Shown in pieces: positions 1-64,000 of a stretch of DNA of 64,000 bases. Source of the DNA: Rasiella rasia (GTDB taxonomy: Bacteria; Bacteroidota; Bacteroidia; Flavobacteriales; Flavobacteriaceae); NCBI RefSeq assembly GCF_011044175.1, contig NZ_CP049057.1:3115501-3179500 (forward strand), written 5' to 3'. The position numbers and the translations under genes are program-made. Position 1 is the first letter of the stretch, and every line of letters begins with the position of its first letter. The notes under the pieces are model-generated. The model saw only the letters and a program-made list of their open reading frames with translations, had not been told where the DNA came from and did not search any database.

Positions 1-1193
1 TTGATATTAATGAACGTCGCGTAGCCGAGTTAAAATCGGGTAAAGACCATACACTTGAAGTTTCAGACAACCAATTGGCTGAAGTGCTACAGGAAAACCC
101 TGCTAAAGGACTTGTAGTTACAACATCGGCAGAAGACATGAAAGCTGCAACAGTGTTTATTGTAACCGTACCAACACCAACCAATAAATACAACCAGCCT
201 GTGCTAACTCCACTTATTAAGGCAAGTGAGACTATTGGGAAGTTATTAAAAGAAGGAGATGTTGTTATTTACGAATCTACCGTATACCCAGGGGTTACAG
301 AAGAAATTTGTGTCCCAATTTTAGAGGCAGAATCTAAAATGGTGTTTAATACAGACTTTTTTGCAGGGTACTCACCAGAACGAATTAATCCTGGAGATAA
401 AAAACATACAGTAACTCAAATTTTAAAAGTCACCTCGGGTTCTACGCCAGAGATTGCAGCAGAAATAGATGCCCTATATGCATCTGTTATTACCGCAGGG
501 ACTCACTTGGCACCAAGTATAAAAGTTGCGGAAGCTGCCAAGGTGATTGAAAACTCTCAGCGTGATATAAACATTGCCTTTGTAAACGAGCTGTCCAAGA
601 TATTTAGATTGCTGGATATTGATACGCAGGCCGTTTTAGAAGCGGCAGCTACCAAATGGAACTTTATTAAATTCACCCCAGGTTTGGTAGGTGGTCACTG
701 TATAGGTGTAGACCCATATTATTTAGCACAGAAAGCTCAAGAAGAAGGATACAACCCTGAGATTATTCTAGCAGGACGACGTATGAATGATGGAATGGGA
801 AACTATGTAGCACAAGAAATCATTAAATTAATGATTCAGAAAGAATGTAAAGTTAAGAACGGGCATGTGTTGCTAATGGGAATTACTTTTAAAGAGAATT
901 GTCCAGACATTAGAAATAGCAAGGTAATTGACGTAATTGAAGAGCTTAGAAAGTACAATTTAAATATAGATGTTTACGACCCCTGGGCAAATGTTACCGA
1001 AGTATATAACGAATTTGGATTGCATTTACTTACAGACGAATCGCAACTAAAGCAAAATTATGAAGCTGTTGTATTGGCGGTTGGTCATAATGAGTTTTCA
1101 ACGTTTCCTTTAGAGAATCATTTAGCTTCACCCTCTGTAGTATTTGACGTAAAGGGCTTTCTTCCCAAAGATAAAGTAGACGGATGTCTGTAA
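1..1193 (+). CDS. tviB: UDP-N-acetylhexosamine 6-dehydrogenase, TviB/WbpO type (5' partial)
   Basis: Oxidises C6 of a UDP-HexNAc to the uronic acid with NAD+ (family knowledge), feeding a HexNAcA residue to the polysaccharide. The frame is open from the left edge: the first full codon is at 3, and the visible part before the first in-frame start-like TTG (75) already reads as conserved protein (DINERRVAELKSG). The gene is therefore cut by the window and lacks about 30 N-terminal residues with the Rossmann GxGxxG. Visible are VPTPTNKYNQPVL, the ESTVYPGVTEE block, and the catalytic-cysteine motif GGHCIGVDPYYLA (Cys codon 699-701). The IGVDPYYLA form and VPTPTN favour TviB/WbpO over UDP-glucose or ManNAc dehydrogenases. 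It lies 23 nt upstream of a TviC-like epimerase, the usual partner. Confidence 0.9.
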   Translation, partial: DINERRVAELKSGKDHTLEVSDNQLAEVLQENPAKGLVVTTSAEDMKAATVFIVTVPTPTNKYNQPVLTPLIKASETIGKLLKEGDVVIYESTVYPGVTEEICVPILEAESKMVFNTDFFAGYSPERINPGDKKHTVTQILKVTSGSTPEIAAEIDALYASVITAGTHLAPSIKVAEAAKVIENSQRDINIAFVNELSKIFRLLDIDTQAVLEAAATKWNFIKFTPGLVGGHCIGVDPYYLAQKAQEEGYNPEIILAGRRMNDGMGNYVAQEIIKLMIQKECKVKNGHVLLMGITFKENCPDIRNSKVIDVIEELRKYNLNIDVYDPWANVTEVYNEFGLHLLTDESQLKQNYEAVVLAVGHNEFSTFPLENHLASPSVVFDVKGFLPKDKVDGCL

Positions 1194-1216
1194 ATCAATA
1201 TTTTTAATTTTAACTA

Positions 1217-2191
1217 GTGTACACTACTCAATACCATAAAGAATCGTTAGCTAATTTTTCTTTTCTCGTAACTGGAGGAGCTGGATTTATTGGTTCTAAT
1301 ATAGTAGAATATCTGCTGAAATTTAACGCAAAAAAAGTACGCGTACTCGATAATTTTGCCACTGGCTTTCGTGAAAACTTGAAACAATTTGAAGGTAATC
1401 CAGCTCTTGAATTGCTAGAAGGAGATATACGTGATGTTGCCGTTTGTAAAAAAGCCATGCAGGGAATCGACTATGTTTCACATCAGGCGGCGTTAGGAAG
1501 TGTGCCTAGAAGTATAAACGATCCAGCTACCTCAAACGAAGTAAATGTTTCTGGATTTTTAAATATGCTTATCGCTCAAAACGAGAGCGCTTCGGTAAAA
1601 AGATTGGTGTATGCTGCTAGCAGTAGCACCTACGGAGATAGTAAAAATTTACCTAAGGTTGAAGCGACTATAGGGAAACCACTTTCGCCATACGCGGTCA
1701 CCAAATTGGTAAACGAACTATACGCAGATGTTTTTTATAAAACCTACGGCACTGCAACTATAGGCTTACGTTATTTTAACGTGTTTGGACCTAAACAAAG
1801 TCCAACAGGAGCGTATGCAGCTGTAATACCTTTATTTATGCAAGCCTTAAAAGACGGTAAGGCGCCAACCATGAATGGTGATGGAGAACAAACAAGAGAT
1901 TTTACTTTTGTAGAAAACGCTGTGCAAGCAAACATAAAAGCTTTGTTCGCACCAGAAGACGCCGTAAATGAAGTTTATAATGTGGCATTTGGCGAACGTA
2001 TTAGTCTAAACACCCTTTGGGAAGATTTACAAGCAATTTCTAAAACGAATATGGCTGCCATTTATGGGCCACCTAGAAAAGGAGATGTAAAAGATTCGCT
2101 AGCAAATATCGATAAAGCGAATCGTTTGCTTGATTACAGTCCTAAGTTTTCGGTGAAAGATGGCTTGGCAATTACTTGGGAAGGATTTTAG
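1217..2191 (+). CDS. tviC: UDP-HexNAc(A) 4-epimerase, TviC/WbpP type
   Basis: Short-chain dehydrogenase/epimerase of 324 residues, the usual length. It interconverts UDP-GlcNAc(A) and UDP-GalNAc(A) at C4 in this family. The nucleotide-binding GGAGFIGS lies at residues 20-27, a serine-rich active-site strand (AASSST) at about 134-138, and the catalytic YxxxK is Y159/K163. The RYFNVFGPKQSPTGAYAAVIP segment is typical of WbpP/TviC. The start is GTG at 1217; no ATG fits upstream and the Rossmann strand begins soon after. Placement directly after the TviB-like dehydrogenase suggests the pair makes UDP-GalNAcA or a related uronic acid. Exact substrate order (epimerise first or oxidise first) cannot be read from sequence. 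Confidence 0.88.
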   Translation: MYTTQYHKESLANFSFLVTGGAGFIGSNIVEYLLKFNAKKVRVLDNFATGFRENLKQFEGNPALELLEGDIRDVAVCKKAMQGIDYVSHQAALGSVPRSINDPATSNEVNVSGFLNMLIAQNESASVKRLVYAASSSTYGDSKNLPKVEATIGKPLSPYAVTKLVNELYADVFYKTYGTATIGLRYFNVFGPKQSPTGAYAAVIPLFMQALKDGKAPTMNGDGEQTRDFTFVENAVQANIKALFAPEDAVNEVYNVAFGERISLNTLWEDLQAISKTNMAAIYGPPRKGDVKDSLANIDKANRLLDYSPKFSVKDGLAITWEGF

Positions 2192-2225
2192 ATGGTTTAA
2201 TAGAGTGCACAAACTAATGACGTCT

Positions 2226-2258
2226 TTTGGAAGTTAATCATTATAAATAGTAACTTGC
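2226..2258 (+). promoter_or_regulatory. Possible Bacteroidota promoter upstream of the ABC exporter
   Basis: TTTG at 2226-2229 is followed after 21 nt by TAACTTGC (2251-2258), an imperfect match to the TAnnTTTG -7 box. The wzm-like ATG lies 7 nt further on, in the 73-nt gap after the epimerase gene. The -7 box has mismatches, so this is tentative. Confidence 0.3.
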
Positions 2259-2264
2259 AATGCT

Positions 2265-3122
2265 ATGGCAGAAGAGAAATGGTTATATGAGATTTCGTCT
2301 AAACGAAAGTTATTCGACTTAAATCTCAAAGAAGTATGGCGCTACCGCGATCTACTATTTTTATTCGTTAAGCGAGATATTGTAACTGTATATAAACAAA
2401 CTGTTCTAGGGCCACTTTGGTATTTTATACAACCCTTATTCACATCGGTTATTTTTACGCTTGTCTTCAATAACCTAGGAAATATCAGTACGGGTGGAAT
2501 TCCTCCTTTTTTATTCAATCTAACTGGAATCACGGCTTGGAACTATTTTAAGGTTTGCCTTACCGGTACGTCTAATACATTTTCACGAAACCAATCGTTG
2601 TTCGGCAAAGTGTACTTCCCAAGGGTAATTATGCCAATGTCTGTTACGATTTCAAACTTATTGAAGTTTGGAATACAAGCACTTATATTAATTATATTCT
2701 ATGTTTATTATGTAAGCACAGGCACAGCTATTGCGCCAAATGAGACGTTACTGCTTTTTCCAATTCTATTGCTTATGATGGCATGTCTTGGTTTGGGAGC
2801 TGGAATGATTATTTCTTCATTAACAACCAAATATCGCGACCTTCAAGTACTTATTACGTTTGCTGTTGGTTTACTTATGTATTTGTCTGCAGTGCCGTAC
2901 CCGCTGAGTGAAGCTAATAAAAAGTTTCCGAGCTATGTTGCAGATTTTGTAACCTTTAATCCGGTAACCCAAATTATTGAAGGGTTTAGATATATGGTGT
3001 TGGGGTCGGGAGACTTTACATGGACGGGGTTTGTATATGCGTTGGTGTGTTCATTGGTTTTATTCTTTCTAGGACTAGTTGTCTTTAACAGAACCGAAAA
3101 AAGTTTTATAGATACTGTATAA
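2265..3122 (+). CDS. wzm: Polysaccharide ABC exporter permease (Wzm-like)
   Basis: Membrane subunit (285 residues) of an ABC-2 type exporter that moves undecaprenyl-linked polysaccharide across the inner membrane. A cytoplasmic N-terminus carries the WRYRDLLFLFVKRDI amphipathic segment and YKQTVLGPLWYFIQP, hallmarks of the O-antigen/teichoic-acid permease family. About six hydrophobic segments follow (around residues 50-70, 85-105, 130-155, 165-190, 195-215, 255-275). The ATG start at 2265 fits the family. Its stop overlaps the next ATG by one base (TAATG), coupling it to the ATPase gene. This points to an ABC-dependent export route, although a Wzy-like protein is also encoded downstream. Confidence 0.9.
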   Translation: MAEEKWLYEISSKRKLFDLNLKEVWRYRDLLFLFVKRDIVTVYKQTVLGPLWYFIQPLFTSVIFTLVFNNLGNISTGGIPPFLFNLTGITAWNYFKVCLTGTSNTFSRNQSLFGKVYFPRVIMPMSVTISNLLKFGIQALILIIFYVYYVSTGTAIAPNETLLLFPILLLMMACLGLGAGMIISSLTTKYRDLQVLITFAVGLLMYLSAVPYPLSEANKKFPSYVADFVTFNPVTQIIEGFRYMVLGSGDFTWTGFVYALVCSLVLFFLGLVVFNRTEKSFIDTV

Positions 3123-4420
3123 TGGAAAAGGTAATTTTAAAAGCTGAAAATATTAGCAAACAATACCGTTTGGGTGTTGTTGGTACCGGTACTGTAAAAC
3201 ACGATTTCAATAGGTTTCTTGCGAGAATACTAGGCAAGCCTGACCCTTATCTTAAAGTAGGGGCTGAAAACGATAGAAGCGCCAAAGCCACTGGAAACTA
3301 TGTTTGGGCGTTACAAGACATTAATTTTGAATTAAAGAGAGGTGAAGTATTAGGGATTATTGGAAAAAATGGTGCGGGAAAATCTACGCTCTTAAAAATA
3401 TTGAGTCGCGTTACTGCGCCTACAACAGGAGTAATTAAAACCCGAGGTAGAATTGCCTCATTATTAGAAGTGGGTACTGGTTTTCATCCAGAACTTACGG
3501 GCCTAGAGAATATTTACTTAAACGGTGCTATACTTGGAATGACCAAGGCAGAAATAAAGCGCAAGGAAGAAGAGATTATCGAGTTTTCTGGCTGCCAAAT
3601 GTATATAGATACTCCAGTGAAACGATATAGTAGTGGGATGCGCGTACGCTTGGCGTTTGCGGTGGCAGCACATTTAGAGCCTGATATTCTGGTAGTAGAC
3701 GAGGTTTTAGCGGTTGGCGATGTAGACTTTCAGAAAAAAGCCATTGGCAAAATGCAGGAGATTAGCGAGGGAGATGGTAGAACAGTTTTGTTTGTAAGTC
3801 ATAATATGGCGGCAGTTAAAAACTTATGTACCCGTGGGATTGTACTTGAAAATGGTAAATCTATTTACGAAGGAAATGCGAATGATGCGGTAGAGTATTA
3901 TTTAAAAAATGCCTTTCAACTTAGTAAAACACACATTCTTGAGCGAACAGATAGAAAGGGAAATAAAAAATTGCAAATAGAATCGATACAAATTGAGAAT
4001 AATCGAGATGTTGAAGTATCCGAATTGTACTCTGGAGAATCGTATGCAATGAAATTTTATTATACTCAATATAAGCCTGTTGAAGCAGGTCAACTCACAC
4101 TTGTAGTTCAATTTCGAAATCAAAAAGATGAACTTGCATGCACTATTGGTACAGACGAGATGGGAATTCGTTTTTCTGAAATTTCAAAATCAGGGTATTT
4201 TCAGATAAGCATACCTAAACTGCAGTTCAGAGAAGGAGAGTATACTATTAGTTATATGATTAGTGAAAAGCTTTCGCAGAATTCAAAACACAATGTAATA
4301 GATAATCTTCAAAACGCAAGAACCATGTCAGTAATGAAAAGTGACTATTGGAAATCGGGCGTTTTTAATAGGCCTAATGGCTTTATTCAAGAGGCCTCTA
4401 TAGAACTAATAAAAAAATAA
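3122..4420 (+). CDS. wzt: Polysaccharide ABC exporter ATPase with C-terminal glycan-binding domain (Wzt-like)
   Basis: ATPase partner of the preceding permease, 432 residues. Walker A GKNGAGKST is at 81-89, the signature SSGMR at 170-174, and Walker B ILVVDE at 189-194. An insertion between the first strand and Walker A (residues 20-60) is usual in this family. Residues about 270-432 form an extra beta-rich C-terminal domain like that of Wzt proteins, which recognise the non-reducing-end modification of the finished glycan (family knowledge). The domain therefore suggests that chain termination by a decorating enzyme is read before export. That role is inference, and the domain is divergent. 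Confidence 0.88.
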   Translation: MEKVILKAENISKQYRLGVVGTGTVKHDFNRFLARILGKPDPYLKVGAENDRSAKATGNYVWALQDINFELKRGEVLGIIGKNGAGKSTLLKILSRVTAPTTGVIKTRGRIASLLEVGTGFHPELTGLENIYLNGAILGMTKAEIKRKEEEIIEFSGCQMYIDTPVKRYSSGMRVRLAFAVAAHLEPDILVVDEVLAVGDVDFQKKAIGKMQEISEGDGRTVLFVSHNMAAVKNLCTRGIVLENGKSIYEGNANDAVEYYLKNAFQLSKTHILERTDRKGNKKLQIESIQIENNRDVEVSELYSGESYAMKFYYTQYKPVEAGQLTLVVQFRNQKDELACTIGTDEMGIRFSEISKSGYFQISIPKLQFREGEYTISYMISEKLSQNSKHNVIDNLQNARTMSVMKSDYWKSGVFNRPNGFIQEASIELIKK

Positions 4421-4423
4421 CGC

Positions 4424-5428
4424 ATGTCAACATTTGTAAACTCAAAAAAAATACTTGTTACAGGAGCCGATGGCTTTATTGGCTCACATTTGGTAGAATA
4501 CCTTGTTGGGCAAGGACATCAGGTTAAGGCGTTCTGCTTCTATAATTCCTTTAACTCTTGGGGTTGGTTAGATAGCCTTCCAAAAGAAACCTTAGATAAC
4601 ATTGAAGTTTTCACAGGCGATATTAGAGACCCCAACGGGGTACGCACAGCTATGAAAGATGTATCGATAGTATATCACTTGGCTGCGTTAATTGCAATTC
4701 CTTTTAGCTACCACTCGCCAGATAGTTATATAGATACCAATGTAAAGGGTACATTAAATGTAGTACAGGCAGCCCGTGATTTTGAAATAGAACGCGTTTT
4801 AGTTACTTCTACCTCAGAAGTATATGGCACAGCGCAATATGTGCCTATAGACGAAAAGCACCCAAAACAACCACAATCACCCTATTCTGCATCAAAAATA
4901 GGCGCAGATTGCATTGCGGACTCGTTTTACCGAAGTTTCGACCTTCCTGTTACTATAGTACGTCCTTTTAATACCTTTGGTCCACGGCAGTCTGCACGCG
5001 CTTTTATTCCAACTATTATTACACAATTGCTTAACGGTTTTGATGAAATTAAATTAGGCGATATTACACCAACCCGTGATTTGCTATATGTAAAAGATAC
5101 AGTACGTGGTTTCGAAACCATCGCTAATACGCCTTCTTTAATTGGGCATGAGGTTAACATTGCTACCAATTCTGAAATTACTATTGGCGAAGTAGCAGAA
5201 CGTTTAATTAAACTAATTAATCCGAAGGCTAAAATTACCTTAGATGAAACCCGTCTTCGTCCAGAAAAAAGTGAAGTTTTTAGATTGTTTGGAGACAATA
5301 CCAAACTCATGAAACATACCAACTGGAAAACGCAGTACGCATTCAACGATGCCTTGCAGGAAACCATAGACTGGTTTGCAAACAAAGAAAATTTAAAGCA
5401 ATACAAAGCGGGTATTTACAATGTATAG
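4424..5428 (+). CDS. legB: NAD-dependent 4,6-dehydratase LegB (legionaminic acid pathway)
   Basis: First dedicated step of legionaminic-type sugar synthesis: 4,6-dehydration of a nucleotide-linked GlcNAc to the 4-keto-6-deoxy sugar. The protein has 334 residues, with GADGFIG at 14-20, a TSTSEVYG active-site segment at about 128-135, and YxxxK as Y154/K158. The distinctive FCFYNSFNSWGWLD segment (38-50) is characteristic of LegB rather than of PseB or GDP-mannose dehydratase. ATG lies 3 nt after the Wzt stop, and its 3' end overlaps the legC start by 8 nt. Whether the substrate is UDP- or GDP-GlcNAc is undecided, but the PtmE-like gene downstream favours a GDP route. Confidence 0.87.
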   Translation: MSTFVNSKKILVTGADGFIGSHLVEYLVGQGHQVKAFCFYNSFNSWGWLDSLPKETLDNIEVFTGDIRDPNGVRTAMKDVSIVYHLAALIAIPFSYHSPDSYIDTNVKGTLNVVQAARDFEIERVLVTSTSEVYGTAQYVPIDEKHPKQPQSPYSASKIGADCIADSFYRSFDLPVTIVRPFNTFGPRQSARAFIPTIITQLLNGFDEIKLGDITPTRDLLYVKDTVRGFETIANTPSLIGHEVNIATNSEITIGEVAERLIKLINPKAKITLDETRLRPEKSEVFRLFGDNTKLMKHTNWKTQYAFNDALQETIDWFANKENLKQYKAGIYNV

Positions 5429-6560
5429 CAACCTGGTCTCTTTTGTTCAAAATGAATTTGGTACAACAGACTTTATTCCGTTACATGAACCTCGGTTTGT
5501 AGGAAATGAAAAAAAGTATGTAGCAGATGCCATAGACTCTACCTTTGTGTCTTCTGTAGGCGCTTATGTAAACCGGTTTGAAGAGGATTTTGCGAAAAAC
5601 ACCCAACAATCGTATGCGGTGGCAACCGTTAACGGTACAGCTGCTCTGCACATTGCCATGCTTTTAGCTGGCGTAGAAAAAGACACCGAGGTATTAACGC
5701 AAGCGCTCACTTTTGTTGCTACGTGTAATGCAATTTCGTACCTGGGTGCCGTTCCGCATTTTGTAGATGTAGACAGAACTACTTTGGGGATGTGCCCCGT
5801 AAAACTGGCATCGCATCTAGAATCTGTAGCCGAAATGCGAAATGGTACTTGTTATAATAAAATTACCAACCGCAAGATATCGGCTTGTGTGCCTATGCAT
5901 ACCTTTGGCCATATAGGGGCAATAGAATCTCTGGTGCAGGTGTGTAATACCTATGGTATACCCTTGGTTGAAGATGCCGCAGAAGCCTTAGGTAGCTATA
6001 AAAATGGCAAGCATGCTGGCAGCTTTGGTGCTGTAGCCGCTTTCAGTTTTAACGGGAACAAAGTAATCACGGCAGGCGGAGGAGGTGCCATTACCACGAA
6101 TGATGAAACCTTGGCTAAAAGAGCAAAGCACCTTACTACAACGGCTAAAATTCCGCATAAATACAAATACGAACACGATGCCATAGGGTACAACTACCGT
6201 ATGCCAAATCTTAACGCGGCGCTTTTAGTGGCGCAATTAGAGCAATTACCATTGTTCTTGAAGAAAAAACGAGCTTTAGCAGAAAGATATGAGGCATTTT
6301 GTACCAAGGAAAGGTTACAGTTTATTGAAGAGCCAAAGAATACACAGTCTAATTACTGGCTTATGGCGTTATTGTTAGATAGCGAAAATCAGCGTGATGA
6401 ATTTTTAGAATACACTAATACACATGGTGTTATGACACGACCTATCTGGCAACTCATGAATCGGTTACCCATGTTTGCAGATTGTCCAAGTGCTTTACTG
6501 GAAGATTCTGAATTTCTTGAGGCTCGGGTGGTGAATATTCCGAGTAGTGTAATTTTGTAG
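5421..6560 (+). CDS. legC: LegC-family PLP-dependent sugar aminotransferase
   Basis: Transfers an amino group to C4 of the keto-sugar made by LegB. It has 379 residues of the DegT/DnrJ/EryC1 fold. The PLP lysine is K214 in FSFNGNKVITAGGGG, and the cofactor-stacking segment VEDAAEALGS is at 183-192. The start LVSFVQNEFG and LHEPRFVGNEKKYV are typical of LegC proteins. The ATG at 5421 overlaps the legB stop by 8 nt. Identification rests on both internal motifs and the LegB neighbour. The usual next genes, an N-acetyltransferase (LegH) and a hydrolysing 2-epimerase (LegG/NeuC), are not in the following positions. Confidence 0.88.
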   Translation: MYSNLVSFVQNEFGTTDFIPLHEPRFVGNEKKYVADAIDSTFVSSVGAYVNRFEEDFAKNTQQSYAVATVNGTAALHIAMLLAGVEKDTEVLTQALTFVATCNAISYLGAVPHFVDVDRTTLGMCPVKLASHLESVAEMRNGTCYNKITNRKISACVPMHTFGHIGAIESLVQVCNTYGIPLVEDAAEALGSYKNGKHAGSFGAVAAFSFNGNKVITAGGGGAITTNDETLAKRAKHLTTTAKIPHKYKYEHDAIGYNYRMPNLNAALLVAQLEQLPLFLKKKRALAERYEAFCTKERLQFIEEPKNTQSNYWLMALLLDSENQRDEFLEYTNTHGVMTRPIWQLMNRLPMFADCPSALLEDSEFLEARVVNIPSSVIL

Positions 6561-6589
6561 AAGGAAGTATGCTAACAATTGTATCTTTG
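6553..6589 (+). promoter_or_regulatory. Candidate promoter upstream of the GT2-like gene
   Basis: TTTTG at 6553-6557 and a perfect TAnnTTTG box, TATCTTTG at 6582-6589, are 24 nt apart, slightly long for a Bacteroidota promoter. The ATG at 6609 follows 19 nt after the box. The -33-like element sits in the last codons of legC. Confidence 0.42.
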
Positions 6590-6608
6590 TGTTAATTTAT
6601 AAACTACT

Positions 6609-7451
6609 ATGAATTCTTGTTGCTTTGCTAGTGTAATTTTTGAAGGAAATATACCGTTCTTTCCGGAGTTCTTAAGCTCTTTGCAGGCGCAAATCGATTC
6701 AGATTTTACCCTATTACTTTTTAACGATGGTGTTGAAAATTTAGAAGCACACGTATCTGAATACACCTTACCTTTTCGAATAATTACAGCTTCTGGAACT
6801 AGTGCCGAAATACGTCAACAAATGTTGACATACCTTGCCGCTTCAGAATTTGACTTTGCTGTGTTTGGTGACACAGACGATTATTTTGCGCTTAATAGAA
6901 TTGCTATTTCTAAGAAATTGCTGAAGGAGCATCCAATTATAGCAAATGATGTTTGGTTGGTAGATGAGGCCGGTAAACTATTACAACAAGGGTATTGGAG
7001 CATTCGTCCCGAAGTTAAAGAGGATATTTCATATGAAAGTTTACGCCATTACAACGTATTAGGACTAGGTAATACTGCTATTCAAACTTCCATCTTGCCA
7101 AAAAACTTAGCGCTACCAGCATCGTTAATAGCCGTAGATTGGTATGTGTTTTCATGTCTTTTGAAAAGCGGCTTAAAAGCACACTTTACGTCGAGTACTC
7201 ATATCTATTATAGACAGTATGAAGGCAATACTATTGGTTTAAAAAAGTTAACTTTGCAACGGTTTAAAAAAGAAGCAACAGTAAAATTGCAGCATTATAA
7301 AGCTTTGGCTAAGCTAGATGAAGAAATCACACCCTTGGCGCTGCGTTTTGAAGAAATGGTACAAACGTTAGATACTTTTTCTGAAACTCAGTTAACAAAG
7401 TTTAGTAAACAACAAGAACATCCCTTTTGGTGGGAACAAGTACAACCGTAA
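6609..7451 (+). CDS. GT2-like glycosyltransferase in the nonulosonate block
   Basis: A 280-residue protein resembling the GT-A fold of family 2. The N-terminus reads as strand-loop-strand (ASVIFEGN, then LLLFNDGVENLE), with a DxD-like FGDTDDYFA at about 89-97 where metal and nucleotide-sugar would bind. The C-terminal third is charged and helical without membrane segments. ATG at 6609 is the only sensible start. It sits between legC and legI, where NeuC/LegG or LegH would usually be found, but it shows no NeuC motif. It may transfer the nonulosonic acid or another sugar; the acceptor cannot be deduced. The assignment rests on the fold-like pattern, not a strong family signature. Confidence 0.6.
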   Translation: MNSCCFASVIFEGNIPFFPEFLSSLQAQIDSDFTLLLFNDGVENLEAHVSEYTLPFRIITASGTSAEIRQQMLTYLAASEFDFAVFGDTDDYFALNRIAISKKLLKEHPIIANDVWLVDEAGKLLQQGYWSIRPEVKEDISYESLRHYNVLGLGNTAIQTSILPKNLALPASLIAVDWYVFSCLLKSGLKAHFTSSTHIYYRQYEGNTIGLKKLTLQRFKKEATVKLQHYKALAKLDEEITPLALRFEEMVQTLDTFSETQLTKFSKQQEHPFWWEQVQP

Positions 7452-7541
7452 ACGTATGCAGTGCCTATAAGTACGGAATAAATTTAATGAAGATGTAAGC
7501 ATTAGGCGTACCATCTTCTAATTTTTCAATAGTCGAAACAG

Positions 7542-8597
7542 ATGAAAATTCAAATTTCAAAGAATAAAGAAATATTCAATTTTAGTCAGCCCTACATCAT
7601 AGCAGAGATTGGTGCCAATCACAACGGCGATATGGATCTTGCGAAAAAGATGATAGATAGCGCAGTAGATTGTGGTTGCGATGCTGTAAAATTTCAATCA
7701 TGGACCCCACAGTCGTTAATTGCTAAAGAGGAGTATGATCGCAATCAGGTATATGACGATTCACCAAAAAAGCACTTTGGGTCTTTAGAGGAAATGGTAA
7801 CCAAGTATTACTTGCGTCCAGAGCAACATTTTGAGCTAAAAGAATATTGTGAGGGCAAAGGCGTAGATTTTTGTTCATCTCCTTTTTCGACTAAAGAAGT
7901 AGACTTGCTTATGGAAATTGGGGTGCCATTTCTTAAAATAGCTTCTATGGATATAAATAACATTCCATTTTTGAAGTATGCGGCACGTACTATGAAACCT
8001 ATAGTAGTTTCTACTGGAATGGCAACAATTGCCGAGATAGACAGAGCAGTGCAGACTATTCGCGGAGAAGGCAATGAGCAAATTTGTCTCTTACATTGTA
8101 TTTCAATCTACCCACCAAAAGACAAAGACATTCACCTACGCAACATAGCCATGTTACAGGATACTTTTAATTTGCCTGTTGGTTTTTCAGATCACTCTTT
8201 TGGTACCGCAGTGCCGTTAGCGTCTGTTGCATTAGGCGCTTGTATCATTGAAAAACATTTTACACTAGACAAAGATTTACCAGGTTGGGATCATGAGATT
8301 TCTGCAGATCCGGTTGAAATGAAAGCCATTTGCTATGATTCTAAAAAGATTCAGGCGGCTATGGGTAATGTGCATAGAACCGTTTCGGACGAAGAGGAGG
8401 CTAAAAAAGATAAGTTTAGACGTAGTATTGTTGCGGCAACCGACTTAAAAAAGGGAACGGTACTTTCCGAAGAACATTTCGACTATAAAAGACCAGGAAC
8501 GGGGATTCCTCCAAACGAATATTTATATGTTGCTGGTAGAAAACTTAACTGCGATATTGCTGCAGACACCTTATTAACTTGGGATCATTTTGAATAA
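7542..8597 (+). CDS. legI: Nonulosonic acid synthase (NeuB/LegI family)
   Basis: Condenses phosphoenolpyruvate with a 6-carbon N-acyl sugar to form a nine-carbon sialic-type acid. It has 351 residues. The TIM barrel carries AEIGANHNGD (catalytic-site E22), KFQSW (K50), KIAS (132-135), VSTGMAT, LLHC (metal-type H185), GFSDHS (H218) and EKHFTLD (237-243). A C-terminal SAF/antifreeze-like domain (about 290-350) forms the lid of the partner active site in the dimer. All expected motifs are intact, so this is the likely functional synthase of the locus. LegB and LegC upstream argue for legionaminic-type rather than neuraminic acid. The 90-nt gap upstream contains no strong promoter match. Confidence 0.92.
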   Translation: MKIQISKNKEIFNFSQPYIIAEIGANHNGDMDLAKKMIDSAVDCGCDAVKFQSWTPQSLIAKEEYDRNQVYDDSPKKHFGSLEEMVTKYYLRPEQHFELKEYCEGKGVDFCSSPFSTKEVDLLMEIGVPFLKIASMDINNIPFLKYAARTMKPIVVSTGMATIAEIDRAVQTIRGEGNEQICLLHCISIYPPKDKDIHLRNIAMLQDTFNLPVGFSDHSFGTAVPLASVALGACIIEKHFTLDKDLPGWDHEISADPVEMKAICYDSKKIQAAMGNVHRTVSDEEEAKKDKFRRSIVAATDLKKGTVLSEEHFDYKRPGTGIPPNEYLYVAGRKLNCDIAADTLLTWDHFE

Positions 8598-8601
8598 ACC
8601 C

Positions 8602-9405
8602 ATGAAAACAGTTGCTTGCATTATAGCCCGAACCGTCTCTACAAGGTTGCCTATAAAGGTGCTAAGAGATCTTACCCCAGGAACTACCATGGTAGATTTT
8701 TTGGTACAACGGCTTAAAACAGTTCAACAAATAGATGAAATTTATATCTGTACCTCTACACAACCAGTAGATGATGTTTTGGAAGATGTAGCGATACGAA
8801 ATAAGGTAAAATTGTACCGAGGTTCTGAAGACAAGGTTATTGAACGCATGATAGATGTGGGAACTTCAGAAAATGCAGACATTGTACTGCGCATAACAGC
8901 AGATAATCCGTTTACCACAACAGAGTACATAGATGATCAGATTCAGTTTTTAATAGATAATGAACTAGATTACTCGCGAATTGTTGAGGTACCTATTGGA
9001 GCATCGCCAGAGGTGATTCGGTTCTCGGCACTTAAAGATTGTTATTCAAAAATGGATCCTTCGGTAAGCGAGTACTTAATGTTGTTCTTATTTGAACCAA
9101 AAACTTACAAATGTGGAGTACTTCAGGTTTTTGAAGAAGACTATTCAAACTACACAGTAACTGTAGATACACCAATAGATTTGGTGCGTACTAAGAAAGT
9201 GTTAGAGATTTTTGGCAGTCATGATATTACACTAAAGGATATTATTGCTATTTACAAAGATGCATCTCACGATTTGCCGGTTACTCAATTTGCCATGGCA
9301 GGAGATGTAAAGTTACCCTACGGAAAAATGGTCTCTGTAGCCGAATTTTCTGAAGATATGAACAGACGTAAGCAAAATTCTATCATAAAGAAAGTGTATG
9401 AATAA
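8602..9405 (+). CDS. SpsF-like cytidylyltransferase (probable CMP-nonulosonate activation)
   Basis: Nucleotidyltransferase of the SpsF/CMP-sugar synthetase group, 267 residues from the chosen ATG. The N-terminal CIIARTVSTRLPIKVL matches the nucleotide-binding ARxxSTRLPxKVL loop. RITADNPFTT (around residues 95-105) supplies the metal-binding D, and VTVDTPIDLV the later conserved strand. A TTG at 8590 overlapping the legI stop is possible, but family members begin at the MKTVA strand, so ATG 8602 (4 nt after the legI stop) is preferred. No canonical NeuA/LegF is visible, so this protein is the best candidate for activating the nonulosonic acid. That role is inferred from context. Confidence 0.72.
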   Translation: MKTVACIIARTVSTRLPIKVLRDLTPGTTMVDFLVQRLKTVQQIDEIYICTSTQPVDDVLEDVAIRNKVKLYRGSEDKVIERMIDVGTSENADIVLRITADNPFTTTEYIDDQIQFLIDNELDYSRIVEVPIGASPEVIRFSALKDCYSKMDPSVSEYLMLFLFEPKTYKCGVLQVFEEDYSNYTVTVDTPIDLVRTKKVLEIFGSHDITLKDIIAIYKDASHDLPVTQFAMAGDVKLPYGKMVSVAEFSEDMNRRKQNSIIKKVYE

Positions 9406-10393
9406 ATCGTATGTATACGTAGAAACAGCTTTTCACCACGAAGGTGATATAGACTATATTAAAAACCTTATAAATGCTGCCAGTGACATTGGTGTGAACG
9501 GTGTTAAATTTCAGGTGCTTACAGAGGCTTCGGATTTTATATCTACAAAACATTCTGCATTTTCGACCTTAGAAGCATATACCTTTAATGTTGCACAGTG
9601 GAGTGAGCTATTTCAGTATACAACAGCCGCGGGACTCGACATTATTATGATGCCCTTAGATTTAGGCGCATTTAAATTATTAGAAAAGCACACCGTAAAG
9701 TACTTAGATATTCATTCGGTTTCGTTTTACGACAGCAAGTTGTTAGCCGCTGTAAAAGCGTCTCAAATTCCTATAATTTTAGGAGTTGGTGGAAGAACCT
9801 TAGAAGAAATAGACGATAAAATTTCGTATTTTGAAGGAAAACTAGAAGTGCTTATGGTAGGATTTCAGGCGTTTCCTAGTAAATTGGAAGACGTAAAAAT
9901 TGGTAAGATTGCCCATTTGGTTCAGAAATATCCGGCGCAAGCTATTGGATATGCAGATCATTCTGCCCATGATGACGATTTCAATGTAACTAGTAACGAG
10001 TATGCACGCTTGTTAGGGGCAACTTTTTTTGAAAAACACATGACTCTAGAGCAAGGGAAAGAACGGGTAGATTATAATTCTGCGGTAGATGCGGCAACCC
10101 TAAAGAATATGATAGAGCGTATTCGATTTATTGAGGCTCATGTTTTAAGTACTGCTGAAAGTTCCTTTCAATTTCACGATACCGAAGTTGTATATAGAAA
10201 TAGACAACTAGTGTGTGTGGCTACTGCAAATTTGGCTGAAGGTACCGTTCTTAAAGAAAATGATATGGCCTTAAAAATGATGGATGCCCATGAGAATAAC
10301 CAATATAGAGTGGAAGCACTACTAGGCAAAAAATTGGTGAAGGCAGTAGAAAAAGACATGCCTATTCAATCACAAAATGTATACAATGAGTAG
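9398..10393 (+). CDS. Divergent NeuB-family protein (second synthase-like paralogue)
   Basis: A 331-residue NeuB-like barrel plus C-terminal SAF-like region (about 265-325). Retained family landmarks are the first-strand Glu (VETAFHHEGD, E9), VKFQV (36-40), YADHS (185-189) and EKHMTLE (212-218). Several others are altered relative to the intact synthase upstream: LLHC is LMVG (His replaced by V154), STG is GVGG, KIAS is DIHS, and SSPFS is MPLDL. It could be a synthase of changed specificity, a non-catalytic partner, or a related aldolase-type enzyme. ATG 9398 overlaps the previous stop by 8 nt (ATGAATAA). Family membership is firm, function is not. Confidence 0.7.
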   Translation: MNKSYVYVETAFHHEGDIDYIKNLINAASDIGVNGVKFQVLTEASDFISTKHSAFSTLEAYTFNVAQWSELFQYTTAAGLDIIMMPLDLGAFKLLEKHTVKYLDIHSVSFYDSKLLAAVKASQIPIILGVGGRTLEEIDDKISYFEGKLEVLMVGFQAFPSKLEDVKIGKIAHLVQKYPAQAIGYADHSAHDDDFNVTSNEYARLLGATFFEKHMTLEQGKERVDYNSAVDAATLKNMIERIRFIEAHVLSTAESSFQFHDTEVVYRNRQLVCVATANLAEGTVLKENDMALKMMDAHENNQYRVEALLGKKLVKAVEKDMPIQSQNVYNE

Positions 10394-11408
10394 TTATAAG
10401 ATTTATCGAGATCAATTAGAAACGTTTGAAGACGTTATCCAGCATTTGGATAGCTATGGAGTTGGGTTTTTAGCGGTTGTAAATAGAGATGAAACCTTGT
10501 ATGGTATTGTTACCGATGGCGATATTCGTAAAGCATTGCTTCAGCAAAAAAGGGATATAGATACCATTATCAATAAAGCCCCCATTACCTTACATTACAG
10601 CACACCAAGAAGCCAGATTGTTTCTTATTTGCAGTCTAAGCGTAGGTTGCACATTCCATTAATTGATGATGCTAAAATATTAAAACAGGTGTTTCTTTTA
10701 AATGACCTGAATTTTGAGTACAAGCCCAATAAAGTTGTAATTATGGCGGGCGGACTAGGTTCAAGATTGGGAGATTTAACAAAAGACACGCCTAAACCAA
10801 TGTTAGAGATTAAGGGGAAACCCATTCTTGAGTATATTGTAGATTCGTTTAAGAATCAGGGATTCAACAAATTTATCTTCTGTGTAAATTATAAGAAAGA
10901 AGTAATAGAATCTTATTTTGGCGATGGTAGTCGCTTTAATGTAAGTGTAGAGTACATTGTTGAAGAAAAGCGTTTGGGTACAGCGGGTGCGTTGAGCTTA
11001 ATAGCGGACGACTGTTTTGAAGATCCATTTTTTGTAGTAAACGGAGATGTTATTAGTAATATAGAATACCAACATGTGTTAGATTTCTATAATTCTAACA
11101 AGGCCGAGGCGGTTATGTGTACCAAAGAATTGAGTCATACAAATCCCTATGCAGAAGTCTATTTTGATGACCAAAAAAACCTTATTAGCTTAAAGGAGAA
11201 ACCTACCAAGATATTTCATATTAATTTAGGCGTATATTTATTACACCCAAAAATGACCACGTTGTTACCCACCAATGAGTTTTATGATATGCCTAATTTA
11301 TTTCTGAAAGCCAAGAGCCAAGAACATATGGTAAAGGTGTTTAATGTAAATGAAGATTGGGTAGATATTGGAAAACCTGTAGATTATCACAAAATAAGTG
11401 ATGATTAG
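10386..11408 (+). CDS. ptmE: CBS-domain sugar-1-phosphate nucleotidyltransferase (PtmE-like)
   Basis: Two N-terminal CBS motifs (about residues 5-110, with GIVTDGDIRKAL and HIPLIDD) precede a nucleotidyltransferase domain with AGGLGSRL (121-128), TPKPMLEI and VVNGDVI. This architecture matches PtmE, the glucosamine-1-phosphate guanylyltransferase that starts GDP-linked legionaminic synthesis in Campylobacter (family knowledge). Nucleotide preference is not readable here. An ATG at 10377 is in frame, but 10386 gives the same 8-nt ATG/stop overlap (ATGAGTAG) as the neighbouring junctions and is preferred. The CBS pair suggests adenosine-nucleotide or CMP-sugar control of activity. Confidence 0.78.
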   Translation: MSSYKIYRDQLETFEDVIQHLDSYGVGFLAVVNRDETLYGIVTDGDIRKALLQQKRDIDTIINKAPITLHYSTPRSQIVSYLQSKRRLHIPLIDDAKILKQVFLLNDLNFEYKPNKVVIMAGGLGSRLGDLTKDTPKPMLEIKGKPILEYIVDSFKNQGFNKFIFCVNYKKEVIESYFGDGSRFNVSVEYIVEEKRLGTAGALSLIADDCFEDPFFVVNGDVISNIEYQHVLDFYNSNKAEAVMCTKELSHTNPYAEVYFDDQKNLISLKEKPTKIFHINLGVYLLHPKMTTLLPTNEFYDMPNLFLKAKSQEHMVKVFNVNEDWVDIGKPVDYHKISDD

Positions 11409-12855
11409 TTCTAGAGATGAAATAAAAGATTTTATCCTAGAAATTGAAGACCGGTTTCCAGTGAATGAATGGAGCCTAAACGGGTTTTACTTCTGGCCCA
11501 TACTTAGAATTCGGCTGTTTTTCTATCTTATAAGACAGGTAGAATACCAAACCAAAAAAGAAACTTCAAATGCAAAACTCCCGCATAAAAAACGTAGCGG
11601 GTTTGCCCAGAAACTAGCCAAATTATACGCTGTTTTCTATACACCGTTCTGGTGGTCAAGACTTCCTAAAAAGAAACACATATTCGTTGCCCAAGATGCA
11701 CACCGTGTAAATTATAAAGGAAAACGTTATAACCGTTTTTTTGATGTGCTTATTAAAAAATATGGGTTGGAGCAAGAAAGCATGTACTTCGAAACATCTA
11801 AGATACCTTCTAGTCATATTGAAGCTGGCCATTTGCTGTATGATTATGATAAGGCTTTACAGGTATTTTTAAGGAAAAAGAGAATAAAATCTACGAACCT
11901 AACCTTTGAAAATAGTAGTTATCGCGATTTTATAAACACGTTAGAAAGTAATGAGCAAACAAAAGGGTTTATAGTAAATTATACTGAAAAACGATTGGTG
12001 AAATGGTACGAGAGGAAGGTGGTTCCAAAACTAGATTTTTTCAGTAAATTATTGCAAAAGATTCAGCCACAACAACTTTCTATACTTTGTTATTATTCAG
12101 AAAATAATATGTTACTCATTGCTGCTGCCAATGCGTTAAATGTTAAGACTGTAGAAATGCAGCATGGACCACAATCTCCTTTGCATTTGTGCTATGCTAG
12201 CTGGAATAAGGTGCCTGTAGATGGATATCAGGTGTTGCCAAGAGAATATTGGTGTTGGGATAAGGCGAGCAAAGATACCATAGATGCTTGGGCTAATTCG
12301 TCTTCATTATACAAAGCAGCAGTAATAGGAAATCCGTGGGTAGATTTATGGAAAGAAATTCCTGCTACATTTTCTGAAGAAAACTATATACTGTATTCCT
12401 TACAGCCCAAACCTGTTTCACTATCTCAGCTATTTTCAGAAAATATCATTGATTTAATGAAAGAATTGGGACTTCCATGGTTTGTGCGTTTGCATCCACG
12501 CCAACTTGGTGAATTGGAAACTATCAAAACATTTTTAAAAAATAAGGGAGTTTCAGAATTAGTACGGATAGATGAAGCTACTCAAGCTGCATTACCCCAA
12601 TTACTTGCAAATGCCATTATTCATGTCACTCACTACTCGGGTACGGTGATAGAGGCGTCTCAAATGCAAACGCGCACAATTATTTTGCACCCCATTGGTA
12701 AGCAATCTTTTAGTGCATTAATTGAAGCAGGAAGGGCAGTGTATTTAAATCCAGAAAACGAAGATTTTATCCAGCAATTTACAAGTGTAATACGTGAGAC
12801 AACCAAAAATGAATTGCCTGAAACTAGGTATTCTACAGTTAAAGATTTATTTTAG
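11401..12855 (+). CDS. GT-B fold transferase, candidate nonulosonate/capsule glycosyltransferase
   Basis: A 484-residue soluble protein with no membrane segment, resembling capsule-type GT-B transferases. An acceptor-side EMQHG is at about 252-256, a donor-side LHP (RLHPRQLG) at about 362-369, and a serine-containing HYSGTVIEA at about 411-419. The LHP plus HxSGTxxE layout recalls the HP and Ser motifs that bind CMP in bacterial sialyl- and Kdo-type transferases. Placement right after the nonulosonate genes makes transfer of that sugar a reasonable inference. The ATG at 11401 overlaps the previous stop by 8 nt; a GTG three bases earlier is also possible. The family is recognised only in outline. 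Confidence 0.55.
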   Translation: MISSRDEIKDFILEIEDRFPVNEWSLNGFYFWPILRIRLFFYLIRQVEYQTKKETSNAKLPHKKRSGFAQKLAKLYAVFYTPFWWSRLPKKKHIFVAQDAHRVNYKGKRYNRFFDVLIKKYGLEQESMYFETSKIPSSHIEAGHLLYDYDKALQVFLRKKRIKSTNLTFENSSYRDFINTLESNEQTKGFIVNYTEKRLVKWYERKVVPKLDFFSKLLQKIQPQQLSILCYYSENNMLLIAAANALNVKTVEMQHGPQSPLHLCYASWNKVPVDGYQVLPREYWCWDKASKDTIDAWANSSSLYKAAVIGNPWVDLWKEIPATFSEENYILYSLQPKPVSLSQLFSENIIDLMKELGLPWFVRLHPRQLGELETIKTFLKNKGVSELVRIDEATQAALPQLLANAIIHVTHYSGTVIEASQMQTRTIILHPIGKQSFSALIEAGRAVYLNPENEDFIQQFTSVIRETTKNELPETRYSTVKDLF

Positions 12856-12872
12856 GCCTAAATAACCAATCG

Positions 12873-13649
12873 ATGTTCAAAAGACTGCATAATGCTTTTT
12901 TCTCTTATCTAAAGAATGGCACAAGACGTCTCAATACAATTGGGAAAGGAGTTGCAGTTGCAAAGAATGTTTCCGTCTCAGGTTCTTACCTCGCAACGGG
13001 TGTTACAGTTGGAGCCAACTCTAAGCTTTTTGATGCTATTCTAAGAAAAGGAACTGAGGTTGGTGCCAACAATACCATAAAAAAATCTGAACTTACGGGG
13101 AAGGTTACTACACAGGAGCATTGTAAATTAAATGAATGTCATCTGTATGGCAAGATTTCTATAGGTAGGTACACTTCATTATGGGGTCCAAATCTGGATA
13201 TTAAAACAGGGAAAGAAAAAGTTACTATTGGTAGTTTCTGTTCTATTGCGCGCAATGTATATATGCAAACCTTTAATCACAATACGTCGCGATTAACATC
13301 ATACTATATTGGCAAGAATGTCTTTGGAGAGAAGTGGGAAAATGAGCGTACCACCAAGGGCGATATTACTATAAAAAATGACGTATGGATAGGAGCTCAT
13401 GCTATTGTTTTAGGAGGTGTTACTATTGGCAATGGTGCGGTGATAGCTGCAAATACCGTAGTAACTAAAGATGTACCACCTTTTGCAATCTACGCCGGGG
13501 TGCCTGGAAAAGTTATTGGATATCGTTTTGAGCCCGAGGTAATTGCTAAAATTGAAAAATTAGCTTGGTGGGATTGGTCTATCGAAAAGATAAAAGAAAA
13601 CAAAGAGCTGTTTAAAGACAATGTCAAGAATGCAGATTTTTTCAGTTAA
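12873..13649 (+). CDS. Hexapeptide-repeat O-/N-acyltransferase (CatB/XAT-like)
   Basis: Left-handed beta-helix acetyltransferase, 258 residues. Irregular hexapeptide turns fill residues 25-200, including VTVGANSKLF, VTIGSFCSIARNV and the C-terminal IGAHAIVLGGVTIGNGAVI and TKDVPPFAIYAGVPGKVIG. The FNHNTSR loop places the expected catalytic histidine, and a helical tail ends the protein. It probably acetylates a sugar of this glycan or a nonulosonate precursor, but it does not resemble LegH/PglD closely enough to name. ATG at 12873 lies 17 nt after the GT-B stop, and the next gene follows immediately. Confidence 0.85.
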   Translation: MFKRLHNAFFSYLKNGTRRLNTIGKGVAVAKNVSVSGSYLATGVTVGANSKLFDAILRKGTEVGANNTIKKSELTGKVTTQEHCKLNECHLYGKISIGRYTSLWGPNLDIKTGKEKVTIGSFCSIARNVYMQTFNHNTSRLTSYYIGKNVFGEKWENERTTKGDITIKNDVWIGAHAIVLGGVTIGNGAVIAANTVVTKDVPPFAIYAGVPGKVIGYRFEPEVIAKIEKLAWWDWSIEKIKENKELFKDNVKNADFFS

Positions 13650-13658
13650 TTGAATTGG

Positions 13659-14594
13659 ATGAGTACAGCTAAACCTTATGTATCTATAATTATCCCAACT
13701 CTAAACAGGGCGCACCTAATTGGCGAAACTTTAGATAGCATACGCGCGCAAACGTATACCCATTGGGAGTGCATAGTTGTAGACGACGGCAGTACCGACG
13801 AGACAAAAAGTGTTGTGATGTCGTATTGCGATACTGATGCAAGATTTAAATATGTAGAACGCCCGTCTAACAGACCCAAAGGGGGTAATGCTGCTAGAAA
13901 TTACGGCTTTGAAATTAGTAAAGGTGATTTTATTCAATGGTTTGATAGTGATGACTTAATGGTTGCTTCTAAATTAGAGCTCAAGGTAAACTCGTTTAAG
14001 GAGCATAGCGTAGATTTTGTTGTAAGTAAAACGAAGTATTTTAACAAGGAAAATATCAGCTTTAAAAATTATGAATTCAAAAAGAAGGATGTAACATTCT
14101 TGAACTACGCAATAGGCACTGTAAATTGGTTTACACCAGATTTAATATTGAAACGGTCTGTAGCTTCGCAAATTTCTTACAATGAATTGCTACGAGCAGG
14201 ACAAGAGTATAACTTGAACTGTAAGCTTCTTTTAAAAACTACAAACATGTTTTATTTAGAAGAGTTTTTAACACTTCGTAGAGCACATGATGATTCTATT
14301 GGACAGACGAGACGGAAACAGCAAAGTTCCTATCTGAAAACAAAATTTGAACAACACTGGTTGACGTATTGTGATGTACATGAGAGCGCCGCAAGTGATG
14401 CATTTGATAGGTATTCTTTACTAAAATGTGTTATATGTTACTATAAAAGTAAAAACACTATCGCATTACCTCAAAGATTTAAACAACAAATAAGTAGAGT
14501 TTTTAAATCGAAATCAATTTACTTTACATTAGGACAATTTAGCAATCGATTTTTTAAAAAATATTACTTTTTTTATAATCAATTAAAAAAATAA
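13659..14594 (+). CDS. Family 2 glycosyltransferase
   Basis: GT-A inverting glycosyltransferase, 311 residues. YVSIIIPTLNRAHLI begins the nucleotide-binding domain, DDGSTDET gives the uracil/ribose acidic residues, and IQWFDSDDLM the DxD-type metal site. An in-frame TTG sits directly after the upstream stop (13650), but ATG 13659 gives the usual few residues before the first strand and is chosen. The C-terminal 70 residues are basic (Lys/Phe-rich), suggesting membrane association. Donor and acceptor cannot be told from sequence. Confidence 0.85.
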   Translation: MSTAKPYVSIIIPTLNRAHLIGETLDSIRAQTYTHWECIVVDDGSTDETKSVVMSYCDTDARFKYVERPSNRPKGGNAARNYGFEISKGDFIQWFDSDDLMVASKLELKVNSFKEHSVDFVVSKTKYFNKENISFKNYEFKKKDVTFLNYAIGTVNWFTPDLILKRSVASQISYNELLRAGQEYNLNCKLLLKTTNMFYLEEFLTLRRAHDDSIGQTRRKQQSSYLKTKFEQHWLTYCDVHESAASDAFDRYSLLKCVICYYKSKNTIALPQRFKQQISRVFKSKSIYFTLGQFSNRFFKKYYFFYNQLKK

Positions 14595-14596
14595 TT

Positions 14597-15766
14597 CTGA
14601 ATATCTTATTCCATGCTGGAACGCTGCCGTATGACGGACAACCTGTTGGAGGTGCAGAAACATCATTGCGTCTAATTGCCGAACATCTTGCAGCCCGCGG
14701 TCATATCGTGTATTTTGTTGGAAAAATTTTAAAGCATTCTTTTACCTCTAGCAAGATTGAGATAATTAATGGAGTTAACGTTGTTTATCTGTCAAAATAT
14801 TATAATCCGTTGAAGGTTCATTATTTAAACCGATTGGCAAATCTTAAACACGGAAAAACCATTAGAGGGATTCTTTCAGACAAAAAAATAGACATTGTTT
14901 ATACATATTACAATTTAAGTTTGTGTAAACGGTACCTCAAATTAAAGAAGTCGCCAGAGTATAATTTTAAACTCGTTGTTCGTATTGCGGGTATGCGGTG
15001 GTTTGAACAGATTAAAGTGAATGCATCCTTAAAAGAAGTATACCATCATCTTTTCGAGACGGCCGATAGTTTAAATTTTATTTCCCACGGACTTTTTCAA
15101 TTGTATACCGATGGATTGAAAGATCTAGAAATGACAATAAACAGTAAGCACCATTTCATCAAAGACATCGGAGTAGCTCTAGTTACAGATAAACCAATAC
15201 GCGTTATTGACAGTACTTCGGAAACTTTAAATTGTGTAATGGTAAGTCGTTTTTCTAGATATCAAAAGCGTCAAGATTTGTTGGTTGAGGCGATTAGTTT
15301 ACTAGCTAAAGAAATACCTATTCATCTTACGTTAATTGGAGAAGGACCTAACAAAGAAAAGATGATGAATCAGGTTAAAAATTTAGGCCTTTCAGAAAGA
15401 ATCACATTTCTACCTTTCTTACATCAAGAGGTACTTTGGAGTACTGTGTTAAATCAGAATTTGCTCTGTCATGCATGCGAATATGAAGGGCTAAGCAAAA
15501 TTATTATTGAGAGTATGGCTATGGGTATGCCGGTGCTAGCATCGGATGTACTACCTTTAAATTCGTATATTTCTAATGGTGACAATGGATTTTTGGTGGC
15601 TAACTCTGCCGAAGCATGGGCACAAAAACTAAAAATCTTATACAAGGAAAAAGCTCAATTTAAAAAGATTGGTACTGCTGCGAGCGTATATATTAAGGAA
15701 AATTATGACGCCAGTATAAATGTTCTTGACTATGAGAAGCAATTCGAAAAATTAATGAAACAATAG
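14597..15766 (+). CDS. Family 4 glycosyltransferase with probable CTG start
   Basis: GT-B retaining glycosyltransferase. The conserved start NILFHAGTLPYDGQPVGGAET, including the GGAE turn, lies upstream of the first ATG/GTG/TTG in frame (TTG 14666), which would remove it. The best candidate is CTG at 14597, 2 nt after the previous stop; ATT at 14582 or 14594 are alternatives. Further landmarks are VSRFSRYQKRQDLL, LIGEGPNKEKM and the donor-site EGLSKIIIESMAMGMPVLAS (E-x7-E). Length from CTG is 389 residues, normal for GT4. No frameshift is visible. It is one of eight GT4 enzymes in the locus. Confidence 0.8.
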   Translation: MNILFHAGTLPYDGQPVGGAETSLRLIAEHLAARGHIVYFVGKILKHSFTSSKIEIINGVNVVYLSKYYNPLKVHYLNRLANLKHGKTIRGILSDKKIDIVYTYYNLSLCKRYLKLKKSPEYNFKLVVRIAGMRWFEQIKVNASLKEVYHHLFETADSLNFISHGLFQLYTDGLKDLEMTINSKHHFIKDIGVALVTDKPIRVIDSTSETLNCVMVSRFSRYQKRQDLLVEAISLLAKEIPIHLTLIGEGPNKEKMMNQVKNLGLSERITFLPFLHQEVLWSTVLNQNLLCHACEYEGLSKIIIESMAMGMPVLASDVLPLNSYISNGDNGFLVANSAEAWAQKLKILYKEKAQFKKIGTAASVYIKENYDASINVLDYEKQFEKLMKQ

Positions 15767-15786
15767 CCAGTAAAGTTCCTAATTAA

Positions 15787-16791
15787 GTGAAAATAGCCAT
15801 CGTTTTAACGGTAAAAAATGAAGAACGCATCTTGCGCCAAAATGTACAATACCATAAAGCGATAGGTGCAGAACATATTTTTGTTTATTTCGATAATACC
15901 ACAGACCAAGGCAAAGCATCTATTGCAGATTTATCTTATGTAACTATACAAGATTCAGTTGCCGTACAACCGTTTATAAATAACAAAGACCTAGAAAAAT
16001 TTACCACTAAAGCAGCAGAACACCACACGGCTCGCCAGTGTTTAAATACATTCCACGCACTTAAAACGTCTGAGAAATTAGGATACGACTGGCTTATTTC
16101 TATAGATGCAGACGAGCTAATTTGTACTTCGGCACAAGCGCCGTCTAATTTGGCGGCATTTTTTAACAAGATTCCAAAAGAGACCGACCTTGTGTCTTTT
16201 AAGACACGAGAATCACTTTCTCGGCGAGCGACTTATAGCAATGTCTTTGCAGAAGAAACGCTATTTAAAACACAACCCTTTTTTGGTCATCGATTTAAGA
16301 ATATTTATAAAAATATATACAATCCTTTTACGAAAACCAACGAGCGCTATTCGTATTGGTTTGGACAACATTTAGGTAAGGCCGCTATTAGAACGAATAG
16401 AAATGTAATACCTAAAAACGTGCATCGTTACCAGAAGAGTACGGGCAAAATGCTTCATAAAACGGAAAAGGGTTTGGTGTTGCACTACCATGCCTATGAT
16501 GCAGACGATTTTATCAAAAAATTCACGAATTTTTCAAACAGACCCAACACATTTTTAAGTGGTAACAAAGTGAATAGTTTAAAATTGTTACTTAGAGATG
16601 TTGTAAATAATCCAGAACTCAACTCAGAAGCCTTAAAAGAATATTACAAAAAGTATCTGCTCTTTAGTCCAAAAGAAATTCGTAAACTTAAACAAAACAG
16701 GTACTTGGGTGTTTTAAGACGAAACCCAGCTCCCTTGCAAGAAATTACCTCGGTGCAAAAAGTGTTTCAGACTAAAATAAAACCATCGTGA
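15787..16791 (+). CDS. Glycosyltransferase, GT2-related (Glyco_tranf_2_4-like)
   Basis: A 334-residue GT-A protein beginning KIAIVLTVKNEERIL. HIFVYFDNTTDQG is typical of the PF13704-type group that includes GT92-like enzymes, and WLISIDADELI (around 99-109) carries the DxD-type metal site. LVLHYHAYDADDFI in the second half is also conserved in this group. GTG at 15787 is the start, since the first strand follows at once. Its stop overlaps the next GTG by 4 nt (GTGA). Substrates unknown. Confidence 0.8.
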   Translation: MKIAIVLTVKNEERILRQNVQYHKAIGAEHIFVYFDNTTDQGKASIADLSYVTIQDSVAVQPFINNKDLEKFTTKAAEHHTARQCLNTFHALKTSEKLGYDWLISIDADELICTSAQAPSNLAAFFNKIPKETDLVSFKTRESLSRRATYSNVFAEETLFKTQPFFGHRFKNIYKNIYNPFTKTNERYSYWFGQHLGKAAIRTNRNVIPKNVHRYQKSTGKMLHKTEKGLVLHYHAYDADDFIKKFTNFSNRPNTFLSGNKVNSLKLLLRDVVNNPELNSEALKEYYKKYLLFSPKEIRKLKQNRYLGVLRRNPAPLQEITSVQKVFQTKIKPS

Positions 16792-17975
16792 AAAAGCGTC
16801 TACAAATAGTCATCTTCGATGGTAGCTTTAAAACTACTAGCTTTATTAAGAGGCTAGTTACGGGTTTATTAGAAAACCACAACGTATCAATCATCGGATT
16901 CGCAGAAAATGAGCCCTCTCCTTTAAAAAATGTAACCTATCGTGCTTTAGGAAGTGCCGATAAACCATTGCGATTATTTACCCTTAGCATACAATTTGCG
17001 CTTAAGGCACTTTTAAGTCTAGGAAAACCAGCACTATTTTTTAAATCGTTACAATTATTGGCATCAGGAAAAAGGAAACAATTACAGCAACACAATTTTG
17101 ACATTGCGGTTGCCCAAATTCAACCAGATATTTTTCATCTACAATGGCCGTCTTTACTTCCATGGTGTGAATCACTATTGCTAAACCCACGCACCAAGGT
17201 GGTGTTAAGTCAACGCGGATACCAAAACAACGTACGCCCTTTTGTAACACCAGAAAACCTTTCATATTTAAAAAATATGTACCCAAAACTAGATGGGTTT
17301 CACTCTGTTTCTAAGTCAATGTCGGCTACAGGCGATTCGGTTTTTACTGCTACCCATAAGATAGATGATGTGGTGTATTCTGGATTTAATTTCTCTAATC
17401 TGCAATTTCAAGAAGACTACGATACATCAACTAAACTGCAACTACTCTCTATAGGCAGGCCACATTGGGTGAAGGGATATATCTATGCACTTCAAGCCTG
17501 TCAAATACTTAAAACAAAGGGTATTTTGTTTCACTACACCATTGTTGGCGCAAAAGGAAATGAAGAATTGGTCTATCGTATTCACGAGTATGGCTTAGAA
17601 AGATACGTTACTCTTGCCGATAAAATACCGCAAGAAGAGGTCTATCGCTTAATGAGGCAACAAGATGTGCTCCTATTTCCTTCTATTGCTGAAGGTCTTC
17701 CTAACGTAGTGGTAGAAGCAATGGCAATAGGGCTACCAGTAATAGCAACAGCCTGTGGCGGAGTAGAGGAGCTGCTCGATGAAACTACAGGTGTTATAAT
17801 ACCCACTCGTGATGCAAAACAACTGGCTGCCGCTGTAATTTCTTTTACCAAAACTTCTATGACAACCATCAATCACCGCAGGCTAAATGCTAGAAAGCAT
17901 GTAGAACTACAGCACAGCGAACAACAGATGGTAATGGGCATGGAAGCTTTGTATTACAAATGCCTCGAATCTTAA
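16788..17975 (+). CDS. Family 4 glycosyltransferase
   Basis: GT-B enzyme of 395 residues. The N-terminal half contains HLQWPSLLPW, and the C-terminal Rossmann half LLSIGRPHWVKGYIYAL, HYTIVGAKGNEE and the donor motif EGLPNVVVEAMAIGLPVIAT near residues 301-320. GTG start at 16788 overlaps the preceding stop. It follows the GT92-like gene closely, so the two are probably co-translated. Specificity cannot be assigned. Confidence 0.87.
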   Translation: MKKRLQIVIFDGSFKTTSFIKRLVTGLLENHNVSIIGFAENEPSPLKNVTYRALGSADKPLRLFTLSIQFALKALLSLGKPALFFKSLQLLASGKRKQLQQHNFDIAVAQIQPDIFHLQWPSLLPWCESLLLNPRTKVVLSQRGYQNNVRPFVTPENLSYLKNMYPKLDGFHSVSKSMSATGDSVFTATHKIDDVVYSGFNFSNLQFQEDYDTSTKLQLLSIGRPHWVKGYIYALQACQILKTKGILFHYTIVGAKGNEELVYRIHEYGLERYVTLADKIPQEEVYRLMRQQDVLLFPSIAEGLPNVVVEAMAIGLPVIATACGGVEELLDETTGVIIPTRDAKQLAAAVISFTKTSMTTINHRRLNARKHVELQHSEQQMVMGMEALYYKCLES

Positions 17976-17990
17976 CACGAATCGCTATTT

Positions 17991-19406
17991 TTGGAAGACC
18001 AACACCCCACCAAATTGAAAAAAATAAAGACAGCAATTATACCCACCCGAGCAACCTTTGCAAAGGTGCGCGCTCCTCACGAGCTTCATAAAGAGGCAAT
18101 TTGCGTATTTGCTGCAACAGGTTTTTTTCTAAATACCGATACGTACTTTAAAGACCAAATGGTGTTGCCACCCGGATCGCTATGTTCTATAGATGAGGAC
18201 GGTTTTTTTTTGGAAAGCACCCCTTGGTTTCAATGGCATAATTCACCACGCGCCATTTCTTTTGAAGCTGCTGTAGAAGAATTTAGCCAACTGTTCGAGA
18301 CTATTGTTGCAGAGCAAATAGGAGAGCAGAAAGTGATTCTTCCGTTATCAGGAGGGTTAGACAGCCGCACACAAGCGGTTGCAATGCATCATTTACAACG
18401 GGAAGTACAGTCTTATAGTTACGATTTTAAAGGTGGATATGCAGAAACAAGCATTGGTAAGAAAATAGCAAAGGCTTGTGATTTTAATTTTAACGAATAC
18501 CATGTGGGCGCTGGCTATTTATGGGAGGTGATTGAAGAACTTGCCGAGATAAACCAGTGTTATAGCGAGTTTACACATCCAAGACAGATGGCTATTTTTA
18601 ATGAGTATGCTGGCATGGGCGATGTATTTTCTTTAGGGCACTGGGGCGATGTTTTGTTTGATGGATCTGGAAACACAAAAATTTCCGAAGAAGAACAACT
18701 ACAATATCTGTTGAAAAAAATTATCAAAAAGGGTGGCATGGAACTCGCCAATACGCTTTGGCTAGCGTGGGAATTACCAGGATCCTTTAGTCACTACCTA
18801 TCAGATAGAGTGCAACGTCTATTAGCAGCGATTCCTATAAAACACACAGGCGCAAAGATTAGAGCTTTTAAGTCATTATACTGGGCACCGCGATGGACCG
18901 CCACAAACTTGGCTGTTTTTGAAGAAAAAAAACCTATCACTTTACCTTATTTCGACAATCGTATGTGTGAGTTTATTTGTACCATCCCCGAAGAATATTT
19001 GGCAGACCGAAAACTTCAGATTGCCTATATTAAGCAGCGCAATGCACAGCTAGCGAAGATTACTTGGGAAGAGAATAAACCTTTTAATCTTTATACATTT
19101 CCGAAGAATAGGAGTCCGTACAACATACCCTACCGTATCCTAAACAAGGTTAAACGTGAGACAAGAGCACTTTTTGGCAATCCATATATTCAGCGCAACT
19201 GGGAACTACAATTCTTAGGAGCGAGCAATGACGAAAAACTCAAAGAATACTTATTTAACGAGCATTTAGAAAGTTTAGTTTCACAAGAAACCATTCGTTC
19301 ATTCTATAAAAAATTTACAACTCAGGATGCGGTTTATTATTCGCACCCTGTAAGTATGTTACTCACGCTTTCTTTAAAAATGAAACAATTAGCTCGTGAA
19401 TCGTAA
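17991..19406 (+). CDS. Asparagine-synthase-like amidotransferase without a glutaminase nucleophile
   Basis: A 471-residue protein with the ATP-pyrophosphatase PP-loop SGGLDSR at 120-126 and downstream GHWGDVLFDGSG, matching the synthetase half of AsnB. The first 100 residues keep only a remnant of the Ntn glutaminase domain (LPPGSLCSIDEDGFFLE) and have no Cys at position 2. Ammonia must therefore come from elsewhere, or the enzyme makes a different acyl-adenylate-dependent bond. AsnB-like proteins in O-antigen loci (WbpS type) are thought to amidate uronic acids, which fits the TviB/TviC-like genes here. The start is TTG 17991; TTG 18015 is an alternative. Confidence 0.72.
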   Translation: MEDQHPTKLKKIKTAIIPTRATFAKVRAPHELHKEAICVFAATGFFLNTDTYFKDQMVLPPGSLCSIDEDGFFLESTPWFQWHNSPRAISFEAAVEEFSQLFETIVAEQIGEQKVILPLSGGLDSRTQAVAMHHLQREVQSYSYDFKGGYAETSIGKKIAKACDFNFNEYHVGAGYLWEVIEELAEINQCYSEFTHPRQMAIFNEYAGMGDVFSLGHWGDVLFDGSGNTKISEEEQLQYLLKKIIKKGGMELANTLWLAWELPGSFSHYLSDRVQRLLAAIPIKHTGAKIRAFKSLYWAPRWTATNLAVFEEKKPITLPYFDNRMCEFICTIPEEYLADRKLQIAYIKQRNAQLAKITWEENKPFNLYTFPKNRSPYNIPYRILNKVKRETRALFGNPYIQRNWELQFLGASNDEKLKEYLFNEHLESLVSQETIRSFYKKFTTQDAVYYSHPVSMLLTLSLKMKQLARES

Positions 19407-20451
19407 ACTAAACATACTTTATACCATCCCAAACTTTAAAACGGCGGGTAGCCAATTTGTGCTGTTGGAGCTGTATAAACGTATTGATAGAGACCAATTT
19501 CAGCCGTTTGTGTTGGTTGAAAAGTTTCCAGACATTTTTCCAGAAGAGATTCGTCACGAAGAGCGTTTGCATTGCTCAGAAGCAGTTGGCGAGCGCAGTT
19601 ATATCACTAAACTTTCAAAATTATTAAAAGAAAAAAATATAGATATTTTACATTCTTGGGATTATAAATCGAATAGCATAGAAGCCTTTGCTTGCAAGAA
19701 GGCTGGTATAAAATATATCTACACCAAGAAGAATAATGCATGGTCTAAACGCTGGTTTGCAAAAAGTTTTCTTTCTACGCATGTGGTGTACAACAATCCG
19801 GAGATGAAGAACCGTTTCTTTTCTAGTGCTTTTCTGAAAAATAAGGTATCTTTTATACCACATGGGGTAGATACTTCGGTCTTTAAACCTTTAACGCATG
19901 ACAGACCTAGTACTATCTTTACTGTTGGTTGTATTGGGGTGATAGGTGATAATAAAAATCAATTACTGGTTTTACAAGCACTTCGGAAACTTCCTAACAA
20001 CATTCATGTTAGTTTCTACGGAAAGGAGGATGAACGTTATAAAACTAAACTTACTACAATTATAAAATCCGAAGGATTAGGAGATCGCGTTTCGTTTCAC
20101 GGCTTTGTAGCAAATCATGACATTCCCGAGGTAATGAAAACATTTGACGTTTTGGTGCTGGCAAGCAAGAATGAGGGATTGCCACTTTCTATAATGGAAG
20201 GGATGGCATGTGGTGTAGCTGTACTATCGTCTAACTCGGGAGGAGGCGCTCGCTTTTTACTGAAAGATAACCAAGGCGGTTTCATTTTTGAAAATGAAGA
20301 GGAACTAGTGGCACAACTTCTTCGGCTACTAAAAAACCAAGAATTAAGAACCAACCTTGCAACAAAAGGCCGTCAACGCATTGTAGATAATTTCAGCATA
20401 GAAAAAGAAGTAGACGCCTATAAAAAACTATACCTTAGCCTTGTAAAATGA
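19396..20451 (+). CDS. Family 4 glycosyltransferase
   Basis: GT-B enzyme, 351 residues. LNILYTIPNFKTAGSQ begins the acceptor domain, IPHGVDTSVFKPL links the domains, and the donor domain has VGCIGVIGDNKNQ and NEGLPLSIMEGMACGVAVLSS (near residues 258-278). The GTG start at 19396 overlaps the amidotransferase stop by 11 nt, and its stop overlaps the next ATG (ATGA), so translation is coupled both ways. The donor is unknown. Confidence 0.87.
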   Translation: MNRKLNILYTIPNFKTAGSQFVLLELYKRIDRDQFQPFVLVEKFPDIFPEEIRHEERLHCSEAVGERSYITKLSKLLKEKNIDILHSWDYKSNSIEAFACKKAGIKYIYTKKNNAWSKRWFAKSFLSTHVVYNNPEMKNRFFSSAFLKNKVSFIPHGVDTSVFKPLTHDRPSTIFTVGCIGVIGDNKNQLLVLQALRKLPNNIHVSFYGKEDERYKTKLTTIIKSEGLGDRVSFHGFVANHDIPEVMKTFDVLVLASKNEGLPLSIMEGMACGVAVLSSNSGGGARFLLKDNQGGFIFENEEELVAQLLRLLKNQELRTNLATKGRQRIVDNFSIEKEVDAYKKLYLSLVK

Positions 20452-21302
20452 ATAGGTTTAACAAACATATTATTATTGTAGGTTCTGCCAGGAGTGGTAC
20501 AAGTTGGTTGGCAGAAACCATAGCCAAGCAGCATCGCTACCGCAGTTTGTTTGAGCCAGAGCATGAGTTTCAAACTAAGAATGGCTATTTGTTGTGCGAT
20601 AAATTTATAGAAACTTCAGATGCGTTTAAAGAGGGTACTGCGTACTTAAAAAATGTGTTTTTAAATAGGGTAGATAGCGATTGGATAGCGCAAAATAGCA
20701 ATCGTAAGTATAAGCGACATCTATGGCCATTTATTCCTAAGAAATTTGTGATCAAATTTGTACGCTGCAATTTGTTGGCACCTTATATTCAAACACGCTT
20801 TAATATTCCTGTACTTCATATCATTCGCAATCCGTACGAAGTGTTACAGTCGCAACAACGGGTACAATTTCCTTGGTTGTATAACCTACATCATTTTACA
20901 GCGCAACAAAATTTAGTAACATTACTAAAAGACACTTACAATTTTGATATAACAAATGTAGCCTCGCTTTCAGATTTGGAGAAACTCACGGTTCGGTGGT
21001 GTGTAGAAAATGTTGTGCCAATAACCATTCAAAAAGCCGAAAATAAGAATTATAGATTGGTTCGGTATGAAGAATTACGTAATGATATACATGTATTTCT
21101 ACAACTTTGCAAAGAATTTAATTTAGAACCCCTTGCAACTATAGAAAAAGAGTATACCAAGCCATCTAGTAAAACACACCCTAAAAGTGATGTGTTACAA
21201 AAAGCACCCACCAAAACAACCTTTTTAGAAGCTGAGCTTCAACAAATCAATTCTATTTTAGATATTTTTGAGGTAGATTTTTATCCCAGAAAATACACAT
21301 AA
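20448..21302 (+). CDS. Sulfotransferase-like protein (PAPS-dependent type)
   Basis: A 284-residue P-loop protein. VGSARSGTSWLAETI (11-25) matches the 5'-phosphosulfate-binding loop of carbohydrate sulfotransferases, and HIIRNPYEVLQSQ (124-136) the 3'-phosphate-binding segment with its conserved Arg. LVRYEELRNDI in the last third is also typical. The likely role is sulfation of a sugar hydroxyl in the glycan using PAPS, which is inference. The ATG overlaps the previous stop by 4 nt. No PAPS-synthesis gene lies in the window. A second, unrelated sulfotransferase-like gene is at 28193-28801. Confidence 0.8.
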   Translation: MNRFNKHIIIVGSARSGTSWLAETIAKQHRYRSLFEPEHEFQTKNGYLLCDKFIETSDAFKEGTAYLKNVFLNRVDSDWIAQNSNRKYKRHLWPFIPKKFVIKFVRCNLLAPYIQTRFNIPVLHIIRNPYEVLQSQQRVQFPWLYNLHHFTAQQNLVTLLKDTYNFDITNVASLSDLEKLTVRWCVENVVPITIQKAENKNYRLVRYEELRNDIHVFLQLCKEFNLEPLATIEKEYTKPSSKTHPKSDVLQKAPTKTTFLEAELQQINSILDIFEVDFYPRKYT

Positions 21303-21305
21303 TGT

Positions 21306-22481
21306 ATGCGTATAGGTATAGTACTTTCTCAGACACCTGGCTATTCAGAAACCTTTTTCACTTCAAAAATTAAGGGGTTACAGGCTGCTGGGTTTTCGGT
21401 AGTACTTTATACACAAAATAAAGCAGCAGATTTTGCGCTATGCCAAGTGAAGACAGCACCTAAAGTGCGTAGATTCTTGCCAATTCAGTTATTGGTAATG
21501 GCTGGTACGTTTATATCGTTAATTCCAAAATTGGCTGTTGTGCTACGTTTTATTAAGGCTGAAAAGCGGCAGGGATCTAGTATGGGAGCTATTTATAAGA
21601 AAATATTTTTAAACGCCCACTTATTGAAGGCAAAGTTAGATTGGCTTCATTTTGGTTTTGCCACCATTGCATTAGGAAGCGAACAGGTTGCCGAAGCCAT
21701 TGGAGCAAAAATGGCGGTTAGTTTTAGAGGGTTTGATATAAATGTGTATCCGTTAAAGCATCCAGGCTGTTACAATCTACTTTGGACCAAAGTAAATAGG
21801 GTACATAGTATCTCAAAATATTTACATACAAAGGCAATTTCTTTTGGTCTGTCGTCAAAAACGCCTTTTGAAATTATTACCCCAGCAGTAGATCTAGAGG
21901 CATTACCCAAATCGGTAGCGCTTACAAATAAAACAATGCAAATCCTAACCATAGCAAGACTCACTTGGATTAAAGGCATAGAAACTGCTATCACTGCCAT
22001 GAGACTATTGAAGGAAAGAGGTGTTCGGTTTCAGTATCATATTGTGGGTGATGGAAGTACAAAAGATACAGAGCGTTACACATTTCAAGTGTATGAACAT
22101 GGGTTAACTGACTGTGTTTTTTTTCACGGAAAGTTGACACATCAAGAAACGTTACAGCATTTAAACAAGGCAGATATCTATGTGCAACCAAGCCTAAATG
22201 AAGGGTTTTGTAACGCAGTATTAGAGGCTCAGGCTATGGGGAAATTGACAATCGCCAGTCATGTGGGTGGGTTACCAGAGAATATTGTAGACCAAAAAAC
22301 GGGCTGGCTGTTTCCGAGTGAAAATGCAGAAGCATTAGCAACCAAAATACAAGAGGTGATAGCATTTCCAAAAACTGAAATCGCTAACATATCAGCCGCC
22401 GCAAGAAAGCGTATACAAGATGATTTTAGCGTTAAACAACAGCAAGAAAAATTTGTGTCATTTTATAAAAACAATAGGTAG
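21306..22481 (+). CDS. Family 4 glycosyltransferase
   Basis: GT-B enzyme, 391 residues. RIGIVLSQTPGYSETFF starts the acceptor domain, and AVSFRGFDINVYP at about 137-149 is typical of exopolysaccharide GT4 enzymes of the WcaL/AmsK kind. The donor domain has TIARLTWIKGIETAI, YHIVGDGSTKD and NEGFCNAVLEAQAMGKLTIASH (near 298). Its stop overlaps the GTG of the MBOAT gene by one base. WcaL-like enzymes often transfer galactose, but that is only a hint. Confidence 0.87.
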   Translation: MRIGIVLSQTPGYSETFFTSKIKGLQAAGFSVVLYTQNKAADFALCQVKTAPKVRRFLPIQLLVMAGTFISLIPKLAVVLRFIKAEKRQGSSMGAIYKKIFLNAHLLKAKLDWLHFGFATIALGSEQVAEAIGAKMAVSFRGFDINVYPLKHPGCYNLLWTKVNRVHSISKYLHTKAISFGLSSKTPFEIITPAVDLEALPKSVALTNKTMQILTIARLTWIKGIETAITAMRLLKERGVRFQYHIVGDGSTKDTERYTFQVYEHGLTDCVFFHGKLTHQETLQHLNKADIYVQPSLNEGFCNAVLEAQAMGKLTIASHVGGLPENIVDQKTGWLFPSENAEALATKIQEVIAFPKTEIANISAAARKRIQDDFSVKQQQEKFVSFYKNNR

Positions 22482-23908
22482 TGCTATTTAACTCTGTAGA
22501 CTTTGCGCTTTTTCTCCCTATAGTTTTTATGCTATATTGGTTTGTATGTAGAAAGAAAATTAGGGCACAGAACTGGCTGTTGTTATTAAGCAGTTATTTC
22601 TTTTATGGGTTTTGGGATTGGCGCTTTCTTTTTTTAATCTTATTTAGTACGCTTGTAGACTTTAGCGTTGCAAGGCGCTTGTTAAAGGAAGCGAACGCGC
22701 GCAAGCGTAAATTATTAGTGTCAGTTAGTATATTAGTGAATCTAGGTCTGCTAGGGTTCTTTAAATATTACAATTTCTTTTTAGACACCTTTGTCGATTC
22801 TTTTTCGTTCTTTGGAACATCAATTTCGATAGATAGGCTCGACATTATTTTACCCGTTGGAATTTCTTTTTACACGTTTCAGACGTTAAGTTACACTATA
22901 GATGTGTATAGGAAGAAAATTACATCCCCCAGTAGCTTTCTTAACTTTGCAGCTTATGTGAGTTTCTTTCCGCAGTTAGTAGCAGGACCCATAGAAAGAG
23001 CGACAAAATTGTTGCCTCAATTCTCAAAAGAACGAATATTTAGAGCGTCTTATGCTCTTTCGGGTCTCGATTTAATGATATGGGGGTTATTCAAAAAGGT
23101 TGTGATTGCAGATAACTGTGCGTTTTTTGTAAATCAGATTTTTGACAATCCGGGTGCATATTCTAGTGCAGAACTCGCCACGGGTGCCGTACTCTTTGGG
23201 TTTCAAATTTATGGTGACTTTTCAGGATATAGTGATATAGCAATTGGTACTGCGCGCTTGTTTGGATTCGATTTAATGCTCAATTTTAAGTTTCCTTATT
23301 TTTCTAGAGATATTGCAGAATTCTGGAGACGCTGGCATATTTCATTGTCTACGTGGTTTCGTGATTACTTATATATTCCCTTAGGTGGTTCTAGAGGTAC
23401 CTTAGGCTTTCAGATAAGAAATGTCTTTATTGTATTTGTTGTAAGTGGTTTTTGGCATGGTGCTAGTTGGAATTTTATTATTTGGGGTGCCATTCACGCT
23501 ATATTGTTTTTACCTCTTTTGATAGCCAAAAAGAATAGGAGCAATCTAAATTTTAACCGATTTAGTATTAAATCGGTTTTCAATATCGTAGGGACTTTTA
23601 TGTTAGTGAATATTGCGTGGATATTTTTTAGGGCAGATACCCTTCAAATAGCATACAACTATATTAAGACGATGCTAACAGATGGTTCTTTATCAATGGG
23701 TGTTTTTACTAGTTCGTCAAAAAGTCTATTGTTTTTTGCTATCATATTAATTTCGGTACTTACGTTGCTGTTGTTTGAATATTTCAGCATTAAAAAGAAA
23801 CGAGATTTAGTGCTATTTAACAGAGTAAGTGCAATCGTAATAGTACTAATGATTGTGTTTTTTGGAGCCTTTAAAAATGCTTCAGAATTTATTTATTTTC
23901 AGTTTTAG
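22481..23908 (+). CDS. MBOAT-family O-acyltransferase (AlgI-like), copy 1
   Basis: Polytopic membrane protein of 475 residues with about ten hydrophobic segments. It carries the MBOAT signatures: LPVGISFYTFQTLSYTIDVY (124-143), FPQLVAGPIERA (163-174), YGDFSGYSDIAIG (244-256), FWRRWHISLSTWFRD (281-295) and the invariant histidine in SGFWHGASW (H326). AlgI-type proteins pass an acyl group across the inner membrane for O-acetylation of periplasmic glycans, together with an SGNH-type partner, encoded here immediately downstream. The GTG start overlaps the previous stop by one base. It is closely related to the copy at 24975-26408. Confidence 0.92.
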   Translation: MLFNSVDFALFLPIVFMLYWFVCRKKIRAQNWLLLLSSYFFYGFWDWRFLFLILFSTLVDFSVARRLLKEANARKRKLLVSVSILVNLGLLGFFKYYNFFLDTFVDSFSFFGTSISIDRLDIILPVGISFYTFQTLSYTIDVYRKKITSPSSFLNFAAYVSFFPQLVAGPIERATKLLPQFSKERIFRASYALSGLDLMIWGLFKKVVIADNCAFFVNQIFDNPGAYSSAELATGAVLFGFQIYGDFSGYSDIAIGTARLFGFDLMLNFKFPYFSRDIAEFWRRWHISLSTWFRDYLYIPLGGSRGTLGFQIRNVFIVFVVSGFWHGASWNFIIWGAIHAILFLPLLIAKKNRSNLNFNRFSIKSVFNIVGTFMLVNIAWIFFRADTLQIAYNYIKTMLTDGSLSMGVFTSSSKSLLFFAIILISVLTLLLFEYFSIKKKRDLVLFNRVSAIVIVLMIVFFGAFKNASEFIYFQF

Positions 23909-23910
23909 GT

Positions 23911-24810
23911 ATGAAAAAGTTTTTAAAAAGAATCCTACTTATTTTCCTTATAGTTTTTCTATTAGGAAACCTCCTTGGATACCTTAGCCTAAAAATTCAT
24001 TCGGAAGGGAATTTCTACAAACCCTCGTTCGCAGTGAATGCTCATAAACCAGCAAACTACGATTATGTAGTGGTAGGTGCGAGTACTGGTCTTACTACAA
24101 TAAACACTGGGCTTATAGATAGTCTAGCTCATACGAAGGGATTAAATCTCTCTATGGACGACACCAATATTTCCAGTCATTATTTAATGCTGCAACACTT
24201 TTTAGCCCAAGGAAATACTGTATCCAAATGTATTCTGGCACCAGCAGTGGGTAGTTATAATGATGCAAACAAAGAAAGTAGTACCAACGATTATCGTTTT
24301 GCTATGTTTGCTGAAAGCTCCTATGTTACTACTTATTTTAATACGATAGAAGAAAAAAGCTTGAATTCTAGACTAATTGCCTCGGCAAGTTATATGCCTA
24401 TGGCAGTGGAGTCTTACTATAATGCCGAATTATTTTTTACTTCATTGTATGTGCTAACAGATTTTAAAAAGCGTAATAGATTTGACCAAAACGGAAACTA
24501 TACTTATCCGCCAAAACGTAACGTACAGCGTTTTCAGAAAAAGCCATTTGAATTAAAATTTAGTAATCCGTATCTCAAAAAGCTAGAGGCCTTGTGTTTA
24601 GAGCATAACATAGAATTACTTTATTTTGTCTCTCCTATTGCTAATAAGCATGTGACAATGGAACCTCATAGTCATCTTCTTGATTATAGCAATTTCATTA
24701 AAGACCCAATTTATTTTTATGATGCGATTCATGTAAATTCTGAAGGGAGAAAGCTGGTGTCTCAACAATTAGCAGATACGCTTTTTTCAAATAACAGTGT
24801 AAAGAACTAG
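23911..24810 (+). CDS. Membrane-anchored SGNH-like partner of MBOAT, copy 1
   Basis: A 299-residue protein with one N-terminal membrane anchor (residues 7-27), the rest periplasmic. DYVVVGASTGL (51-61) provides the SGNH block I serine (S58) and DAIHVNSEG (271-279) the catalytic D-x-x-H pair. It resembles the acyl-transferring partners found beside AlgI-like MBOATs (AlgX/AlgJ and PatB1-like logic), although overall similarity to named families is low. ATG lies 2 nt after the MBOAT stop. The 164 nt following are non-coding and separate this cassette from copy 2. Confidence 0.7.
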   Translation: MKKFLKRILLIFLIVFLLGNLLGYLSLKIHSEGNFYKPSFAVNAHKPANYDYVVVGASTGLTTINTGLIDSLAHTKGLNLSMDDTNISSHYLMLQHFLAQGNTVSKCILAPAVGSYNDANKESSTNDYRFAMFAESSYVTTYFNTIEEKSLNSRLIASASYMPMAVESYYNAELFFTSLYVLTDFKKRNRFDQNGNYTYPPKRNVQRFQKKPFELKFSNPYLKKLEALCLEHNIELLYFVSPIANKHVTMEPHSHLLDYSNFIKDPIYFYDAIHVNSEGRKLVSQQLADTLFSNNSVKN

Positions 24811-24831
24811 TTGAAGTTATACAACAGAAAA

Positions 24832-24866
24832 ATTCTATACGGGTAACGTATGGCAATAATAGAATG
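24832..24866 (+). repeat. Imperfect inverted repeat between the two MBOAT cassettes
   Basis: An inner perfect stem ATACG/CGTAT with loop GGTAA is flanked by ATTCT/AGAAT arms, the right side carrying a bulge. There is no T-tract immediately after, so it is not a clear terminator. It could be an operator or an RNA hairpin in the 164-nt gap. Confidence 0.35.
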
Positions 24867-24923
24867 GTAGCACACTTTTTCAGTCTTTACTAAATAACCA
24901 TGCGTCGCTTTGCAAAGAAATAC

Positions 24924-24931
24924 TAACTTTG
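24924..24931 (+). promoter_or_regulatory. Candidate -7 box upstream of MBOAT copy 2
   Basis: TAACTTTG is an exact TAnnTTTG match 43 nt before the ATG at 24975. No TTG lies at the usual 17-23 nt upstream; the nearest TTTG (24909-24912) is only 11 nt away. Support is therefore partial. If real, it would start a second transcript inside the locus. Confidence 0.32.
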
Positions 24932-24974
24932 GAAGGATATAAAAATCCATTAATACACAAGAAGAAACGCATTT

Positions 24975-26408
24975 ATGCTTTTTAATTCATTCGATTTTGC
25001 GATTTTCCTTCCTATTGTATTCATACTCTATTGGTTTGTTTGCAAAAGAAGTATAAAGGCGCAGAATGTATTACTTGTAATTGCCAGCTATGTTTTTTAT
25101 GGTTGGTGGGATTGGCGCTTTTTGTTTCTAATTTTATTTAGCACACTTGTAGATTATTCGATTGGGTTAGCGTTGGCAAAAGAGTCTAGACAGCGCAAAC
25201 GGAAAATGCTACTTGCCATAAGTGTATTCGTAAATATTGGTTTACTAGGTTTCTTTAAATACTACAATTTCTTTCTAGATAATTTTGTCCAAGCGTTCTC
25301 CTTTTTTGGTACCAACTTTGAAGTTTCTCGATTAGATATTATTCTTCCTGTAGGTATTTCGTTCTATACGTTTCAGACATTAAGCTACACCATAGATGTC
25401 TATAGAAATAAGCTAGAACCCACTAAAGATCTTGTTGCTTTTACTGCATTTGTGTCATTCTTTCCACAGTTAGTGGCTGGCCCTATTGAACGGGCAACCA
25501 ATTTGCTTCCTCAGTTTTTTAAGAAACGTAAATTTAATAGTGACCAAGCAATCATTGGCTTTAAGCAGATTATTTGGGGGTTGTTCAAAAAAATAGTTAT
25601 TGCAGATAATTGTGCGCAGTATGTAAACGAAATTTTTGGTAATTATGACGAAGTTGGTTCCCTTACATTAATCTTGGGTGCCGTATATTTTGCCTTTCAG
25701 ATTTATGGCGATTTTTCTGGCTATAGTGATATTGCCATTGGTACAGCACGCTTGTTTAATTTTAGGTTGATGACCAATTTTAGATACCCTTATTTTTCTC
25801 GTGATATAGCTGAGTTTTGGCGTAGGTGGCATATTTCACTTTCTACTTGGTTTCGCGATTATGTGTACATCCCTTTAGGTGGCAGTAGGGGAAGTCAACT
25901 CTTTCAAGTTAGAAATGTGTTTATCATTTTTTTAGTGAGTGGTTTTTGGCATGGCGCGAATTGGACCTTCATAGTTTGGGGTGCTATTAACGCCTTATTT
26001 TTTATTCCATTATTATTAACTAAAAGAAACAGAAATAATACCGATACGGTTGCTGAGGGCAGGTTTTTGCCGAATTTAAAAGAGTTTCTGACCATGTTAG
26101 GTACCTTTGGTATTGTAACCTTAGGTTGGATTTATTTTAGAGCAGAAAGCGTTACAGTGGCTAATGACTATATTGCGCATATTCTAGCGTTTGATTTTAA
26201 GATGGGTATGCTAAACATAGAACGATATCCATTTGAGCTTCTTCCCTTATTGGCAATTTTGTTGTATTATGAGTGGTTTTCTAGAGATTTAGAGTTTCCA
26301 CTATATTCACCAACATATTCGTTGCCAAGAGTTCTTGTGGTGGTAGTGTTAATTGCGACATTTGGTAGTTTTTCAACAATTCAAGATTTTATATATTTTC
26401 AATTCTGA
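24975..26408 (+). CDS. MBOAT-family O-acyltransferase (AlgI-like), copy 2
   Basis: A 477-residue polytopic protein sharing long identical stretches with copy 1, such as LGFFKYYNFFLD, RLDIILPVGISFYTFQTL, FFPQLVAGPIERAT and FWRRWHISLSTWFRDY. It has the invariant His in SGFWHGANW. The first loop, the segment after ERAT and the C-terminal 90 residues differ most, which is where substrate or partner contacts could change. ATG start, with a 5' gap of 164 nt. The stop overlaps the next ATG (TGATG). The arrangement repeats the MBOAT-then-SGNH order of copy 1, indicating cassette duplication followed by divergence. Confidence 0.92.
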   Translation: MLFNSFDFAIFLPIVFILYWFVCKRSIKAQNVLLVIASYVFYGWWDWRFLFLILFSTLVDYSIGLALAKESRQRKRKMLLAISVFVNIGLLGFFKYYNFFLDNFVQAFSFFGTNFEVSRLDIILPVGISFYTFQTLSYTIDVYRNKLEPTKDLVAFTAFVSFFPQLVAGPIERATNLLPQFFKKRKFNSDQAIIGFKQIIWGLFKKIVIADNCAQYVNEIFGNYDEVGSLTLILGAVYFAFQIYGDFSGYSDIAIGTARLFNFRLMTNFRYPYFSRDIAEFWRRWHISLSTWFRDYVYIPLGGSRGSQLFQVRNVFIIFLVSGFWHGANWTFIVWGAINALFFIPLLLTKRNRNNTDTVAEGRFLPNLKEFLTMLGTFGIVTLGWIYFRAESVTVANDYIAHILAFDFKMGMLNIERYPFELLPLLAILLYYEWFSRDLEFPLYSPTYSLPRVLVVVVLIATFGSFSTIQDFIYFQF

Positions 26409-27307
26409 TGAAAAAATTTGGGGCCTATATACTAATTCTAGTAACTGCTACGGTAGTTATATTCTATTTATTAGATGCAGGGTATACCTATGTATATAAT
26501 AATGGAGCCTACCGAAGCAAAGCTATGTGGGTTAGAGACATGAAAGACTTACCAAAATTAGATTATATAGTGTTGGGCTCATCTAGGGCAAATTACTTTA
26601 TAAATCCTACGGTGATTGAAGCGCAAACTGGAAAGATGGGATTAAACTTAGGTGTAAATGCATCTACAGGTATTGAAATATTCTTGATGCTAGACGAATT
26701 TTTGAAGATTCGAGATGTTGATACCGTTTTTATACAAGTAGATTCTAAGTACATACAAATGAATCCGGATTTAGTAGGAGAACAGGCTTGGATTCCCTTT
26801 ATATATGAACCGGTAAAGTATGAACTCTTTAAAGATCACGGTGATGAATATATATGGTGTAGGTACATGCCTTTTTATAGGTATCAGAGATCTGAGGCAA
26901 GACTAGGGTACAGAAATGTTATTCCTAGTTTACTAGGAAAGGGCGTTTCTTATAAAGAAAACTCAGGTTATTTTCCAAAGAGTGGCGTGATAAAAAAAGA
27001 ACGACCCTATAGAGCAGATAAACCAATCACCCAAGAGAATCCTTATTTTAAAATGATGATAGAATTGTGTGAAGAAAAGAACGTTCCGGTAATCTTTTTT
27101 ACTGCTCCTATTTACGGTTTTAAAGGCGATTTAAAACCGCTACAAAAATACCTTCCCAACTATTATGATTTAAAGGAAAGTATTACAGATAGAAATTTGT
27201 TTAGTGATCAAACACATCTAAATACACAAGGGGCTACGGTATTTAGTCGAAAATTTGCCACCTTGTTTTTTAATAATGCTAAAGAAGAAAGTTCTAGTAA
27301 TCCATAG
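26408..27307 (+). CDS. Membrane-anchored SGNH-like partner of MBOAT, copy 2
   Basis: A 299-residue protein, the same length as copy 1, with an N-terminal anchor (4-24) and a periplasmic body. YIVLGSSRANYFINP (53-67) gives the block I serine, and DQTHLNTQGATVFS (267-280) the D-x-x-H pair. Outside these motifs, similarity to copy 1 is weak, so the partners diverged far more than the MBOAT proteins. Co-translation with MBOAT copy 2 is implied by the one-base overlap. The likely role is transfer of an acyl group to a specific sugar hydroxyl in the periplasm; the acyl group and position are unknown. Confidence 0.7.
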   Translation: MKKFGAYILILVTATVVIFYLLDAGYTYVYNNGAYRSKAMWVRDMKDLPKLDYIVLGSSRANYFINPTVIEAQTGKMGLNLGVNASTGIEIFLMLDEFLKIRDVDTVFIQVDSKYIQMNPDLVGEQAWIPFIYEPVKYELFKDHGDEYIWCRYMPFYRYQRSEARLGYRNVIPSLLGKGVSYKENSGYFPKSGVIKKERPYRADKPITQENPYFKMMIELCEEKNVPVIFFTAPIYGFKGDLKPLQKYLPNYYDLKESITDRNLFSDQTHLNTQGATVFSRKFATLFFNNAKEESSSNP

Positions 27308-27310
27308 TAG

Positions 27311-28192
27311 ATGAGCACAGAAAATAGTATCATAAAGAGTTTAAAAAAGTTTCATGTTCTAATTGTTCGCTGGCACATGGATTTTGGCAATTTCTTGAGG
27401 TTGATTATAGCGAAGGTAACAGGGCAGAAAATAATTTATATTCAATTTGCGCGAGTAAATAATTTTGGGGACCAATTTAATTACGATCTAACAAAATTCT
27501 TTGGTAGACAATTAATTTACACCCATTCTTATAAAAAAAGTCAAGTCGCATTGTGTGGTTCTATCCTAGGGACCTACCTACGCGACTATTCTGGGTATAT
27601 ACTGGGAGCAGGATTCTTGGCAGCAAGATTTGACCGTAGAGAGAACAACTGGAAGGTAAAAATGATTCGCGGCCCTCTAAGTGCAGAACAGTGTGGACAT
27701 GAAAATGAAAATGTGCTATACGCCGACCCTGGAATACTAGCCTCCCTCATGTACACGCAACCTGTAACTAAAAAATATGATCTAGGTATACTTCCGCACA
27801 GTAAAGATGTGGCAATGATGGAAAAATTACCGTGGGGACCTAACGTAAAGTTAATTCATCCTCGTCGAAAACCTTCGGATGTTGCGCACGATATAAAGCA
27901 ATGTAAGCATATAGCATCGTCTTCACTACACGGATTAATCTTTGCAGACGCGTTTCAAATTCCTAATATTCACCTTAAAATTTCAGATAGATTAAAAGGA
28001 GGACTTCATAAGTTTCATGATTATTACTTAGGTATGAATATGCCCTATGAGAACATTATGTATGAAAAAGGTGTGACTGTTGAAAAAATTATTGCGCATT
28101 GTAAAAATAGATGTGAAGAAGGATACTTAGCTAAGAAACAGATTGCTGTTCAGGAAATGATAAATACTGTTTTTAAAAATATTAATACGTAG
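27311..28192 (+). CDS. Polysaccharide pyruvyltransferase-family protein
   Basis: A 293-residue protein of the CsaB/WcaK-type family, which adds ketal pyruvate from PEP to sugar hydroxyls. Recognisable parts are RVNNFGDQFNYDLTKFF near residues 48-64, IRGPLSAEQ (117-125), DPGILASLM, the H-containing GILPHSKD, and the family hallmark IASSSLHGLIFADAF at about 200-214. ATG at 27311 is 3 nt after the SGNH stop. Pyruvate would add negative charge to the glycan. Some members instead transfer other groups, so substrate assignment is open. Confidence 0.83.
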   Translation: MSTENSIIKSLKKFHVLIVRWHMDFGNFLRLIIAKVTGQKIIYIQFARVNNFGDQFNYDLTKFFGRQLIYTHSYKKSQVALCGSILGTYLRDYSGYILGAGFLAARFDRRENNWKVKMIRGPLSAEQCGHENENVLYADPGILASLMYTQPVTKKYDLGILPHSKDVAMMEKLPWGPNVKLIHPRRKPSDVAHDIKQCKHIASSSLHGLIFADAFQIPNIHLKISDRLKGGLHKFHDYYLGMNMPYENIMYEKGVTVEKIIAHCKNRCEEGYLAKKQIAVQEMINTVFKNINT

Positions 28193-28801
28193 ATGGAAAA
28201 ACCAAAAGTGTTTGGAATTGGATTTCAGAAGACTGGAACCACCTCGTTAGAAAGTGCACTTGAAGCCTTAGGGTATCGTGTGTATGGAGGCGATAAAAAC
28301 TTAATGAAGTACGACGATACTCAAGAACTGAAATCCTATATCGCAGAAACACTCACCCAATGGGACGCCGTGCAGGATATGCCATGGCCATTGTTTTATA
28401 AAGAGCTCTACGAATTATTTCCTGACGCAAAATTTATTCTAACTAAAAGAGAGAGCAATGCATGGATTAAAAGCGTAGTTCGTCATTTTGGGATGGTTAG
28501 AATTCCATTACATCAAAAAATATACGACGTTCCTAAAGCTGAAGGGTACGAAGATGTCTACGTTAAAACCTACGAAGCCCATAACGAAGCAGTGATTTCT
28601 TTCTTTAAAGAAAAGGATAATTTTTTGGTTATGGAGATAGGCAAAAATTTCAATTATAAGGTACTGTGTGACTTTATAGGAATACCAAAACCAGAAGCAG
28701 ACGCTTTTCCGCACAGTAGAAAGAACAAACAGAAATACAATAAATACAAGTGGTATCGCTATCTTAGAGCCATATACGTAAATTACAAAAAAGGCTATTA
28801 A
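28193..28801 (+). CDS. Small sulfotransferase-family P-loop protein
   Basis: A 202-residue protein. FGIGFQKTGTTSLESAL (6-22) matches the 5'-PAPS loop of the Sulfotransfer_4 group, and FILTKRESNAWIKSVV (81-96) the 3'-phosphate site with its Arg. It starts on the base after the pyruvyltransferase stop, and its own stop overlaps the next ATG. It shares no clear similarity with the sulfotransferase-like protein at 20448-21302 apart from the cofactor loops. Many Sulfotransfer_4 members have unproven activity, so sulfation is an inference from motifs and the glycan context. Confidence 0.75.
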   Translation: MEKPKVFGIGFQKTGTTSLESALEALGYRVYGGDKNLMKYDDTQELKSYIAETLTQWDAVQDMPWPLFYKELYELFPDAKFILTKRESNAWIKSVVRHFGMVRIPLHQKIYDVPKAEGYEDVYVKTYEAHNEAVISFFKEKDNFLVMEIGKNFNYKVLCDFIGIPKPEADAFPHSRKNKQKYNKYKWYRYLRAIYVNYKKGY

Positions 28802-29874
28802 TGAAAATTCTGTTTCTGTTTACGGTAAACAAGAGTTTCTTGTCAGATTATTTTGTTTCGTTAGCAACGCATGTAGCCGCGCTTGGCAATGAAACCATTG
28901 TATTTTCACTGAAGCAGCAACGTTCTCATCATAAGGTTAACGAGGTTACCTACATTACAGAACAAAAAAAAAGTACACTACACCTATACCGTGTTATTTA
29001 CAGGTTAATAAAAGAAGAAAGGCCAACTATCGTTATTTCTAATTTTAGCTATGTAAATCCTGCGTTGTTTGCTGGTAAATTGTTGAATGTTGAAAAGAAT
29101 ATTGCATGGCAGCATACTCTAATTGAACAGACAAAGGCAACTAAACGACAAATTTTTATTAAAAGTAAATTTTTAAATTGGGCCGATGGTATTGTTGTTA
29201 ATTCGAAGCGTCTAAAAGATGAGCTCGAAAATCAATTTAGAGTAAGAGGCAAACAAATAGATATTCTTCCGTTTTGGTCATCTATAGCTAGTTATACCCC
29301 TAAAAAAATTACATTGCCTAGTGCCGAAATTTTAATTGGGTGCTGTGGACGACTAGAAATTGATAAAAACCAACGTACGTTATTAAAAGCATTTGCCGAA
29401 GTTAAACAAGCAATGCCCACAACGAATCTGAAATTACTTTTAGCAGGGGAAGGTAGCGACAAAAGGCATCTTGAAAACTTAGCCGAAACATTAGCTATAA
29501 AAGATGAGGTTATTTTTTTAGGCCTGCTTTCTGCAGAAGAGATGGCTTACTTCTACACAAAAGTAGATCTTTTGGTGTTGCCTAGTTTGCATGAGGCTTT
29601 CGGACTCACATTTATAGAAGCACTTGCGCTAAACACACCATTGTTGGTTTCTGAAGCATTTGGCGCGTTGTCTTTTATAGAACCCAATCTATTAATGAAA
29701 TATGATATGGTTTTTACACCAGACGACGTAAAAATGCTCGTACAAAAGATGAAGCTCCGCATTGCTGCTGGCCGACAAGAAAACCATAATTACAAAGCAC
29801 TTTATGATTCTTGTTTTAGTGACGAAATTATACGGAATAAATTTGAAGAAATTATAGCTTTACACACAACCTAA
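28801..29874 (+). CDS. Family 4 glycosyltransferase
   Basis: GT-B enzyme, 357 residues. KILFLFTVNKSFLSDYF opens the acceptor domain, and VVISNFSYVNPALFAGKLL is typical of GT4 capsule enzymes. The donor half shows IGCCGRLEIDKNQRTL, LLLAGEGSDKR and HEAFGLTFIEALALNTPLLVSE (near 263-284). The ATG overlaps the previous stop by one base, and the next gene begins 4 nt after its stop. Substrate unknown. Confidence 0.87.
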   Translation: MKILFLFTVNKSFLSDYFVSLATHVAALGNETIVFSLKQQRSHHKVNEVTYITEQKKSTLHLYRVIYRLIKEERPTIVISNFSYVNPALFAGKLLNVEKNIAWQHTLIEQTKATKRQIFIKSKFLNWADGIVVNSKRLKDELENQFRVRGKQIDILPFWSSIASYTPKKITLPSAEILIGCCGRLEIDKNQRTLLKAFAEVKQAMPTTNLKLLLAGEGSDKRHLENLAETLAIKDEVIFLGLLSAEEMAYFYTKVDLLVLPSLHEAFGLTFIEALALNTPLLVSEAFGALSFIEPNLLMKYDMVFTPDDVKMLVQKMKLRIAAGRQENHNYKALYDSCFSDEIIRNKFEEIIALHTT

Positions 29875-29878
29875 ATTA

Positions 29879-31207
29879 ATGTTGTTTAAATTTTTAAAAT
29901 ACGTTCAACCCACACACTATTTCTCTCTAAAGCGAAATGATGGAACGTCTATATTTCCGATTGCTTCAGAATTGCCAGAAGTTGTACTACAGCAACTTCA
30001 AGAAGACAATAACTATTCGAGCAAAATGGCTACAGCATACGATTTGTCATTTCAAGCTGTGTTAAAAGGCTACACAGGAGATGCTCCAACCTATAGAGCT
30101 GTAGAACGATTGCCGGTTAAAGATGAATACAGGTTTCTACGGAAAAACTTTCATCCTATCTGGGTACTATATGTTTTGTTGCTAAGAGTATGCTCTTTCC
30201 ACAATCCATTTACTGAATTAGGAGGGTTTTTAAGAACAAGAAAAGTACGTCGGGTACCCTATACTGCTACTCCATTAAAAAATGATTCTTGGGAAAATTT
30301 TAATGCATCTCTCACGGCTCAAAATCCGTTGGTAACAGTTGTAATACCCACTCTAAACCGTTATAAATACCTAGCGCAAGTCTTACGCGATTTTGAAGTA
30401 CAGAGTTATACTAATTTTGAAATCGTAGTTGTTGATCAATCGCAGCCTTTTAATCCAGATTTTTATGCTCCATTTAAGTTACATATCAATGTAGTTAGAC
30501 AAGAAGAGCCAGCGCTTTGGTTAGCACGAAATACCGCCATTGAACAAGCTAAAGGAGAAATTATAGCACTCTCTGAAGACGATGTGCGTATTCCAAAATA
30601 TTGGATTGAAACGCACTTAAAGTGCTTAGATTACTTTCAAGCAGACATTTCAGCGGGGGTGTTTTTTCCGGAAGGAGAGAAAATACCTCAAAACCGATCC
30701 TTTTTTTCTATTGCTTCACAATTTGCAACAGGTAATGCAATGCTTTACAAAGATGTCTTTAGAAAAGTGAAGTTATTCGATAGGCAATTCGAGAAACAAC
30801 GAATGGGAGATGGAGAGTTTGGCCTGCGTTGCTATTTGCAGAGCCTTAAAAGTATAAGCAATCCGTTGGCATACTGCGAAGATATTAAAGCTGAGGTAGG
30901 GGGGTTACGACAAATGGGAAGCTGGGATGCGTTTCGAACTAAAAAACTTTTTGCTCCTAGGCCCATACCAAGTGTGTTGTATTTATACAGAAGGTACTAC
31001 GGAAATAGAAGCGCTGTCTTGGCCTTATTAAAATCTGTACCTCCATCAATAATTCCTTACCGATTTAAAAGAAATAAAATGCTTTTGCTTTTAGGTATCT
31101 TTGTTTCTGTATTCTTACTTCCATTAATTAGTATTCAAGTATTTATTTCATGGCGTAAGGCTACAAAAAAAATTGTTGAAGGTCCTTTAATTCGCTCTCT
31201 TGACTAA
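29879..31207 (+). CDS. Family 2 glycosyltransferase with N-terminal extension and C-terminal membrane segment
   Basis: A 442-residue protein. The GT2 domain begins only near residue 150 (LVTVVIPTLNRYKYL), followed by ALWLARNTAI, the DxD-like ALSEDDVRIP and KQRMGDGEFGLR. The 145 residues before it contain no known motif. They may be an acceptor-recognition or membrane-peripheral region (RFLRKNFHPIWVLYVLLLRV). A hydrophobic helix near 395-420 anchors the C-terminus. ATG start at 29879. The next gene starts at a TTG inside its last codons. Confidence 0.8.
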   Translation: MLFKFLKYVQPTHYFSLKRNDGTSIFPIASELPEVVLQQLQEDNNYSSKMATAYDLSFQAVLKGYTGDAPTYRAVERLPVKDEYRFLRKNFHPIWVLYVLLLRVCSFHNPFTELGGFLRTRKVRRVPYTATPLKNDSWENFNASLTAQNPLVTVVIPTLNRYKYLAQVLRDFEVQSYTNFEIVVVDQSQPFNPDFYAPFKLHINVVRQEEPALWLARNTAIEQAKGEIIALSEDDVRIPKYWIETHLKCLDYFQADISAGVFFPEGEKIPQNRSFFSIASQFATGNAMLYKDVFRKVKLFDRQFEKQRMGDGEFGLRCYLQSLKSISNPLAYCEDIKAEVGGLRQMGSWDAFRTKKLFAPRPIPSVLYLYRRYYGNRSAVLALLKSVPPSIIPYRFKRNKMLLLLGIFVSVFLLPLISIQVFISWRKATKKIVEGPLIRSLD

Positions 31208-32288
31208 TCTTTTGCTTATTACATCAGAGTTTCCGCCTCAACCTGGGGGCATTGGCAACCATGCACACAATTTAGCAAATGCCTTACTTCCTCATAACTT
31301 TTCGGTAACTGTTTTGGCAGACCAACGTTCTAAAGATGGAAGGAAAGAGAATACCTTCGATACTGCTCAAAAGTATAACACCGTTCGTGTGCAGCGTCGT
31401 TCTTTACTACTTCTTACTTATCTACAACGTATTATGAAAGCCATCAACCTTGCAAAAAAGAATGATGTTGTTATAGTGTCGGGTAAGTTTTCGCTGTGGA
31501 TTGCTGGTCTGTTGCGGTTTTTCTTTAGCAAACAAATTGTAGCTGTCATTCATGGTTCTGAGGTAGCAATACCGCCATCTTTTAAGAAGCGTTTTACCAA
31601 ATGGTGCTTACAGCGATGTAGCAATGTAGTTGCTGTATCTAACTATACAAAATCTTTAGTACACGATTGGAACTTAAAAAGTGTTGTGGTAATACCAAAT
31701 GGTTTTTTAATAGACGCGTCCAATGAAATTTACAATACATCGGTTACCCCAATTAGACTTATTACCGTTGGAAATGTGACGCAACGAAAAGGACAGCACA
31801 ATGTAATTAAGGCACTTCCTTTGTTGTTAGAGCGCTTTCCGAAGTTACAATACGAAATAGTTGGTATTCCTACGGAAAAGGAACAAGTTGAAACCCTTGC
31901 AAAAAAATTGAAGGTGCAATCTGCTGTAGTTTTTCGCGGTAAAGTTTCCGAAGAAGAAAAAATACATCTACTTACTAATGCCACAATTTTTGTCATGTTA
32001 AGTGAAACCACCGCTACTGGAGATGTAGAGGGTTTTGGAATCGCTATTTTAGAAGCAAATGCCTTAGGAGTACCCGCCATTGGTGCAAAGGGATGCGGCA
32101 TAGAAGACGCTATTTTAGATGGTGTTTCTGGTATTCTAGTAGATGCGCACCAACCAGAGCAGATGTTGCAAGCCGTGTCTAGTATCTTAGAAAATTATAA
32201 TACCTACAGTGTAGCATGTAAGAAATGGTCTGAAAAGTTTAGCTGGGAAAAAATTAGTACACGTTACAAAGAGGTTCTTACGTCATGA
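31200..32288 (+). CDS. Family 4 glycosyltransferase
   Basis: GT-B enzyme, 362 residues from a TTG start at 31200, which overlaps the previous stop by 8 nt. The start is supported by the immediate LLLITSEFPPQPGGIGNH, the glycine-rich acceptor loop of GT4. Later motifs are VIPNGFLIDAS, TVGNVTQRKGQHNVI and VEGFGIAILEANALGVPAIGA (near 276-296). The stop overlaps the next ATG (ATGA), so the gene is coupled to the following GT4. The TETATGDVEGFG insertion is common in PimB-like members. Confidence 0.87.
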   Translation: MTNLLLITSEFPPQPGGIGNHAHNLANALLPHNFSVTVLADQRSKDGRKENTFDTAQKYNTVRVQRRSLLLLTYLQRIMKAINLAKKNDVVIVSGKFSLWIAGLLRFFFSKQIVAVIHGSEVAIPPSFKKRFTKWCLQRCSNVVAVSNYTKSLVHDWNLKSVVVIPNGFLIDASNEIYNTSVTPIRLITVGNVTQRKGQHNVIKALPLLLERFPKLQYEIVGIPTEKEQVETLAKKLKVQSAVVFRGKVSEEEKIHLLTNATIFVMLSETTATGDVEGFGIAILEANALGVPAIGAKGCGIEDAILDGVSGILVDAHQPEQMLQAVSSILENYNTYSVACKKWSEKFSWEKISTRYKEVLTS

Positions 32289-33409
32289 AGCTAGCTATAA
32301 TTTCACATACAGAGCATTATAAAGATAAAGAAGGCAAGATTGTTGGCTGGGGCCCAACCATTAGTGAGTTAAATTACTTAGCACCTCACTTTGAGAAAAT
32401 TTATCATGTAGCGATGTTGCATGCTACTAAAGCACCTCCCAGTTCACTGCCATACATACACCCTAATATCGAGTTTGTTGCATTACCACCTTCTGGAGGA
32501 ACCTCTGGTTTGAGTAAATTGAAAACCCTATGGCAAGCCCCGAAGACTATTTCAGTTGTTAGAAAAACCTTACAAAAAGTAGATGTATATCAGCTTAGAA
32601 CCCCAACAGGAATGGGGGTCTATTTAATCCCGTATTTAACTTGGTTTTGTAAAAAGAAAGGGTGGTATAAATATGCTGGTAATTGGAGTCAAAAAAAGCC
32701 GCCACTGGGGTACCGCTTGCAACGGTATTTATTGACAAAACAGTCTCGTAGTGTAACAATTAACGGCACTTGGGCAGACCAACCTAAGCATAGTTATACC
32801 TTCGAAAACCCCTGCTTAACTTTAGAAGAGCGTGCAGAAGGAATTTCTGTAATAAAAGCTAAAAACTATATAAAACCCTTCTCATTTTGCTTTGTGGGCA
32901 GGTTAGACGACGCAAAAGGTGTGCAGCGTATTATAGATGCCTTCGCTGAAGTAGATACGTCTAAAGTCAGTAAAGTACATTTTATAGGAAATGGTGAGCG
33001 CATGAATTCGTACAAAACACAATGTACTTCTTTAGGTCTTTCTGCAACATTTCACGGGTTTTTACCTAGAGAAAAGGTATTTGAAATTTACCGCAACTGC
33101 CAGTTTCTGCTGTTGCCAAGTACTGCCTCTGAAGGGTTTCCTAAGGTGATTGCAGAGGGGATGAATTTTGGGTGTATTCCTATAGTATCTGGCGTTTCAA
33201 GTATTGGGCAATATATTAAAAGTGCCAATGGTTATGTAGTAACGCCTACTACGTCTGCGGTTTTAGCTGAAATTTTAAAAGAAATTTTAGATACAGACTC
33301 CAAAAAGTTAATGCAAAAAGCGATAGAAGGATATGCAACAGCTTCAAAATTTACTTTTGAGCATTACAATTCTCGTATCTTGAACGAAATTATACCAAAC
33401 ACTAAATAG
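32285..33409 (+). CDS. Family 4 glycosyltransferase
   Basis: GT-B enzyme, 374 residues. KLAIISHTEHYKDKEG begins the acceptor domain, and YQLRTPTGMGVYLIPYLTW precedes the domain linker. The donor half has CFVGRLDDAKGVQRII, HFIGNGERMNSY and SEGFPKVIAEGMNFGCIPIVSG (near 281-302). ATG start overlaps the previous stop. A 49-nt gap separates it from the GTG annotated for the next gene, but coding-like sequence fills most of that gap (see the Wzy-like entry). Confidence 0.86.
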   Translation: MKLAIISHTEHYKDKEGKIVGWGPTISELNYLAPHFEKIYHVAMLHATKAPPSSLPYIHPNIEFVALPPSGGTSGLSKLKTLWQAPKTISVVRKTLQKVDVYQLRTPTGMGVYLIPYLTWFCKKKGWYKYAGNWSQKKPPLGYRLQRYLLTKQSRSVTINGTWADQPKHSYTFENPCLTLEERAEGISVIKAKNYIKPFSFCFVGRLDDAKGVQRIIDAFAEVDTSKVSKVHFIGNGERMNSYKTQCTSLGLSATFHGFLPREKVFEIYRNCQFLLLPSTASEGFPKVIAEGMNFGCIPIVSGVSSIGQYIKSANGYVVTPTTSAVLAEILKEILDTDSKKLMQKAIEGYATASKFTFEHYNSRILNEIIPNTK

Positions 33410-33458
33410 AGCAGTTATCTCAAATATCACCAAAATAGCAAACCATCCTTTATTTTTT

Positions 33459-34784
33459 GTGCTATTGCATGTAGGGGTAGGATTATTAGCAACGGTTTTT
33501 AGACCAGCAATGATTGCCTACTTTTTGCTTGTAGTGGTGTATTTTCTCTACCGTATTATTGTATTGCCCAACAAACAGCGGGAAGTACTTGTAGCAGCAT
33601 CTTATATGGTAGGTGCCGAGGTGTTTTTTAGAATGACCAAGGCGTACTTCTTATACGAGACAGGAAAATATATGGTTATTGTGTTCTTAGTGATAGGAAT
33701 GATCTACCATGGCTTTAAGCGAAGTTCGTTAACCTATTTTGTATACTTTTTATTGTTGTTACCTGGGGTTTATGTTTCGTATTTAAACATAGATTTTGAC
33801 GATAAATTTAGACAGACTATTCTCTTTAATTTAAGTGGCCCCATCTGCCTAACGGTAGCAGCCATGTATTGTTATGGCAGAACGGTTACTTTAAAAGAAC
33901 TATTCACATGTCTCGATTTCTTGGTGTACCCCATAATTTCCATGACTATCTATGTATATTTTTACAATATTAATATACAGGAGGTAATTACAGGTACGGC
34001 CTCCACTTCTGCAACTTCGGGTGGGTTTGGTCCAAATCAGGTTGCAACCGTTCTTGGATTAGGAGCATTTGCGCTATACAGCAGATTCTTGATACCTTAT
34101 AAAAATAAAATTTTGCATTTAGTGATGATGTTTTGGTTGATGGCCATAACGCATCGAGCCATTATTACCTTTTCTAGAGGTGGTGTTTTTGTGGCCATTG
34201 CCATGATGGGAGTCTTTACTTTTATGCTTTACTTTTCATCTGGAGTTAAAACTAAGTTTAAACTGTCTTATCGTATTATAACGGTAGTTGCGGCAATTCT
34301 CGCTATTTGGGTATTTTCGGTACTCCAAACGGGTGGGCTGATTGCAAATAGATATGCGAACGAAGATGCTCTAGGTAGAGAAAAGGCAGATGTTACCACG
34401 GGAAGAGCAAAACTAATTGATGCCGATTTCCAAGCATTTAGTAGCAATCCTATTTTTGGATTGGGAGTTGGGCAGTCTAAAAGTTATTATGAAGAAAACT
34501 TAAATACCCGAATCCCTTCTCATAATGAAATCTCAAGGATGTTTTCTGAACACGGAGTATTTGGAATTTTAGCCTTATTCATTCTACTATTTGCGCCATT
34601 GATTTCAAAAATGAATGGAAGAAGAAACATCTTCTTTTTTCCATTTATTGCTTTTTGGCTCTTAACAATTTTACATTCCTCCATGCGTATTGCCGCACCC
34701 GCTTTTATATATGGCCTTGCACTTTTAAATATAAATTATGAAACCCCAAAAGATACTGTACGTAGGGAACAAATTGGCACATAA
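33459..34784 (+). CDS. O-antigen ligase/polymerase-like membrane protein (Wzy/WaaL superfamily)
   Basis: A polytopic protein of at least 441 residues with about 11 hydrophobic segments. The Wzy_C-type loop region shows TFSRGGVFVAI, TTGRAKLIDADFQAF and GLGVGQSKSYY followed by SHNEI, the Arg/His pattern of O-antigen ligases and polymerases. It may polymerise repeat units or ligate the glycan to lipid A; sequence alone does not decide. The first standard start in frame is GTG 33459, which cuts into the first membrane segment. In-frame codons upstream to about 33411 extend that segment plausibly, so the true start may be a rare codon. The 3' end overlaps the next gene by 47 nt. Confidence 0.8.
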   Translation: MLLHVGVGLLATVFRPAMIAYFLLVVVYFLYRIIVLPNKQREVLVAASYMVGAEVFFRMTKAYFLYETGKYMVIVFLVIGMIYHGFKRSSLTYFVYFLLLLPGVYVSYLNIDFDDKFRQTILFNLSGPICLTVAAMYCYGRTVTLKELFTCLDFLVYPIISMTIYVYFYNINIQEVITGTASTSATSGGFGPNQVATVLGLGAFALYSRFLIPYKNKILHLVMMFWLMAITHRAIITFSRGGVFVAIAMMGVFTFMLYFSSGVKTKFKLSYRIITVVAAILAIWVFSVLQTGGLIANRYANEDALGREKADVTTGRAKLIDADFQAFSSNPIFGLGVGQSKSYYEENLNTRIPSHNEISRMFSEHGVFGILALFILLFAPLISKMNGRRNIFFFPFIAFWLLTILHSSMRIAAPAFIYGLALLNINYETPKDTVRREQIGT

Positions 34785-35757
34785 GGGCAGTACAGCAACT
34801 GCTATCGATGTGTTGGCACCTCGTCTTGTTGAAGAGGGGTTCTCGGTTATTTCTATTTCAGATAAGAAAAACAAGTTCATGCGTATGATAGATATGCTTT
34901 GTACAGTTTGGATGCAGGCTTCTTCATCTCAAGTAGTGCTCATTGATACGTACAGCACCTTAAATTTTCAGTATGCCGTATACACCGCGAAAATTTGTAG
35001 GTGGAAAAAAACACCTTACATACCAATTCTTCATGGGGGCAACTTACCAAATCGACTTAAAAATAGTAGCTCAAAAAGTAAGAAGTTGTTTGGTAACGCC
35101 TTAATCAATGTAGCTCCGTCACACTATCTTATAGATACTTTTAAAGCACACGGTTTTACTAATTTAATTCATATTCCAAATACCATCGCCATAGATAAAT
35201 ATGCTTTTAAACTGCGGAAAAATCCGCGGGCGCGATTGCTTTGGGTACGTTCATTTTCCGAAATATACAATCCGTTGTTGGCAATTTCCGTAGTAAAAGA
35301 ACTTCAGCAACAGGGTTTGGATGTGTCACTAACCATGGTGGGACCTCAGAAAGATTCCAGTTTTGATGCTTGCAAACAGCTAGTAGAAACAGAAAACCTT
35401 CCGGTGACGTTTACCGGGAAACTTGAAAAATCTCAATGGATTAAACTTTCCGAAGCACACGACATTTTTATTAATACAACTAATTTCGATAATACGCCTG
35501 TAAGCGTTCTAGAAGCAATGGCATTAGGTTTGCCCGTGGTTTCTACCAATGTTGGTGGCTTGCCATTTCTTATCAATCATGATGTAGATGGAGTTTTGGT
35601 TTCTCCAAATAGTATATCGGCGTTTACAACAGCTATTAATGGGCTGCTAGAGGATCCAGAAACTGCTCAAAGAATAGCTCGACAAGCGAGGCAGAAAGTA
35701 GAGAAATTTGATTGGGATGTAGTTAAACAACAATGGATTTCACTTTTATCCCAATAA
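34738..35757 (+). CDS. Family 4 glycosyltransferase
   Basis: GT-B enzyme, 339 residues. KILYVGNKLAHKGSTATAI supplies the acceptor-domain loop right after the ATG, which supports a start inside the previous gene (47-nt overlap). The donor half contains LLWVRSFSEIYNPLLAI, TMVGPQKDSSFDA and the EX7E-like DNTPVSVLEAMALGLPVVS (near 251-269). It is the last glycosyltransferase before the priming enzyme. Substrate unknown. Confidence 0.86.
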   Translation: MKPQKILYVGNKLAHKGSTATAIDVLAPRLVEEGFSVISISDKKNKFMRMIDMLCTVWMQASSSQVVLIDTYSTLNFQYAVYTAKICRWKKTPYIPILHGGNLPNRLKNSSSKSKKLFGNALINVAPSHYLIDTFKAHGFTNLIHIPNTIAIDKYAFKLRKNPRARLLWVRSFSEIYNPLLAISVVKELQQQGLDVSLTMVGPQKDSSFDACKQLVETENLPVTFTGKLEKSQWIKLSEAHDIFINTTNFDNTPVSVLEAMALGLPVVSTNVGGLPFLINHDVDGVLVSPNSISAFTTAINGLLEDPETAQRIARQARQKVEKFDWDVVKQQWISLLSQ

Positions 35758-35796
35758 ATAATTACCTACTTTTAAACCCCCTAACCAACCATTAGC

Positions 35797-37191
35797 ATGT
35801 CACAGAAATCGAATATCCATTTTGATATTTCTGAACGTAAAATCTTATTGCGCATTATAGACATCGCGTCGGTATTGGGCTTGCTGTACCTTGTGGGCAT
35901 GGTATTTAGTTTCGATTATTTTAGAATTGATGCCAGTAGATGGATGTGGTCTATTGTATTAGCACTCTACCTTACAGTATTCGCCACAATTTTTGAGCTG
36001 TATAATTTGCAAAAAGCAGCCAAATTTGAGATTGTGGTGCAAAATATTATTCTGACATCTTCTGTGACGGTTTTGTTCTATCTTCTTACACCGTTCTATA
36101 CGCCAGAGCTACCCGATAATAGAATGCAAATTATTTATTTCTTCCTTTCAATTAATATTGCGTTGTTTTTGTGGCGATACGCTTACATAGTTCTTATTTC
36201 TGCACCCCGATTCTTTAAAAAGGTATTGCTTATTACAGATTCTAAGTCGGTTATGCCAATTCTAGAAGCCCTTCAGAAATCAGATCCAAACTATAAAATT
36301 ATTGGGGTAGTCGATTTTGATCACCAAATAAGAAATTATAACCTACCCGAAGATTTGCAACGATTTGGCAGTACAAACATTGCGCAGACTGTTGCAGACA
36401 ATCAGATTTCAGAAATCGTGGTAGCAACCCCCGAAGCCGAGGCAATGACCGTTTCACTAAATAATCAGTTGCTTTCGTTGCTTGAGAAGGGAGTACCTAT
36501 TAGAGAATACACTCAGGTATATGAAGAAATTACGCATAGAATTCCAGTACAACATGTAGAACGTGATTTTTATAGGTATTTTCCATTTAGTAGAAGTAAT
36601 CAGAACAAGCTGTATTTATTTTTTCATCGGATATTAGACCTGCTATTTTCCGTAGTTGGATTACTATTTGGACTTATTATTTCACCTTTTATCCTCATTG
36701 GAAATATTATAGGAAATCGTGGTCCTGTTTTTTACACTCAAACACGTGTTGGTAAAAATGGAACGCATTTCAAAATTTATAAACTTCGAAGCATGGTTGT
36801 TAATGCCGAGCAAGATGGGGCACAGTTTGCCGCAAAACAAGATACTCGGGTTACTAAGTTTGGCCGCTTTTTACGCCGTTCTCGTTTCGATGAAATTCCG
36901 CAGTTTATCAACGTTATTAAAGGAGACATGAGCGTTATTGGTCCCAGACCAGAGCGTCCTGTGTTTGTAGCAGAGCTTTCTAAGAAAATTCCATTTTATG
37001 AAGTACGACATCTGGTAAAGCCAGGTGTAACAGGCTGGGCTCAGGTAAACGCAAAGTATGGTATGAGCGAAGAAGATTCTTTAGAAAAATTGCAATACGA
37101 CCTATACTATATAAAACGCCGAAGCTTTTTTCTTGACATTAGTATTGTTATAAAAACATTAAGTACTATTATTTTCTTCCGAGGCCAATAG
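35797..37191 (+). CDS. Polyprenyl glycosylphosphotransferase (WbaP/WcaJ-type priming enzyme)
   Basis: Integral membrane enzyme that moves a sugar-1-phosphate from a nucleotide sugar to undecaprenyl phosphate, starting each repeat unit. Of 464 residues, the first ~130 hold four hydrophobic segments, 140-250 a Rossmann-like CoA-binding-type domain (VLLITDSKSVMPIL), and about 265-464 the catalytic domain. Its motifs are YTQTRVGKNGTHFKIYKLRSM, RRSRFDEIPQFINVIKGDMS (catalytic Asp-Glu) and VIGPRPERPVF. The ending SIVIKTLSTIIFFRGQ is typical. ATG at 35797, 39 nt after the previous stop. It closes the locus; the next gene is convergent. Confidence 0.92.
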   Translation: MSQKSNIHFDISERKILLRIIDIASVLGLLYLVGMVFSFDYFRIDASRWMWSIVLALYLTVFATIFELYNLQKAAKFEIVVQNIILTSSVTVLFYLLTPFYTPELPDNRMQIIYFFLSINIALFLWRYAYIVLISAPRFFKKVLLITDSKSVMPILEALQKSDPNYKIIGVVDFDHQIRNYNLPEDLQRFGSTNIAQTVADNQISEIVVATPEAEAMTVSLNNQLLSLLEKGVPIREYTQVYEEITHRIPVQHVERDFYRYFPFSRSNQNKLYLFFHRILDLLFSVVGLLFGLIISPFILIGNIIGNRGPVFYTQTRVGKNGTHFKIYKLRSMVVNAEQDGAQFAAKQDTRVTKFGRFLRRSRFDEIPQFINVIKGDMSVIGPRPERPVFVAELSKKIPFYEVRHLVKPGVTGWAQVNAKYGMSEEDSLEKLQYDLYYIKRRSFFLDISIVIKTLSTIIFFRGQ

Positions 37192-37252
37192 GCAATGTAT
37201 AACGCTTTCCGAAGAACCACGCTAACAAAACAATTTTATAGAGTAGTGTTTA

Positions 37253-38461
37253 CTAAGCTTCCCTAGCCTTTAAATACTTCAGTAAATATATGTAACGAAC
37301 AGCTAAAGCAATGAAAAGCGGGATAAAGGCAAAGGCAAATTCTTGCACTCCCGTAAACCAATGAATAGTGAGTAATAAAAGCAACAGGATTAAGAAAATA
37401 ACATATTTGCGTACCCATACTTTTGGGCTGCTTTTACTCACCGCATACGCCACAAGTAAATTAAAGGGAAATGCCCAAAGCACATTGTAATTGTTTGCAG
37501 TAGCGCTATGGTCTGTAGCAAACCAGAGCAAACAAAGAAGCACACCAATAATTCCAGAACTCGCGAAAATTATAGTGTCCAACACACGGCTTCGTTTATT
37601 TCTCTTAGAATCCCGATAGGTTAGGGCTATAGTTAGGAGTCCGATAAGTGAAAAAATAAACAAAGGACTGCTAAAAAAATTAGCGCCTTTTTCCCTGTCT
37701 GGTGCATCAAATATGGTTTCGGTATTATTTACAAGAGGAGTCTTACTACCATCTCTCATTATAGTTGCTGAAGCTGCCGCCTGAAACACATAATCTGGTA
37801 AAAATTGATACTGCCACGAATTCGCTTTTTTGTCGGTTACCGCGCCAATAGCGACATCCATACCCAAACTTCCCCAGCTATTCCAATATACGTTTTGCTG
37901 TATAAGCTTTCTAAACGTTTTATCTTCTGAGGCAAAATCTTTGGTGAATGTAAGATCCTTACCCAACACGGAAACTAAAACATCACGCATTTTAGTAGCA
38001 CAGTTGTCATAAAAGAAGTCGTATTTATAATACTTATTCTCTGGTTTCAAATTGTTGTTGAGAAAGGTAAATACGGCTTGTTTTTCTGTATATGTTAGAT
38101 TGAGTTCTTGTTGTTTAATCCAGCGATTTTGGTCTTTGTAGTAGTCAATAAAAGGCTGTGCAATAACACCTTCAAGTTTATAAAGTAATTTTCCTTGCGC
38201 AAATTTCATATAGAAATTAGGCGTATCAAAATCATAAACTCCGTAATTATAAATTGCATCAATGCCACGACTTGGGTCTTCAATTCTAAAGGCACTATGC
38301 CCAAACTTATCGTATAGATTGTCACCAGGGCCCATGGTAACGATACTTACTTTAGCTTCTTCGGAAAGTGGAATAAATTGCGCCTGCATTATAACAGTCA
38401 CAAGTAGGGCGGCAATTAAGAGATAGTTGCGAAACAAAGGCTTAAGTTTTTGAAGAGGCAA
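37253..38461 (-). CDS. DUF4105 domain membrane protein
   Basis: A 402-residue protein. A hydrophobic segment at residues 12-27 (ending AQFIPLSEE) looks like a signal or anchor. The DUF4105 region (about 35-230) contains GPGDNLYDKFGHSAFRI, YNYGVYDF and YDFFYDNCATKMRD, with conserved His, Asp and Cys suggesting a papain-like hydrolase fold. Four or five membrane helices follow at 255-395. The start is taken as TTG 38461, because the next Met (residue 25) would remove the signal-like segment. Function is not established for the family in Bacteroidota. It lies 42 nt downstream of the PorV/Q-like gene, probably co-transcribed. Confidence 0.75.
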   Translation of the reverse strand: MPLQKLKPLFRNYLLIAALLVTVIMQAQFIPLSEEAKVSIVTMGPGDNLYDKFGHSAFRIEDPSRGIDAIYNYGVYDFDTPNFYMKFAQGKLLYKLEGVIAQPFIDYYKDQNRWIKQQELNLTYTEKQAVFTFLNNNLKPENKYYKYDFFYDNCATKMRDVLVSVLGKDLTFTKDFASEDKTFRKLIQQNVYWNSWGSLGMDVAIGAVTDKKANSWQYQFLPDYVFQAAASATIMRDGSKTPLVNNTETIFDAPDREKGANFFSSPLFIFSLIGLLTIALTYRDSKRNKRSRVLDTIIFASSGIIGVLLCLLWFATDHSATANNYNVLWAFPFNLLVAYAVSKSSPKVWVRKYVIFLILLLLLLTIHWFTGVQEFAFAFIPLFIALAVRYIYLLKYLKAREA

Positions 38462-38503
38462 AATACAAATTCTTCATGCACTCAACGTAAATAATTGGTT
38501 CTT

Positions 38504-39598
38504 TTACCTAAAGATGCTTAAATCTAGTTTTAACGAAAACACATTAGAGTATAGTGCGGCACTTTGATCGCCAATATCGGTAAGGGCATAATCTACTTCA
38601 ATACCTTTGTATTTAAACCCAACCCCTATATTGGGTTGAAAACCGATAGATTCATTGCCGTCAAGTTGCTGAATATTCTGAAAATTACCTACTCCAGCTC
38701 TTACAAATACCATATCTATATACCCAAATTGCAAGCCAAGTGCAGGGTCTATACTTGTAAATGAAGTAGAAATAATATCGTTAGTCTCTGCAAATCTGAA
38801 GTTAAGGTCGGCTTCGGCTAAGAGCACATAATCGTAATGAAATACAAATTTTTTAGACGCTCCAATTTGTAGTTTTGGGATGGTAATCTCTGTAGTTTCG
38901 GGTAGTTCCTGGTTTTGGCCTTCTACAGCATTTTGTATGGTAGCAAACTGCTCTTCGTCTATAGCCCATGCATTAAACGTTGTTGTAATGTCTCTCGCCA
39001 TAATTCCGAAATTCCAATTTCCTTGCTTAAACTGGACCCCAACATCTAACCCAAAACCCCATGACGATGCAAAATCCCCAATAATTCTACGAATAACTTT
39101 TGCATTTACCCCAACATTTAAACCGTCTAACGGCAGCGCTCGGGCATAAGAAAACGTTATTCCATAGTCTGCAGTAGAAAATAAACTAATTCTATTGTAG
39201 TCAATATTTCCTTGTTCGTCTATAAGTTGTGTTGTGTTTAAAATATCATCTACTCCAAATCTAATAATAGACAGCGCGACGGCACTTTGCTTGTCTAGAG
39301 GCATAGCAAAACCTGCGTAGTCGTAATTAGCAATGTTCGCAAAATACGAAGCGTGCATTAGCGACAGCTGTTTGTCTTCAATCCCAATTAAACCAGCAGG
39401 GTTCCAATAGCCACTATTCACATCGTTTGTAGATGCTACAACGGCATTAGACATACCAAAGGCTGCTGCATCTACGCCAATATTCATAAATTCGTTAGAA
39501 TACTTTCGAACCGTTTGCGCATTAACTGCAACAGAGACCACAACTAAAAACAAAAACAGACTCTTTTTCAAGTGATAAAATTTCAGCAAATATCTCAT
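38504..39598 (-). CDS. PorV/PorQ-family outer-membrane beta-barrel protein
   Basis: A 364-residue protein with a signal peptide (KKSLFLFLVVVSVAVNAQ, cut after about residue 28). The N-terminal sequence is typical of the PorV/PorQ group related to type IX secretion: FMNIGVDAAAFGMSNAVVAS, then YWNPAGLIG. The remainder alternates aromatic and polar residues as expected for a FadL-like barrel and ends in a strand (VFSLKLDLSIFR). PorV proper shuttles type IX cargo; many genomes carry several paralogues, so this need not be the canonical PorV. Its ATG faces pssA across 99 nt of shared upstream sequence. Confidence 0.82.
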   Translation of the reverse strand: MRYLLKFYHLKKSLFLFLVVVSVAVNAQTVRKYSNEFMNIGVDAAAFGMSNAVVASTNDVNSGYWNPAGLIGIEDKQLSLMHASYFANIANYDYAGFAMPLDKQSAVALSIIRFGVDDILNTTQLIDEQGNIDYNRISLFSTADYGITFSYARALPLDGLNVGVNAKVIRRIIGDFASSWGFGLDVGVQFKQGNWNFGIMARDITTTFNAWAIDEEQFATIQNAVEGQNQELPETTEITIPKLQIGASKKFVFHYDYVLLAEADLNFRFAETNDIISTSFTSIDPALGLQFGYIDMVFVRAGVGNFQNIQQLDGNESIGFQPNIGVGFKYKGIEVDYALTDIGDQSAALYSNVFSLKLDLSIFR

Positions 39599-39697
39599 TA
39601 TTTTACAGAATACTAAACTATTATTTCGCCTAGATATTGTGCTATATGAGGCTTAGACGGAAATACTTTCTTATTTTTACACTCAACCGAATTAATT

Positions 39698-40438
39698 ATG
39701 CTGAAACAGATTCCAAACCTTATTACATCCCTTAATCTATTGTGTGGCTGTATGGCTGTTTTTTTTGCTATTTCTGGCGATTTGGTTACCGCGTCATACT
39801 TTGTATTTTCTGGTATTTTTTTCGACTTTTTTGACGGTCTTGCTGCTCGCTTATTACATGCCCAAAGTGAAGTTGGCCTGCAATTAGATTCATTGGCAGA
39901 TATGGTAACAAGTGGAGTAGCACCTGCCGTAGTGATGGTGCAGCTTCTTTCTGAAAGTTTAACGGGGGCACCTGTTTCAATTGCAGATACTTTTGCCATA
40001 GAAGGTTGGAATACAGGATATCATCAATACCTACCATTTACCGGTTTGCTTATTGCTGTTGGTGCCGCATATAGATTGGCAAAGTTTAATGTAGATACAC
40101 GTCAAACTACTAGTTTTATTGGGTTGCCTACCCCAGCCAATGCACTTTTGGTTTTAAGTTTACCCCTTATTCTCGCCTTTCATCCCTCTGCACTTATGGA
40201 GAGCCTAATTCTAAATAGTTGGTTTTTAATCGGAATTATTTTAATGGGTTGTGTATTAATGAATGCCGAGCTGCCACTTTTTGCACTCAAGTTTAAGTCG
40301 TGGGATTTAAAGAATAACACAGTACGTTACCTATTTCTTCTCATAAGTGTAGTTGCTGTTGTTCTTCTTAAATTTATTGCAATTCCTATCATTTTGCTGA
40401 TTTACGTGTTACTTTCATTAATTTGGAGAGAGAACTAA
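39698..40438 (+). CDS. pssA: CDP-diacylglycerol-serine O-phosphatidyltransferase
   Basis: Makes phosphatidylserine, the precursor of phosphatidylethanolamine, in the inner membrane. Its 246 residues have about eight hydrophobic segments. The CDP-alcohol phosphotransferase signature DGxxAR-x8-GxxxDxxxD is present as DGLAARLLHAQ followed by GLQLDSLAD (residues 47-68). LIALGAAYRLA-type and FIGLPTPANA sequences are typical of PssA. ATG at 39698; the 99-nt divergent gap has no strong -33/-7 pair. Confidence 0.93.
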   Translation: MLKQIPNLITSLNLLCGCMAVFFAISGDLVTASYFVFSGIFFDFFDGLAARLLHAQSEVGLQLDSLADMVTSGVAPAVVMVQLLSESLTGAPVSIADTFAIEGWNTGYHQYLPFTGLLIAVGAAYRLAKFNVDTRQTTSFIGLPTPANALLVLSLPLILAFHPSALMESLILNSWFLIGIILMGCVLMNAELPLFALKFKSWDLKNNTVRYLFLLISVVAVVLLKFIAIPIILLIYVLLSLIWREN

Positions 40439-40445
40439 GCGTTAT

Positions 40446-40476
40446 TTTGGTATGTCGCAAATTCCCACTACTTTAG
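40446..40476 (+). promoter_or_regulatory. Candidate promoter for the histidine kinase operon
   Basis: TTTG (40446-40449), 19 nt, then TACTTTAG (40469-40476), one mismatch from TAnnTTTG. The TTG start of the kinase is 21 nt further on. Spacing is ideal for a Bacteroidota promoter. Confidence 0.42.
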
Positions 40477-40497
40477 TGAATACCAATCAACTGACTT

Positions 40498-42261
40498 TTG
40501 AATCTAAAAAAAAATCTTTTTTTAGCTGTTTTATTAGCGTGCACCATACAGCTATATCTTCAGGCTAGCTCGCTAAACGTTTTACCAAACATATCTATAG
40601 CATTACAAGAACAATCTGTAGATTCTCTCGCTAAGTTTTATAATGATAAAACGTGGGAATATATCACCAAAGAAAACGACAGTGCCCTGTATTTTGCCAA
40701 TAAAGGTATAGCAGTTTCTAGAGAAGCAGCCTATGCGTATGGTGAAATAATAAATCTTGAGTATCGCGGCATCTTCTATGAAGCGGTACAAAATGATTAT
40801 GAAGCCGCTACCAAAGATTACCTATTAGCCATCGCCATTGCAGAAAAAGAGTATCCAGCATATTTACCGGACTTATATATTTCTATGGGAATTTTGTTTG
40901 CTAAAACGGGGGACGATGACAAGGCTATTTCATATTTACAACAATCGGTTAACAATAGCAATAAAGAGAGTCGTACCTATGTATTGGCTTTGGTAAATTT
41001 GGCTATTATTCAGAGTAGGTTAGGAGATTATGAAACGGCTAATACTAATTTTGAAGAGTTCTTAAAAATAGAGGATCTTTCTCAGCGGGAAAAAGATGTT
41101 GCTATTCTTGGTATTGGTAAAAATCTAACAAGACAAAAAAAATTCTCAGAAGCTACGCCATATTACCTAAAAGCCATTGCGCTAGATTCTTTGAAAGGCG
41201 CAAAGAAATATGCTCAGTATTATTCAGACCTTATAGATAATTATGTACAGCTCAAGAATGCGGAAGCTATAAAAATATATCTTCCTATTTTATCTAAGAG
41301 TTATGATAGTGTGCGGGCTATGCGGGAAAAACAGGCCTATTATACCAGTGCGTCTAGGGCATATAGGTTACTTGGGAATACATCGGCAGCGTTGCAATTT
41401 CAAGATAGTTTATTGATAGCGAAAGATTCATTAGCTGAAAAGCGTTACAGTGAGCAAGTAACTGAATTAGAAACAAAGTATCAAACCCAACAGAAGGAAC
41501 TACAAATAGAAGAAGCAAAAGAACGACAGCAACTGTGGTACTATATTGCGGCCAGTATTGGATTAGGATTACTTTTAGTTATTGGACTTTTGTATAACAA
41601 CATAAAAAAACGAAAGGAACTTTCAGAAAACAAACAAAAATTAGAACATACACTCAAGCAACGCAATATGTTGCTACGCGAAACACACCACCGTGTAAAA
41701 AATAGCTTTCAGATGGTAAGTAGTTTGTTGCAATTACAAGCTACAGAAACTAAAACAACAGACGCTGTATTAGCATTAGATGCAGCCACACAACGCGTAA
41801 ATTCTATGATTTTATTGCATCAACAACTATATGCAAAAGATAACCTTTTAGGGGTTAATCTGAAGAAATATATTGATGACTTGACGACTGAAATTTTACA
41901 AACCACCAATGATGACATTACAATTGTAAAGAATGTTGCTTCCATTATTCTTGATATAGAAACTGCAACCTCGATTGGTTTATTAGTGAATGAATTGGCA
42001 TTAAATTCTTCTAAATATGCTTGGCCTAGCGAATGGAAAGTGAAGAAAATATTTATTGAAATTGAAGAAATTAATGGTGTTTTAAAGTTTCAAATGAAAG
42101 ATAATGGCGAACAAATTAAATCTGAAAAGACTAGTAAAGGATATGGTTCAGAATTAATTGAAGTACTTATAGAGCGCCTTGATGCAAAGAAAATAGTTGA
42201 AGAGAATAGCTTTGCACTTGTGTTAGAAATTCCAATTCCTAAGAGCGATGTCAATGTATAA
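40498..42261 (+). CDS. TPR-containing sensor histidine kinase (HisKA_2 type)
   Basis: A 587-residue protein. A signal-like N-terminus (5-25) leads to a periplasmic region of tetratricopeptide repeats (about 60-310; for example AISYLQQSVNNSN, EATPYYLKAIALD). One membrane helix lies near 350-367 (WYYIAASIGLGLLLVIGLLY), then a coiled coil, then a HisKA_2-type helix with RETHHRVKNSFQMV (phospho-accepting His near 396). An HATPase_c domain follows with NELALNSSKYAW and DNGEQ, and a shortened glycine loop (SKGYGSELI). TTG 40498 is chosen because it preserves the signal. The 3' end overlaps the response regulator by 14 nt. The stimulus is unknown. Confidence 0.87.
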   Translation: MNLKKNLFLAVLLACTIQLYLQASSLNVLPNISIALQEQSVDSLAKFYNDKTWEYITKENDSALYFANKGIAVSREAAYAYGEIINLEYRGIFYEAVQNDYEAATKDYLLAIAIAEKEYPAYLPDLYISMGILFAKTGDDDKAISYLQQSVNNSNKESRTYVLALVNLAIIQSRLGDYETANTNFEEFLKIEDLSQREKDVAILGIGKNLTRQKKFSEATPYYLKAIALDSLKGAKKYAQYYSDLIDNYVQLKNAEAIKIYLPILSKSYDSVRAMREKQAYYTSASRAYRLLGNTSAALQFQDSLLIAKDSLAEKRYSEQVTELETKYQTQQKELQIEEAKERQQLWYYIAASIGLGLLLVIGLLYNNIKKRKELSENKQKLEHTLKQRNMLLRETHHRVKNSFQMVSSLLQLQATETKTTDAVLALDAATQRVNSMILLHQQLYAKDNLLGVNLKKYIDDLTTEILQTTNDDITIVKNVASIILDIETATSIGLLVNELALNSSKYAWPSEWKVKKIFIEIEEINGVLKFQMKDNGEQIKSEKTSKGYGSELIEVLIERLDAKKIVEENSFALVLEIPIPKSDVNV

Positions 42262-42931
42262 ACTGTTAGTGGTAGAAGACGACCCGTTTATTTCAAGAAG
42301 CATTGCTGCAACGTTTCGAGAAAAGGATTTTAGCATACTTGGCGTTGCAAAATCTGTGGTTGAAGCCACTGCGCTAATTGAAAAACAAAAGCCTGATATC
42401 TGTTTATTAGACATTCAACTAAAAGGAGACGAAGATGGTACTGCGTTAGGAAAACGATTAGACGTGTTGCAGATACCGTATCTATACCTTACGGCCCAGA
42501 CAGATCCTACTACCTTAGCGGCTGTGTCTGAAACGCATCCCTTAGGGTATATTGTAAAACCATTCACCAAGGCAAGTTTGTGGAGTAGTTTTAGTGTTGT
42601 TTGGAACCTGTATCTGGCAAAAAAATCTGAAGTATTTACGGTTCGTGTAGATGGATATTTACACAAAATACCTGAAGCAGATATTTTATATTTGGAAGCA
42701 TACGATAATTATTGCTACCTAATTACTTCAGAAAAAAAGTTGTTGCTACCTAAAACCTTAAAGGCGGTACGTGAGACATTACGGGCTCCTTTTTTTTACA
42801 GTCCGCATCGCTCGTATTACATTAACGTAAACTGTATAACCAACCTGGGAACACGCACTGTTGAAGTAGCAGGTGTTTCATTACCCTTAAGCGAGGCTCG
42901 AAGACCAGATTTACTGCGTATCGTGCGATAA
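42248..42931 (+). CDS. LytTR-family response regulator
   Basis: A 227-residue protein: receiver domain 1-120 with VVEDDPF (acidic pocket), the phospho-acceptor D55 in CLLDIQLKG, and the K in YIVKPFT. A LytTR DNA-binding domain (about 130-227) follows with LEAYDNYCYLIT, FFYSPHRSYYINVNCI and PLSEARRPDLL. ATG 42248 (or 42254) lies inside the kinase gene, so kinase and regulator form a two-component pair. Targets are unknown, but the fibre-protein gene starts 114 nt downstream behind its own promoter-like element, which makes it an attractive candidate. Confidence 0.9.
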   Translation: MSMYKLLVVEDDPFISRSIAATFREKDFSILGVAKSVVEATALIEKQKPDICLLDIQLKGDEDGTALGKRLDVLQIPYLYLTAQTDPTTLAAVSETHPLGYIVKPFTKASLWSSFSVVWNLYLAKKSEVFTVRVDGYLHKIPEADILYLEAYDNYCYLITSEKKLLLPKTLKAVRETLRAPFFYSPHRSYYINVNCITNLGTRTVEVAGVSLPLSEARRPDLLRIVR

Positions 42932-42987
42932 GTTGGTTGTGTAATCTTACTTTACTCAATATTTACCCCCATTTCACTAAAGAGTTA

Positions 42988-43017
42988 TTTGATTGATACA
43001 ATTGACTTGTATTTTCG
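42988..43017 (+). promoter_or_regulatory. Candidate promoter for the fibre-protein gene
   Basis: TTTG at 42988-42991, 18 nt, then TATTTTCG at 43010-43017 (one mismatch from TAnnTTTG). The ATG at 43045 is 28 nt downstream, giving a short leader. The 114-nt gap upstream could also hold LytTR sites, but no clear direct repeat was seen. Confidence 0.45.
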
Positions 43018-43044
43018 AGCTATAATTATTATAACCTCCAAGAA

Positions 43045-46000
43045 ATGAAATTATTACAATTCGGCCTTGTGCCACAGAAGTCCCAATTTCTGTTTTTTCT
43101 TAGCCTACTCTTTAGCACACCTTTTTTTGCCCAAGTTGGGATTGGTACCACCAACCCAGACCCATCTTCTATATTAACCATTGAATCTACAGAAAGCGGC
43201 TTGCTTATTCCTAGGATGACAGCTTCAGACCGAGTTGGTATTACAAATCCTGCCACTGGTTTAATGGTATATCAAACCGATGCTCCCGACGGATTTTATT
43301 ATTACGACGGAACGACATGGCAGGAAATTTCAGCAGGAAATACGGGATGGAAAACTTCTGGTAATGCAGGAACCGATGCGACAACAGATTTTATAGGTAC
43401 TACAGATGATGAAGATGTAGTTTTTAAACGAAATAATATATTGTATGGTACTTTTTTCGATCAATCTTTAGCGCTGGGTAGAGAAACATTATTTAATAAT
43501 ACGACAGGCTCAAACTTAGTTGCTATTGGTAGTCGAGCCCTGTTTTTAAACACTGTTGGAGATAATAATACAGCAGTTGGAGTTTCTGCATTGCGTTCTA
43601 ATTCAACAGGGTCTGGAAATACTGCGCTTGGGTTAGAAAGTCTATATAGCAACTCAGGAGGTCATGGCAATAGCGCTGTTGGTTTTGCGTCTCTGTCTTA
43701 TAGTAGTTCTGGCGATAACAACACTGGCATGGGTAATTATTCACTTCATAATAATTTTAGTGGGTCTAATAATTCTGGTTTTGGATCGTATAGTTTGTCC
43801 AATACTTCTAGCGGAAGTTTTAATACAGCTTTAGGTACTAGTGCTTTAACAGCAAATACTACAGGTAATTATAATACAGCGATTGGATATGATGCGGAAG
43901 TAAGCGGTAATAATAGAGAAAATGCCACTGCAATTGGTGCTAGAGCACTAGTAGCACAAGATAATAGTGTGGTCATTGGCTCTATTATTGGAGTTAATGG
44001 GGCTTCTGCATCTACCAATGTTGGTATTGGTACTAGTAGTCCAAATTCATCTTCAGTTTTAGATTTAACAGCAACAGATCGAGGCTTTTTAGTTCCTAGA
44101 ATGTCATCTGCACAAAGAATAGGTATTACAACACCAGTTAGGGGTTTATTGGTATATCAATTAAATGCTCCAGCGGGGTTTTATTATTATAACGGTTCCA
44201 ATTGGAATCGCATTACAACAGGTGCAGATGTAGATCATGATTTTTATGAGGCAGGGTCGACCACGGCGCCAGACGACATTAATGATGACATCTATACAAT
44301 GGGGAATGTAGCCATTGGCAAAAATACCGCTGATACACCGTTAGAAGTAGAGAGAAATTTTGAAAACACATTGGTAGAATTTAATAATCTAACCCTACAG
44401 AATGGTGATGGCTCATTCGTAAATCGTGCCCATGTAGCGAATACTTCGATAAACGCAGTAGCTTTTTCAAATATATTAACCTCAACTACTGCTGGATCTA
44501 GAACAGGTATTGAAAATAGTATTTCAGGTTTTAGTGTAAGTGGCGAGAAGATAGGAATCTTTAACGACATTCAAAGCGACAATGGTATTACTTATGGTAT
44601 GTCAACAACAATTAATGATACTGGTGACGATGCGCAGCGAGGCTTAAGAAACTACTTAATCGGTGAAGGTACAGGTGATCGTACTGGGACAGAAAATATA
44701 ATTTTTAATAGCCAAGATGCAAATCACATCGGAATTTTTAATCAAGTCGATAGTGACTCAGATAGTGGTAGTAAAATAGGAGTTTCTAATGACATTCGAG
44801 GTAATTCAACGGCACCAAAATATGGTACTCTAAATTTAATCGGTGGTGGTTCAGGAAACACACTATTTTATGGTACATATAACGTATTCAGCGGAAGTAT
44901 GTCCAAAACGGGTACTACCTATGCTAGTTATAATGTTTTTCAAGGTGCAGGCGCAGAGAATCGTTACGGTGGTTATTATATTTTTAATAATAACGGTGAA
45001 GGAGATCATTACGGAGCCTATCATGATTTTAGTACGACAGATACAGGAGACCGTTACGGCACCTATAATTTGATGAGTAATACAAGTGGCAACCAATATG
45101 GAACGTACAATGCCTATACACGGTCGGGAGGTACGGGTAATAAATATGGTACCTATACAACAATACGAAGCACATCGTCTGGCATGCACTATGGGCTATA
45201 TATGGATGTCTTAAAACCTGGCAGTTTTGCAGGGTATTTTTTGGGTGACGTTTCTATTGGCACTACAACTAATAACAACTATATTTTACCTGCATCTAGA
45301 GGTACTAACGGACAAATAATGACAACAGATGCCTCTGGAAATGTAGATTGGGTAGATTTGGTTACTGTAAATGGCATCAATGGATTAGCAAGAATTGGTG
45401 ATGATATAAAATTGGGGGGTAATTTAATTGAAAACACCAGAATTAGACATTTTGATAATAACTTAACGTACACACTTAATGGCTTGGGTGAATTTATTGT
45501 AGAGGAAGGAACGAGAGATGCATTTAAAATAAATAATGTGGGCGCAACAATACTGGGTGACAATACGTATTGGCGAGACGGAGACTCTTCGGGAACAACC
45601 CTTGCAAGCATAGAAGATTCTGCAGATGATGGTAGATTTAGAGTCTATGAAAACGGGCTAACTTCTGTAGATCTAAATGCTAACACAGAATTTGTTTTCA
45701 ACGAACAAGGGCTTGATAGAGATTTTAGAGTTGAAGGAAATGGACATACAAATTTGCTGAAAGTAGATGCGAGTACAGATAATATTGGGATTAGACAATT
45801 TGCGCCAATATTCGATTTGCATCTTAAACAATCTATAAACCTTACCACAGGTAATGGCGGAATGGCTTTTGAAAGTTCAACAAATACAAATCATTGGAGA
45901 ATTTATCACAGTGGTGCTCATTTTTCTTTTAATGAAAATGGAACACGTCGTGCCTATATAGAAACCGCAAGCGGAAATTACATTCAACCCAGCGACGCGC

Positions 46001-46353
46001 GTTTAAAACAAGATTTTGAATTGCAGTCCGGCTATCTTACTAAGCTGAAACAAGTACCCATTTATACATACCGCTATAAAAATCAACAAGGTGAAAAGCG
46101 CTCATTAGGGGTAAAAGCACAAGAAATTCAGCCACTTTTTCCGGAACTTATTTCTGAAGGTGAAGATGGTTATTTGGGAATGAATTATGCTGGTTTAAGT
46201 GTAGTTGCTATACAGGCTATAAAAGAACAACAAGTGCTTATAGATAATCTTGCTGCCGAAAATGAAAATTTAAAGGAAAAGACCAAAACACTAGAAAAAC
46301 GTCTAGATCAATTACTTTCTCGCTTGGAGGTTGTGGAAGCAAGGCTAGACTAA
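43045..46353 (+). CDS. Large secreted fibre-like protein with YadA-head-type repeats and C-terminal S74 chaperone domain
   Basis: A 1102-residue protein. The signal peptide (about 1-29) ends FFAQ. Two related modules (residues 31-98 and 325-393) share VGIGT, PRM, RxGIT and GFYYY-G-WN. Residues about 153-283 are YadA-head-like repeats (for example GDNNTAVGVSAL, GSGNTALGLESL, GNYNTAIGYDAE). Residues about 590-720 are GY-rich repeats (YGTYN, YGAYH, YGLYM). The C-terminus has the S74 intramolecular-chaperone signature PSDARLKQDF (982-991) with the Ser-Asp self-cleavage site, then a trimeric coiled coil (1060-1102). S74 domains are known from phage tail spikes and some bacterial fibres. No type IX sorting domain is visible. 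Confidence 0.85.
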   Translation: MKLLQFGLVPQKSQFLFFLSLLFSTPFFAQVGIGTTNPDPSSILTIESTESGLLIPRMTASDRVGITNPATGLMVYQTDAPDGFYYYDGTTWQEISAGNTGWKTSGNAGTDATTDFIGTTDDEDVVFKRNNILYGTFFDQSLALGRETLFNNTTGSNLVAIGSRALFLNTVGDNNTAVGVSALRSNSTGSGNTALGLESLYSNSGGHGNSAVGFASLSYSSSGDNNTGMGNYSLHNNFSGSNNSGFGSYSLSNTSSGSFNTALGTSALTANTTGNYNTAIGYDAEVSGNNRENATAIGARALVAQDNSVVIGSIIGVNGASASTNVGIGTSSPNSSSVLDLTATDRGFLVPRMSSAQRIGITTPVRGLLVYQLNAPAGFYYYNGSNWNRITTGADVDHDFYEAGSTTAPDDINDDIYTMGNVAIGKNTADTPLEVERNFENTLVEFNNLTLQNGDGSFVNRAHVANTSINAVAFSNILTSTTAGSRTGIENSISGFSVSGEKIGIFNDIQSDNGITYGMSTTINDTGDDAQRGLRNYLIGEGTGDRTGTENIIFNSQDANHIGIFNQVDSDSDSGSKIGVSNDIRGNSTAPKYGTLNLIGGGSGNTLFYGTYNVFSGSMSKTGTTYASYNVFQGAGAENRYGGYYIFNNNGEGDHYGAYHDFSTTDTGDRYGTYNLMSNTSGNQYGTYNAYTRSGGTGNKYGTYTTIRSTSSGMHYGLYMDVLKPGSFAGYFLGDVSIGTTTNNNYILPASRGTNGQIMTTDASGNVDWVDLVTVNGINGLARIGDDIKLGGNLIENTRIRHFDNNLTYTLNGLGEFIVEEGTRDAFKINNVGATILGDNTYWRDGDSSGTTLASIEDSADDGRFRVYENGLTSVDLNANTEFVFNEQGLDRDFRVEGNGHTNLLKVDASTDNIGIRQFAPIFDLHLKQSINLTTGNGGMAFESSTNTNHWRIYHSGAHFSFNENGTRRAYIETASGNYIQPSDARLKQDFELQSGYLTKLKQVPIYTYRYKNQQGEKRSLGVKAQEIQPLFPELISEGEDGYLGMNYAGLSVVAIQAIKEQQVLIDNLAAENENLKEKTKTLEKRLDQLLSRLEVVEARLD

Positions 46354-46376
46354 TAGATGCGTTGCATCATTTTAAT

Positions 46377-46405
46377 AGAACCTCTGTTGTAGAGGCGGAG
46401 GTTCT
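46377..46405 (+). terminator. Rho-independent terminator after the fibre gene
   Basis: Perfect 8-bp stem AGAACCTC (46377-46384) / GAGGTTCT (46398-46405) with a 13-nt loop, followed by TTATTTAAAAATT. It sits in the convergent gap to lptB and may act on both strands. Confidence 0.7.
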
Positions 46406-46409
46406 TTAT

Positions 46410-47150
46410 TTAAAAATTCAATTTTTTCTTACGTAACTCAAAGTTTTGTCCTAAATATACCTTACGCACCATCTCATCGCTAGCCAATTCTTCTGGCTCA
46501 CCATGTTTTAAAATACTACCTTCAAACATTAAGTAGGTTCTGTCTGTAATCGCCAAAGTTTCCTGAACATTATGGTCTGTAATTAAAATCCCAATGTTCT
46601 TGTCTTTTAGCTGTGCCACAATACGTTGTATATCTTCTACCGCTACCGGATCTACACCAGCAAAAGGCTCATCTAATAAAATAAAATGAGGGTCTGTTGC
46701 TAGCGCGCGTGCAATTTCGGTACGTCTACGTTCGCCACCACTCAATAAATCGCCACGACTTTTTCTAATATGACCTAAGCCAAACTCTTCTATTAGCGAT
46801 TCCATTTTTAAATGTTGTTCTTTTTTAGAAAGCTTGGTAAGTTGTAATACACTTAAGATATTGTCTTCTATGCTTAGCTTTCTAAATACCGAAGCTTCTT
46901 GTGCTAAATACCCAATACCATTTTGTGCACGTTTGTACATTGGGTACTTTGTAATATCTGTTCCCTCTAGATAAATAGTACCCCCGTTAGGTTTTATAAG
47001 TCCAACAATCATGTAAAAGGATGTGGTTTTTCCGGCTCCGTTTGGACCCAGCAACCCAACAATTTCTCCTTGGTTTACTTCAACGGTGATTCCTTTTACA
47101 ACCTTTCGGCCTTTATACGACTTTATGAGATTTTCGGCTTTTAATTTCAT
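46410..47150 (-). CDS. lptB: LPS-export ABC transporter ATP-binding protein LptB
   Basis: ATPase that powers LPS extraction from the inner membrane with LptF, LptG and LptC (not in this window). It has 246 residues. [15 protein letters not shown] is Walker A (33-47), [15 protein letters not shown] the ABC signature, and [13 protein letters not shown] the Walker B segment, followed by [12 protein letters not shown]. The C-terminal [11 protein letters not shown] is typical of LptB. ATG start. It is the last gene of the kdsD-tatC-ahpD-like-lptB series but is separated from the others by 140 nt, so it may have its own promoter. No full promoter match was found in that gap. Confidence 0.94.
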
Positions 47151-47290
47151 ATGTATTGCCAGTCAAGGCTGGTAACTTTTGTACCCGTAGTAACAGGTGT
47201 TTTCACTTTCCGCATGGCGAAAAACAAGTGTATTAGCAATCTCTAATTCCTAGAACGTTAAAAGTACGGCTAAATTTTCCGAAGAAAAAA

Positions 47291-47641
47291 TTATGAATTA
47301 GTGTTCTCTAAGGCTTCCCAATATTCAAAAGCTCTACGTAGATGAGGTATAACAATAGTACCGCCAATAAGTAAAGAAACGCTCATGGCTTCAACAACCT
47401 CTTCTTTGGAAATGTTGAGGTTGTAACAGGTCTCTAAATGATATTTTACACAATCGTCGCAGCGTAGTACAAGACTGTTACCCAATCCGAGAAGCTCTTT
47501 CGTTCTTTTTGAGAGGGCACCTTCAGCAAAGGCATTGGTGTCTAAATTAAAAATACGTTTGACAATTTTATTATTGTCTGCCATCATTTTTTCGTTCATT
47601 TTAGAACGATAGGCATTAAAATCTTCAACGGGATTTGCCAT
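47291..47641 (-). CDS. AhpD-like carboxymuconolactone decarboxylase family protein
   Basis: A 116-residue single-domain protein of the AhpD/CMD fold. RCDDCVKYHLETCY (residues 60-73) contains the CxxC pair and His that form a redox-active site in AhpD. KEVVEAMSVSLLIGGTIVIPHL matches the following helices. It probably acts as a peroxide-reducing or general thiol redox protein; decarboxylase activity is unlikely for this subgroup. Its ATG overlaps the tatC 3' end by 17 nt, a neighbour pair common in flavobacteria. Confidence 0.88.
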   Translation of the reverse strand: MANPVEDFNAYRSKMNEKMMADNNKIVKRIFNLDTNAFAEGALSKRTKELLGLGNSLVLRCDDCVKYHLETCYNLNISKEEVVEAMSVSLLIGGTIVIPHLRRAFEYWEALENTNS

Positions 47642-48470
47642 CAGCTTTCATTTTTTTGTTTTGTTTGCGCACTACAACTTTTGAAATCACAATACTAATT
47701 TCATAAAGAATAAGCACTGGTACTGCCACAATTACTTGGCTAGCAATATCTGGAGGGGTAATGATTGCAGACACAATTAGTACGCCCACTAGCGCAAATT
47801 TCCTGTATTTTTTTAATAGAGGCGGAGTAACCAGCCCTACTTTGGTCAGGAAATAAATTATAATTGGAAGCTCAAAAATCAGTCCGCTAGCTAGTACCGA
47901 AGCTCGTACAAGACCAATATAGCTACTTAAGTCGAAATCGTTAAAAACTACTTCACTCACTTTGTAACTTCCTAAAAAGTTAATGGTGAGAGGAGTAACC
48001 ACAAAATATCCGAAACAAACGCCAATAAAGAATAAGATAGAGGCGATGATGATAAATCCACGACTGTTTTTACGTTCGTTATTTCGTAAACCTGGGCTTA
48101 CAAATTTCCAAAACTCATAGAGGATGTAAGGAAAAGCGATAATAAATCCCGCGGTAATTGAAGTCCAAATATGTGCCGAAAATTGCCCTGCAGGTGTTCT
48201 ACTTTGAATTCTGAAACTTTCTTCTTTGAAACAGAAATTATCTTCAAAGCCTAGTTCGGTTGCGGCTCTACATAATAATTTATACGTTGGGAAGTCTGAA
48301 CTTTTTGGACCTAAAATAATTATGTCAAAGATAAACTCTTTAGCGATAAAAGCGACGGTAGCTACAACTACCACAGCTATGGTAGAACGAATAAGATGCC
48401 ATCGTAATTCTTCAAGATGGTCTAAAAAAGACATCTCTTTCTCAACATTGGTGTGCGTTTTGGCCGTCAT
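47625..48470 (-). CDS. tatC: Sec-independent protein translocase subunit TatC
   Basis: Multi-spanning receptor for twin-arginine signal peptides, 281 residues. MSFLDHLEELRWHLIRS is the conserved cytoplasmic start. FPYILYEFWKFVSPGLRNNER and the six helices are typical. A periplasmic insertion after helix 1 (about residues 50-95, Cys-containing: LLCRAATELG, NFCFKEES) is longer than in E. coli, as usual for Bacteroidota. No tatA lies nearby in the window. ATG overlaps the kdsD stop by one base. Confidence 0.94.
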   Translation of the reverse strand: MTAKTHTNVEKEMSFLDHLEELRWHLIRSTIAVVVVATVAFIAKEFIFDIIILGPKSSDFPTYKLLCRAATELGFEDNFCFKEESFRIQSRTPAGQFSAHIWTSITAGFIIAFPYILYEFWKFVSPGLRNNERKNSRGFIIIASILFFIGVCFGYFVVTPLTINFLGSYKVSEVVFNDFDLSSYIGLVRASVLASGLIFELPIIIYFLTKVGLVTPPLLKKYRKFALVGVLIVSAIITPPDIASQVIVAVPVLILYEISIVISKVVVRKQNKKMKADGKSR

Positions 48471-49435
48471 TAAATAATGCCTTCTTTGGTTAGGTTATGA
48501 ATGTGTACAACACCACAATATACACCGTTTTCTTCAGCAAGTATTTGGGTAATTCCGTGTTTGTCCATTATCTCCATCGCCTCAACAGCCATGGCATCAT
48601 TATTAATCCTTTTAGGGTTTGCAGACATAATGTCTCTTGCTGTTAAGCCCTTAATACTGTCTTCTTTGGTAAGCATTCTACGTAAATCACCGTCTGTAAT
48701 AATACCAACAATTTTTTGGTCTTCTACCACTGCGGTAACACCTAGTAATTTTTCTGAAATTTCAATAATTACTTTTTTGACGTCTGTATCTGGATGTACC
48801 TGCGGACATTCATTTAAAGATGTAAGATCACTTACACGCAAGTATAGTTTTTTTCCGAGAGAGCCTCCTGGATGAAACCGAGCGAAATCCTTACTTGAAA
48901 AGCCACGCAAGTCTAAAAGCGCCATAGCCAAAGCATCACCAATAACCAATTGAGCTGTTGTGCTTGTGGTGGGTGCTAGATTATTGGGGCATGCCTCTTT
49001 TTCTGCATACGCGTGTAATACATAATTAGCTTGTACACCTAGAAAAGATTCTCGGTTAGAAGTAATCGCTACAAGGGTATTGCCTCTCCCTTTAATTAAT
49101 GGAACTAATACTTTTATTTCGGGAGTATTTCCACTTTTAGAAATGCAGATAACAACATCATCTTTTAAAATGGTTCCTAAATCACCATGAATGGCATCTG
49201 CTGCATGCATAAAAATGGCAGGTGTTCCTGTTGAGTTTAAGGTAGCAACAATTTTGGTTGCAATGTTTGCACTTTTGCCTATACCAGTTATTACAACACG
49301 ACCTTTAGACTTATAGATAGTTTCTACAGCTTCGGCAAATTCTTCATTTACCAAATCGGCTAGATGCATTATTGCTTTGCTTTCAGTTACAATGGTTTGC
49401 TTAGCAACTGAGATTATTTGTGAGGTTCTATTCAA
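48470..49435 (-). CDS. kdsD: D-arabinose 5-phosphate isomerase (KdsD/KpsF family)
   Basis: Interconverts ribulose 5-phosphate and arabinose 5-phosphate for Kdo synthesis. It has 321 residues: a SIS domain (about 35-180) with GIGKSANIATKIVATLNSTG, HGDLG and SKSGNTPE, then the HPGGSLGK loop, and two CBS domains (205-321; GIITDGDLRRML, VVHIHNL). These features match the KdsD/KpsF family exactly. ATG start. It heads the minus-strand series and is divergent from recQ across 201 nt. The CBS pair suggests nucleotide or CMP-Kdo control. Confidence 0.93.
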   Translation of the reverse strand: MNRTSQIISVAKQTIVTESKAIMHLADLVNEEFAEAVETIYKSKGRVVITGIGKSANIATKIVATLNSTGTPAIFMHAADAIHGDLGTILKDDVVICISKSGNTPEIKVLVPLIKGRGNTLVAITSNRESFLGVQANYVLHAYAEKEACPNNLAPTTSTTAQLVIGDALAMALLDLRGFSSKDFARFHPGGSLGKKLYLRVSDLTSLNECPQVHPDTDVKKVIIEISEKLLGVTAVVEDQKIVGIITDGDLRRMLTKEDSIKGLTARDIMSANPKRINNDAMAVEAMEIMDKHGITQILAEENGVYCGVVHIHNLTKEGII

Positions 49436-49557
49436 AATTTGCGCATTAATAAGTTTGCAACTGTTTCAGAAATTAGTATATTTAGTATGAATTAAGAATG
49501 ATAAAATACTTGTTTCAATACATATAGGTAAAAGATACCATTTTACCATAATGGTTG

Positions 49558-49588
49558 CAAAATTACGATTGTTCCCCTGTATACGCAA
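49558..49588 (-). promoter_or_regulatory. Candidate promoter for the kdsD operon
   Basis: On the minus strand TTG (49588-49586), 20 nt, then TAATTTTG (49565-49558), an exact TAnnTTTG match. It lies about 120 nt upstream of the kdsD ATG, implying a long leader. The same 201-nt gap must also hold the recQ promoter, for which no clear pair was found. Confidence 0.38.
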
Positions 49589-49636
49589 TTTTAATTCTAA
49601 CCAATAAATAACGAACATTTATAATATTTAAGCAGC

Positions 49637-51832
49637 GTGGCTGAAATTGATTTATACGCAGCACTAAAAAAACATTTTGGCTTTACAAAATTTAAAGGCC
49701 TTCAAGAAAAAGTAGTGCAGAGCGTGTTGGCTCAGGAAAATACTTTCGTAATTATGCCCACTGGAGGGGGTAAATCGCTATGCTACCAGCTCCCTGCATT
49801 AATGCAGCCTGGTACAGCGATTGTAGTTTCCCCTTTAATAGCTCTCATGAAAAATCAGGTGGATGCGCTTCGGGCCCTTTCTTCTGAAGAAGGTGTAGCA
49901 CATGTGCTGAACTCATCCCTTAATAAAACTGAAGTCAAAAAGGTGATGAGCGATATAGAACTTGGAATCACTAAACTATTGTACGTCGCTCCAGAATCGC
50001 TTACCAAAGAAGAGTACGTTTCTTTTTTACAGCAACAGACAATCTCTTTTATGGCTATAGACGAAGCCCATTGCATAAGTGAATGGGGACACGATTTTAG
50101 ACCAGAGTATAGAAATTTGCGTAAAATTATAATGCGAATAGGTGATAATATCCCAATTATCGGACTCACCGCAACGGCTACACCAAAAGTACAAGAAGAT
50201 ATACTGAAAAATTTAGGAATTCAAAGCGCCAATACCTTTAAAGCTTCTTTTAATAGACCTAATTTATTCTACGAAATACGCCCAAAAACAAAAAATGTAG
50301 ACGCAGATATTACTCGTTTTGTAAAACAATACGAAGGTAAAAGTGGAATTATCTATTGTCTAAGCAGAAAGCGAGTAGAAGAACTTGCACAAACTTTACA
50401 AGTTAATGGTGTGAAAGCCATACCATATCACGCAGGGTTAGACGCAAAAACCCGAGTACGCCATCAAGATATGTTTTTAATGGAAGACGCCGATGTGGTA
50501 GTGGCTACCATCGCCTTTGGTATGGGAATCGACAAGCCCGATGTGCGTTTTGTGGTGCATAATGATATTCCCAAAAGTATTGAAAGCTACTACCAAGAAA
50601 CCGGACGTGCAGGGCGTGATGGTGGAGAAGGATACTGTTTGGCCTTTTATAGCTATAAAGACATAGAAAAGCTTGAAAAATTTATGAGTGGCAAACCCGT
50701 GGCAGAACAAGAAATTGGCCATGCTTTGTTACAAGAAGTGGTTGCATTTGCAGAAACCTCTATGTCGCGCAGAAAGTTTATACTACACTATTTTGGTGAG
50801 GCATTCGACAACGAGACGGGTGAAGGTGGTGATATGGATGACAATATGCGAAATCCTAAGAAGCAAAACGAAGCCAAAGCTAATGTAGGCAAATTGCTCA
50901 AAGTGGTAAACGAAACCAACCAGCAGTATAAGGGAAAAGAAGTGGTAAATGTGCTCATCGGAAAGGTGAACGCCATGATTAAATCACACCGCACAGATCA
51001 GCAAGAATTTTTCGGAATAGGAAGCGACCAAACCCCCGAATACTGGATGGCATTGCTGAGACAAGTATTAGTTGCAGGAATGCTTTCAAAAGATATTGAA
51101 ACCTACGGAGTCATAAAAATTACTGAAAAAGGAAAAGAATTTCTAGCGAGTCCTGTTTCATTTATGATGACCGAAGATCATTCGTATAAACAGGCAAATG
51201 ACGATACCATTGTCACCAACCAGAAAGGAAGTGGAGCGGTTTCTGATGAAGTGCTATTTAAACTGCTTAAGGCAGAACGTAAGCGAGTAGCCGATAGTCT
51301 AAGTTTACCACCATATGTTATTTTTCAAGACCCTTCGCTCGAAGATATGGCACTTAAATACCCAATATCCCTAGAAGAATTGGCTAACGTACACGGTGTG
51401 GGAGAAGGCAAGGCTAAGAAATATGGTAAATCTTTTGTCTCTCTTATTTTAAATTATGTTACCGAAAACGATATCACTCGTCCAGACGATTTTGTCGTGA
51501 AATCTACTGGAACCAATAGTGCTTTAAAGCTTTATATCATTCAGAATGTAGATAGAAAACTTGCTTTAGACGATATTGCCGATGCCAAAGGAATTGAAAT
51601 GGACGCTTTGTTCAATGAAATGGAAGCTATTGTGTATAGCGGTACAAAGCTTAATTTAGATTATTGGGTAGATGAAACATTAGATGAAGAACAGCAAGAA
51701 GAGCTTCACGATTATTTTATAGAATCTGAAAGTGATAATATTGAAGCAGCCATGGAAGAATTTGATGGCGATTATGATGTTGATGAATTAAGATTATACC
51801 GTCTTAAATTTATGAGTGAGGTAGGAAACTAA
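49637..51832 (+). CDS. recQ: ATP-dependent DNA helicase RecQ
   Basis: A 3'-5' helicase in recombination and replication-fork repair, 731 residues, longer than E. coli RecQ (about 610). Visible are MPTGGGKSLCYQLP (Walker A, 39-52), IDEAHCISEWGHDFRPEY (Walker B and aromatic-rich loop), GLTATATPKVQ, the motif VI region QETGRAGRDGGEG, a RecQ-Ct winged helix (about 400-515), and HRDC near 530-605. An extra C-terminal region of about 120 residues ends in an acidic tail. The family's usual four-Cys zinc site is not obvious in the insert near 375-420. GTG start at 49637. The last 4 nt overlap the convergent lycopene cyclase gene. Confidence 0.94.
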   Translation: MAEIDLYAALKKHFGFTKFKGLQEKVVQSVLAQENTFVIMPTGGGKSLCYQLPALMQPGTAIVVSPLIALMKNQVDALRALSSEEGVAHVLNSSLNKTEVKKVMSDIELGITKLLYVAPESLTKEEYVSFLQQQTISFMAIDEAHCISEWGHDFRPEYRNLRKIIMRIGDNIPIIGLTATATPKVQEDILKNLGIQSANTFKASFNRPNLFYEIRPKTKNVDADITRFVKQYEGKSGIIYCLSRKRVEELAQTLQVNGVKAIPYHAGLDAKTRVRHQDMFLMEDADVVVATIAFGMGIDKPDVRFVVHNDIPKSIESYYQETGRAGRDGGEGYCLAFYSYKDIEKLEKFMSGKPVAEQEIGHALLQEVVAFAETSMSRRKFILHYFGEAFDNETGEGGDMDDNMRNPKKQNEAKANVGKLLKVVNETNQQYKGKEVVNVLIGKVNAMIKSHRTDQQEFFGIGSDQTPEYWMALLRQVLVAGMLSKDIETYGVIKITEKGKEFLASPVSFMMTEDHSYKQANDDTIVTNQKGSGAVSDEVLFKLLKAERKRVADSLSLPPYVIFQDPSLEDMALKYPISLEELANVHGVGEGKAKKYGKSFVSLILNYVTENDITRPDDFVVKSTGTNSALKLYIIQNVDRKLALDDIADAKGIEMDALFNEMEAIVYSGTKLNLDYWVDETLDEEQQEELHDYFIESESDNIEAAMEEFDGDYDVDELRLYRLKFMSEVGN

Positions 51833-52518
51833 GCGGTTTTCTTATTGCTGAAATACTCAGTGCATGCTAAAACCGTTAAAAGCATCCCTAGATTATAAAT
51901 AACATCTTCTATAGGAATAGTTAGTAAGCGTATTCCTAGATTTTCTGAATTGTTATACCATACAACGGGACTTTCAGTTCCACTACCAGTAAGTACGCCA
52001 TTTACAATAAAAAATGGAATTAAAATTACTAAGTACGTAGCAAAAAAGGGCTGTAAGAGCTGCCTGTTTCTGTTGTAAACAATACCAAGAATCACAAGAG
52101 CATATAGAAAATTAATGAAGGTATACCACTTGTCATAATGATACCAGAGCGTTACAATAAGTACCGATAACAATACCACATACACTATATTAACTACTTT
52201 TTTTGAAAACTTAAAGTTTGGATATAAGGTGAGTAACGAGTAATGCGTAAAAATACAGGCGTAGGGAATGCAAATAAAGAAGAGCCATTCTTCAATTGGT
52301 AGATTTAAAAATTTGTATCCCGTAATATAAGCGTCGTTAAATCCCCAAAAACCGTTAGTGGTAAAAACAATATCCCACGGAATAAAAATTGCCATCATTA
52401 CCACAACTCCAATAAAAAAACCTTTCCACTTTTTGTAAAATTGAAGTCGGGGATGAAAACTAAAAAGAAATGGAATAATAAAAGACCCTAGGTTTAGCCA
52501 AAGATAGAGGTACTTCAT
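51829..52518 (-). CDS. crtYcd: Fused heterodimer-type lycopene beta-cyclase (CrtYc-CrtYd)
   Basis: A 229-residue membrane protein with about seven hydrophobic segments. The duplicated lycopene-cyclase domain pattern is visible: FIPWDIVFTTNGFWGFN followed by LPIEEWLFF (first half) and GLTGSGTES-type loop then IPIEDVIYN (second half). The PxE(E/D) motifs are catalytic in this family, which is unrelated to FAD-dependent CrtY. It converts lycopene to beta-carotene. Start ATG 52518 lies 3 nt after the crtZ stop; the 3' end meets recQ tail to tail with a 4-nt overlap. Confidence 0.9.
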   Translation of the reverse strand: MKYLYLWLNLGSFIIPFLFSFHPRLQFYKKWKGFFIGVVVMMAIFIPWDIVFTTNGFWGFNDAYITGYKFLNLPIEEWLFFICIPYACIFTHYSLLTLYPNFKFSKKVVNIVYVVLLSVLIVTLWYHYDKWYTFINFLYALVILGIVYNRNRQLLQPFFATYLVILIPFFIVNGVLTGSGTESPVVWYNNSENLGIRLLTIPIEDVIYNLGMLLTVLACTEYFSNKKTA

Positions 52519-52521
52519 CCG

Positions 52522-52971
52522 TTATTTTTTGAAATATTTTAATGGAGGAACTAACATGCCAAAACATTCTCCTTTGTCTTTTCCTAAATGTTTGTGATGA
52601 ATTTTATGCGCCCTTCTTATACCTTTTGCGTACCAATTGTTAGCGTTTCTAAAAAGCTTAAAACGTTGGTGTATAAAGATATCATGAACCATAAAATAGG
52701 CAACTCCATAAGCAAAAATACCCAGGCCAATAGGTAGCCCTGCCCAGAACCCATAATATTGCCAACCTATAAAACATCCAATACTTACTGCTGCATAAAA
52801 AATAAAGAAGAAGTCATTTCGCTCCCACCAACTGTTGTGGTCTTTTTTATGATGATCTTTATGCAAACTCCATAAAAATCCGTGCATAACATACTTGTGC
52901 GTAAACCACGCCATAAATTCCATGATGCAAAAAGTGCCAACCAAAATTAATATCCAAAAAACCGTATTCAT
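52522..52971 (-). CDS. crtZ: Beta-carotene hydroxylase CrtZ
   Basis: A 149-residue di-iron membrane hydroxylase of the fatty-acid-hydroxylase superfamily. Four histidine clusters bind the irons: HKYVMH (25-30), HKDHHKKDH (38-46), HDIFIH (around 94-99) and HKIHHKH (around 117-123). It adds hydroxyls to C3 and C3' of beta-carotene to give zeaxanthin. ATG start, 4 nt after the crtB stop, so it is tightly packed in the operon. Confidence 0.93.
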   Translation of the reverse strand: MNTVFWILILVGTFCIMEFMAWFTHKYVMHGFLWSLHKDHHKKDHNSWWERNDFFFIFYAAVSIGCFIGWQYYGFWAGLPIGLGIFAYGVAYFMVHDIFIHQRFKLFRNANNWYAKGIRRAHKIHHKHLGKDKGECFGMLVPPLKYFKK

Positions 52972-52975
52972 GGGG

Positions 52976-53818
52976 CTAACGTACTAATTTCAGTTGATAT
53001 TTCACATAGCTTCTAGTAAGAAGTCCGAATTTTTGATAGTTGGGCACGCGTATGCGAGAATTCTTAATTTCTAATGCAGGAGTTTTTGCCAACTTTTTCA
53101 GTAATTTTCGATAATACCTATATGCCATAAAAACACCAAACTTTGCTTCTGTAGGCAATTTTAAAATACCTTGATATCCTTTTCTGAAATCGTCTTCAAT
53201 ATCTTCGATAATTCGGTTTTTAGATTCCTCATCTAAGGCATTTAAGTTGGTATTAGGAAAATATGTTCTGCTTAATCCTTCAAAGTCTTCTTTCAAATCG
53301 CGCAAAAAATTAACCTTTTGAAAAGCAGAACCTAAATGCATGGCAGAAGATTTTAAACTTTCATATTTTTTACTGTCCCCTTGAACAAACACCTTTAAAC
53401 ACATTAGACCTACCACATCTGCCGAGCCATAGATGTATTCTTTGTACTCTTTTTCAGTTAAATATTCAGACTTGCTTAGATCTAAACGCATGCTCTTCAT
53501 AAAAGCGGTGATTAACTCTTTGTCTATGTTATACTCATGTACCGTGTGTTGAAATGAATTTAAAATTGGGTTAAGACTTATTTTTTCGGCTAAGGCCACA
53601 TCTAAATCAACTTCAAACCTATTAAACAAGGTTTCTTTATCATAGTCATGAAAGCTATCTACAATCTCATCGGCAAAGCGAACGAACCCATAAATATTAT
53701 AAATATCCTGACGAATACTAGGTGCTAACATTTTCGTTGCCAAAGAAAATGAGGTGCTATAGGCATTTGTAACTTCTTTGCTACAACGGTGCGATACTAT
53801 GTCGAAAAGTTCTTTCAC
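52976..53818 (-). CDS. crtB: Phytoene synthase CrtB
   Basis: Condenses two geranylgeranyl diphosphates into phytoene. It has 280 residues. The two Asp-rich magnesium sites are visible as FADEIVDSFHDYD (48-60) and NFLRDLKED (around 173-181). The YSTSFSLA start segment and YIYGSADVVGLMC are also conserved. GTG start at 53818 overlaps the crtI stop by 4 nt (GTGA), so the genes are translationally coupled. Squalene synthase is excluded by the crtI/crtZ context and motif form. Confidence 0.93.
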   Translation of the reverse strand: MKELFDIVSHRCSKEVTNAYSTSFSLATKMLAPSIRQDIYNIYGFVRFADEIVDSFHDYDKETLFNRFEVDLDVALAEKISLNPILNSFQHTVHEYNIDKELITAFMKSMRLDLSKSEYLTEKEYKEYIYGSADVVGLMCLKVFVQGDSKKYESLKSSAMHLGSAFQKVNFLRDLKEDFEGLSRTYFPNTNLNALDEESKNRIIEDIEDDFRKGYQGILKLPTEAKFGVFMAYRYYRKLLKKLAKTPALEIKNSRIRVPNYQKFGLLTRSYVKYQLKLVR

Positions 53819-55278
53819 GTAGAGTGTTTTTCAATTAAACTGGCAACTAACTTTCCTGAAATCAACGAGGGTGGTACACCTGGGCCTGGTACCGATAATT
53901 GCCCTGTGAAATATAAATTATCTACCTTTTTACTTTTTAGTTTTGGTCTTAAAAAAGCGGTCTGTAATAATGTGTTTGCCAAACCGTATGCATTTCCTTT
54001 GTACGAATTGTAATCGTCTATAAAATCGTTTATGCAAAATGACTCTTTAAATATAACGAAATTTCTCACCTTCTGGTTTGTGAGTTTTTCAAATCGAGTC
54101 ATTATTTTTTCAAAATAAATGTCGCGTATTTCTGATGTGTCTTCAAGGTCTGGAGCTAAGGGTATTAGAAAAATCCCAGCTTCCTTCCCATTAGGAGCAC
54201 TTGCCGTGTCTGTCTTTGATGGAAAGCTAGCATAGAACAAAGGCTTTTCTGGCCATGAGGGCTCATCGTAAATGGTATACGCATGCGCATCAAAATCTAC
54301 GTCAAAGAATAACGTATGATGCTCTACATGTTCTATTTTTTTGTCGAATCCCACATAAAACAATAGGGCAGAAGGTGCAAATGTTCGCTTCTCCCAATAA
54401 TGTTCAGTATACTGCCTATGTTGCTGTGGTAGTAACGTTTCAGTATGATGATAATCGGCACCACTTAAGATTATATCTGCGGAAATTTTAGTGCCATTAC
54501 AAGTAAGTGACGTTGCTTTCTTATTTTCTACGGTAATAGCACTTACCATAGCATTGGTCTTAATGGTAACCCCTAAGCTTTCTGCAAGCTGCTGCATACC
54601 TTGTATCACAGCATACATTCCAGTCTTTGGATGAAACGTACCAAGTCCAAAATCGGCGTAATTCATAAAGCTATAGAACGCCGGCGTGTTAGAAGGTTTT
54701 GCCCCTAAGAACAATACTGGAAATTCTAAAATGGCAATTAATCGTTTATTTTTAAACTCGCGACGAACTTCCTTTCGAATGGTGCTAAAAAATTGCCCTA
54801 CTTTTTTCATAGTAACAGGTGTTACCAATTCTAAAGCCGAAACTCCCGGTCTGTACACCAAGTCTTTAATTGCAATCTCATAGTTATCTTGAGCTTTAGC
54901 AATAAATTTTTTAAGTTGAACTGAGCTTCCAGGCTCTTCCTTTTCAAACGCAATACAGATTTTTTCTAGAGTATCTTCTATCGTAATAAAATCGTTCTCG
55001 CCAAAATAAACCGAATATGCCGGATTAAGTTTTATGAGATCGTAATAATCTGATGACTTTTTACCGAAATCTGCAAAAAAGCGCTCAAACACATCGGGCA
55101 TCCAATACCAAGTAGGACCAATGTCGAAGGTGAAACCGTCTTTGTGTAACTGTCTCGCCCGTCCGCCAACGGTGCTGTTTTTTTCGTATATAGTGACATC
55201 GTTTCCTGCCTTAGCGAGATACGCTGCCGCAGCTAAAGAGGAAAACCCAGAACCAATAATTGCTATTGTTTGCTTCAT
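53815..55278 (-). CDS. crtI: Phytoene desaturase CrtI
   Basis: FAD-dependent desaturase, 487 residues, converting phytoene to lycopene in four steps. The N-terminal dinucleotide fold IAIIGSGFSSLAAAAYLAKAG begins at residue 5, followed by VYEKNSTVGGRARQL-like sequence and DIGPTWYWMPDVF (52-64). The C-terminal signature YFTGQLSVPGPGVPPSLISG (about 457-476) matches the bacterial-type phytoene desaturase pattern. ATG start. It is the first biosynthetic gene after the MerR-type regulator, 49 nt downstream. Confidence 0.94.
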   Translation of the reverse strand: MKQTIAIIGSGFSSLAAAAYLAKAGNDVTIYEKNSTVGGRARQLHKDGFTFDIGPTWYWMPDVFERFFADFGKKSSDYYDLIKLNPAYSVYFGENDFITIEDTLEKICIAFEKEEPGSSVQLKKFIAKAQDNYEIAIKDLVYRPGVSALELVTPVTMKKVGQFFSTIRKEVRREFKNKRLIAILEFPVLFLGAKPSNTPAFYSFMNYADFGLGTFHPKTGMYAVIQGMQQLAESLGVTIKTNAMVSAITVENKKATSLTCNGTKISADIILSGADYHHTETLLPQQHRQYTEHYWEKRTFAPSALLFYVGFDKKIEHVEHHTLFFDVDFDAHAYTIYDEPSWPEKPLFYASFPSKTDTASAPNGKEAGIFLIPLAPDLEDTSEIRDIYFEKIMTRFEKLTNQKVRNFVIFKESFCINDFIDDYNSYKGNAYGLANTLLQTAFLRPKLKSKKVDNLYFTGQLSVPGPGVPPSLISGKLVASLIEKHST

Positions 55279-55327
55279 TTTTGTTTAACAAATTTATAAA
55301 TAATTTGAACAAAATTGATTTTGCTTT

Positions 55328-56245
55328 TCAACTTTGGCTATTTTTTAAGATTTTAAGGGCTTCGCTAAGTTCAGGGATACTTTTAATCAGTTTAACATTT
55401 TTAGGTAATTCATTCTGTTTTTGAGGATGGGTTTTACTTCCCATAAGCCATAACAAATTTTTATTCTTTACACCTATAAGTTCGTTGTACTGCTCACAAA
55501 AATCAACAATACTTAGGTAAGAAGGTTCTACTGTTAAGTAGGTAAGAAAAATTATGTTCTCATGGTGTTTTAATACCTCCTTTAGACTATTCATAGAGAT
55601 GTTTCCGCCCAAATAGATAGTATTCATACCCTGACTAATACACATATAATTTGCATACACTAAGCCTATATCATGAATTTCGCGATAAGGCAGAAAAAGT
55701 GCTATGGTAGGAGGGTTTACTAAAATAGATTTTGAATATTGCTTTTCAATATTTAGAACAATTTTCTGCTTTATCATTTCAGAAACAAAGCGCTCATGAC
55801 AAGGGTCTATGGTGCCAACTTGCCAAAGAATACCTAATTCTGTGAGTAAGGGTATAAATACCTCCTCAAACACTTCAGGAAATGTTCTATTCTCTAATAA
55901 ACGCTCATATGTTGTGGCAAACAAGTGTTGGTCGAATTGAAACATGGCCATTTTAAAATCGTATACCGAATGTTCTGCATCATTTGTTTTAGCAAGTTCT
56001 TTAACCAAATCTACAAGCGCATCTCTGCTTAGCCCCTTAATCTTAGAGATTTTGTAACCATGTTGGTACAAAAAGGTAACATTAAGCAAACGTTTTAAAT
56101 TGTCTAGATTGTAGTACCTTATGTTTGTATCGGTACGAGATGGTGTTAATAACGCATACCGCTTCTCCCAAATACGTATGGTATGGGCCTTTATGCCACT
56201 CAGGTTTTCAAGGTCTTTTATACTGAATTTTGTTTTTACAAGCAT
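55328..56245 (-). CDS. MerR-family regulator with cobalamin-binding-type domains (CarH-like)
   Basis: A 305-residue protein. The MerR helix-turn-helix lies at 6-75 (FSIKDLENLSGIKAHTIRIWEKRY), a helical B12-binding_2-like bundle at about 95-170, and a Rossmann B12-binding-like domain at about 175-300. In light-sensing CarH, W-x9-EH caps adenosylcobalamin. Here the pattern is W141 then E151-R152, so the His is Arg. The lower-ligand ExHxxG motif is kept as EIHDIG with H191. It heads the carotenoid operon and is a strong candidate regulator of it. Whether it uses B12 and light, as in Thermus/Myxococcus, or works without B12 (CarA-like) is open. Confidence 0.85.
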   Translation of the reverse strand: MLVKTKFSIKDLENLSGIKAHTIRIWEKRYALLTPSRTDTNIRYYNLDNLKRLLNVTFLYQHGYKISKIKGLSRDALVDLVKELAKTNDAEHSVYDFKMAMFQFDQHLFATTYERLLENRTFPEVFEEVFIPLLTELGILWQVGTIDPCHERFVSEMIKQKIVLNIEKQYSKSILVNPPTIALFLPYREIHDIGLVYANYMCISQGMNTIYLGGNISMNSLKEVLKHHENIIFLTYLTVEPSYLSIVDFCEQYNELIGVKNKNLLWLMGSKTHPQKQNELPKNVKLIKSIPELSEALKILKNSQS

Positions 56246-56267
56246 GTAATAAGGAAGATTGCTGTTT

Positions 56268-56302
56268 CAAATATAACATTAAACAAACTAGTATTGTACA
56301 AA
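56268..56302 (-). promoter_or_regulatory. Candidate promoter for the carotenoid operon
   Basis: Minus-strand TTTG (56302-56299), 23 nt, then TATATTTG (56275-56268), an exact TAnnTTTG box. The regulator ATG (56245) is 22 nt further downstream. The MerR-like protein may act here on its own promoter. Confidence 0.5.
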
Positions 56303-56325
56303 GAGCGCTCAATGACTAAAGCTTA

Positions 56326-56358
56326 TTGCGCTAAATTTTGATTAAAAGTTTATATTTA
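56326..56358 (+). promoter_or_regulatory. Candidate promoter for the FG-GAP lipoprotein gene
   Basis: TTG (56326-56328), 22 nt, then TATATTTA (56351-56358), one mismatch from TAnnTTTG, 28 nt before the ATG. It is interleaved with the divergent carotenoid promoter region. Confidence 0.35.
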
Positions 56359-56386
56359 CGTTGACCACCTTCGTTAATAGAAGATT

Positions 56387-59300
56387 ATGATTGATAAGAT
56401 TTTTAGTTGCATCCTTTTAAGTACAATTATAGGGCTGTTTGGCTCTTGTAATACAGATAAAGCCAATCAAACTAATAGCTATGCCGAGAGTCCGCTGTTT
56501 TTATTGATAGACGGAAAAGATTCGGGCATAGATTTTATAAACACATCAAAGGAAACACCAAATAGACATTTTGGGTACTATGAATATTTTTATAACGGTA
56601 GCGGTGTAGCTATCGGAGACATAAACAACGACGGATTACAAGATGTTTTTTTTGCCGGTAACGATACACCTAATGCACTATATTTAAATGAGGGGGATTT
56701 AACGTTTAAAAACATAAGTAAAAAAGCAGGTATAGTTTCAGATAATTGGTCTACAGGCGTTACGATGGTCGATATTAACCAAGACGGGCTGTTAGATATA
56801 TATGTCTGCAACTCGGGTCCCGATGCCGTAGATGCGCTATTAGCGAATCAGCTTTATATTAATAATGGTGACGAAACTTTTACTGAAAGTGCAGCCGCTT
56901 ACGGTATTGCTGATATTTCCTTCTCTTCTCAAGCCGTCTTTTTCGACTACGATAAAGACAATGATCTCGATTTGTTAGTAGTGAATCATTCAGATGTTAA
57001 ATATGGAAAAGGAATTCAAGGCTGGGAAAAATCGTTATCTGAAAAATCTGAAGCCGAATATAAAAAGTCGTGCAATACACTTTTCAGAAATAATGGCAAC
57101 AACACCTTCACAGACATAACAAAAGAAGCAGGGTTGTTTCGCCCAGGATTCGGACTTGGGGTGTCGATTTCAGATTTCGATGAAAATGGCTTTTTAGATA
57201 TTTATATCTCCAACGATTATTTTGTTCCAGACTTTCTATTCTTTAATGTTGGAAATGGAACCTTTAAAGAAGGAATTCAGGCTAGAACGGCCCACACCTC
57301 TTTTTATGCCATGGGTTGCGATGCGGCAGACATTAATAACGACGGTTTAATAGACATTAGCGTGGTAGACATGACGCCAGCAGACCACTACAGAAATAAA
57401 ACCCTCATGGAGTCTATGGACGTAGACCGTTTTAATTATCTGGTGAATAACAGACAGATAATTCCGCAATACATGTACAACACACTTAGCGTTAATAGAG
57501 GACGTGGTATTTTTAGTGAAGTAGCGCATCTTTCTGGTGTTGCACAGACAGATTGGAGTTGGGCTACCCTACTTGCAGATCTAGATAACGATATGCAGAA
57601 AGATATGTATGTCACCAACGGTTTTAAAAGGGATATTAAAGACAACGATTGGCGAATAGATTTTATTGAACGCAAAAAGAAGGACGGAATTGATGCCGAA
57701 ATTTATTTTGAAGAGCTAAAAAAAGCAAACTCCTTACCCATACCTAATTACGGTTTTAAAAACAATGGAAAATTATCTTTTGCCAATAAAACAGAAGATT
57801 GGGGATTGCAAACACCTTCTTTCTCTAATGGTGCGGCTTATGGCGATTTAGATAACGATGGTGATTTAGACTTGGTGGTTAACAACTTAGAAGATGTGGC
57901 TTTTGTGTATCAAAACACAACTTCTGAAAAAGAAGAACATCATTTTATACAATTCGAATTAACCAATCCAACCGCTCCAAATAGCGTGTTAAATGCTCAG
58001 GTGAAAATCTATGCTGGCGGGCAAACTCAACTTGTAGAGTATCAATTTGTAAGAGGATACTATTCAAGCATGCAGCCGCTGGCACATTTTGGGTTAGGTG
58101 CGAATACAAAGGTTGATAAAGCCGAAATTTTATGGACTGACGGCACCGTTACAACCTTGCAAAATCCATCAATTAATAAAAAACATACAGTAGATAAATC
58201 TCAATCTAAAAGTACTGTTGCTACTACACAGCCTCCAAAGCCATATTTTATGGACGCAATTTCAAGAGCGAAAGAAGTGACGTACAAACACACAGAGAAC
58301 AATTTCGACGATTTCAATAAAGAAATATTGTTGCCTCATAAACAAGCAGCATTGGGTCCTGCCATTGCAGTAGGAGATGTTAACGGCGATAGCTTCGACG
58401 ATTTTTATGTAGGAGGAGCTTTGGGGCAGCCTGCCCAGCTATATACTCAGAGTAATGTAGAAGGTTTTGTGCGTTCTGTACAACCCTCTTTTATAAACGA
58501 CGCCAAATATGAAGATACAGGTGCGCTATTTTTTGATGCAGATGCAGATGGCGATTTAGATTTGTACGTGGCAAGCGGTGGAGGTGGAGATGTTGCTACT
58601 AACAAAAAACTGCTACAGGATAGATTATATCTTAATGATGGCTTCGGAAATTTTAGTAAAAACAGTAACGCGTTACCAGAAATTACTTCTAGTACCATGA
58701 ATGTCACCGCAAACGACTGGGACGGTGATGGCGATTTGGATCTTTTTGTTGCGGGTAGAACAACACCTGGTAACTATCCAGTTGCACCACAATCGTATCT
58801 CTTGGTAAATGAAAAAGGAATTTTCAAAAATAAAACCAAAACACTGGCACCACAGCTAGAATGGGCAGGGATGATAACATCCTCCTGTTGGACCGACATT
58901 AATAAAGATGGGCGTAAAGACTTATTAGTAGTAGGTGAGTGGATGGGTATAAAAGCATTTATAAATACTCAAACAGGTTTTAAAGACCAGTCTAAGGCAC
59001 TTGGTTTGTCTGAAACCACTGGCTGGTGGTACAGTATTGTAGCAGCCGATTTCGATAAAGACGGAGATGAAGATGTGCTAGTAGGTAATGTTGGGCTCAA
59101 CAATAAGTTTCACCCTTCAACAGAAAAGCCATTGCATATTTTTGCTAACGACTTTGATGATAATGGCACACAGGACATTGTTTTAAGTAAACTCTACAAG
59201 GGCAAACTCACCCCAGTAAGAGGTAAAGAGTGTTCTACACAACAAATGCCGTACTTACAAGAAAGATTTCCGTCGTATAGCGATTTCGCTTCATCTACGC

Positions 59301-59734
59301 TCGTAGAGATTTATAGTCAAGAAAAACTAGATCAAGCATTGCATTATCAAGCCACTACATTTGCAAGCCTTTATTTAGAGAATAATGGCGACCATTTTGC
59401 TATTTCAGAATTACCAGTTGAAGCCCAGCTTAGCCCAATTAATGATATGACCGTATTCGATTTTGATAAAGATGGCAATTTAGATGTGGTGCTTGGCGGC
59501 AATATGTATGGTACAGAGGTTGAAACTCCTGCCTACGATGCCGGAAAAGGTTTGTTTTTACAAGGAAACGGTGACGGAACATTCACCAGTATTTTTGAAG
59601 TCAATAAAAGCGGTGTCTATATGCCTAATGATGTAAAAAATCTTGAATTAATTTTTATTTCAACCGAAAAACGCCCAGCTATTCTTGTAGCGAATAACAA
59701 TAGTGCACTTCAGCTATTGGCATGGATACGTTAA
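56387..59734 (+). CDS. CRTAC1-like lipoprotein with FG-GAP/VCBS repeats and ASPIC/UnbV domain
   Basis: A 1115-residue surface-type protein. A lipoprotein signal ends at LFGSC (Cys about residue 21). About fourteen calcium-binding FG-GAP-like motifs run along it, for example DINNDGLQDVFF, DYDKDNDLDLLV, DLDNDGDLDLVV, DADADGDLDLYV and DFDKDGNLDVVL, consistent with two beta-propellers. Between them (about 520-605) is an ASPIC/UnbV-type domain with YYSSMQPLAHFGLG and AEILWTDGTVTTL. Such proteins often sit beside SusC/SusD pairs in marine flavobacteria, but none is present here. The ligand or enzymatic role is unknown. Confidence 0.87.
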   Translation: MIDKIFSCILLSTIIGLFGSCNTDKANQTNSYAESPLFLLIDGKDSGIDFINTSKETPNRHFGYYEYFYNGSGVAIGDINNDGLQDVFFAGNDTPNALYLNEGDLTFKNISKKAGIVSDNWSTGVTMVDINQDGLLDIYVCNSGPDAVDALLANQLYINNGDETFTESAAAYGIADISFSSQAVFFDYDKDNDLDLLVVNHSDVKYGKGIQGWEKSLSEKSEAEYKKSCNTLFRNNGNNTFTDITKEAGLFRPGFGLGVSISDFDENGFLDIYISNDYFVPDFLFFNVGNGTFKEGIQARTAHTSFYAMGCDAADINNDGLIDISVVDMTPADHYRNKTLMESMDVDRFNYLVNNRQIIPQYMYNTLSVNRGRGIFSEVAHLSGVAQTDWSWATLLADLDNDMQKDMYVTNGFKRDIKDNDWRIDFIERKKKDGIDAEIYFEELKKANSLPIPNYGFKNNGKLSFANKTEDWGLQTPSFSNGAAYGDLDNDGDLDLVVNNLEDVAFVYQNTTSEKEEHHFIQFELTNPTAPNSVLNAQVKIYAGGQTQLVEYQFVRGYYSSMQPLAHFGLGANTKVDKAEILWTDGTVTTLQNPSINKKHTVDKSQSKSTVATTQPPKPYFMDAISRAKEVTYKHTENNFDDFNKEILLPHKQAALGPAIAVGDVNGDSFDDFYVGGALGQPAQLYTQSNVEGFVRSVQPSFINDAKYEDTGALFFDADADGDLDLYVASGGGGDVATNKKLLQDRLYLNDGFGNFSKNSNALPEITSSTMNVTANDWDGDGDLDLFVAGRTTPGNYPVAPQSYLLVNEKGIFKNKTKTLAPQLEWAGMITSSCWTDINKDGRKDLLVVGEWMGIKAFINTQTGFKDQSKALGLSETTGWWYSIVAADFDKDGDEDVLVGNVGLNNKFHPSTEKPLHIFANDFDDNGTQDIVLSKLYKGKLTPVRGKECSTQQMPYLQERFPSYSDFASSTLVEIYSQEKLDQALHYQATTFASLYLENNGDHFAISELPVEAQLSPINDMTVFDFDKDGNLDVVLGGNMYGTEVETPAYDAGKGLFLQGNGDGTFTSIFEVNKSGVYMPNDVKNLELIFISTEKRPAILVANNNSALQLLAWIR

Positions 59735-59737
59735 ACT

Positions 59738-59763
59738 AAAAAAGCCACCTCAAATGAGATGGC
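59738..59763 (-). terminator. Rho-independent terminator after tRNA-Leu
   Basis: On the minus strand GCCATCTC (59763-59756), loop ATTT, then GAGGTGGC (59751-59744), paired with one G-U wobble, followed by TTTTTT (59743-59738). It starts 3 nt after the tRNA-Leu CCA end. Confidence 0.75.
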
Positions 59764-59766
59764 TCG

Positions 59767-59852
59767 TGGTACCCGGGATGGGACTTGAACCCACACGCAA
59801 CTAGTGCACACGGCCCTCAACCGTGCCTGTCTACCAATTTCAGCACCCGGGT
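59767..59852 (-). tRNA. tRNA-Leu (anticodon GAG)
   Basis: Class II tRNA of 86 nt including an encoded CCA. The acceptor stem is ACCCGGG/CCCGGGT, and the anticodon stem CACGG/CCGTG encloses loop TTGAGGG with anticodon GAG. A long variable arm and GGTTCAAGTCC (T-loop) complete the fold. The D-arm TTGGTAGAC is standard for Leu. It follows tRNA-Lys on the same strand, with a hairpin terminator-like element between them. Confidence 0.95.
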
Positions 59853-59878
59853 AGCTATACTAACAAACTGCTAGTAAC

Positions 59879-59907
59879 AAAAAAAGTACCGCTACGAGCA
59901 GTACTTT
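59879..59907 (-). terminator. Terminator-like hairpin between tRNA-Lys and tRNA-Leu
   Basis: On the minus strand AAAGTACTGCT (59907-59897), loop CGT, then AGCGGTACTTT (59893-59883), an 11-bp stem with one G-U pair, continuing into TTTT (59882-59879). It begins 4 nt after the tRNA-Lys 3' end. Confidence 0.65.
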
Positions 59908-59911
59908 CTTG

Positions 59912-59984
59912 TGACTTGGCTGGGGCTCGAACCCAGGACCACCTCCTTAAAAGGGAGGTGCTCTACCAACTGAGCTACCAAGTC
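59912..59984 (-). tRNA. tRNA-Lys (anticodon TTT)
   Basis: A 73-nt tRNA without encoded CCA (genomic CAA follows the discriminator A). Acceptor GACTTGG/CCAAGTC, D-arm with TAGCTCAGTTGGTAGAGC, anticodon stem CCTCC/GGAGG with loop CTTTTAA giving TTT, and T-arm CTGGGTTCGAGCCCCAG. All arms pair. Confidence 0.96.
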
Positions 59985-60029
59985 ATAATTTCAATAAAAA
60001 AAGGGCTTGTTATTTCCCTTTAGCGGGTG

Positions 60030-60061
60030 CAAATATACTATCATTAAATTAATTATTCAAA
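60030..60061 (-). promoter_or_regulatory. Promoter for the tRNA genes
   Basis: Minus-strand TTTG (60061-60058), 20 nt, then TATATTTG (60037-60030): both boxes match the Bacteroidota consensus with ideal spacing. The tRNA-Lys 5' end is 46 nt downstream. This is the best promoter match in the window. Confidence 0.7.
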
Positions 60062-60098
60062 GCTATTAGAAAGAAAATTTTTCTTTTTCTAATAAATC

Positions 60099-60127
60099 TT
60101 GGTCAAGGTCTAAAATAGCTATTTTTG
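60099..60127 (+). promoter_or_regulatory. Promoter for aroK, probably giving a leaderless or very short-leader mRNA
   Basis: TTG (60099-60101), 18 nt, then TATTTTTG (60120-60127), an exact TAnnTTTG match. The aroK ATG begins at 60133, only 5 nt after the box, about where transcription would start. Confidence 0.52.
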
Positions 60128-60132
60128 TTAGA

Positions 60133-60651
60133 ATGAAAATAGTTCTAATAGGATACATGGGTAGCGGGAAAACTGCGGTGGGACAACAACTGGCAGAAGT
60201 GCTTGGGGTGCCATTTTTAGATTTAGACACGCAAATTGAAGAGGCCACACAGCTGTCTGTTTCTGAAATTTTTGAAAAAAAAGGAGAAATTTTCTTCCGA
60301 AGAAAGGAATTTGAAACGCTACAAAACTTATTGACGGCAGATACTTCGTTTGTGTTGGCAACGGGTGGAGGAACTCCTTGTTATGGCACCAGCATGCAAC
60401 AGATAAAAGAGGCTGCCAATACAAAAAGTGTTTTCTTACATGCGTCGTTAGAGGTGCTTTCCAAAAGATTGTTCATAGAGAAATCGAAAAGACCACTTAT
60501 AGCACATCTAGAAACGGAAGTGCTATTAAACGATTTTATTAGAAAACATATTTTTGAGCGTAATTTTTATTACCAACAAGCAACTTTTAAAGTGGATGCT
60601 AACAATGAAGTAGCAGCTGTAGTCGCGGCTATTGTTATACAACTATTCTAA
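60133..60651 (+). CDS. aroK: Shikimate kinase
   Basis: Phosphorylates shikimate in aromatic amino-acid synthesis. It has 172 residues, the family length. Walker A GYMGSGKTAVG is at 7-17, the shikimate-binding FLDLDTQIEE at 30-39, FRRKEFETL (Arg for substrate) near 55-63, and ATGGGTPCYG at 76-85. The lid KSKRPLIA lies near 117-124. ATG 60133 precedes the first strand by one residue, so the start is secure. Its last 9 nt overlap the convergent PyrR-like gene. Confidence 0.95.
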   Translation: MKIVLIGYMGSGKTAVGQQLAEVLGVPFLDLDTQIEEATQLSVSEIFEKKGEIFFRRKEFETLQNLLTADTSFVLATGGGTPCYGTSMQQIKEAANTKSVFLHASLEVLSKRLFIEKSKRPLIAHLETEVLLNDFIRKHIFERNFYYQQATFKVDANNEVAAVVAAIVIQLF

Positions 60652-61146
60652 CACCGCGCGGTCATTACCTTTTTCAAAAATAACCGAAATGTTCTCATTA
60701 ATGGATGTAGAGAGTGAGATGCCTTTGTAATCTGCTTTTACAGGGTACTTTTTATGGTTTCTATCAACCAACACCGCAGTTTTAAACTGACGTAAGGAAA
60801 CATCTAAAAAATGCTTTACACCATAAATCAGCGTGGTACCAGAATGTAGCACGTCGTCTACCAAAACCAAACTACTATTGGTGTATTTTTCAGGAGATAT
60901 GCTTGTAACAACTGGAGCTAACGGATTCTTCTTATCAATCTTTACTTTACAGAGGGTAACTTTAATTGGAGAAATCTTTTCAACAGCTCTCTTAAGCTTT
61001 TCGGCTAGTACATACCCATTATCCTGAATTCCGGCTATAATTACAACTTCTTCAGACACATTCGCCTCATAAATTTGATACGCCATGCGTCTAATCTTAT
61101 GAGCGATTTCAGTTTTATTCAATATTAATGTCTCCGTTTTTGGCAT
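60643..61146 (-). CDS. pyrR: PyrR-like phosphoribosyltransferase
   Basis: A 167-residue type I phosphoribosyltransferase. The PRPP loop is LVLVDDVLHSGTTLIYG (about 93-109), and LVDRNHKKYPVKADYKGISL matches the PyrR hallmark near the C-terminus. In Gram-positive bacteria PyrR binds pyr mRNA and has uracil phosphoribosyltransferase activity. Flavobacterial homologues are widespread, but an RNA-binding role is not established, and no pyr operon is adjacent. ATG start; tail-to-tail 9-nt overlap with aroK. Confidence 0.82.
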   Translation of the reverse strand: MPKTETLILNKTEIAHKIRRMAYQIYEANVSEEVVIIAGIQDNGYVLAEKLKRAVEKISPIKVTLCKVKIDKKNPLAPVVTSISPEKYTNSSLVLVDDVLHSGTTLIYGVKHFLDVSLRQFKTAVLVDRNHKKYPVKADYKGISLSTSINENISVIFEKGNDRAVLE

Positions 61147-61178
61147 TGCGTATTTTTTTCAAAGATACATAGTTATAA

Positions 61179-61556
61179 TTATTCCTCTTCGCCTCGTTCT
61201 TTATAGTCGTCTATGTCTCGACGATCTTTTTTAGTAGGACGGCCAACACCTTTTTTGCGGTAGTAGGTTTTAGCATACTTCAATAATTCGGTTTGTTCAA
61301 AGGCTTCTTTCGGGGTGTTGTCTACTCTATACAAGCCTACCAGCTTGGCGCCAACTCGATTTGGTGGAATATCTAGTACTTCAATTTGATAGTTAATTTG
61401 GTTTTTTCTAAATGAAATTTTATCTCCTGGAAAAACTTCTCTAGAGGCTTTTACAGTTGCATTATTAACCTTAACGGCCCCTTTTTTACATGCTTGTGTC
61501 CCTATATTTCGAGTCTTAACATACCGAATACACCATAAATATTTATCAACCCTCAT
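61179..61556 (-). CDS. S4-domain RNA-binding protein (Hsp15/HslR-like)
   Basis: A 125-residue basic protein. The S4 RNA-binding fold occupies about residues 1-60 (RVDKYLWCIRYVKTRNIGTQACKKG, then VKVNNATVKASREVFPGDKI). A basic tail follows, with YYRKKGVGRPTKKDRRDIDDY. In E. coli, Hsp15 binds 50S subunits carrying stalled nascent chains. ATG start. The gene lies 33 nt from the PyrR-like gene start on the same strand. Confidence 0.88.
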   Translation of the reverse strand: MRVDKYLWCIRYVKTRNIGTQACKKGAVKVNNATVKASREVFPGDKISFRKNQINYQIEVLDIPPNRVGAKLVGLYRVDNTPKEAFEQTELLKYAKTYYRKKGVGRPTKKDRRDIDDYKERGEEE

Positions 61557-61632
61557 ACAAAAGCACTTAATTCTGCGTTAACATAGCATACAAAAATAAC
61601 GGAAAATTGTATCTTGCGCACCTGAAAAATTG

Positions 61633-62571
61633 ATGATGAAAAAAATATTAAAATACGGAGTACTACTTTTAACAATCCTTCCTGCGCTAGTAGCATGTGG
61701 AGGTGATGATGATAATACAGATCCAAATTTTGTACCTGCAAGAGATCGTGGGGAAGAAGAACCTTTAAGCACGGTGATTGTAGAAGAATACCTCAATACG
61801 CATTTTTACAATTACGAAGAATTTGCAAACCCTCCTGCTAATTTCGACTATAAAATAAAGTTCGATACTATTGCTGGCGAGAATGCAGATAAAATACGTT
61901 TAATAGACCAAGTGTCTTCTAAAATAGTGAAAGACCGTGTTACAGAAGGCGTAACCTATAAACTTTACTATCTTGATGCACTTCAAGGCGCTGGTGAAAA
62001 ACCTACATTTGGTGATTTTGCTACCGTAAGCTACGAAGGAATTTATATTAATGAAGAAGAAAGCACGAGTCCGTACACAAAGTTATTCGATTCTTCTGTC
62101 ACACCGGTAAAATTCGATTTAACAACTATTGTAAATGGTCTTCAGGACGCAATTATTGAATTTGAAACTGCTTCAAATTTTACTACAAATCCAGACGGAT
62201 CTATCAGCTTTGAGGATTATGGTGTAGGTGCTGTCTTTATGCAAGCAGGTTTAGGCTATTATGTGAATCCACCTCCTGGATCAGACATTCCGTTGTACTC
62301 TCAGTTAATTTTTACATTTCAGCTATATGCAAAGGAAACTGGAGATCAAGACGGTGATGGTTTACCTACTTTTATGGAAGACCCAAACGGAAACGGTCTA
62401 GAAGAAGATGACGATACAGACGGTGATGTAGCTCCAAACTTCGACGATGCAGACGATGACGGCGATGGAAGACCTACTAGAGATGAGATTGTAATCGATA
62501 GCCAAGGAAATGTAACCTTTACAGATACAGACGGTGACGGCATTCCCGATCACTTAGATGCAGATAGTTAA
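61633..62571 (+). CDS. FKBP-like lipoprotein with acidic calcium-type C-terminal repeats
   Basis: A 312-residue lipoprotein with the signal ending LPALVAC (Cys 22); the acidic GGDDDN after it could be a surface-export signal. The central region (about 100-235) reads like a diverged FKBP peptidyl-prolyl isomerase (GDFATVSYEGIYI, VNGLQDAIIEF, SQLIFTFQLYAK). The C-terminal 80 residues are Asp-rich thrombospondin-3-like calcium repeats (DQDGDGLPTFMEDPNGNG, DADDDGDGRPTRDE, DTDGDGIPDHLDADS). ATG 61633 is preferred over a TTG three bases earlier; a further ATG follows at 61636. The role is probably periplasmic or surface folding, or adhesion; unproven. Confidence 0.78.
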   Translation: MMKKILKYGVLLLTILPALVACGGDDDNTDPNFVPARDRGEEEPLSTVIVEEYLNTHFYNYEEFANPPANFDYKIKFDTIAGENADKIRLIDQVSSKIVKDRVTEGVTYKLYYLDALQGAGEKPTFGDFATVSYEGIYINEEESTSPYTKLFDSSVTPVKFDLTTIVNGLQDAIIEFETASNFTTNPDGSISFEDYGVGAVFMQAGLGYYVNPPPGSDIPLYSQLIFTFQLYAKETGDQDGDGLPTFMEDPNGNGLEEDDDTDGDVAPNFDDADDDGDGRPTRDEIVIDSQGNVTFTDTDGDGIPDHLDADS

Positions 62572-62592
62572 TCTGTAATAAATGAATATAAA

Positions 62593-62626
62593 AAATGCCT
62601 TGAACTAATTTCAAGGCATTTTTTTA
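62593..62626 (+). terminator. Rho-independent terminator after the FKBP-like gene
   Basis: A perfect 12-bp stem AAATGCCTTGAA (62593-62604) / TTCAAGGCATTT (62610-62621), loop CTAAT, followed by a T-run. The A-run on the other side lets it work for the convergent transketolase gene too. Confidence 0.88.
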
Positions 62627-62644
62627 TTGGTGTATGTTTTAAGT

Positions 62645-63598
62645 CTATTTTCTAGACACTACCTTCTTAGCAGCATTTACAATAGCTTCGGTATTTAGAC
62701 CGTATTTTGCCATAAGCTGGTCTGGGGTTCCAGACTCGCCAAATGTATCGTTGGTAGCTACAAATTCTTGCGGTGTAGGATGTTGCTGCGATAATACGCG
62801 AGCTACGCTTTCTCCTAAACCTCCTAAATAATTATGCTCTTCGGCAGTTACTACCGCTCCTGTTTTTTTAGCAGAAGCTACAATTGCATTTGCGTCTAAA
62901 GGTTTAATGGTATGAATGTTTAGTACTGCTGCGGAAATTCCCTGCTCATGTAATTGTTCGGCTGCTTGTAAGGCTTCCCAAACTAAATGTCCAGTGGCTA
63001 TCAAGGTAACATCAGTACCTTCTTGTAAGTGTACGGCCTCTCCAATTTTAAAACTTCCATTCTCTTCGGTGAAATTCGCCACTTTAGGTCGCCCAAAACG
63101 AAGGTATACAGGTCCGTCGTGTTCTGCTATTGCTAAGGTAGCCGCCTTGGTTTGGTTGTAATCACAAGTATTTATTACAGTCATGCCCGGAAGCATTTTC
63201 ATAAGCCCTAAATCTTCTAAAATCTGATGTGTTGCGCCATCTTCTCCTAAGGTAACTCCGGCATGAGAAGCACAAATTTTTACATTTTTCCCGCTATAGG
63301 CAATACTCTGTCTAATTTGGTCATACACGCGGCCTGTAGAAAAGTTAGCAAACGTGCCAGTAAACGGGATTTTCCCGCCAATAGTCATCCCCGCTGCCAT
63401 ACCCATCATATTAGCTTCAGCAATTCCAACTTGAAAAAAACGTTCTGGATGATTGGCTTTAAATTCGTCCATTTTTAACGAACCTGTAAGATCGGCGCAG
63501 AGTGCAACCACATCTTTATTTGTTTTTCCTAGTTCGGTAAGTCCTGCTCCAAAACCTGAGCGTGTATCCTTTTTGCCTGAATCTGTATATTTTTTCAT
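62645..63598 (-). CDS. Transketolase C-terminal subunit (pyrimidine-binding and C-terminal domains)
   Basis: Second half of a split transketolase, 317 residues. The Pyr domain has ALCADLTGSLKMDEF, FQVGIAEANMMGMAAGM (the E that activates thiamine diphosphate), and the SHAGVTLGEDGATHQ loop. The C-terminal domain (about 190-317) has VTLIATGHLVWEAL. Together with the upstream gene it would form a full transketolase of the pentose phosphate pathway or a DXS-like enzyme; two-gene transketolases are common in Bacteroidota. ATG start, 48 nt after the N-terminal gene. Confidence 0.9.
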   Translation of the reverse strand: MKKYTDSGKKDTRSGFGAGLTELGKTNKDVVALCADLTGSLKMDEFKANHPERFFQVGIAEANMMGMAAGMTIGGKIPFTGTFANFSTGRVYDQIRQSIAYSGKNVKICASHAGVTLGEDGATHQILEDLGLMKMLPGMTVINTCDYNQTKAATLAIAEHDGPVYLRFGRPKVANFTEENGSFKIGEAVHLQEGTDVTLIATGHLVWEALQAAEQLHEQGISAAVLNIHTIKPLDANAIVASAKKTGAVVTAEEHNYLGGLGESVARVLSQQHPTPQEFVATNDTFGESGTPDQLMAKYGLNTEAIVNAAKKVVSRK

Positions 63599-63646
63599 CG
63601 TATTGCCCGCGCTGGCGGGTTTCTTTTAATTAATAGCCTCGTGTTC

Positions 63647-64000
63647 TTAGTAGTCGCCTAGCGTTTCTGGATTTTGTGCCAGAGCCGTTTCTAGTTGCTC
63701 GTCATTAGGTGCCTTACCATGCCATGCGTGGGTATGCATCATAAAATCTACGCCATTACCCATTACCGTGTGCATTAAAACACAGATAGGCTTACCTTGC
63801 CCAGTATGTTCTTTTGCGGTACTCAGTGTATTAATGATGGCTTCCAGATTGTTCCCTTCTTTTATTTCTAGAACTTCCCAACCAAAGGCTTCAAATTTTC
63901 CTTTAAGGTTACCCATAGGAAGTACATTTTCTAAAGAACCGTCTATTTGCTGCCCGTTATAATCTATAGTTACAATTAGGTTGTCAATTTTATTTCCAGC
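63647..64000 (-). CDS. Transketolase N-terminal subunit (5' partial)
   Basis: The last 117 codons are visible; the gene runs off the right edge, where the frame stays open to base 64000. Visible sequence (NLIVTIDYNGQQIDGSLENV, GNLKGKFEAFGWEVLEI, HTVMGNGVDFM, HAWHGKAPNDEQ) belongs to the thiamine-diphosphate pyrophosphate-binding domain. HAWHGKAP is near the substrate-binding end. It is the partner of the downstream C-terminal subunit gene. A Met at 63916 is internal, not the start. Confidence 0.92.
   Translation of the reverse strand, partial: AGNKIDNLIVTIDYNGQQIDGSLENVLPMGNLKGKFEAFGWEVLEIKEGNNLEAIINTLSTAKEHTGQGKPICVLMHTVMGNGVDFMMHTHAWHGKAPNDEQLETALAQNPETLGDY

Follow-up and report, generated by a model that had tools for sequence, protein, structure and literature searches.

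Seven contiguous open reading frames (ORFs) on the plus strand fill positions 4424 to 11408 of the window, the whole 64,000-nucleotide stretch of Rasiella rasia DNA that was analysed, and an ORF check confirmed this arrangement (Table 1). The block contains the set named in a preliminary description of this DNA: LegB, LegC, two NeuB-like proteins, an SpsF-like and a PtmE-like protein, without LegG, LegH or LegF. The GT2-like gene (6609–7451) is a further member of the block that was missing from the title of that description. Both LegB and LegC exceeded the cut-offs of the models for the canonical CMP-legionaminic acid pathway, and the first NeuB-type protein (NeuB1) fell below that of TIGR03569 (364.5; cut-off 399.65). 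The SpsF-type protein has a CTP_transf_3 domain (PF02348, over cut-off), the N-terminal motif ARTVSTRLPIK and the motif RITADNP. PtmE is the first enzyme in the order of the Campylobacter CMP-legionaminic acid pathway, and the PtmE-like protein presumably supplies GDP-GlcNAc. ABC exporter genes for a surface glycan adjoin the block.

Table 1. Genes of the block and the two genes that follow it (coordinates in the window).
Feature	Coordinates	Strand	Basis
LegB, NAD-dependent 4,6-dehydratase	4424..5428	+	TIGR04180, 494 bits (cut-off 475)
LegC, PLP aminotransferase	5421..6560	+	TIGR04181, 543 bits (cut-off 420)
GT2_A, GT2-fold protein	6609..7451	+	No Pfam/NCBIfam match; model, co-occurrence, spacing
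NeuB1, nonulosonate synthase of the GT2_A-linked clade	7542..8597	+	PF03102 + SAF; PEP-site residues intact
SpsF-type cytidylyltransferase, predicted CMP-nonulosonate synthetase	8590..9405	+	PF02348, 79 bits
NeuB2, NeuB-fold protein with changed PEP site, SpsF partner	9398..10393	+	PF03102, 112 bits, + SAF
PtmE-like, CBS + nucleotidyltransferase	10377..11408	+	PF00571 (CBS) + PF00483 (NTP_transferase)
U485, candidate transferase of no listed family	11398..12855	+	QHG, HPR, THYSGT motifs
Left-handed beta-helix acetyltransferase	12873..13649	+	PF00132

The view that this is a variant block survives, because a complete leg set immediately upstream of the window was ruled out: none was found by reading the ORFs of at least 120 aa in the 17.5 kb upstream, which contain wza/wzc-type genes, a glycosyl-1-phosphate transferase and unrelated genes. 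The only LegB above the TIGR04180 cut-off in the genome is that of the block. It had also been suggested that the missing steps are encoded elsewhere. There is no LegH (4-N-acetyltransferase) inside the block, and a single LegH-type gene of the genome exceeded the TIGR03570 cut-off, PglD at 309.7 kb within a bacillosamine-type run, so that LegH activity is plausibly provided in trans. For LegG the suggestion is unsupported, since profile searches of the whole genome revealed neither a hydrolysing 2-epimerase (NeuC/LegG; PF02350) nor any match to PseG. The single PF02350 protein is a non-hydrolysing WecB (TIGR00236: 471.8 bits, cut-off 210.15; NeuC model: 91.2, cut-off 235.9), located at 2.24 Mb beside WecC. 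A NeuA/LegF-type CMP synthetase was found neither in the window locus nor by the PF02348 search of the genome, which yielded three places: the SpsF of the block, a NeuB2–SpsF fusion, and a KdsB domain (TIGR00466: 186.5, cut-off 155.2) joined to an iron-alcohol-dehydrogenase-like part. The acetyltransferase downstream of the block was also considered for the LegH step, and it is probably not a stand-in, because its homologues in L033 and L038 (51% and 50% identical, respectively) share their loci with NeuD/LegH-type genes.

It is improbable that all the missing steps are carried out in trans, with ordinary legionaminic acid as the product and NeuB2 as a redundant relic. PglD and WecB are indeed present, and two PseG proteins are encoded in the Pontibacter genome that shares this block. 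However, WecB scores as non-hydrolysing and adjoins WecC, PseG was found neither in this genome nor in its nearest relative (G395), whose sole PF02350 protein is on the WecB side, and the residues of NeuB2 are conserved rather than decaying.

Gene content was compared in 38 related loci, a non-random set consisting of 28 NeuB1 genomes, three contigs, five further loci and two second-locus stretches (L003 and L122); five stretches without NeuB (L002, L101, L120, L121 and L123) were not counted. Flavobacterium piscinae and Pontibacter amylolyticus are among the relatives that carry this block. The genome searches scored the best five or six candidates per genome, and the tallies are therefore lower bounds. 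The locus profiles were built partly from the same 38 loci and the score limits were chosen by us, so the empty cells of the comparison carry weight, not the filled ones. The 38 loci show two independent swaps: GT2_A and its own NeuB1 clade in place of NeuC/LegG, and SpsF with NeuB2 in place of NeuA.

NeuA was found in 20 of the 38 loci and NeuB2 in 14, and they never occurred together. SpsF was present in all 14 NeuB2 loci, and SpsF-type proteins without NeuB2 were found in five of the 38. NeuB2 and SpsF form a single protein in L003 (12719–14383) and L122, and the second locus of this genome carries such a fusion. In the B. subtilis pathway, SpsF has been proposed as the activating enzyme; the authors' spsF complementation failed (PMC7439481). 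On the basis of the exclusion and this precedent, SpsF rather than NeuA/LegF is very probably the enzyme predicted to make the CMP-sugar. As one of two options, the preliminary description had offered a variant route with the SpsF-like enzyme and the second NeuB-like protein in the later steps; the NeuA/NeuB2 exclusion and the B. subtilis precedent support activation by SpsF, whereas the replacement of LegG by NeuB2 found no support, because some NeuB2 loci have an intact NeuC as well (L036, L115, L116 and L117) and others are PseG-type sets (L035 and L118).

The pairing of a CTP_transf_3 domain with enzymes that modify nonulosonic acids has a published precedent in Acinetobacter prophages, in which EpaA (CTP_transf_3 plus aldo-keto reductase) and EpaB are described as converting Pse to 8ePse (PMC12053666). 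In that system the domain works with an aldo-keto reductase and an SDR at C8, and here its partner is a NeuB-fold protein. Similarly, an SpsF-like domain has been proposed to replace NeuA in the nonulosonate cluster of Vibrio B9-25K2, but there the domain is joined to an aldo-keto reductase and the cluster is of the Pse type (PMC7371886). Among the matches listed in our literature search (titles and beginnings of abstracts), there was no publication on the NeuB2–SpsF pair, nor on a Leg locus with GT2_A replacing LegG.

The predicted model of NeuB2 (pLDDT 91.7) has the NeuB fold (Z 31.4 to 6ncs and 30.5 to 1xuu). Fold and metal site are common to NeuB2 and the NeuB/SpsE/PseI synthases (1xuu, 1vli, 8h2c), whereas the residues lining the PEP site are changed in NeuB2. 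His215 and His236 (the metal pair), Lys53, Asp247 and Glu25 were retained in all 13 sequences compared, but Thr/Ser110, Ser154 and Cys182 were replaced in 13/13, and Lys129 (kept in L118) and Ser213 in 12/13 each. Ser132 was kept in 10/13 and Arg314 in 5/13, and a new set (His131, Gly182 and Gln184) was invariant; the fusion proteins show yet another pattern, with Thr at 53 and Lys at 129. Positions 110, 129, 131, 132, 182 and 184 are reported to surround PEP (PMC7371886). By contrast, Lys53, Lys129, Ser132, Ser154, Ser213, both His and Asp247 were retained in 40 of 40 ordinary NeuB proteins. NeuB2 is thus probably no ordinary synthase, as judged from its sequence. The idea that phages or plasmids carry NeuB2 was rejected. 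Plasmid records for NeuB2 numbered 49, all below 60% identity, the 10 of 49 that were listed being at 25–26%, and the profile scores of a single phage match (192 versus 110 bits) marked it as an ordinary NeuB.

We consider it reasonably likely that NeuB2 is not a second synthase but a metalloenzyme derived from the NeuB fold, which acts together with SpsF on the nine-carbon acid. A second synthase for another nonulosonate, with an unusual use of PEP, would account for the fold, the metal site, Lys53 and the mostly retained Ser132; this is improbable, given that 12 or 13 of 13 NeuB2 proteins, and none of the 40 ordinary synthases, have other residues in place of Thr/Ser110, Lys129, Ser154 and Ser213, and that the window block holds no second precursor gene set. 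NeuB2 might instead have no catalytic role and serve to stabilise or regulate SpsF, as its replaced PEP residues, its constant association with SpsF and the fusions in two loci would allow. This is unlikely, because a scaffold would hardly need His215, His236, Lys53, Glu25, His131, Gly182 and Gln184, all invariant although identity to the window protein drops to 24%, and because SpsF-type proteins also exist without NeuB2. For NeuB2 as a metalloenzyme acting with SpsF, the likeliest chemistry suggested by the fold, though with clearly less than an even chance, is an aldol-type rearrangement at C3–C4 of the open-chain form, that is, a 4-epimerisation, the position being a guess.

A DUF386/YhcH gene was present in 5 of the 14 NeuB2 loci versus none of the 24 others, and genome-wide YhcH was detected in 6/6 NeuB2 genomes versus 0/2 GT2_A-only genomes. 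The YhcH of E. coli is described as opening the ring of Neu5Ac so that an aldolase can act on it (PMC8141875). The low share of loci (5 of 14) led us to reject the idea that YhcH accompanies NeuB2 as a rule, and since the gene of this genome is an orphan next to pyrG, we give the association little weight.

The 28 PtmE-bearing loci divide into 9 with GT2_A and 19 with NeuC, and no locus has both. GT2_A lies directly upstream of NeuB1 in all nine loci, with an overlap of at most 32 bases or a gap of at most 90 bases between its end and the annotated NeuB1 start (longest-ORF starts). The GT2_A-linked NeuB1 proteins form one clade (support 100/99) with the metal His pair, Lys53, Lys129, Ser132, Ser154, Ser213 and Arg314 conserved in 9/9, as expected of a synthase; the exclusion of GT2_A and NeuC tracks this single clade and may therefore reflect a single event. 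The GT2_A loci otherwise have differing neighbours and either NeuA or SpsF, and in one of them (L038) LegC was absent from the stretch fetched. A NeuC-side PF02350 protein was found in none of the seven GT2_A genomes searched (G322 and G632 excluded): five have WecB-side proteins only (100/100 split; the placement of the long-branched G033 and G049 rows is unsure), and two, G089 (84% complete) and G397, have none over the cut-off. In the PseG search (G089 and G632 excluded), four of the five WecB-side genomes had no match and the fifth one of just 21.9 bits. The B. subtilis sps legionaminic pathway is described as SpsM-C-D-G-E-F with UDP-linked precursors, the PseG-like SpsG serving legionaminic synthesis (PMC7439481). 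Since PseG-type proteins are encoded on the contig of the block in G089 and G397 (L035, 95.5 bits, below the 153.55 cut-off; L039, 191.1, above it), these two genomes provide no evidence for a new LegG.

The predicted model of GT2_A (pLDDT 86.9) has a GT-A fold, with a Z of 20.1 to a glycosyltransferase and transferases as structural neighbours. D88, D90, D91 and D177 are invariant in 9/9, and the ordinary GT2 motifs are retained, namely DxD and Asp177, which we take to be the catalytic base. The sequence alone had no match in the PDB, and its profile matched only glycosyltransferases and the teichoic-acid polymerase TagF. Inversion at C2 is not known to us for any GT2 enzyme. Outside the nearest relative, identity to the window protein is 29–44% for GT2_A, 59–77% for NeuB1 and 30–65% for PtmE; GT2_A thus diverges faster than NeuB1, as a transferase with varying acceptors would, although PtmE varies nearly as much. 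Together with the intact motifs and the structural neighbours, this divergence makes a dedicated glycosyltransferase, perhaps for the GDP-diamino sugar, a serious alternative that falls a little short of an even chance; the NeuB1 clade would then obtain its free aldose from another source. A GT2 protein of the B. subtilis sps operon, SpsA, is likewise reported to affect the spore surface and to be dispensable for Leg transfer (PMC7439481). However, GT2_A sits in the biosynthetic run beside NeuB1 in every locus, whatever the neighbours and with NeuA or SpsF alike, and its profile gave at best one 26-bit match in the 19 canonical loci, which argues against a general transferase of such sugars. 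GT2_A is in any case a better positional candidate for the LegG step than NeuB2. A dedicated transferase would be compatible with the roles suggested here for SpsF and NeuB2.

The chances are about even that the block as a whole encodes a functional variant of the GDP-linked legionaminic pathway, put together from two modules that can be exchanged. According to their families, PtmE, LegB and LegC, with LegH activity probably from the distant PglD, would produce GDP-2,4-diamino-2,4,6-trideoxyglucose. Tentatively, and judging from its position next to a NeuB1 clade of its own, GT2_A may take the place of LegG in setting the sugar free, and NeuB1, with its intact motifs, would condense this sugar with PEP. 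NeuB2 would first alter the nine-carbon acid, perhaps by epimerising C4, and SpsF would then make the CMP-sugar; the outcome would be a modified sugar of the legionaminic type, destined for the surface glycan whose ABC exporter is encoded by the neighbouring genes. We regard it as improbable that both new activities hold jointly, that is, that the NeuB2 family epimerises a nonulosonic acid (at C4) without PEP, ahead of its activation by SpsF, and that GT2_A replaces LegG by freeing, and perhaps epimerising, the sugar carried by GDP.

The Campylobacter CMP-legionaminic acid pathway (LegB-LegC-LegH-LegG-LegI-LegF; PMC6137143, PMC7439481) has LegB, LegC, a PtmE-type enzyme and a NeuB/LegI-type synthase in common with the block, but in this genome LegG and LegF were not found by the profile searches, the block contains no LegH, and GT2_A, SpsF and NeuB2 are present instead. 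SpsF-type activation, LegC- and NeuB-type enzymes and an accompanying GT2 protein (SpsA) are common to the block and the B. subtilis sps genes, which differ in having SpsG and SpsD and in their UDP-linked precursors, and among which the passages of PMC7439481 cited here name no second NeuB-type gene.

Many bacteria display nonulosonic acids on their surfaces, and gene content often serves to predict which kind is made; a cluster with NeuB2 or GT2_A would be taken for an incomplete one or for one with two synthases. NeuB2, which resembles a sialate synthase but lacks much of the usual substrate site and may perform new chemistry, is a concrete candidate for the alteration of nonulosonic acids in some bacteria, a step for which few enzymes are known. 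The two swap patterns make the questions regarding GT2_A and NeuB2 testable with a few purified proteins. The U485 protein had no match in Pfam or NCBIfam, nor its profile in the PDB, and it scored above the limit that we set in 6 of the 38 loci.

The block is intact, being neither a decayed nor a rearranged canonical leg set; it represents a known pathway in a new version, and parts of it are conserved across several Bacteroidota families. The gene list of the preliminary description was correct, as judged from ORFs and profile matches, with one gene to be added, encoding the GT2-fold protein GT2_A. The window covers positions 3,115,501-3,179,500 of the genome, which is a single contig of 3,388,965 bases (99.64% complete). 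On the 5' side of the block, reading and best profile matches gave first wza/wzc-type genes plus a glycosyl-1-phosphate transferase and, after them, TviB-/TviC-like genes and an ABC exporter pair. Next after PtmE comes U485, and an acetyltransferase gene and numerous glycosyltransferase-like genes lie beyond it. U485 had no match in Pfam, NCBIfam or PDB; its QHG, HPR and THYSGT motifs suggest a candidate GT-B-like transferase, and homologues occur in other nonulosonate loci (L033, L038, L078, L081, L085). Further downstream, reading revealed two tandem copies of a gene pair and a large protein with repeated head-like motifs.

Coordinates of features in the window and, with an L-number, in fetched locus stretches
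Feature	Position	Description
Block	4424-11408	LegB, LegC, GT2_A, NeuB1, SpsF, NeuB2, PtmE, in that order
GT2_A	6609-7451	280 aa
NeuB1	7542-8597	synthase
SpsF	8590-9405	
NeuB2	9398-10393	NeuB-like
PtmE	10377-11408	
U485	11398-12855	485 aa
Tandem pair copies	22481-24810, 24975-27307	each an apparent MBOAT O-acyltransferase and SGNH-type partner
Large protein	43045-46353	1102 aa, C-terminal part resembling S74 chaperone domain
Second locus	L003:9535-19585	same genome, ~2.2445-2.2546 Mb
NeuB2-SpsF fusion	L003:12719-14383	554 aa
Further NeuB	L003:18551-19585	
PglC-PglD-PglE-like run	L004:887-3226	same genome, ~309-311 kb
KdsB fusion	L012:319-2148	same genome, ~600 kb, 609 aa
Second SpsF-NeuB2 pair	L035:1041-4858	G089
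GT2_A/NeuB2 locus	L038:5240-12013	Flavobacterium piscinae
Viral gene run	L133:1358-4816	Marine virus AG-345-L05

The absence of LegG and LegF types, noted before around the block, holds for the whole genome within the reach of profile searches. The sole PF02350 protein scores as a non-hydrolysing WecB (471.8 bits with TIGR00236, cut-off 210.15, versus 91.2 with the NeuC model, cut-off 235.9), whereas the NeuC of locus L036 reaches 484.4 with the latter model, and the alternative hydrolase PseG had no match in the genome. PF02348 was found in three places, the block SpsF, the NeuB2-SpsF fusion and a protein that links a KdsB domain (TIGR00466, 186.5, cut-off 155.2) with an iron-alcohol-dehydrogenase-like part and is reminiscent of the KdsB/KdnB 8-amino-Kdo route. 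PF03102 was found in four (NeuB1, NeuB2, the fusion and the further NeuB). A PglD-type acetyltransferase within a distant bacillosamine-type set could supply the LegH step for the block.

The comparison covered 38 stretches, each encoding NeuB of the NeuB1 or NeuB2 type and annotated with purpose-built profiles: 28 from genomes with a NeuB1 match at 1e-60 (at least 28 of the order's 395 genomes had one), three contigs located with NeuB2, four and one from phylum scans with NeuB2 and GT2_A, respectively, and two second-locus stretches (L003, L122). NeuB2 is rare: at 1e-30, at least 5 of these 395 genomes gave a match; the phylum scans gave matches in at least 6 of 395 genomes for NeuB2, including the window's own and G049, and in at least 3 of 395 for GT2_A. 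Among the 28 PtmE-bearing loci, nine had GT2_A and 19 a NeuC-type PF02350 protein, none having both or neither. NeuA was present in 20 of the 38 loci and NeuB2 in 14, never together, with four loci having neither; SpsF accompanied NeuB2 in every one of its 14 loci and occurred in five more. These two replacements are independent, since GT2_A occurs with NeuA in L078 and L119, and NeuC with NeuB2 and SpsF in L036, L115, L116 and L117. LegC was not found within the 21 kb fetched for the F. piscinae locus.

GT2_A had no Pfam or NCBIfam family match. The predicted structure has a GT-A fold (pLDDT 86.9), its nearest structures being AvpGT (9jma; Z 20.1, rmsd 3.6, 250 aligned) and K4 chondroitin polymerase (2z86; Z 19.6). 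Since D40, D88, D90, D91 and D177 are invariant among the nine sequences, GT2_A looks like a working GT2 enzyme, and it diverges faster than NeuB1 and hardly faster than PtmE. A dedicated glycosyltransferase, which we propose tentatively, would fit this fold, these residues and the fast divergence. That GT2_A itself performs the LegG step is a somewhat less likely alternative, a role which its position beside NeuB1 and its mutual exclusion with NeuC fit. The nine NeuB1 proteins linked to GT2_A form a single clade (support 100/99 in a 41-row tree), with GT2_A immediately 5' of NeuB1 in all nine (the two annotated ORFs share up to 32 bases or have no more than 90 between them); in 18 of the 19 canonical loci, NeuC follows NeuB1 immediately, at a distance of 153 bases or less. 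PF02350 was searched for in seven GT2_A genomes (own, G033, G049, G395, G396, G089 and G397). In the first five, a split supported at 100/100 grouped the proteins with WecB, apart from those of NeuC type, although two genomes have theirs on long branches; PseG had no match in four of these and only a 21.9-bit match in G396. G089 (84% complete) and G397 (Pontibacter) had no PF02350 match over the cut-off. In both, the contig that carries the block also encodes PseG-type proteins (L035, 95.5 bits, under the cut-off; L039, 191.1, over it), and a hydrolase is therefore at hand there. G089 also has, on a single contig and immediately 5' of its full GT2_A cassette, another SpsF-NeuB2 pair with PseG-like and NeuB genes after it.

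SpsF takes the place of NeuA across loci, retains the N-terminal motif ARTVSTRLPIK and is very probably the CMP-nonulosonate synthetase of the block. In Bacillus subtilis, spsF is described as dispensable for making legionaminic acid but required for its arrival at the spore surface, in a study in which mutant complementation failed (PMC7439481).

The NeuB2 model has the NeuB fold (pLDDT 91.7; Z 31.4 to 6ncs and 30.5 to 1xuu). In the numbering of Neisseria meningitidis NeuB, used here, PEP is reported to lie among positions 110, 129, 131, 132, 182 and 184 (PMC7371886). We compared 13 NeuB2 with 40 ordinary NeuB1-type proteins, one of 41 being omitted as too long. NeuB2 retains Glu25, Lys53, Asp214, His215, Glu234, His236 and Asp247 in all 13, with Ser132 in 10 and Arg314 in five; Thr/Ser110, Ser154 and Cys182 are replaced in all 13, and Lys129 and Ser213 in 12. 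All 13 have His at 131 and Gln at 184, where the ordinary proteins have Pro/Ala/Ser/Gly and Ser/Thr/Leu; the latter retain Lys53, Lys129, Ser132, Ser154, Ser213, His215, His236 and Asp247 in 40 of 40. The roles of positions 53, 154 and 213 are presumed. Because most PEP-site residues are replaced while metal-site residues are kept, NeuB2 has, judging from these residues, very likely given up PEP, with the metal site and a conserved pocket retained. The two fused NeuB2-SpsF forms are a divergent subgroup, with Thr at 53, Lys at 129 and Glu at 154.

NeuB2 accompanies SpsF (5' or 3' of it, or fused to it) alongside several kinds of synthase, and would thus act close to the nonulosonic acid, either free or CMP-linked. 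Related arrangements have been reported: EpaA (CTP_transf_3 plus aldo-keto reductase) with EpaB converts Pse to 8ePse (PMC12053666), and an SpsF-aldo-keto reductase fusion in a Vibrio cluster may replace NeuA (PMC7371886). Five NeuB2 loci have a DUF386/YhcH gene close by, and the 24 loci without NeuB2 have none; Escherichia coli YhcH is reported to open the ring of Neu5Ac for the aldolase of that species (PMC8141875). NeuB2 could, judging from its fold, be a C4 epimerase, the weakest link of this scheme: with the carboxylate and metal sites kept and the phosphate site gone, it would cleave and re-form C3-C4 of the open-chain nonulosonic acid, yielding the C4 epimer. Among known sugars is 4-epilegionaminic acid (PMC7371886). 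Both NeuB2 and GT2_A may represent new enzymology, which is directly testable.

In the second nonulosonate-type locus of the genome, WecB and WecC are accompanied by the NeuB2-SpsF fusion, the further NeuB and, by reading, a PhyH-like protein, with no LegB or LegC in this stretch; the locus is mostly syntenic with L122 of Flavobacteriaceae UBA3611. A marine Kyanoviridae sequence (L133) carries consecutive SDR-like (by reading), SpsF-like, LegC-like and ordinary NeuB genes.
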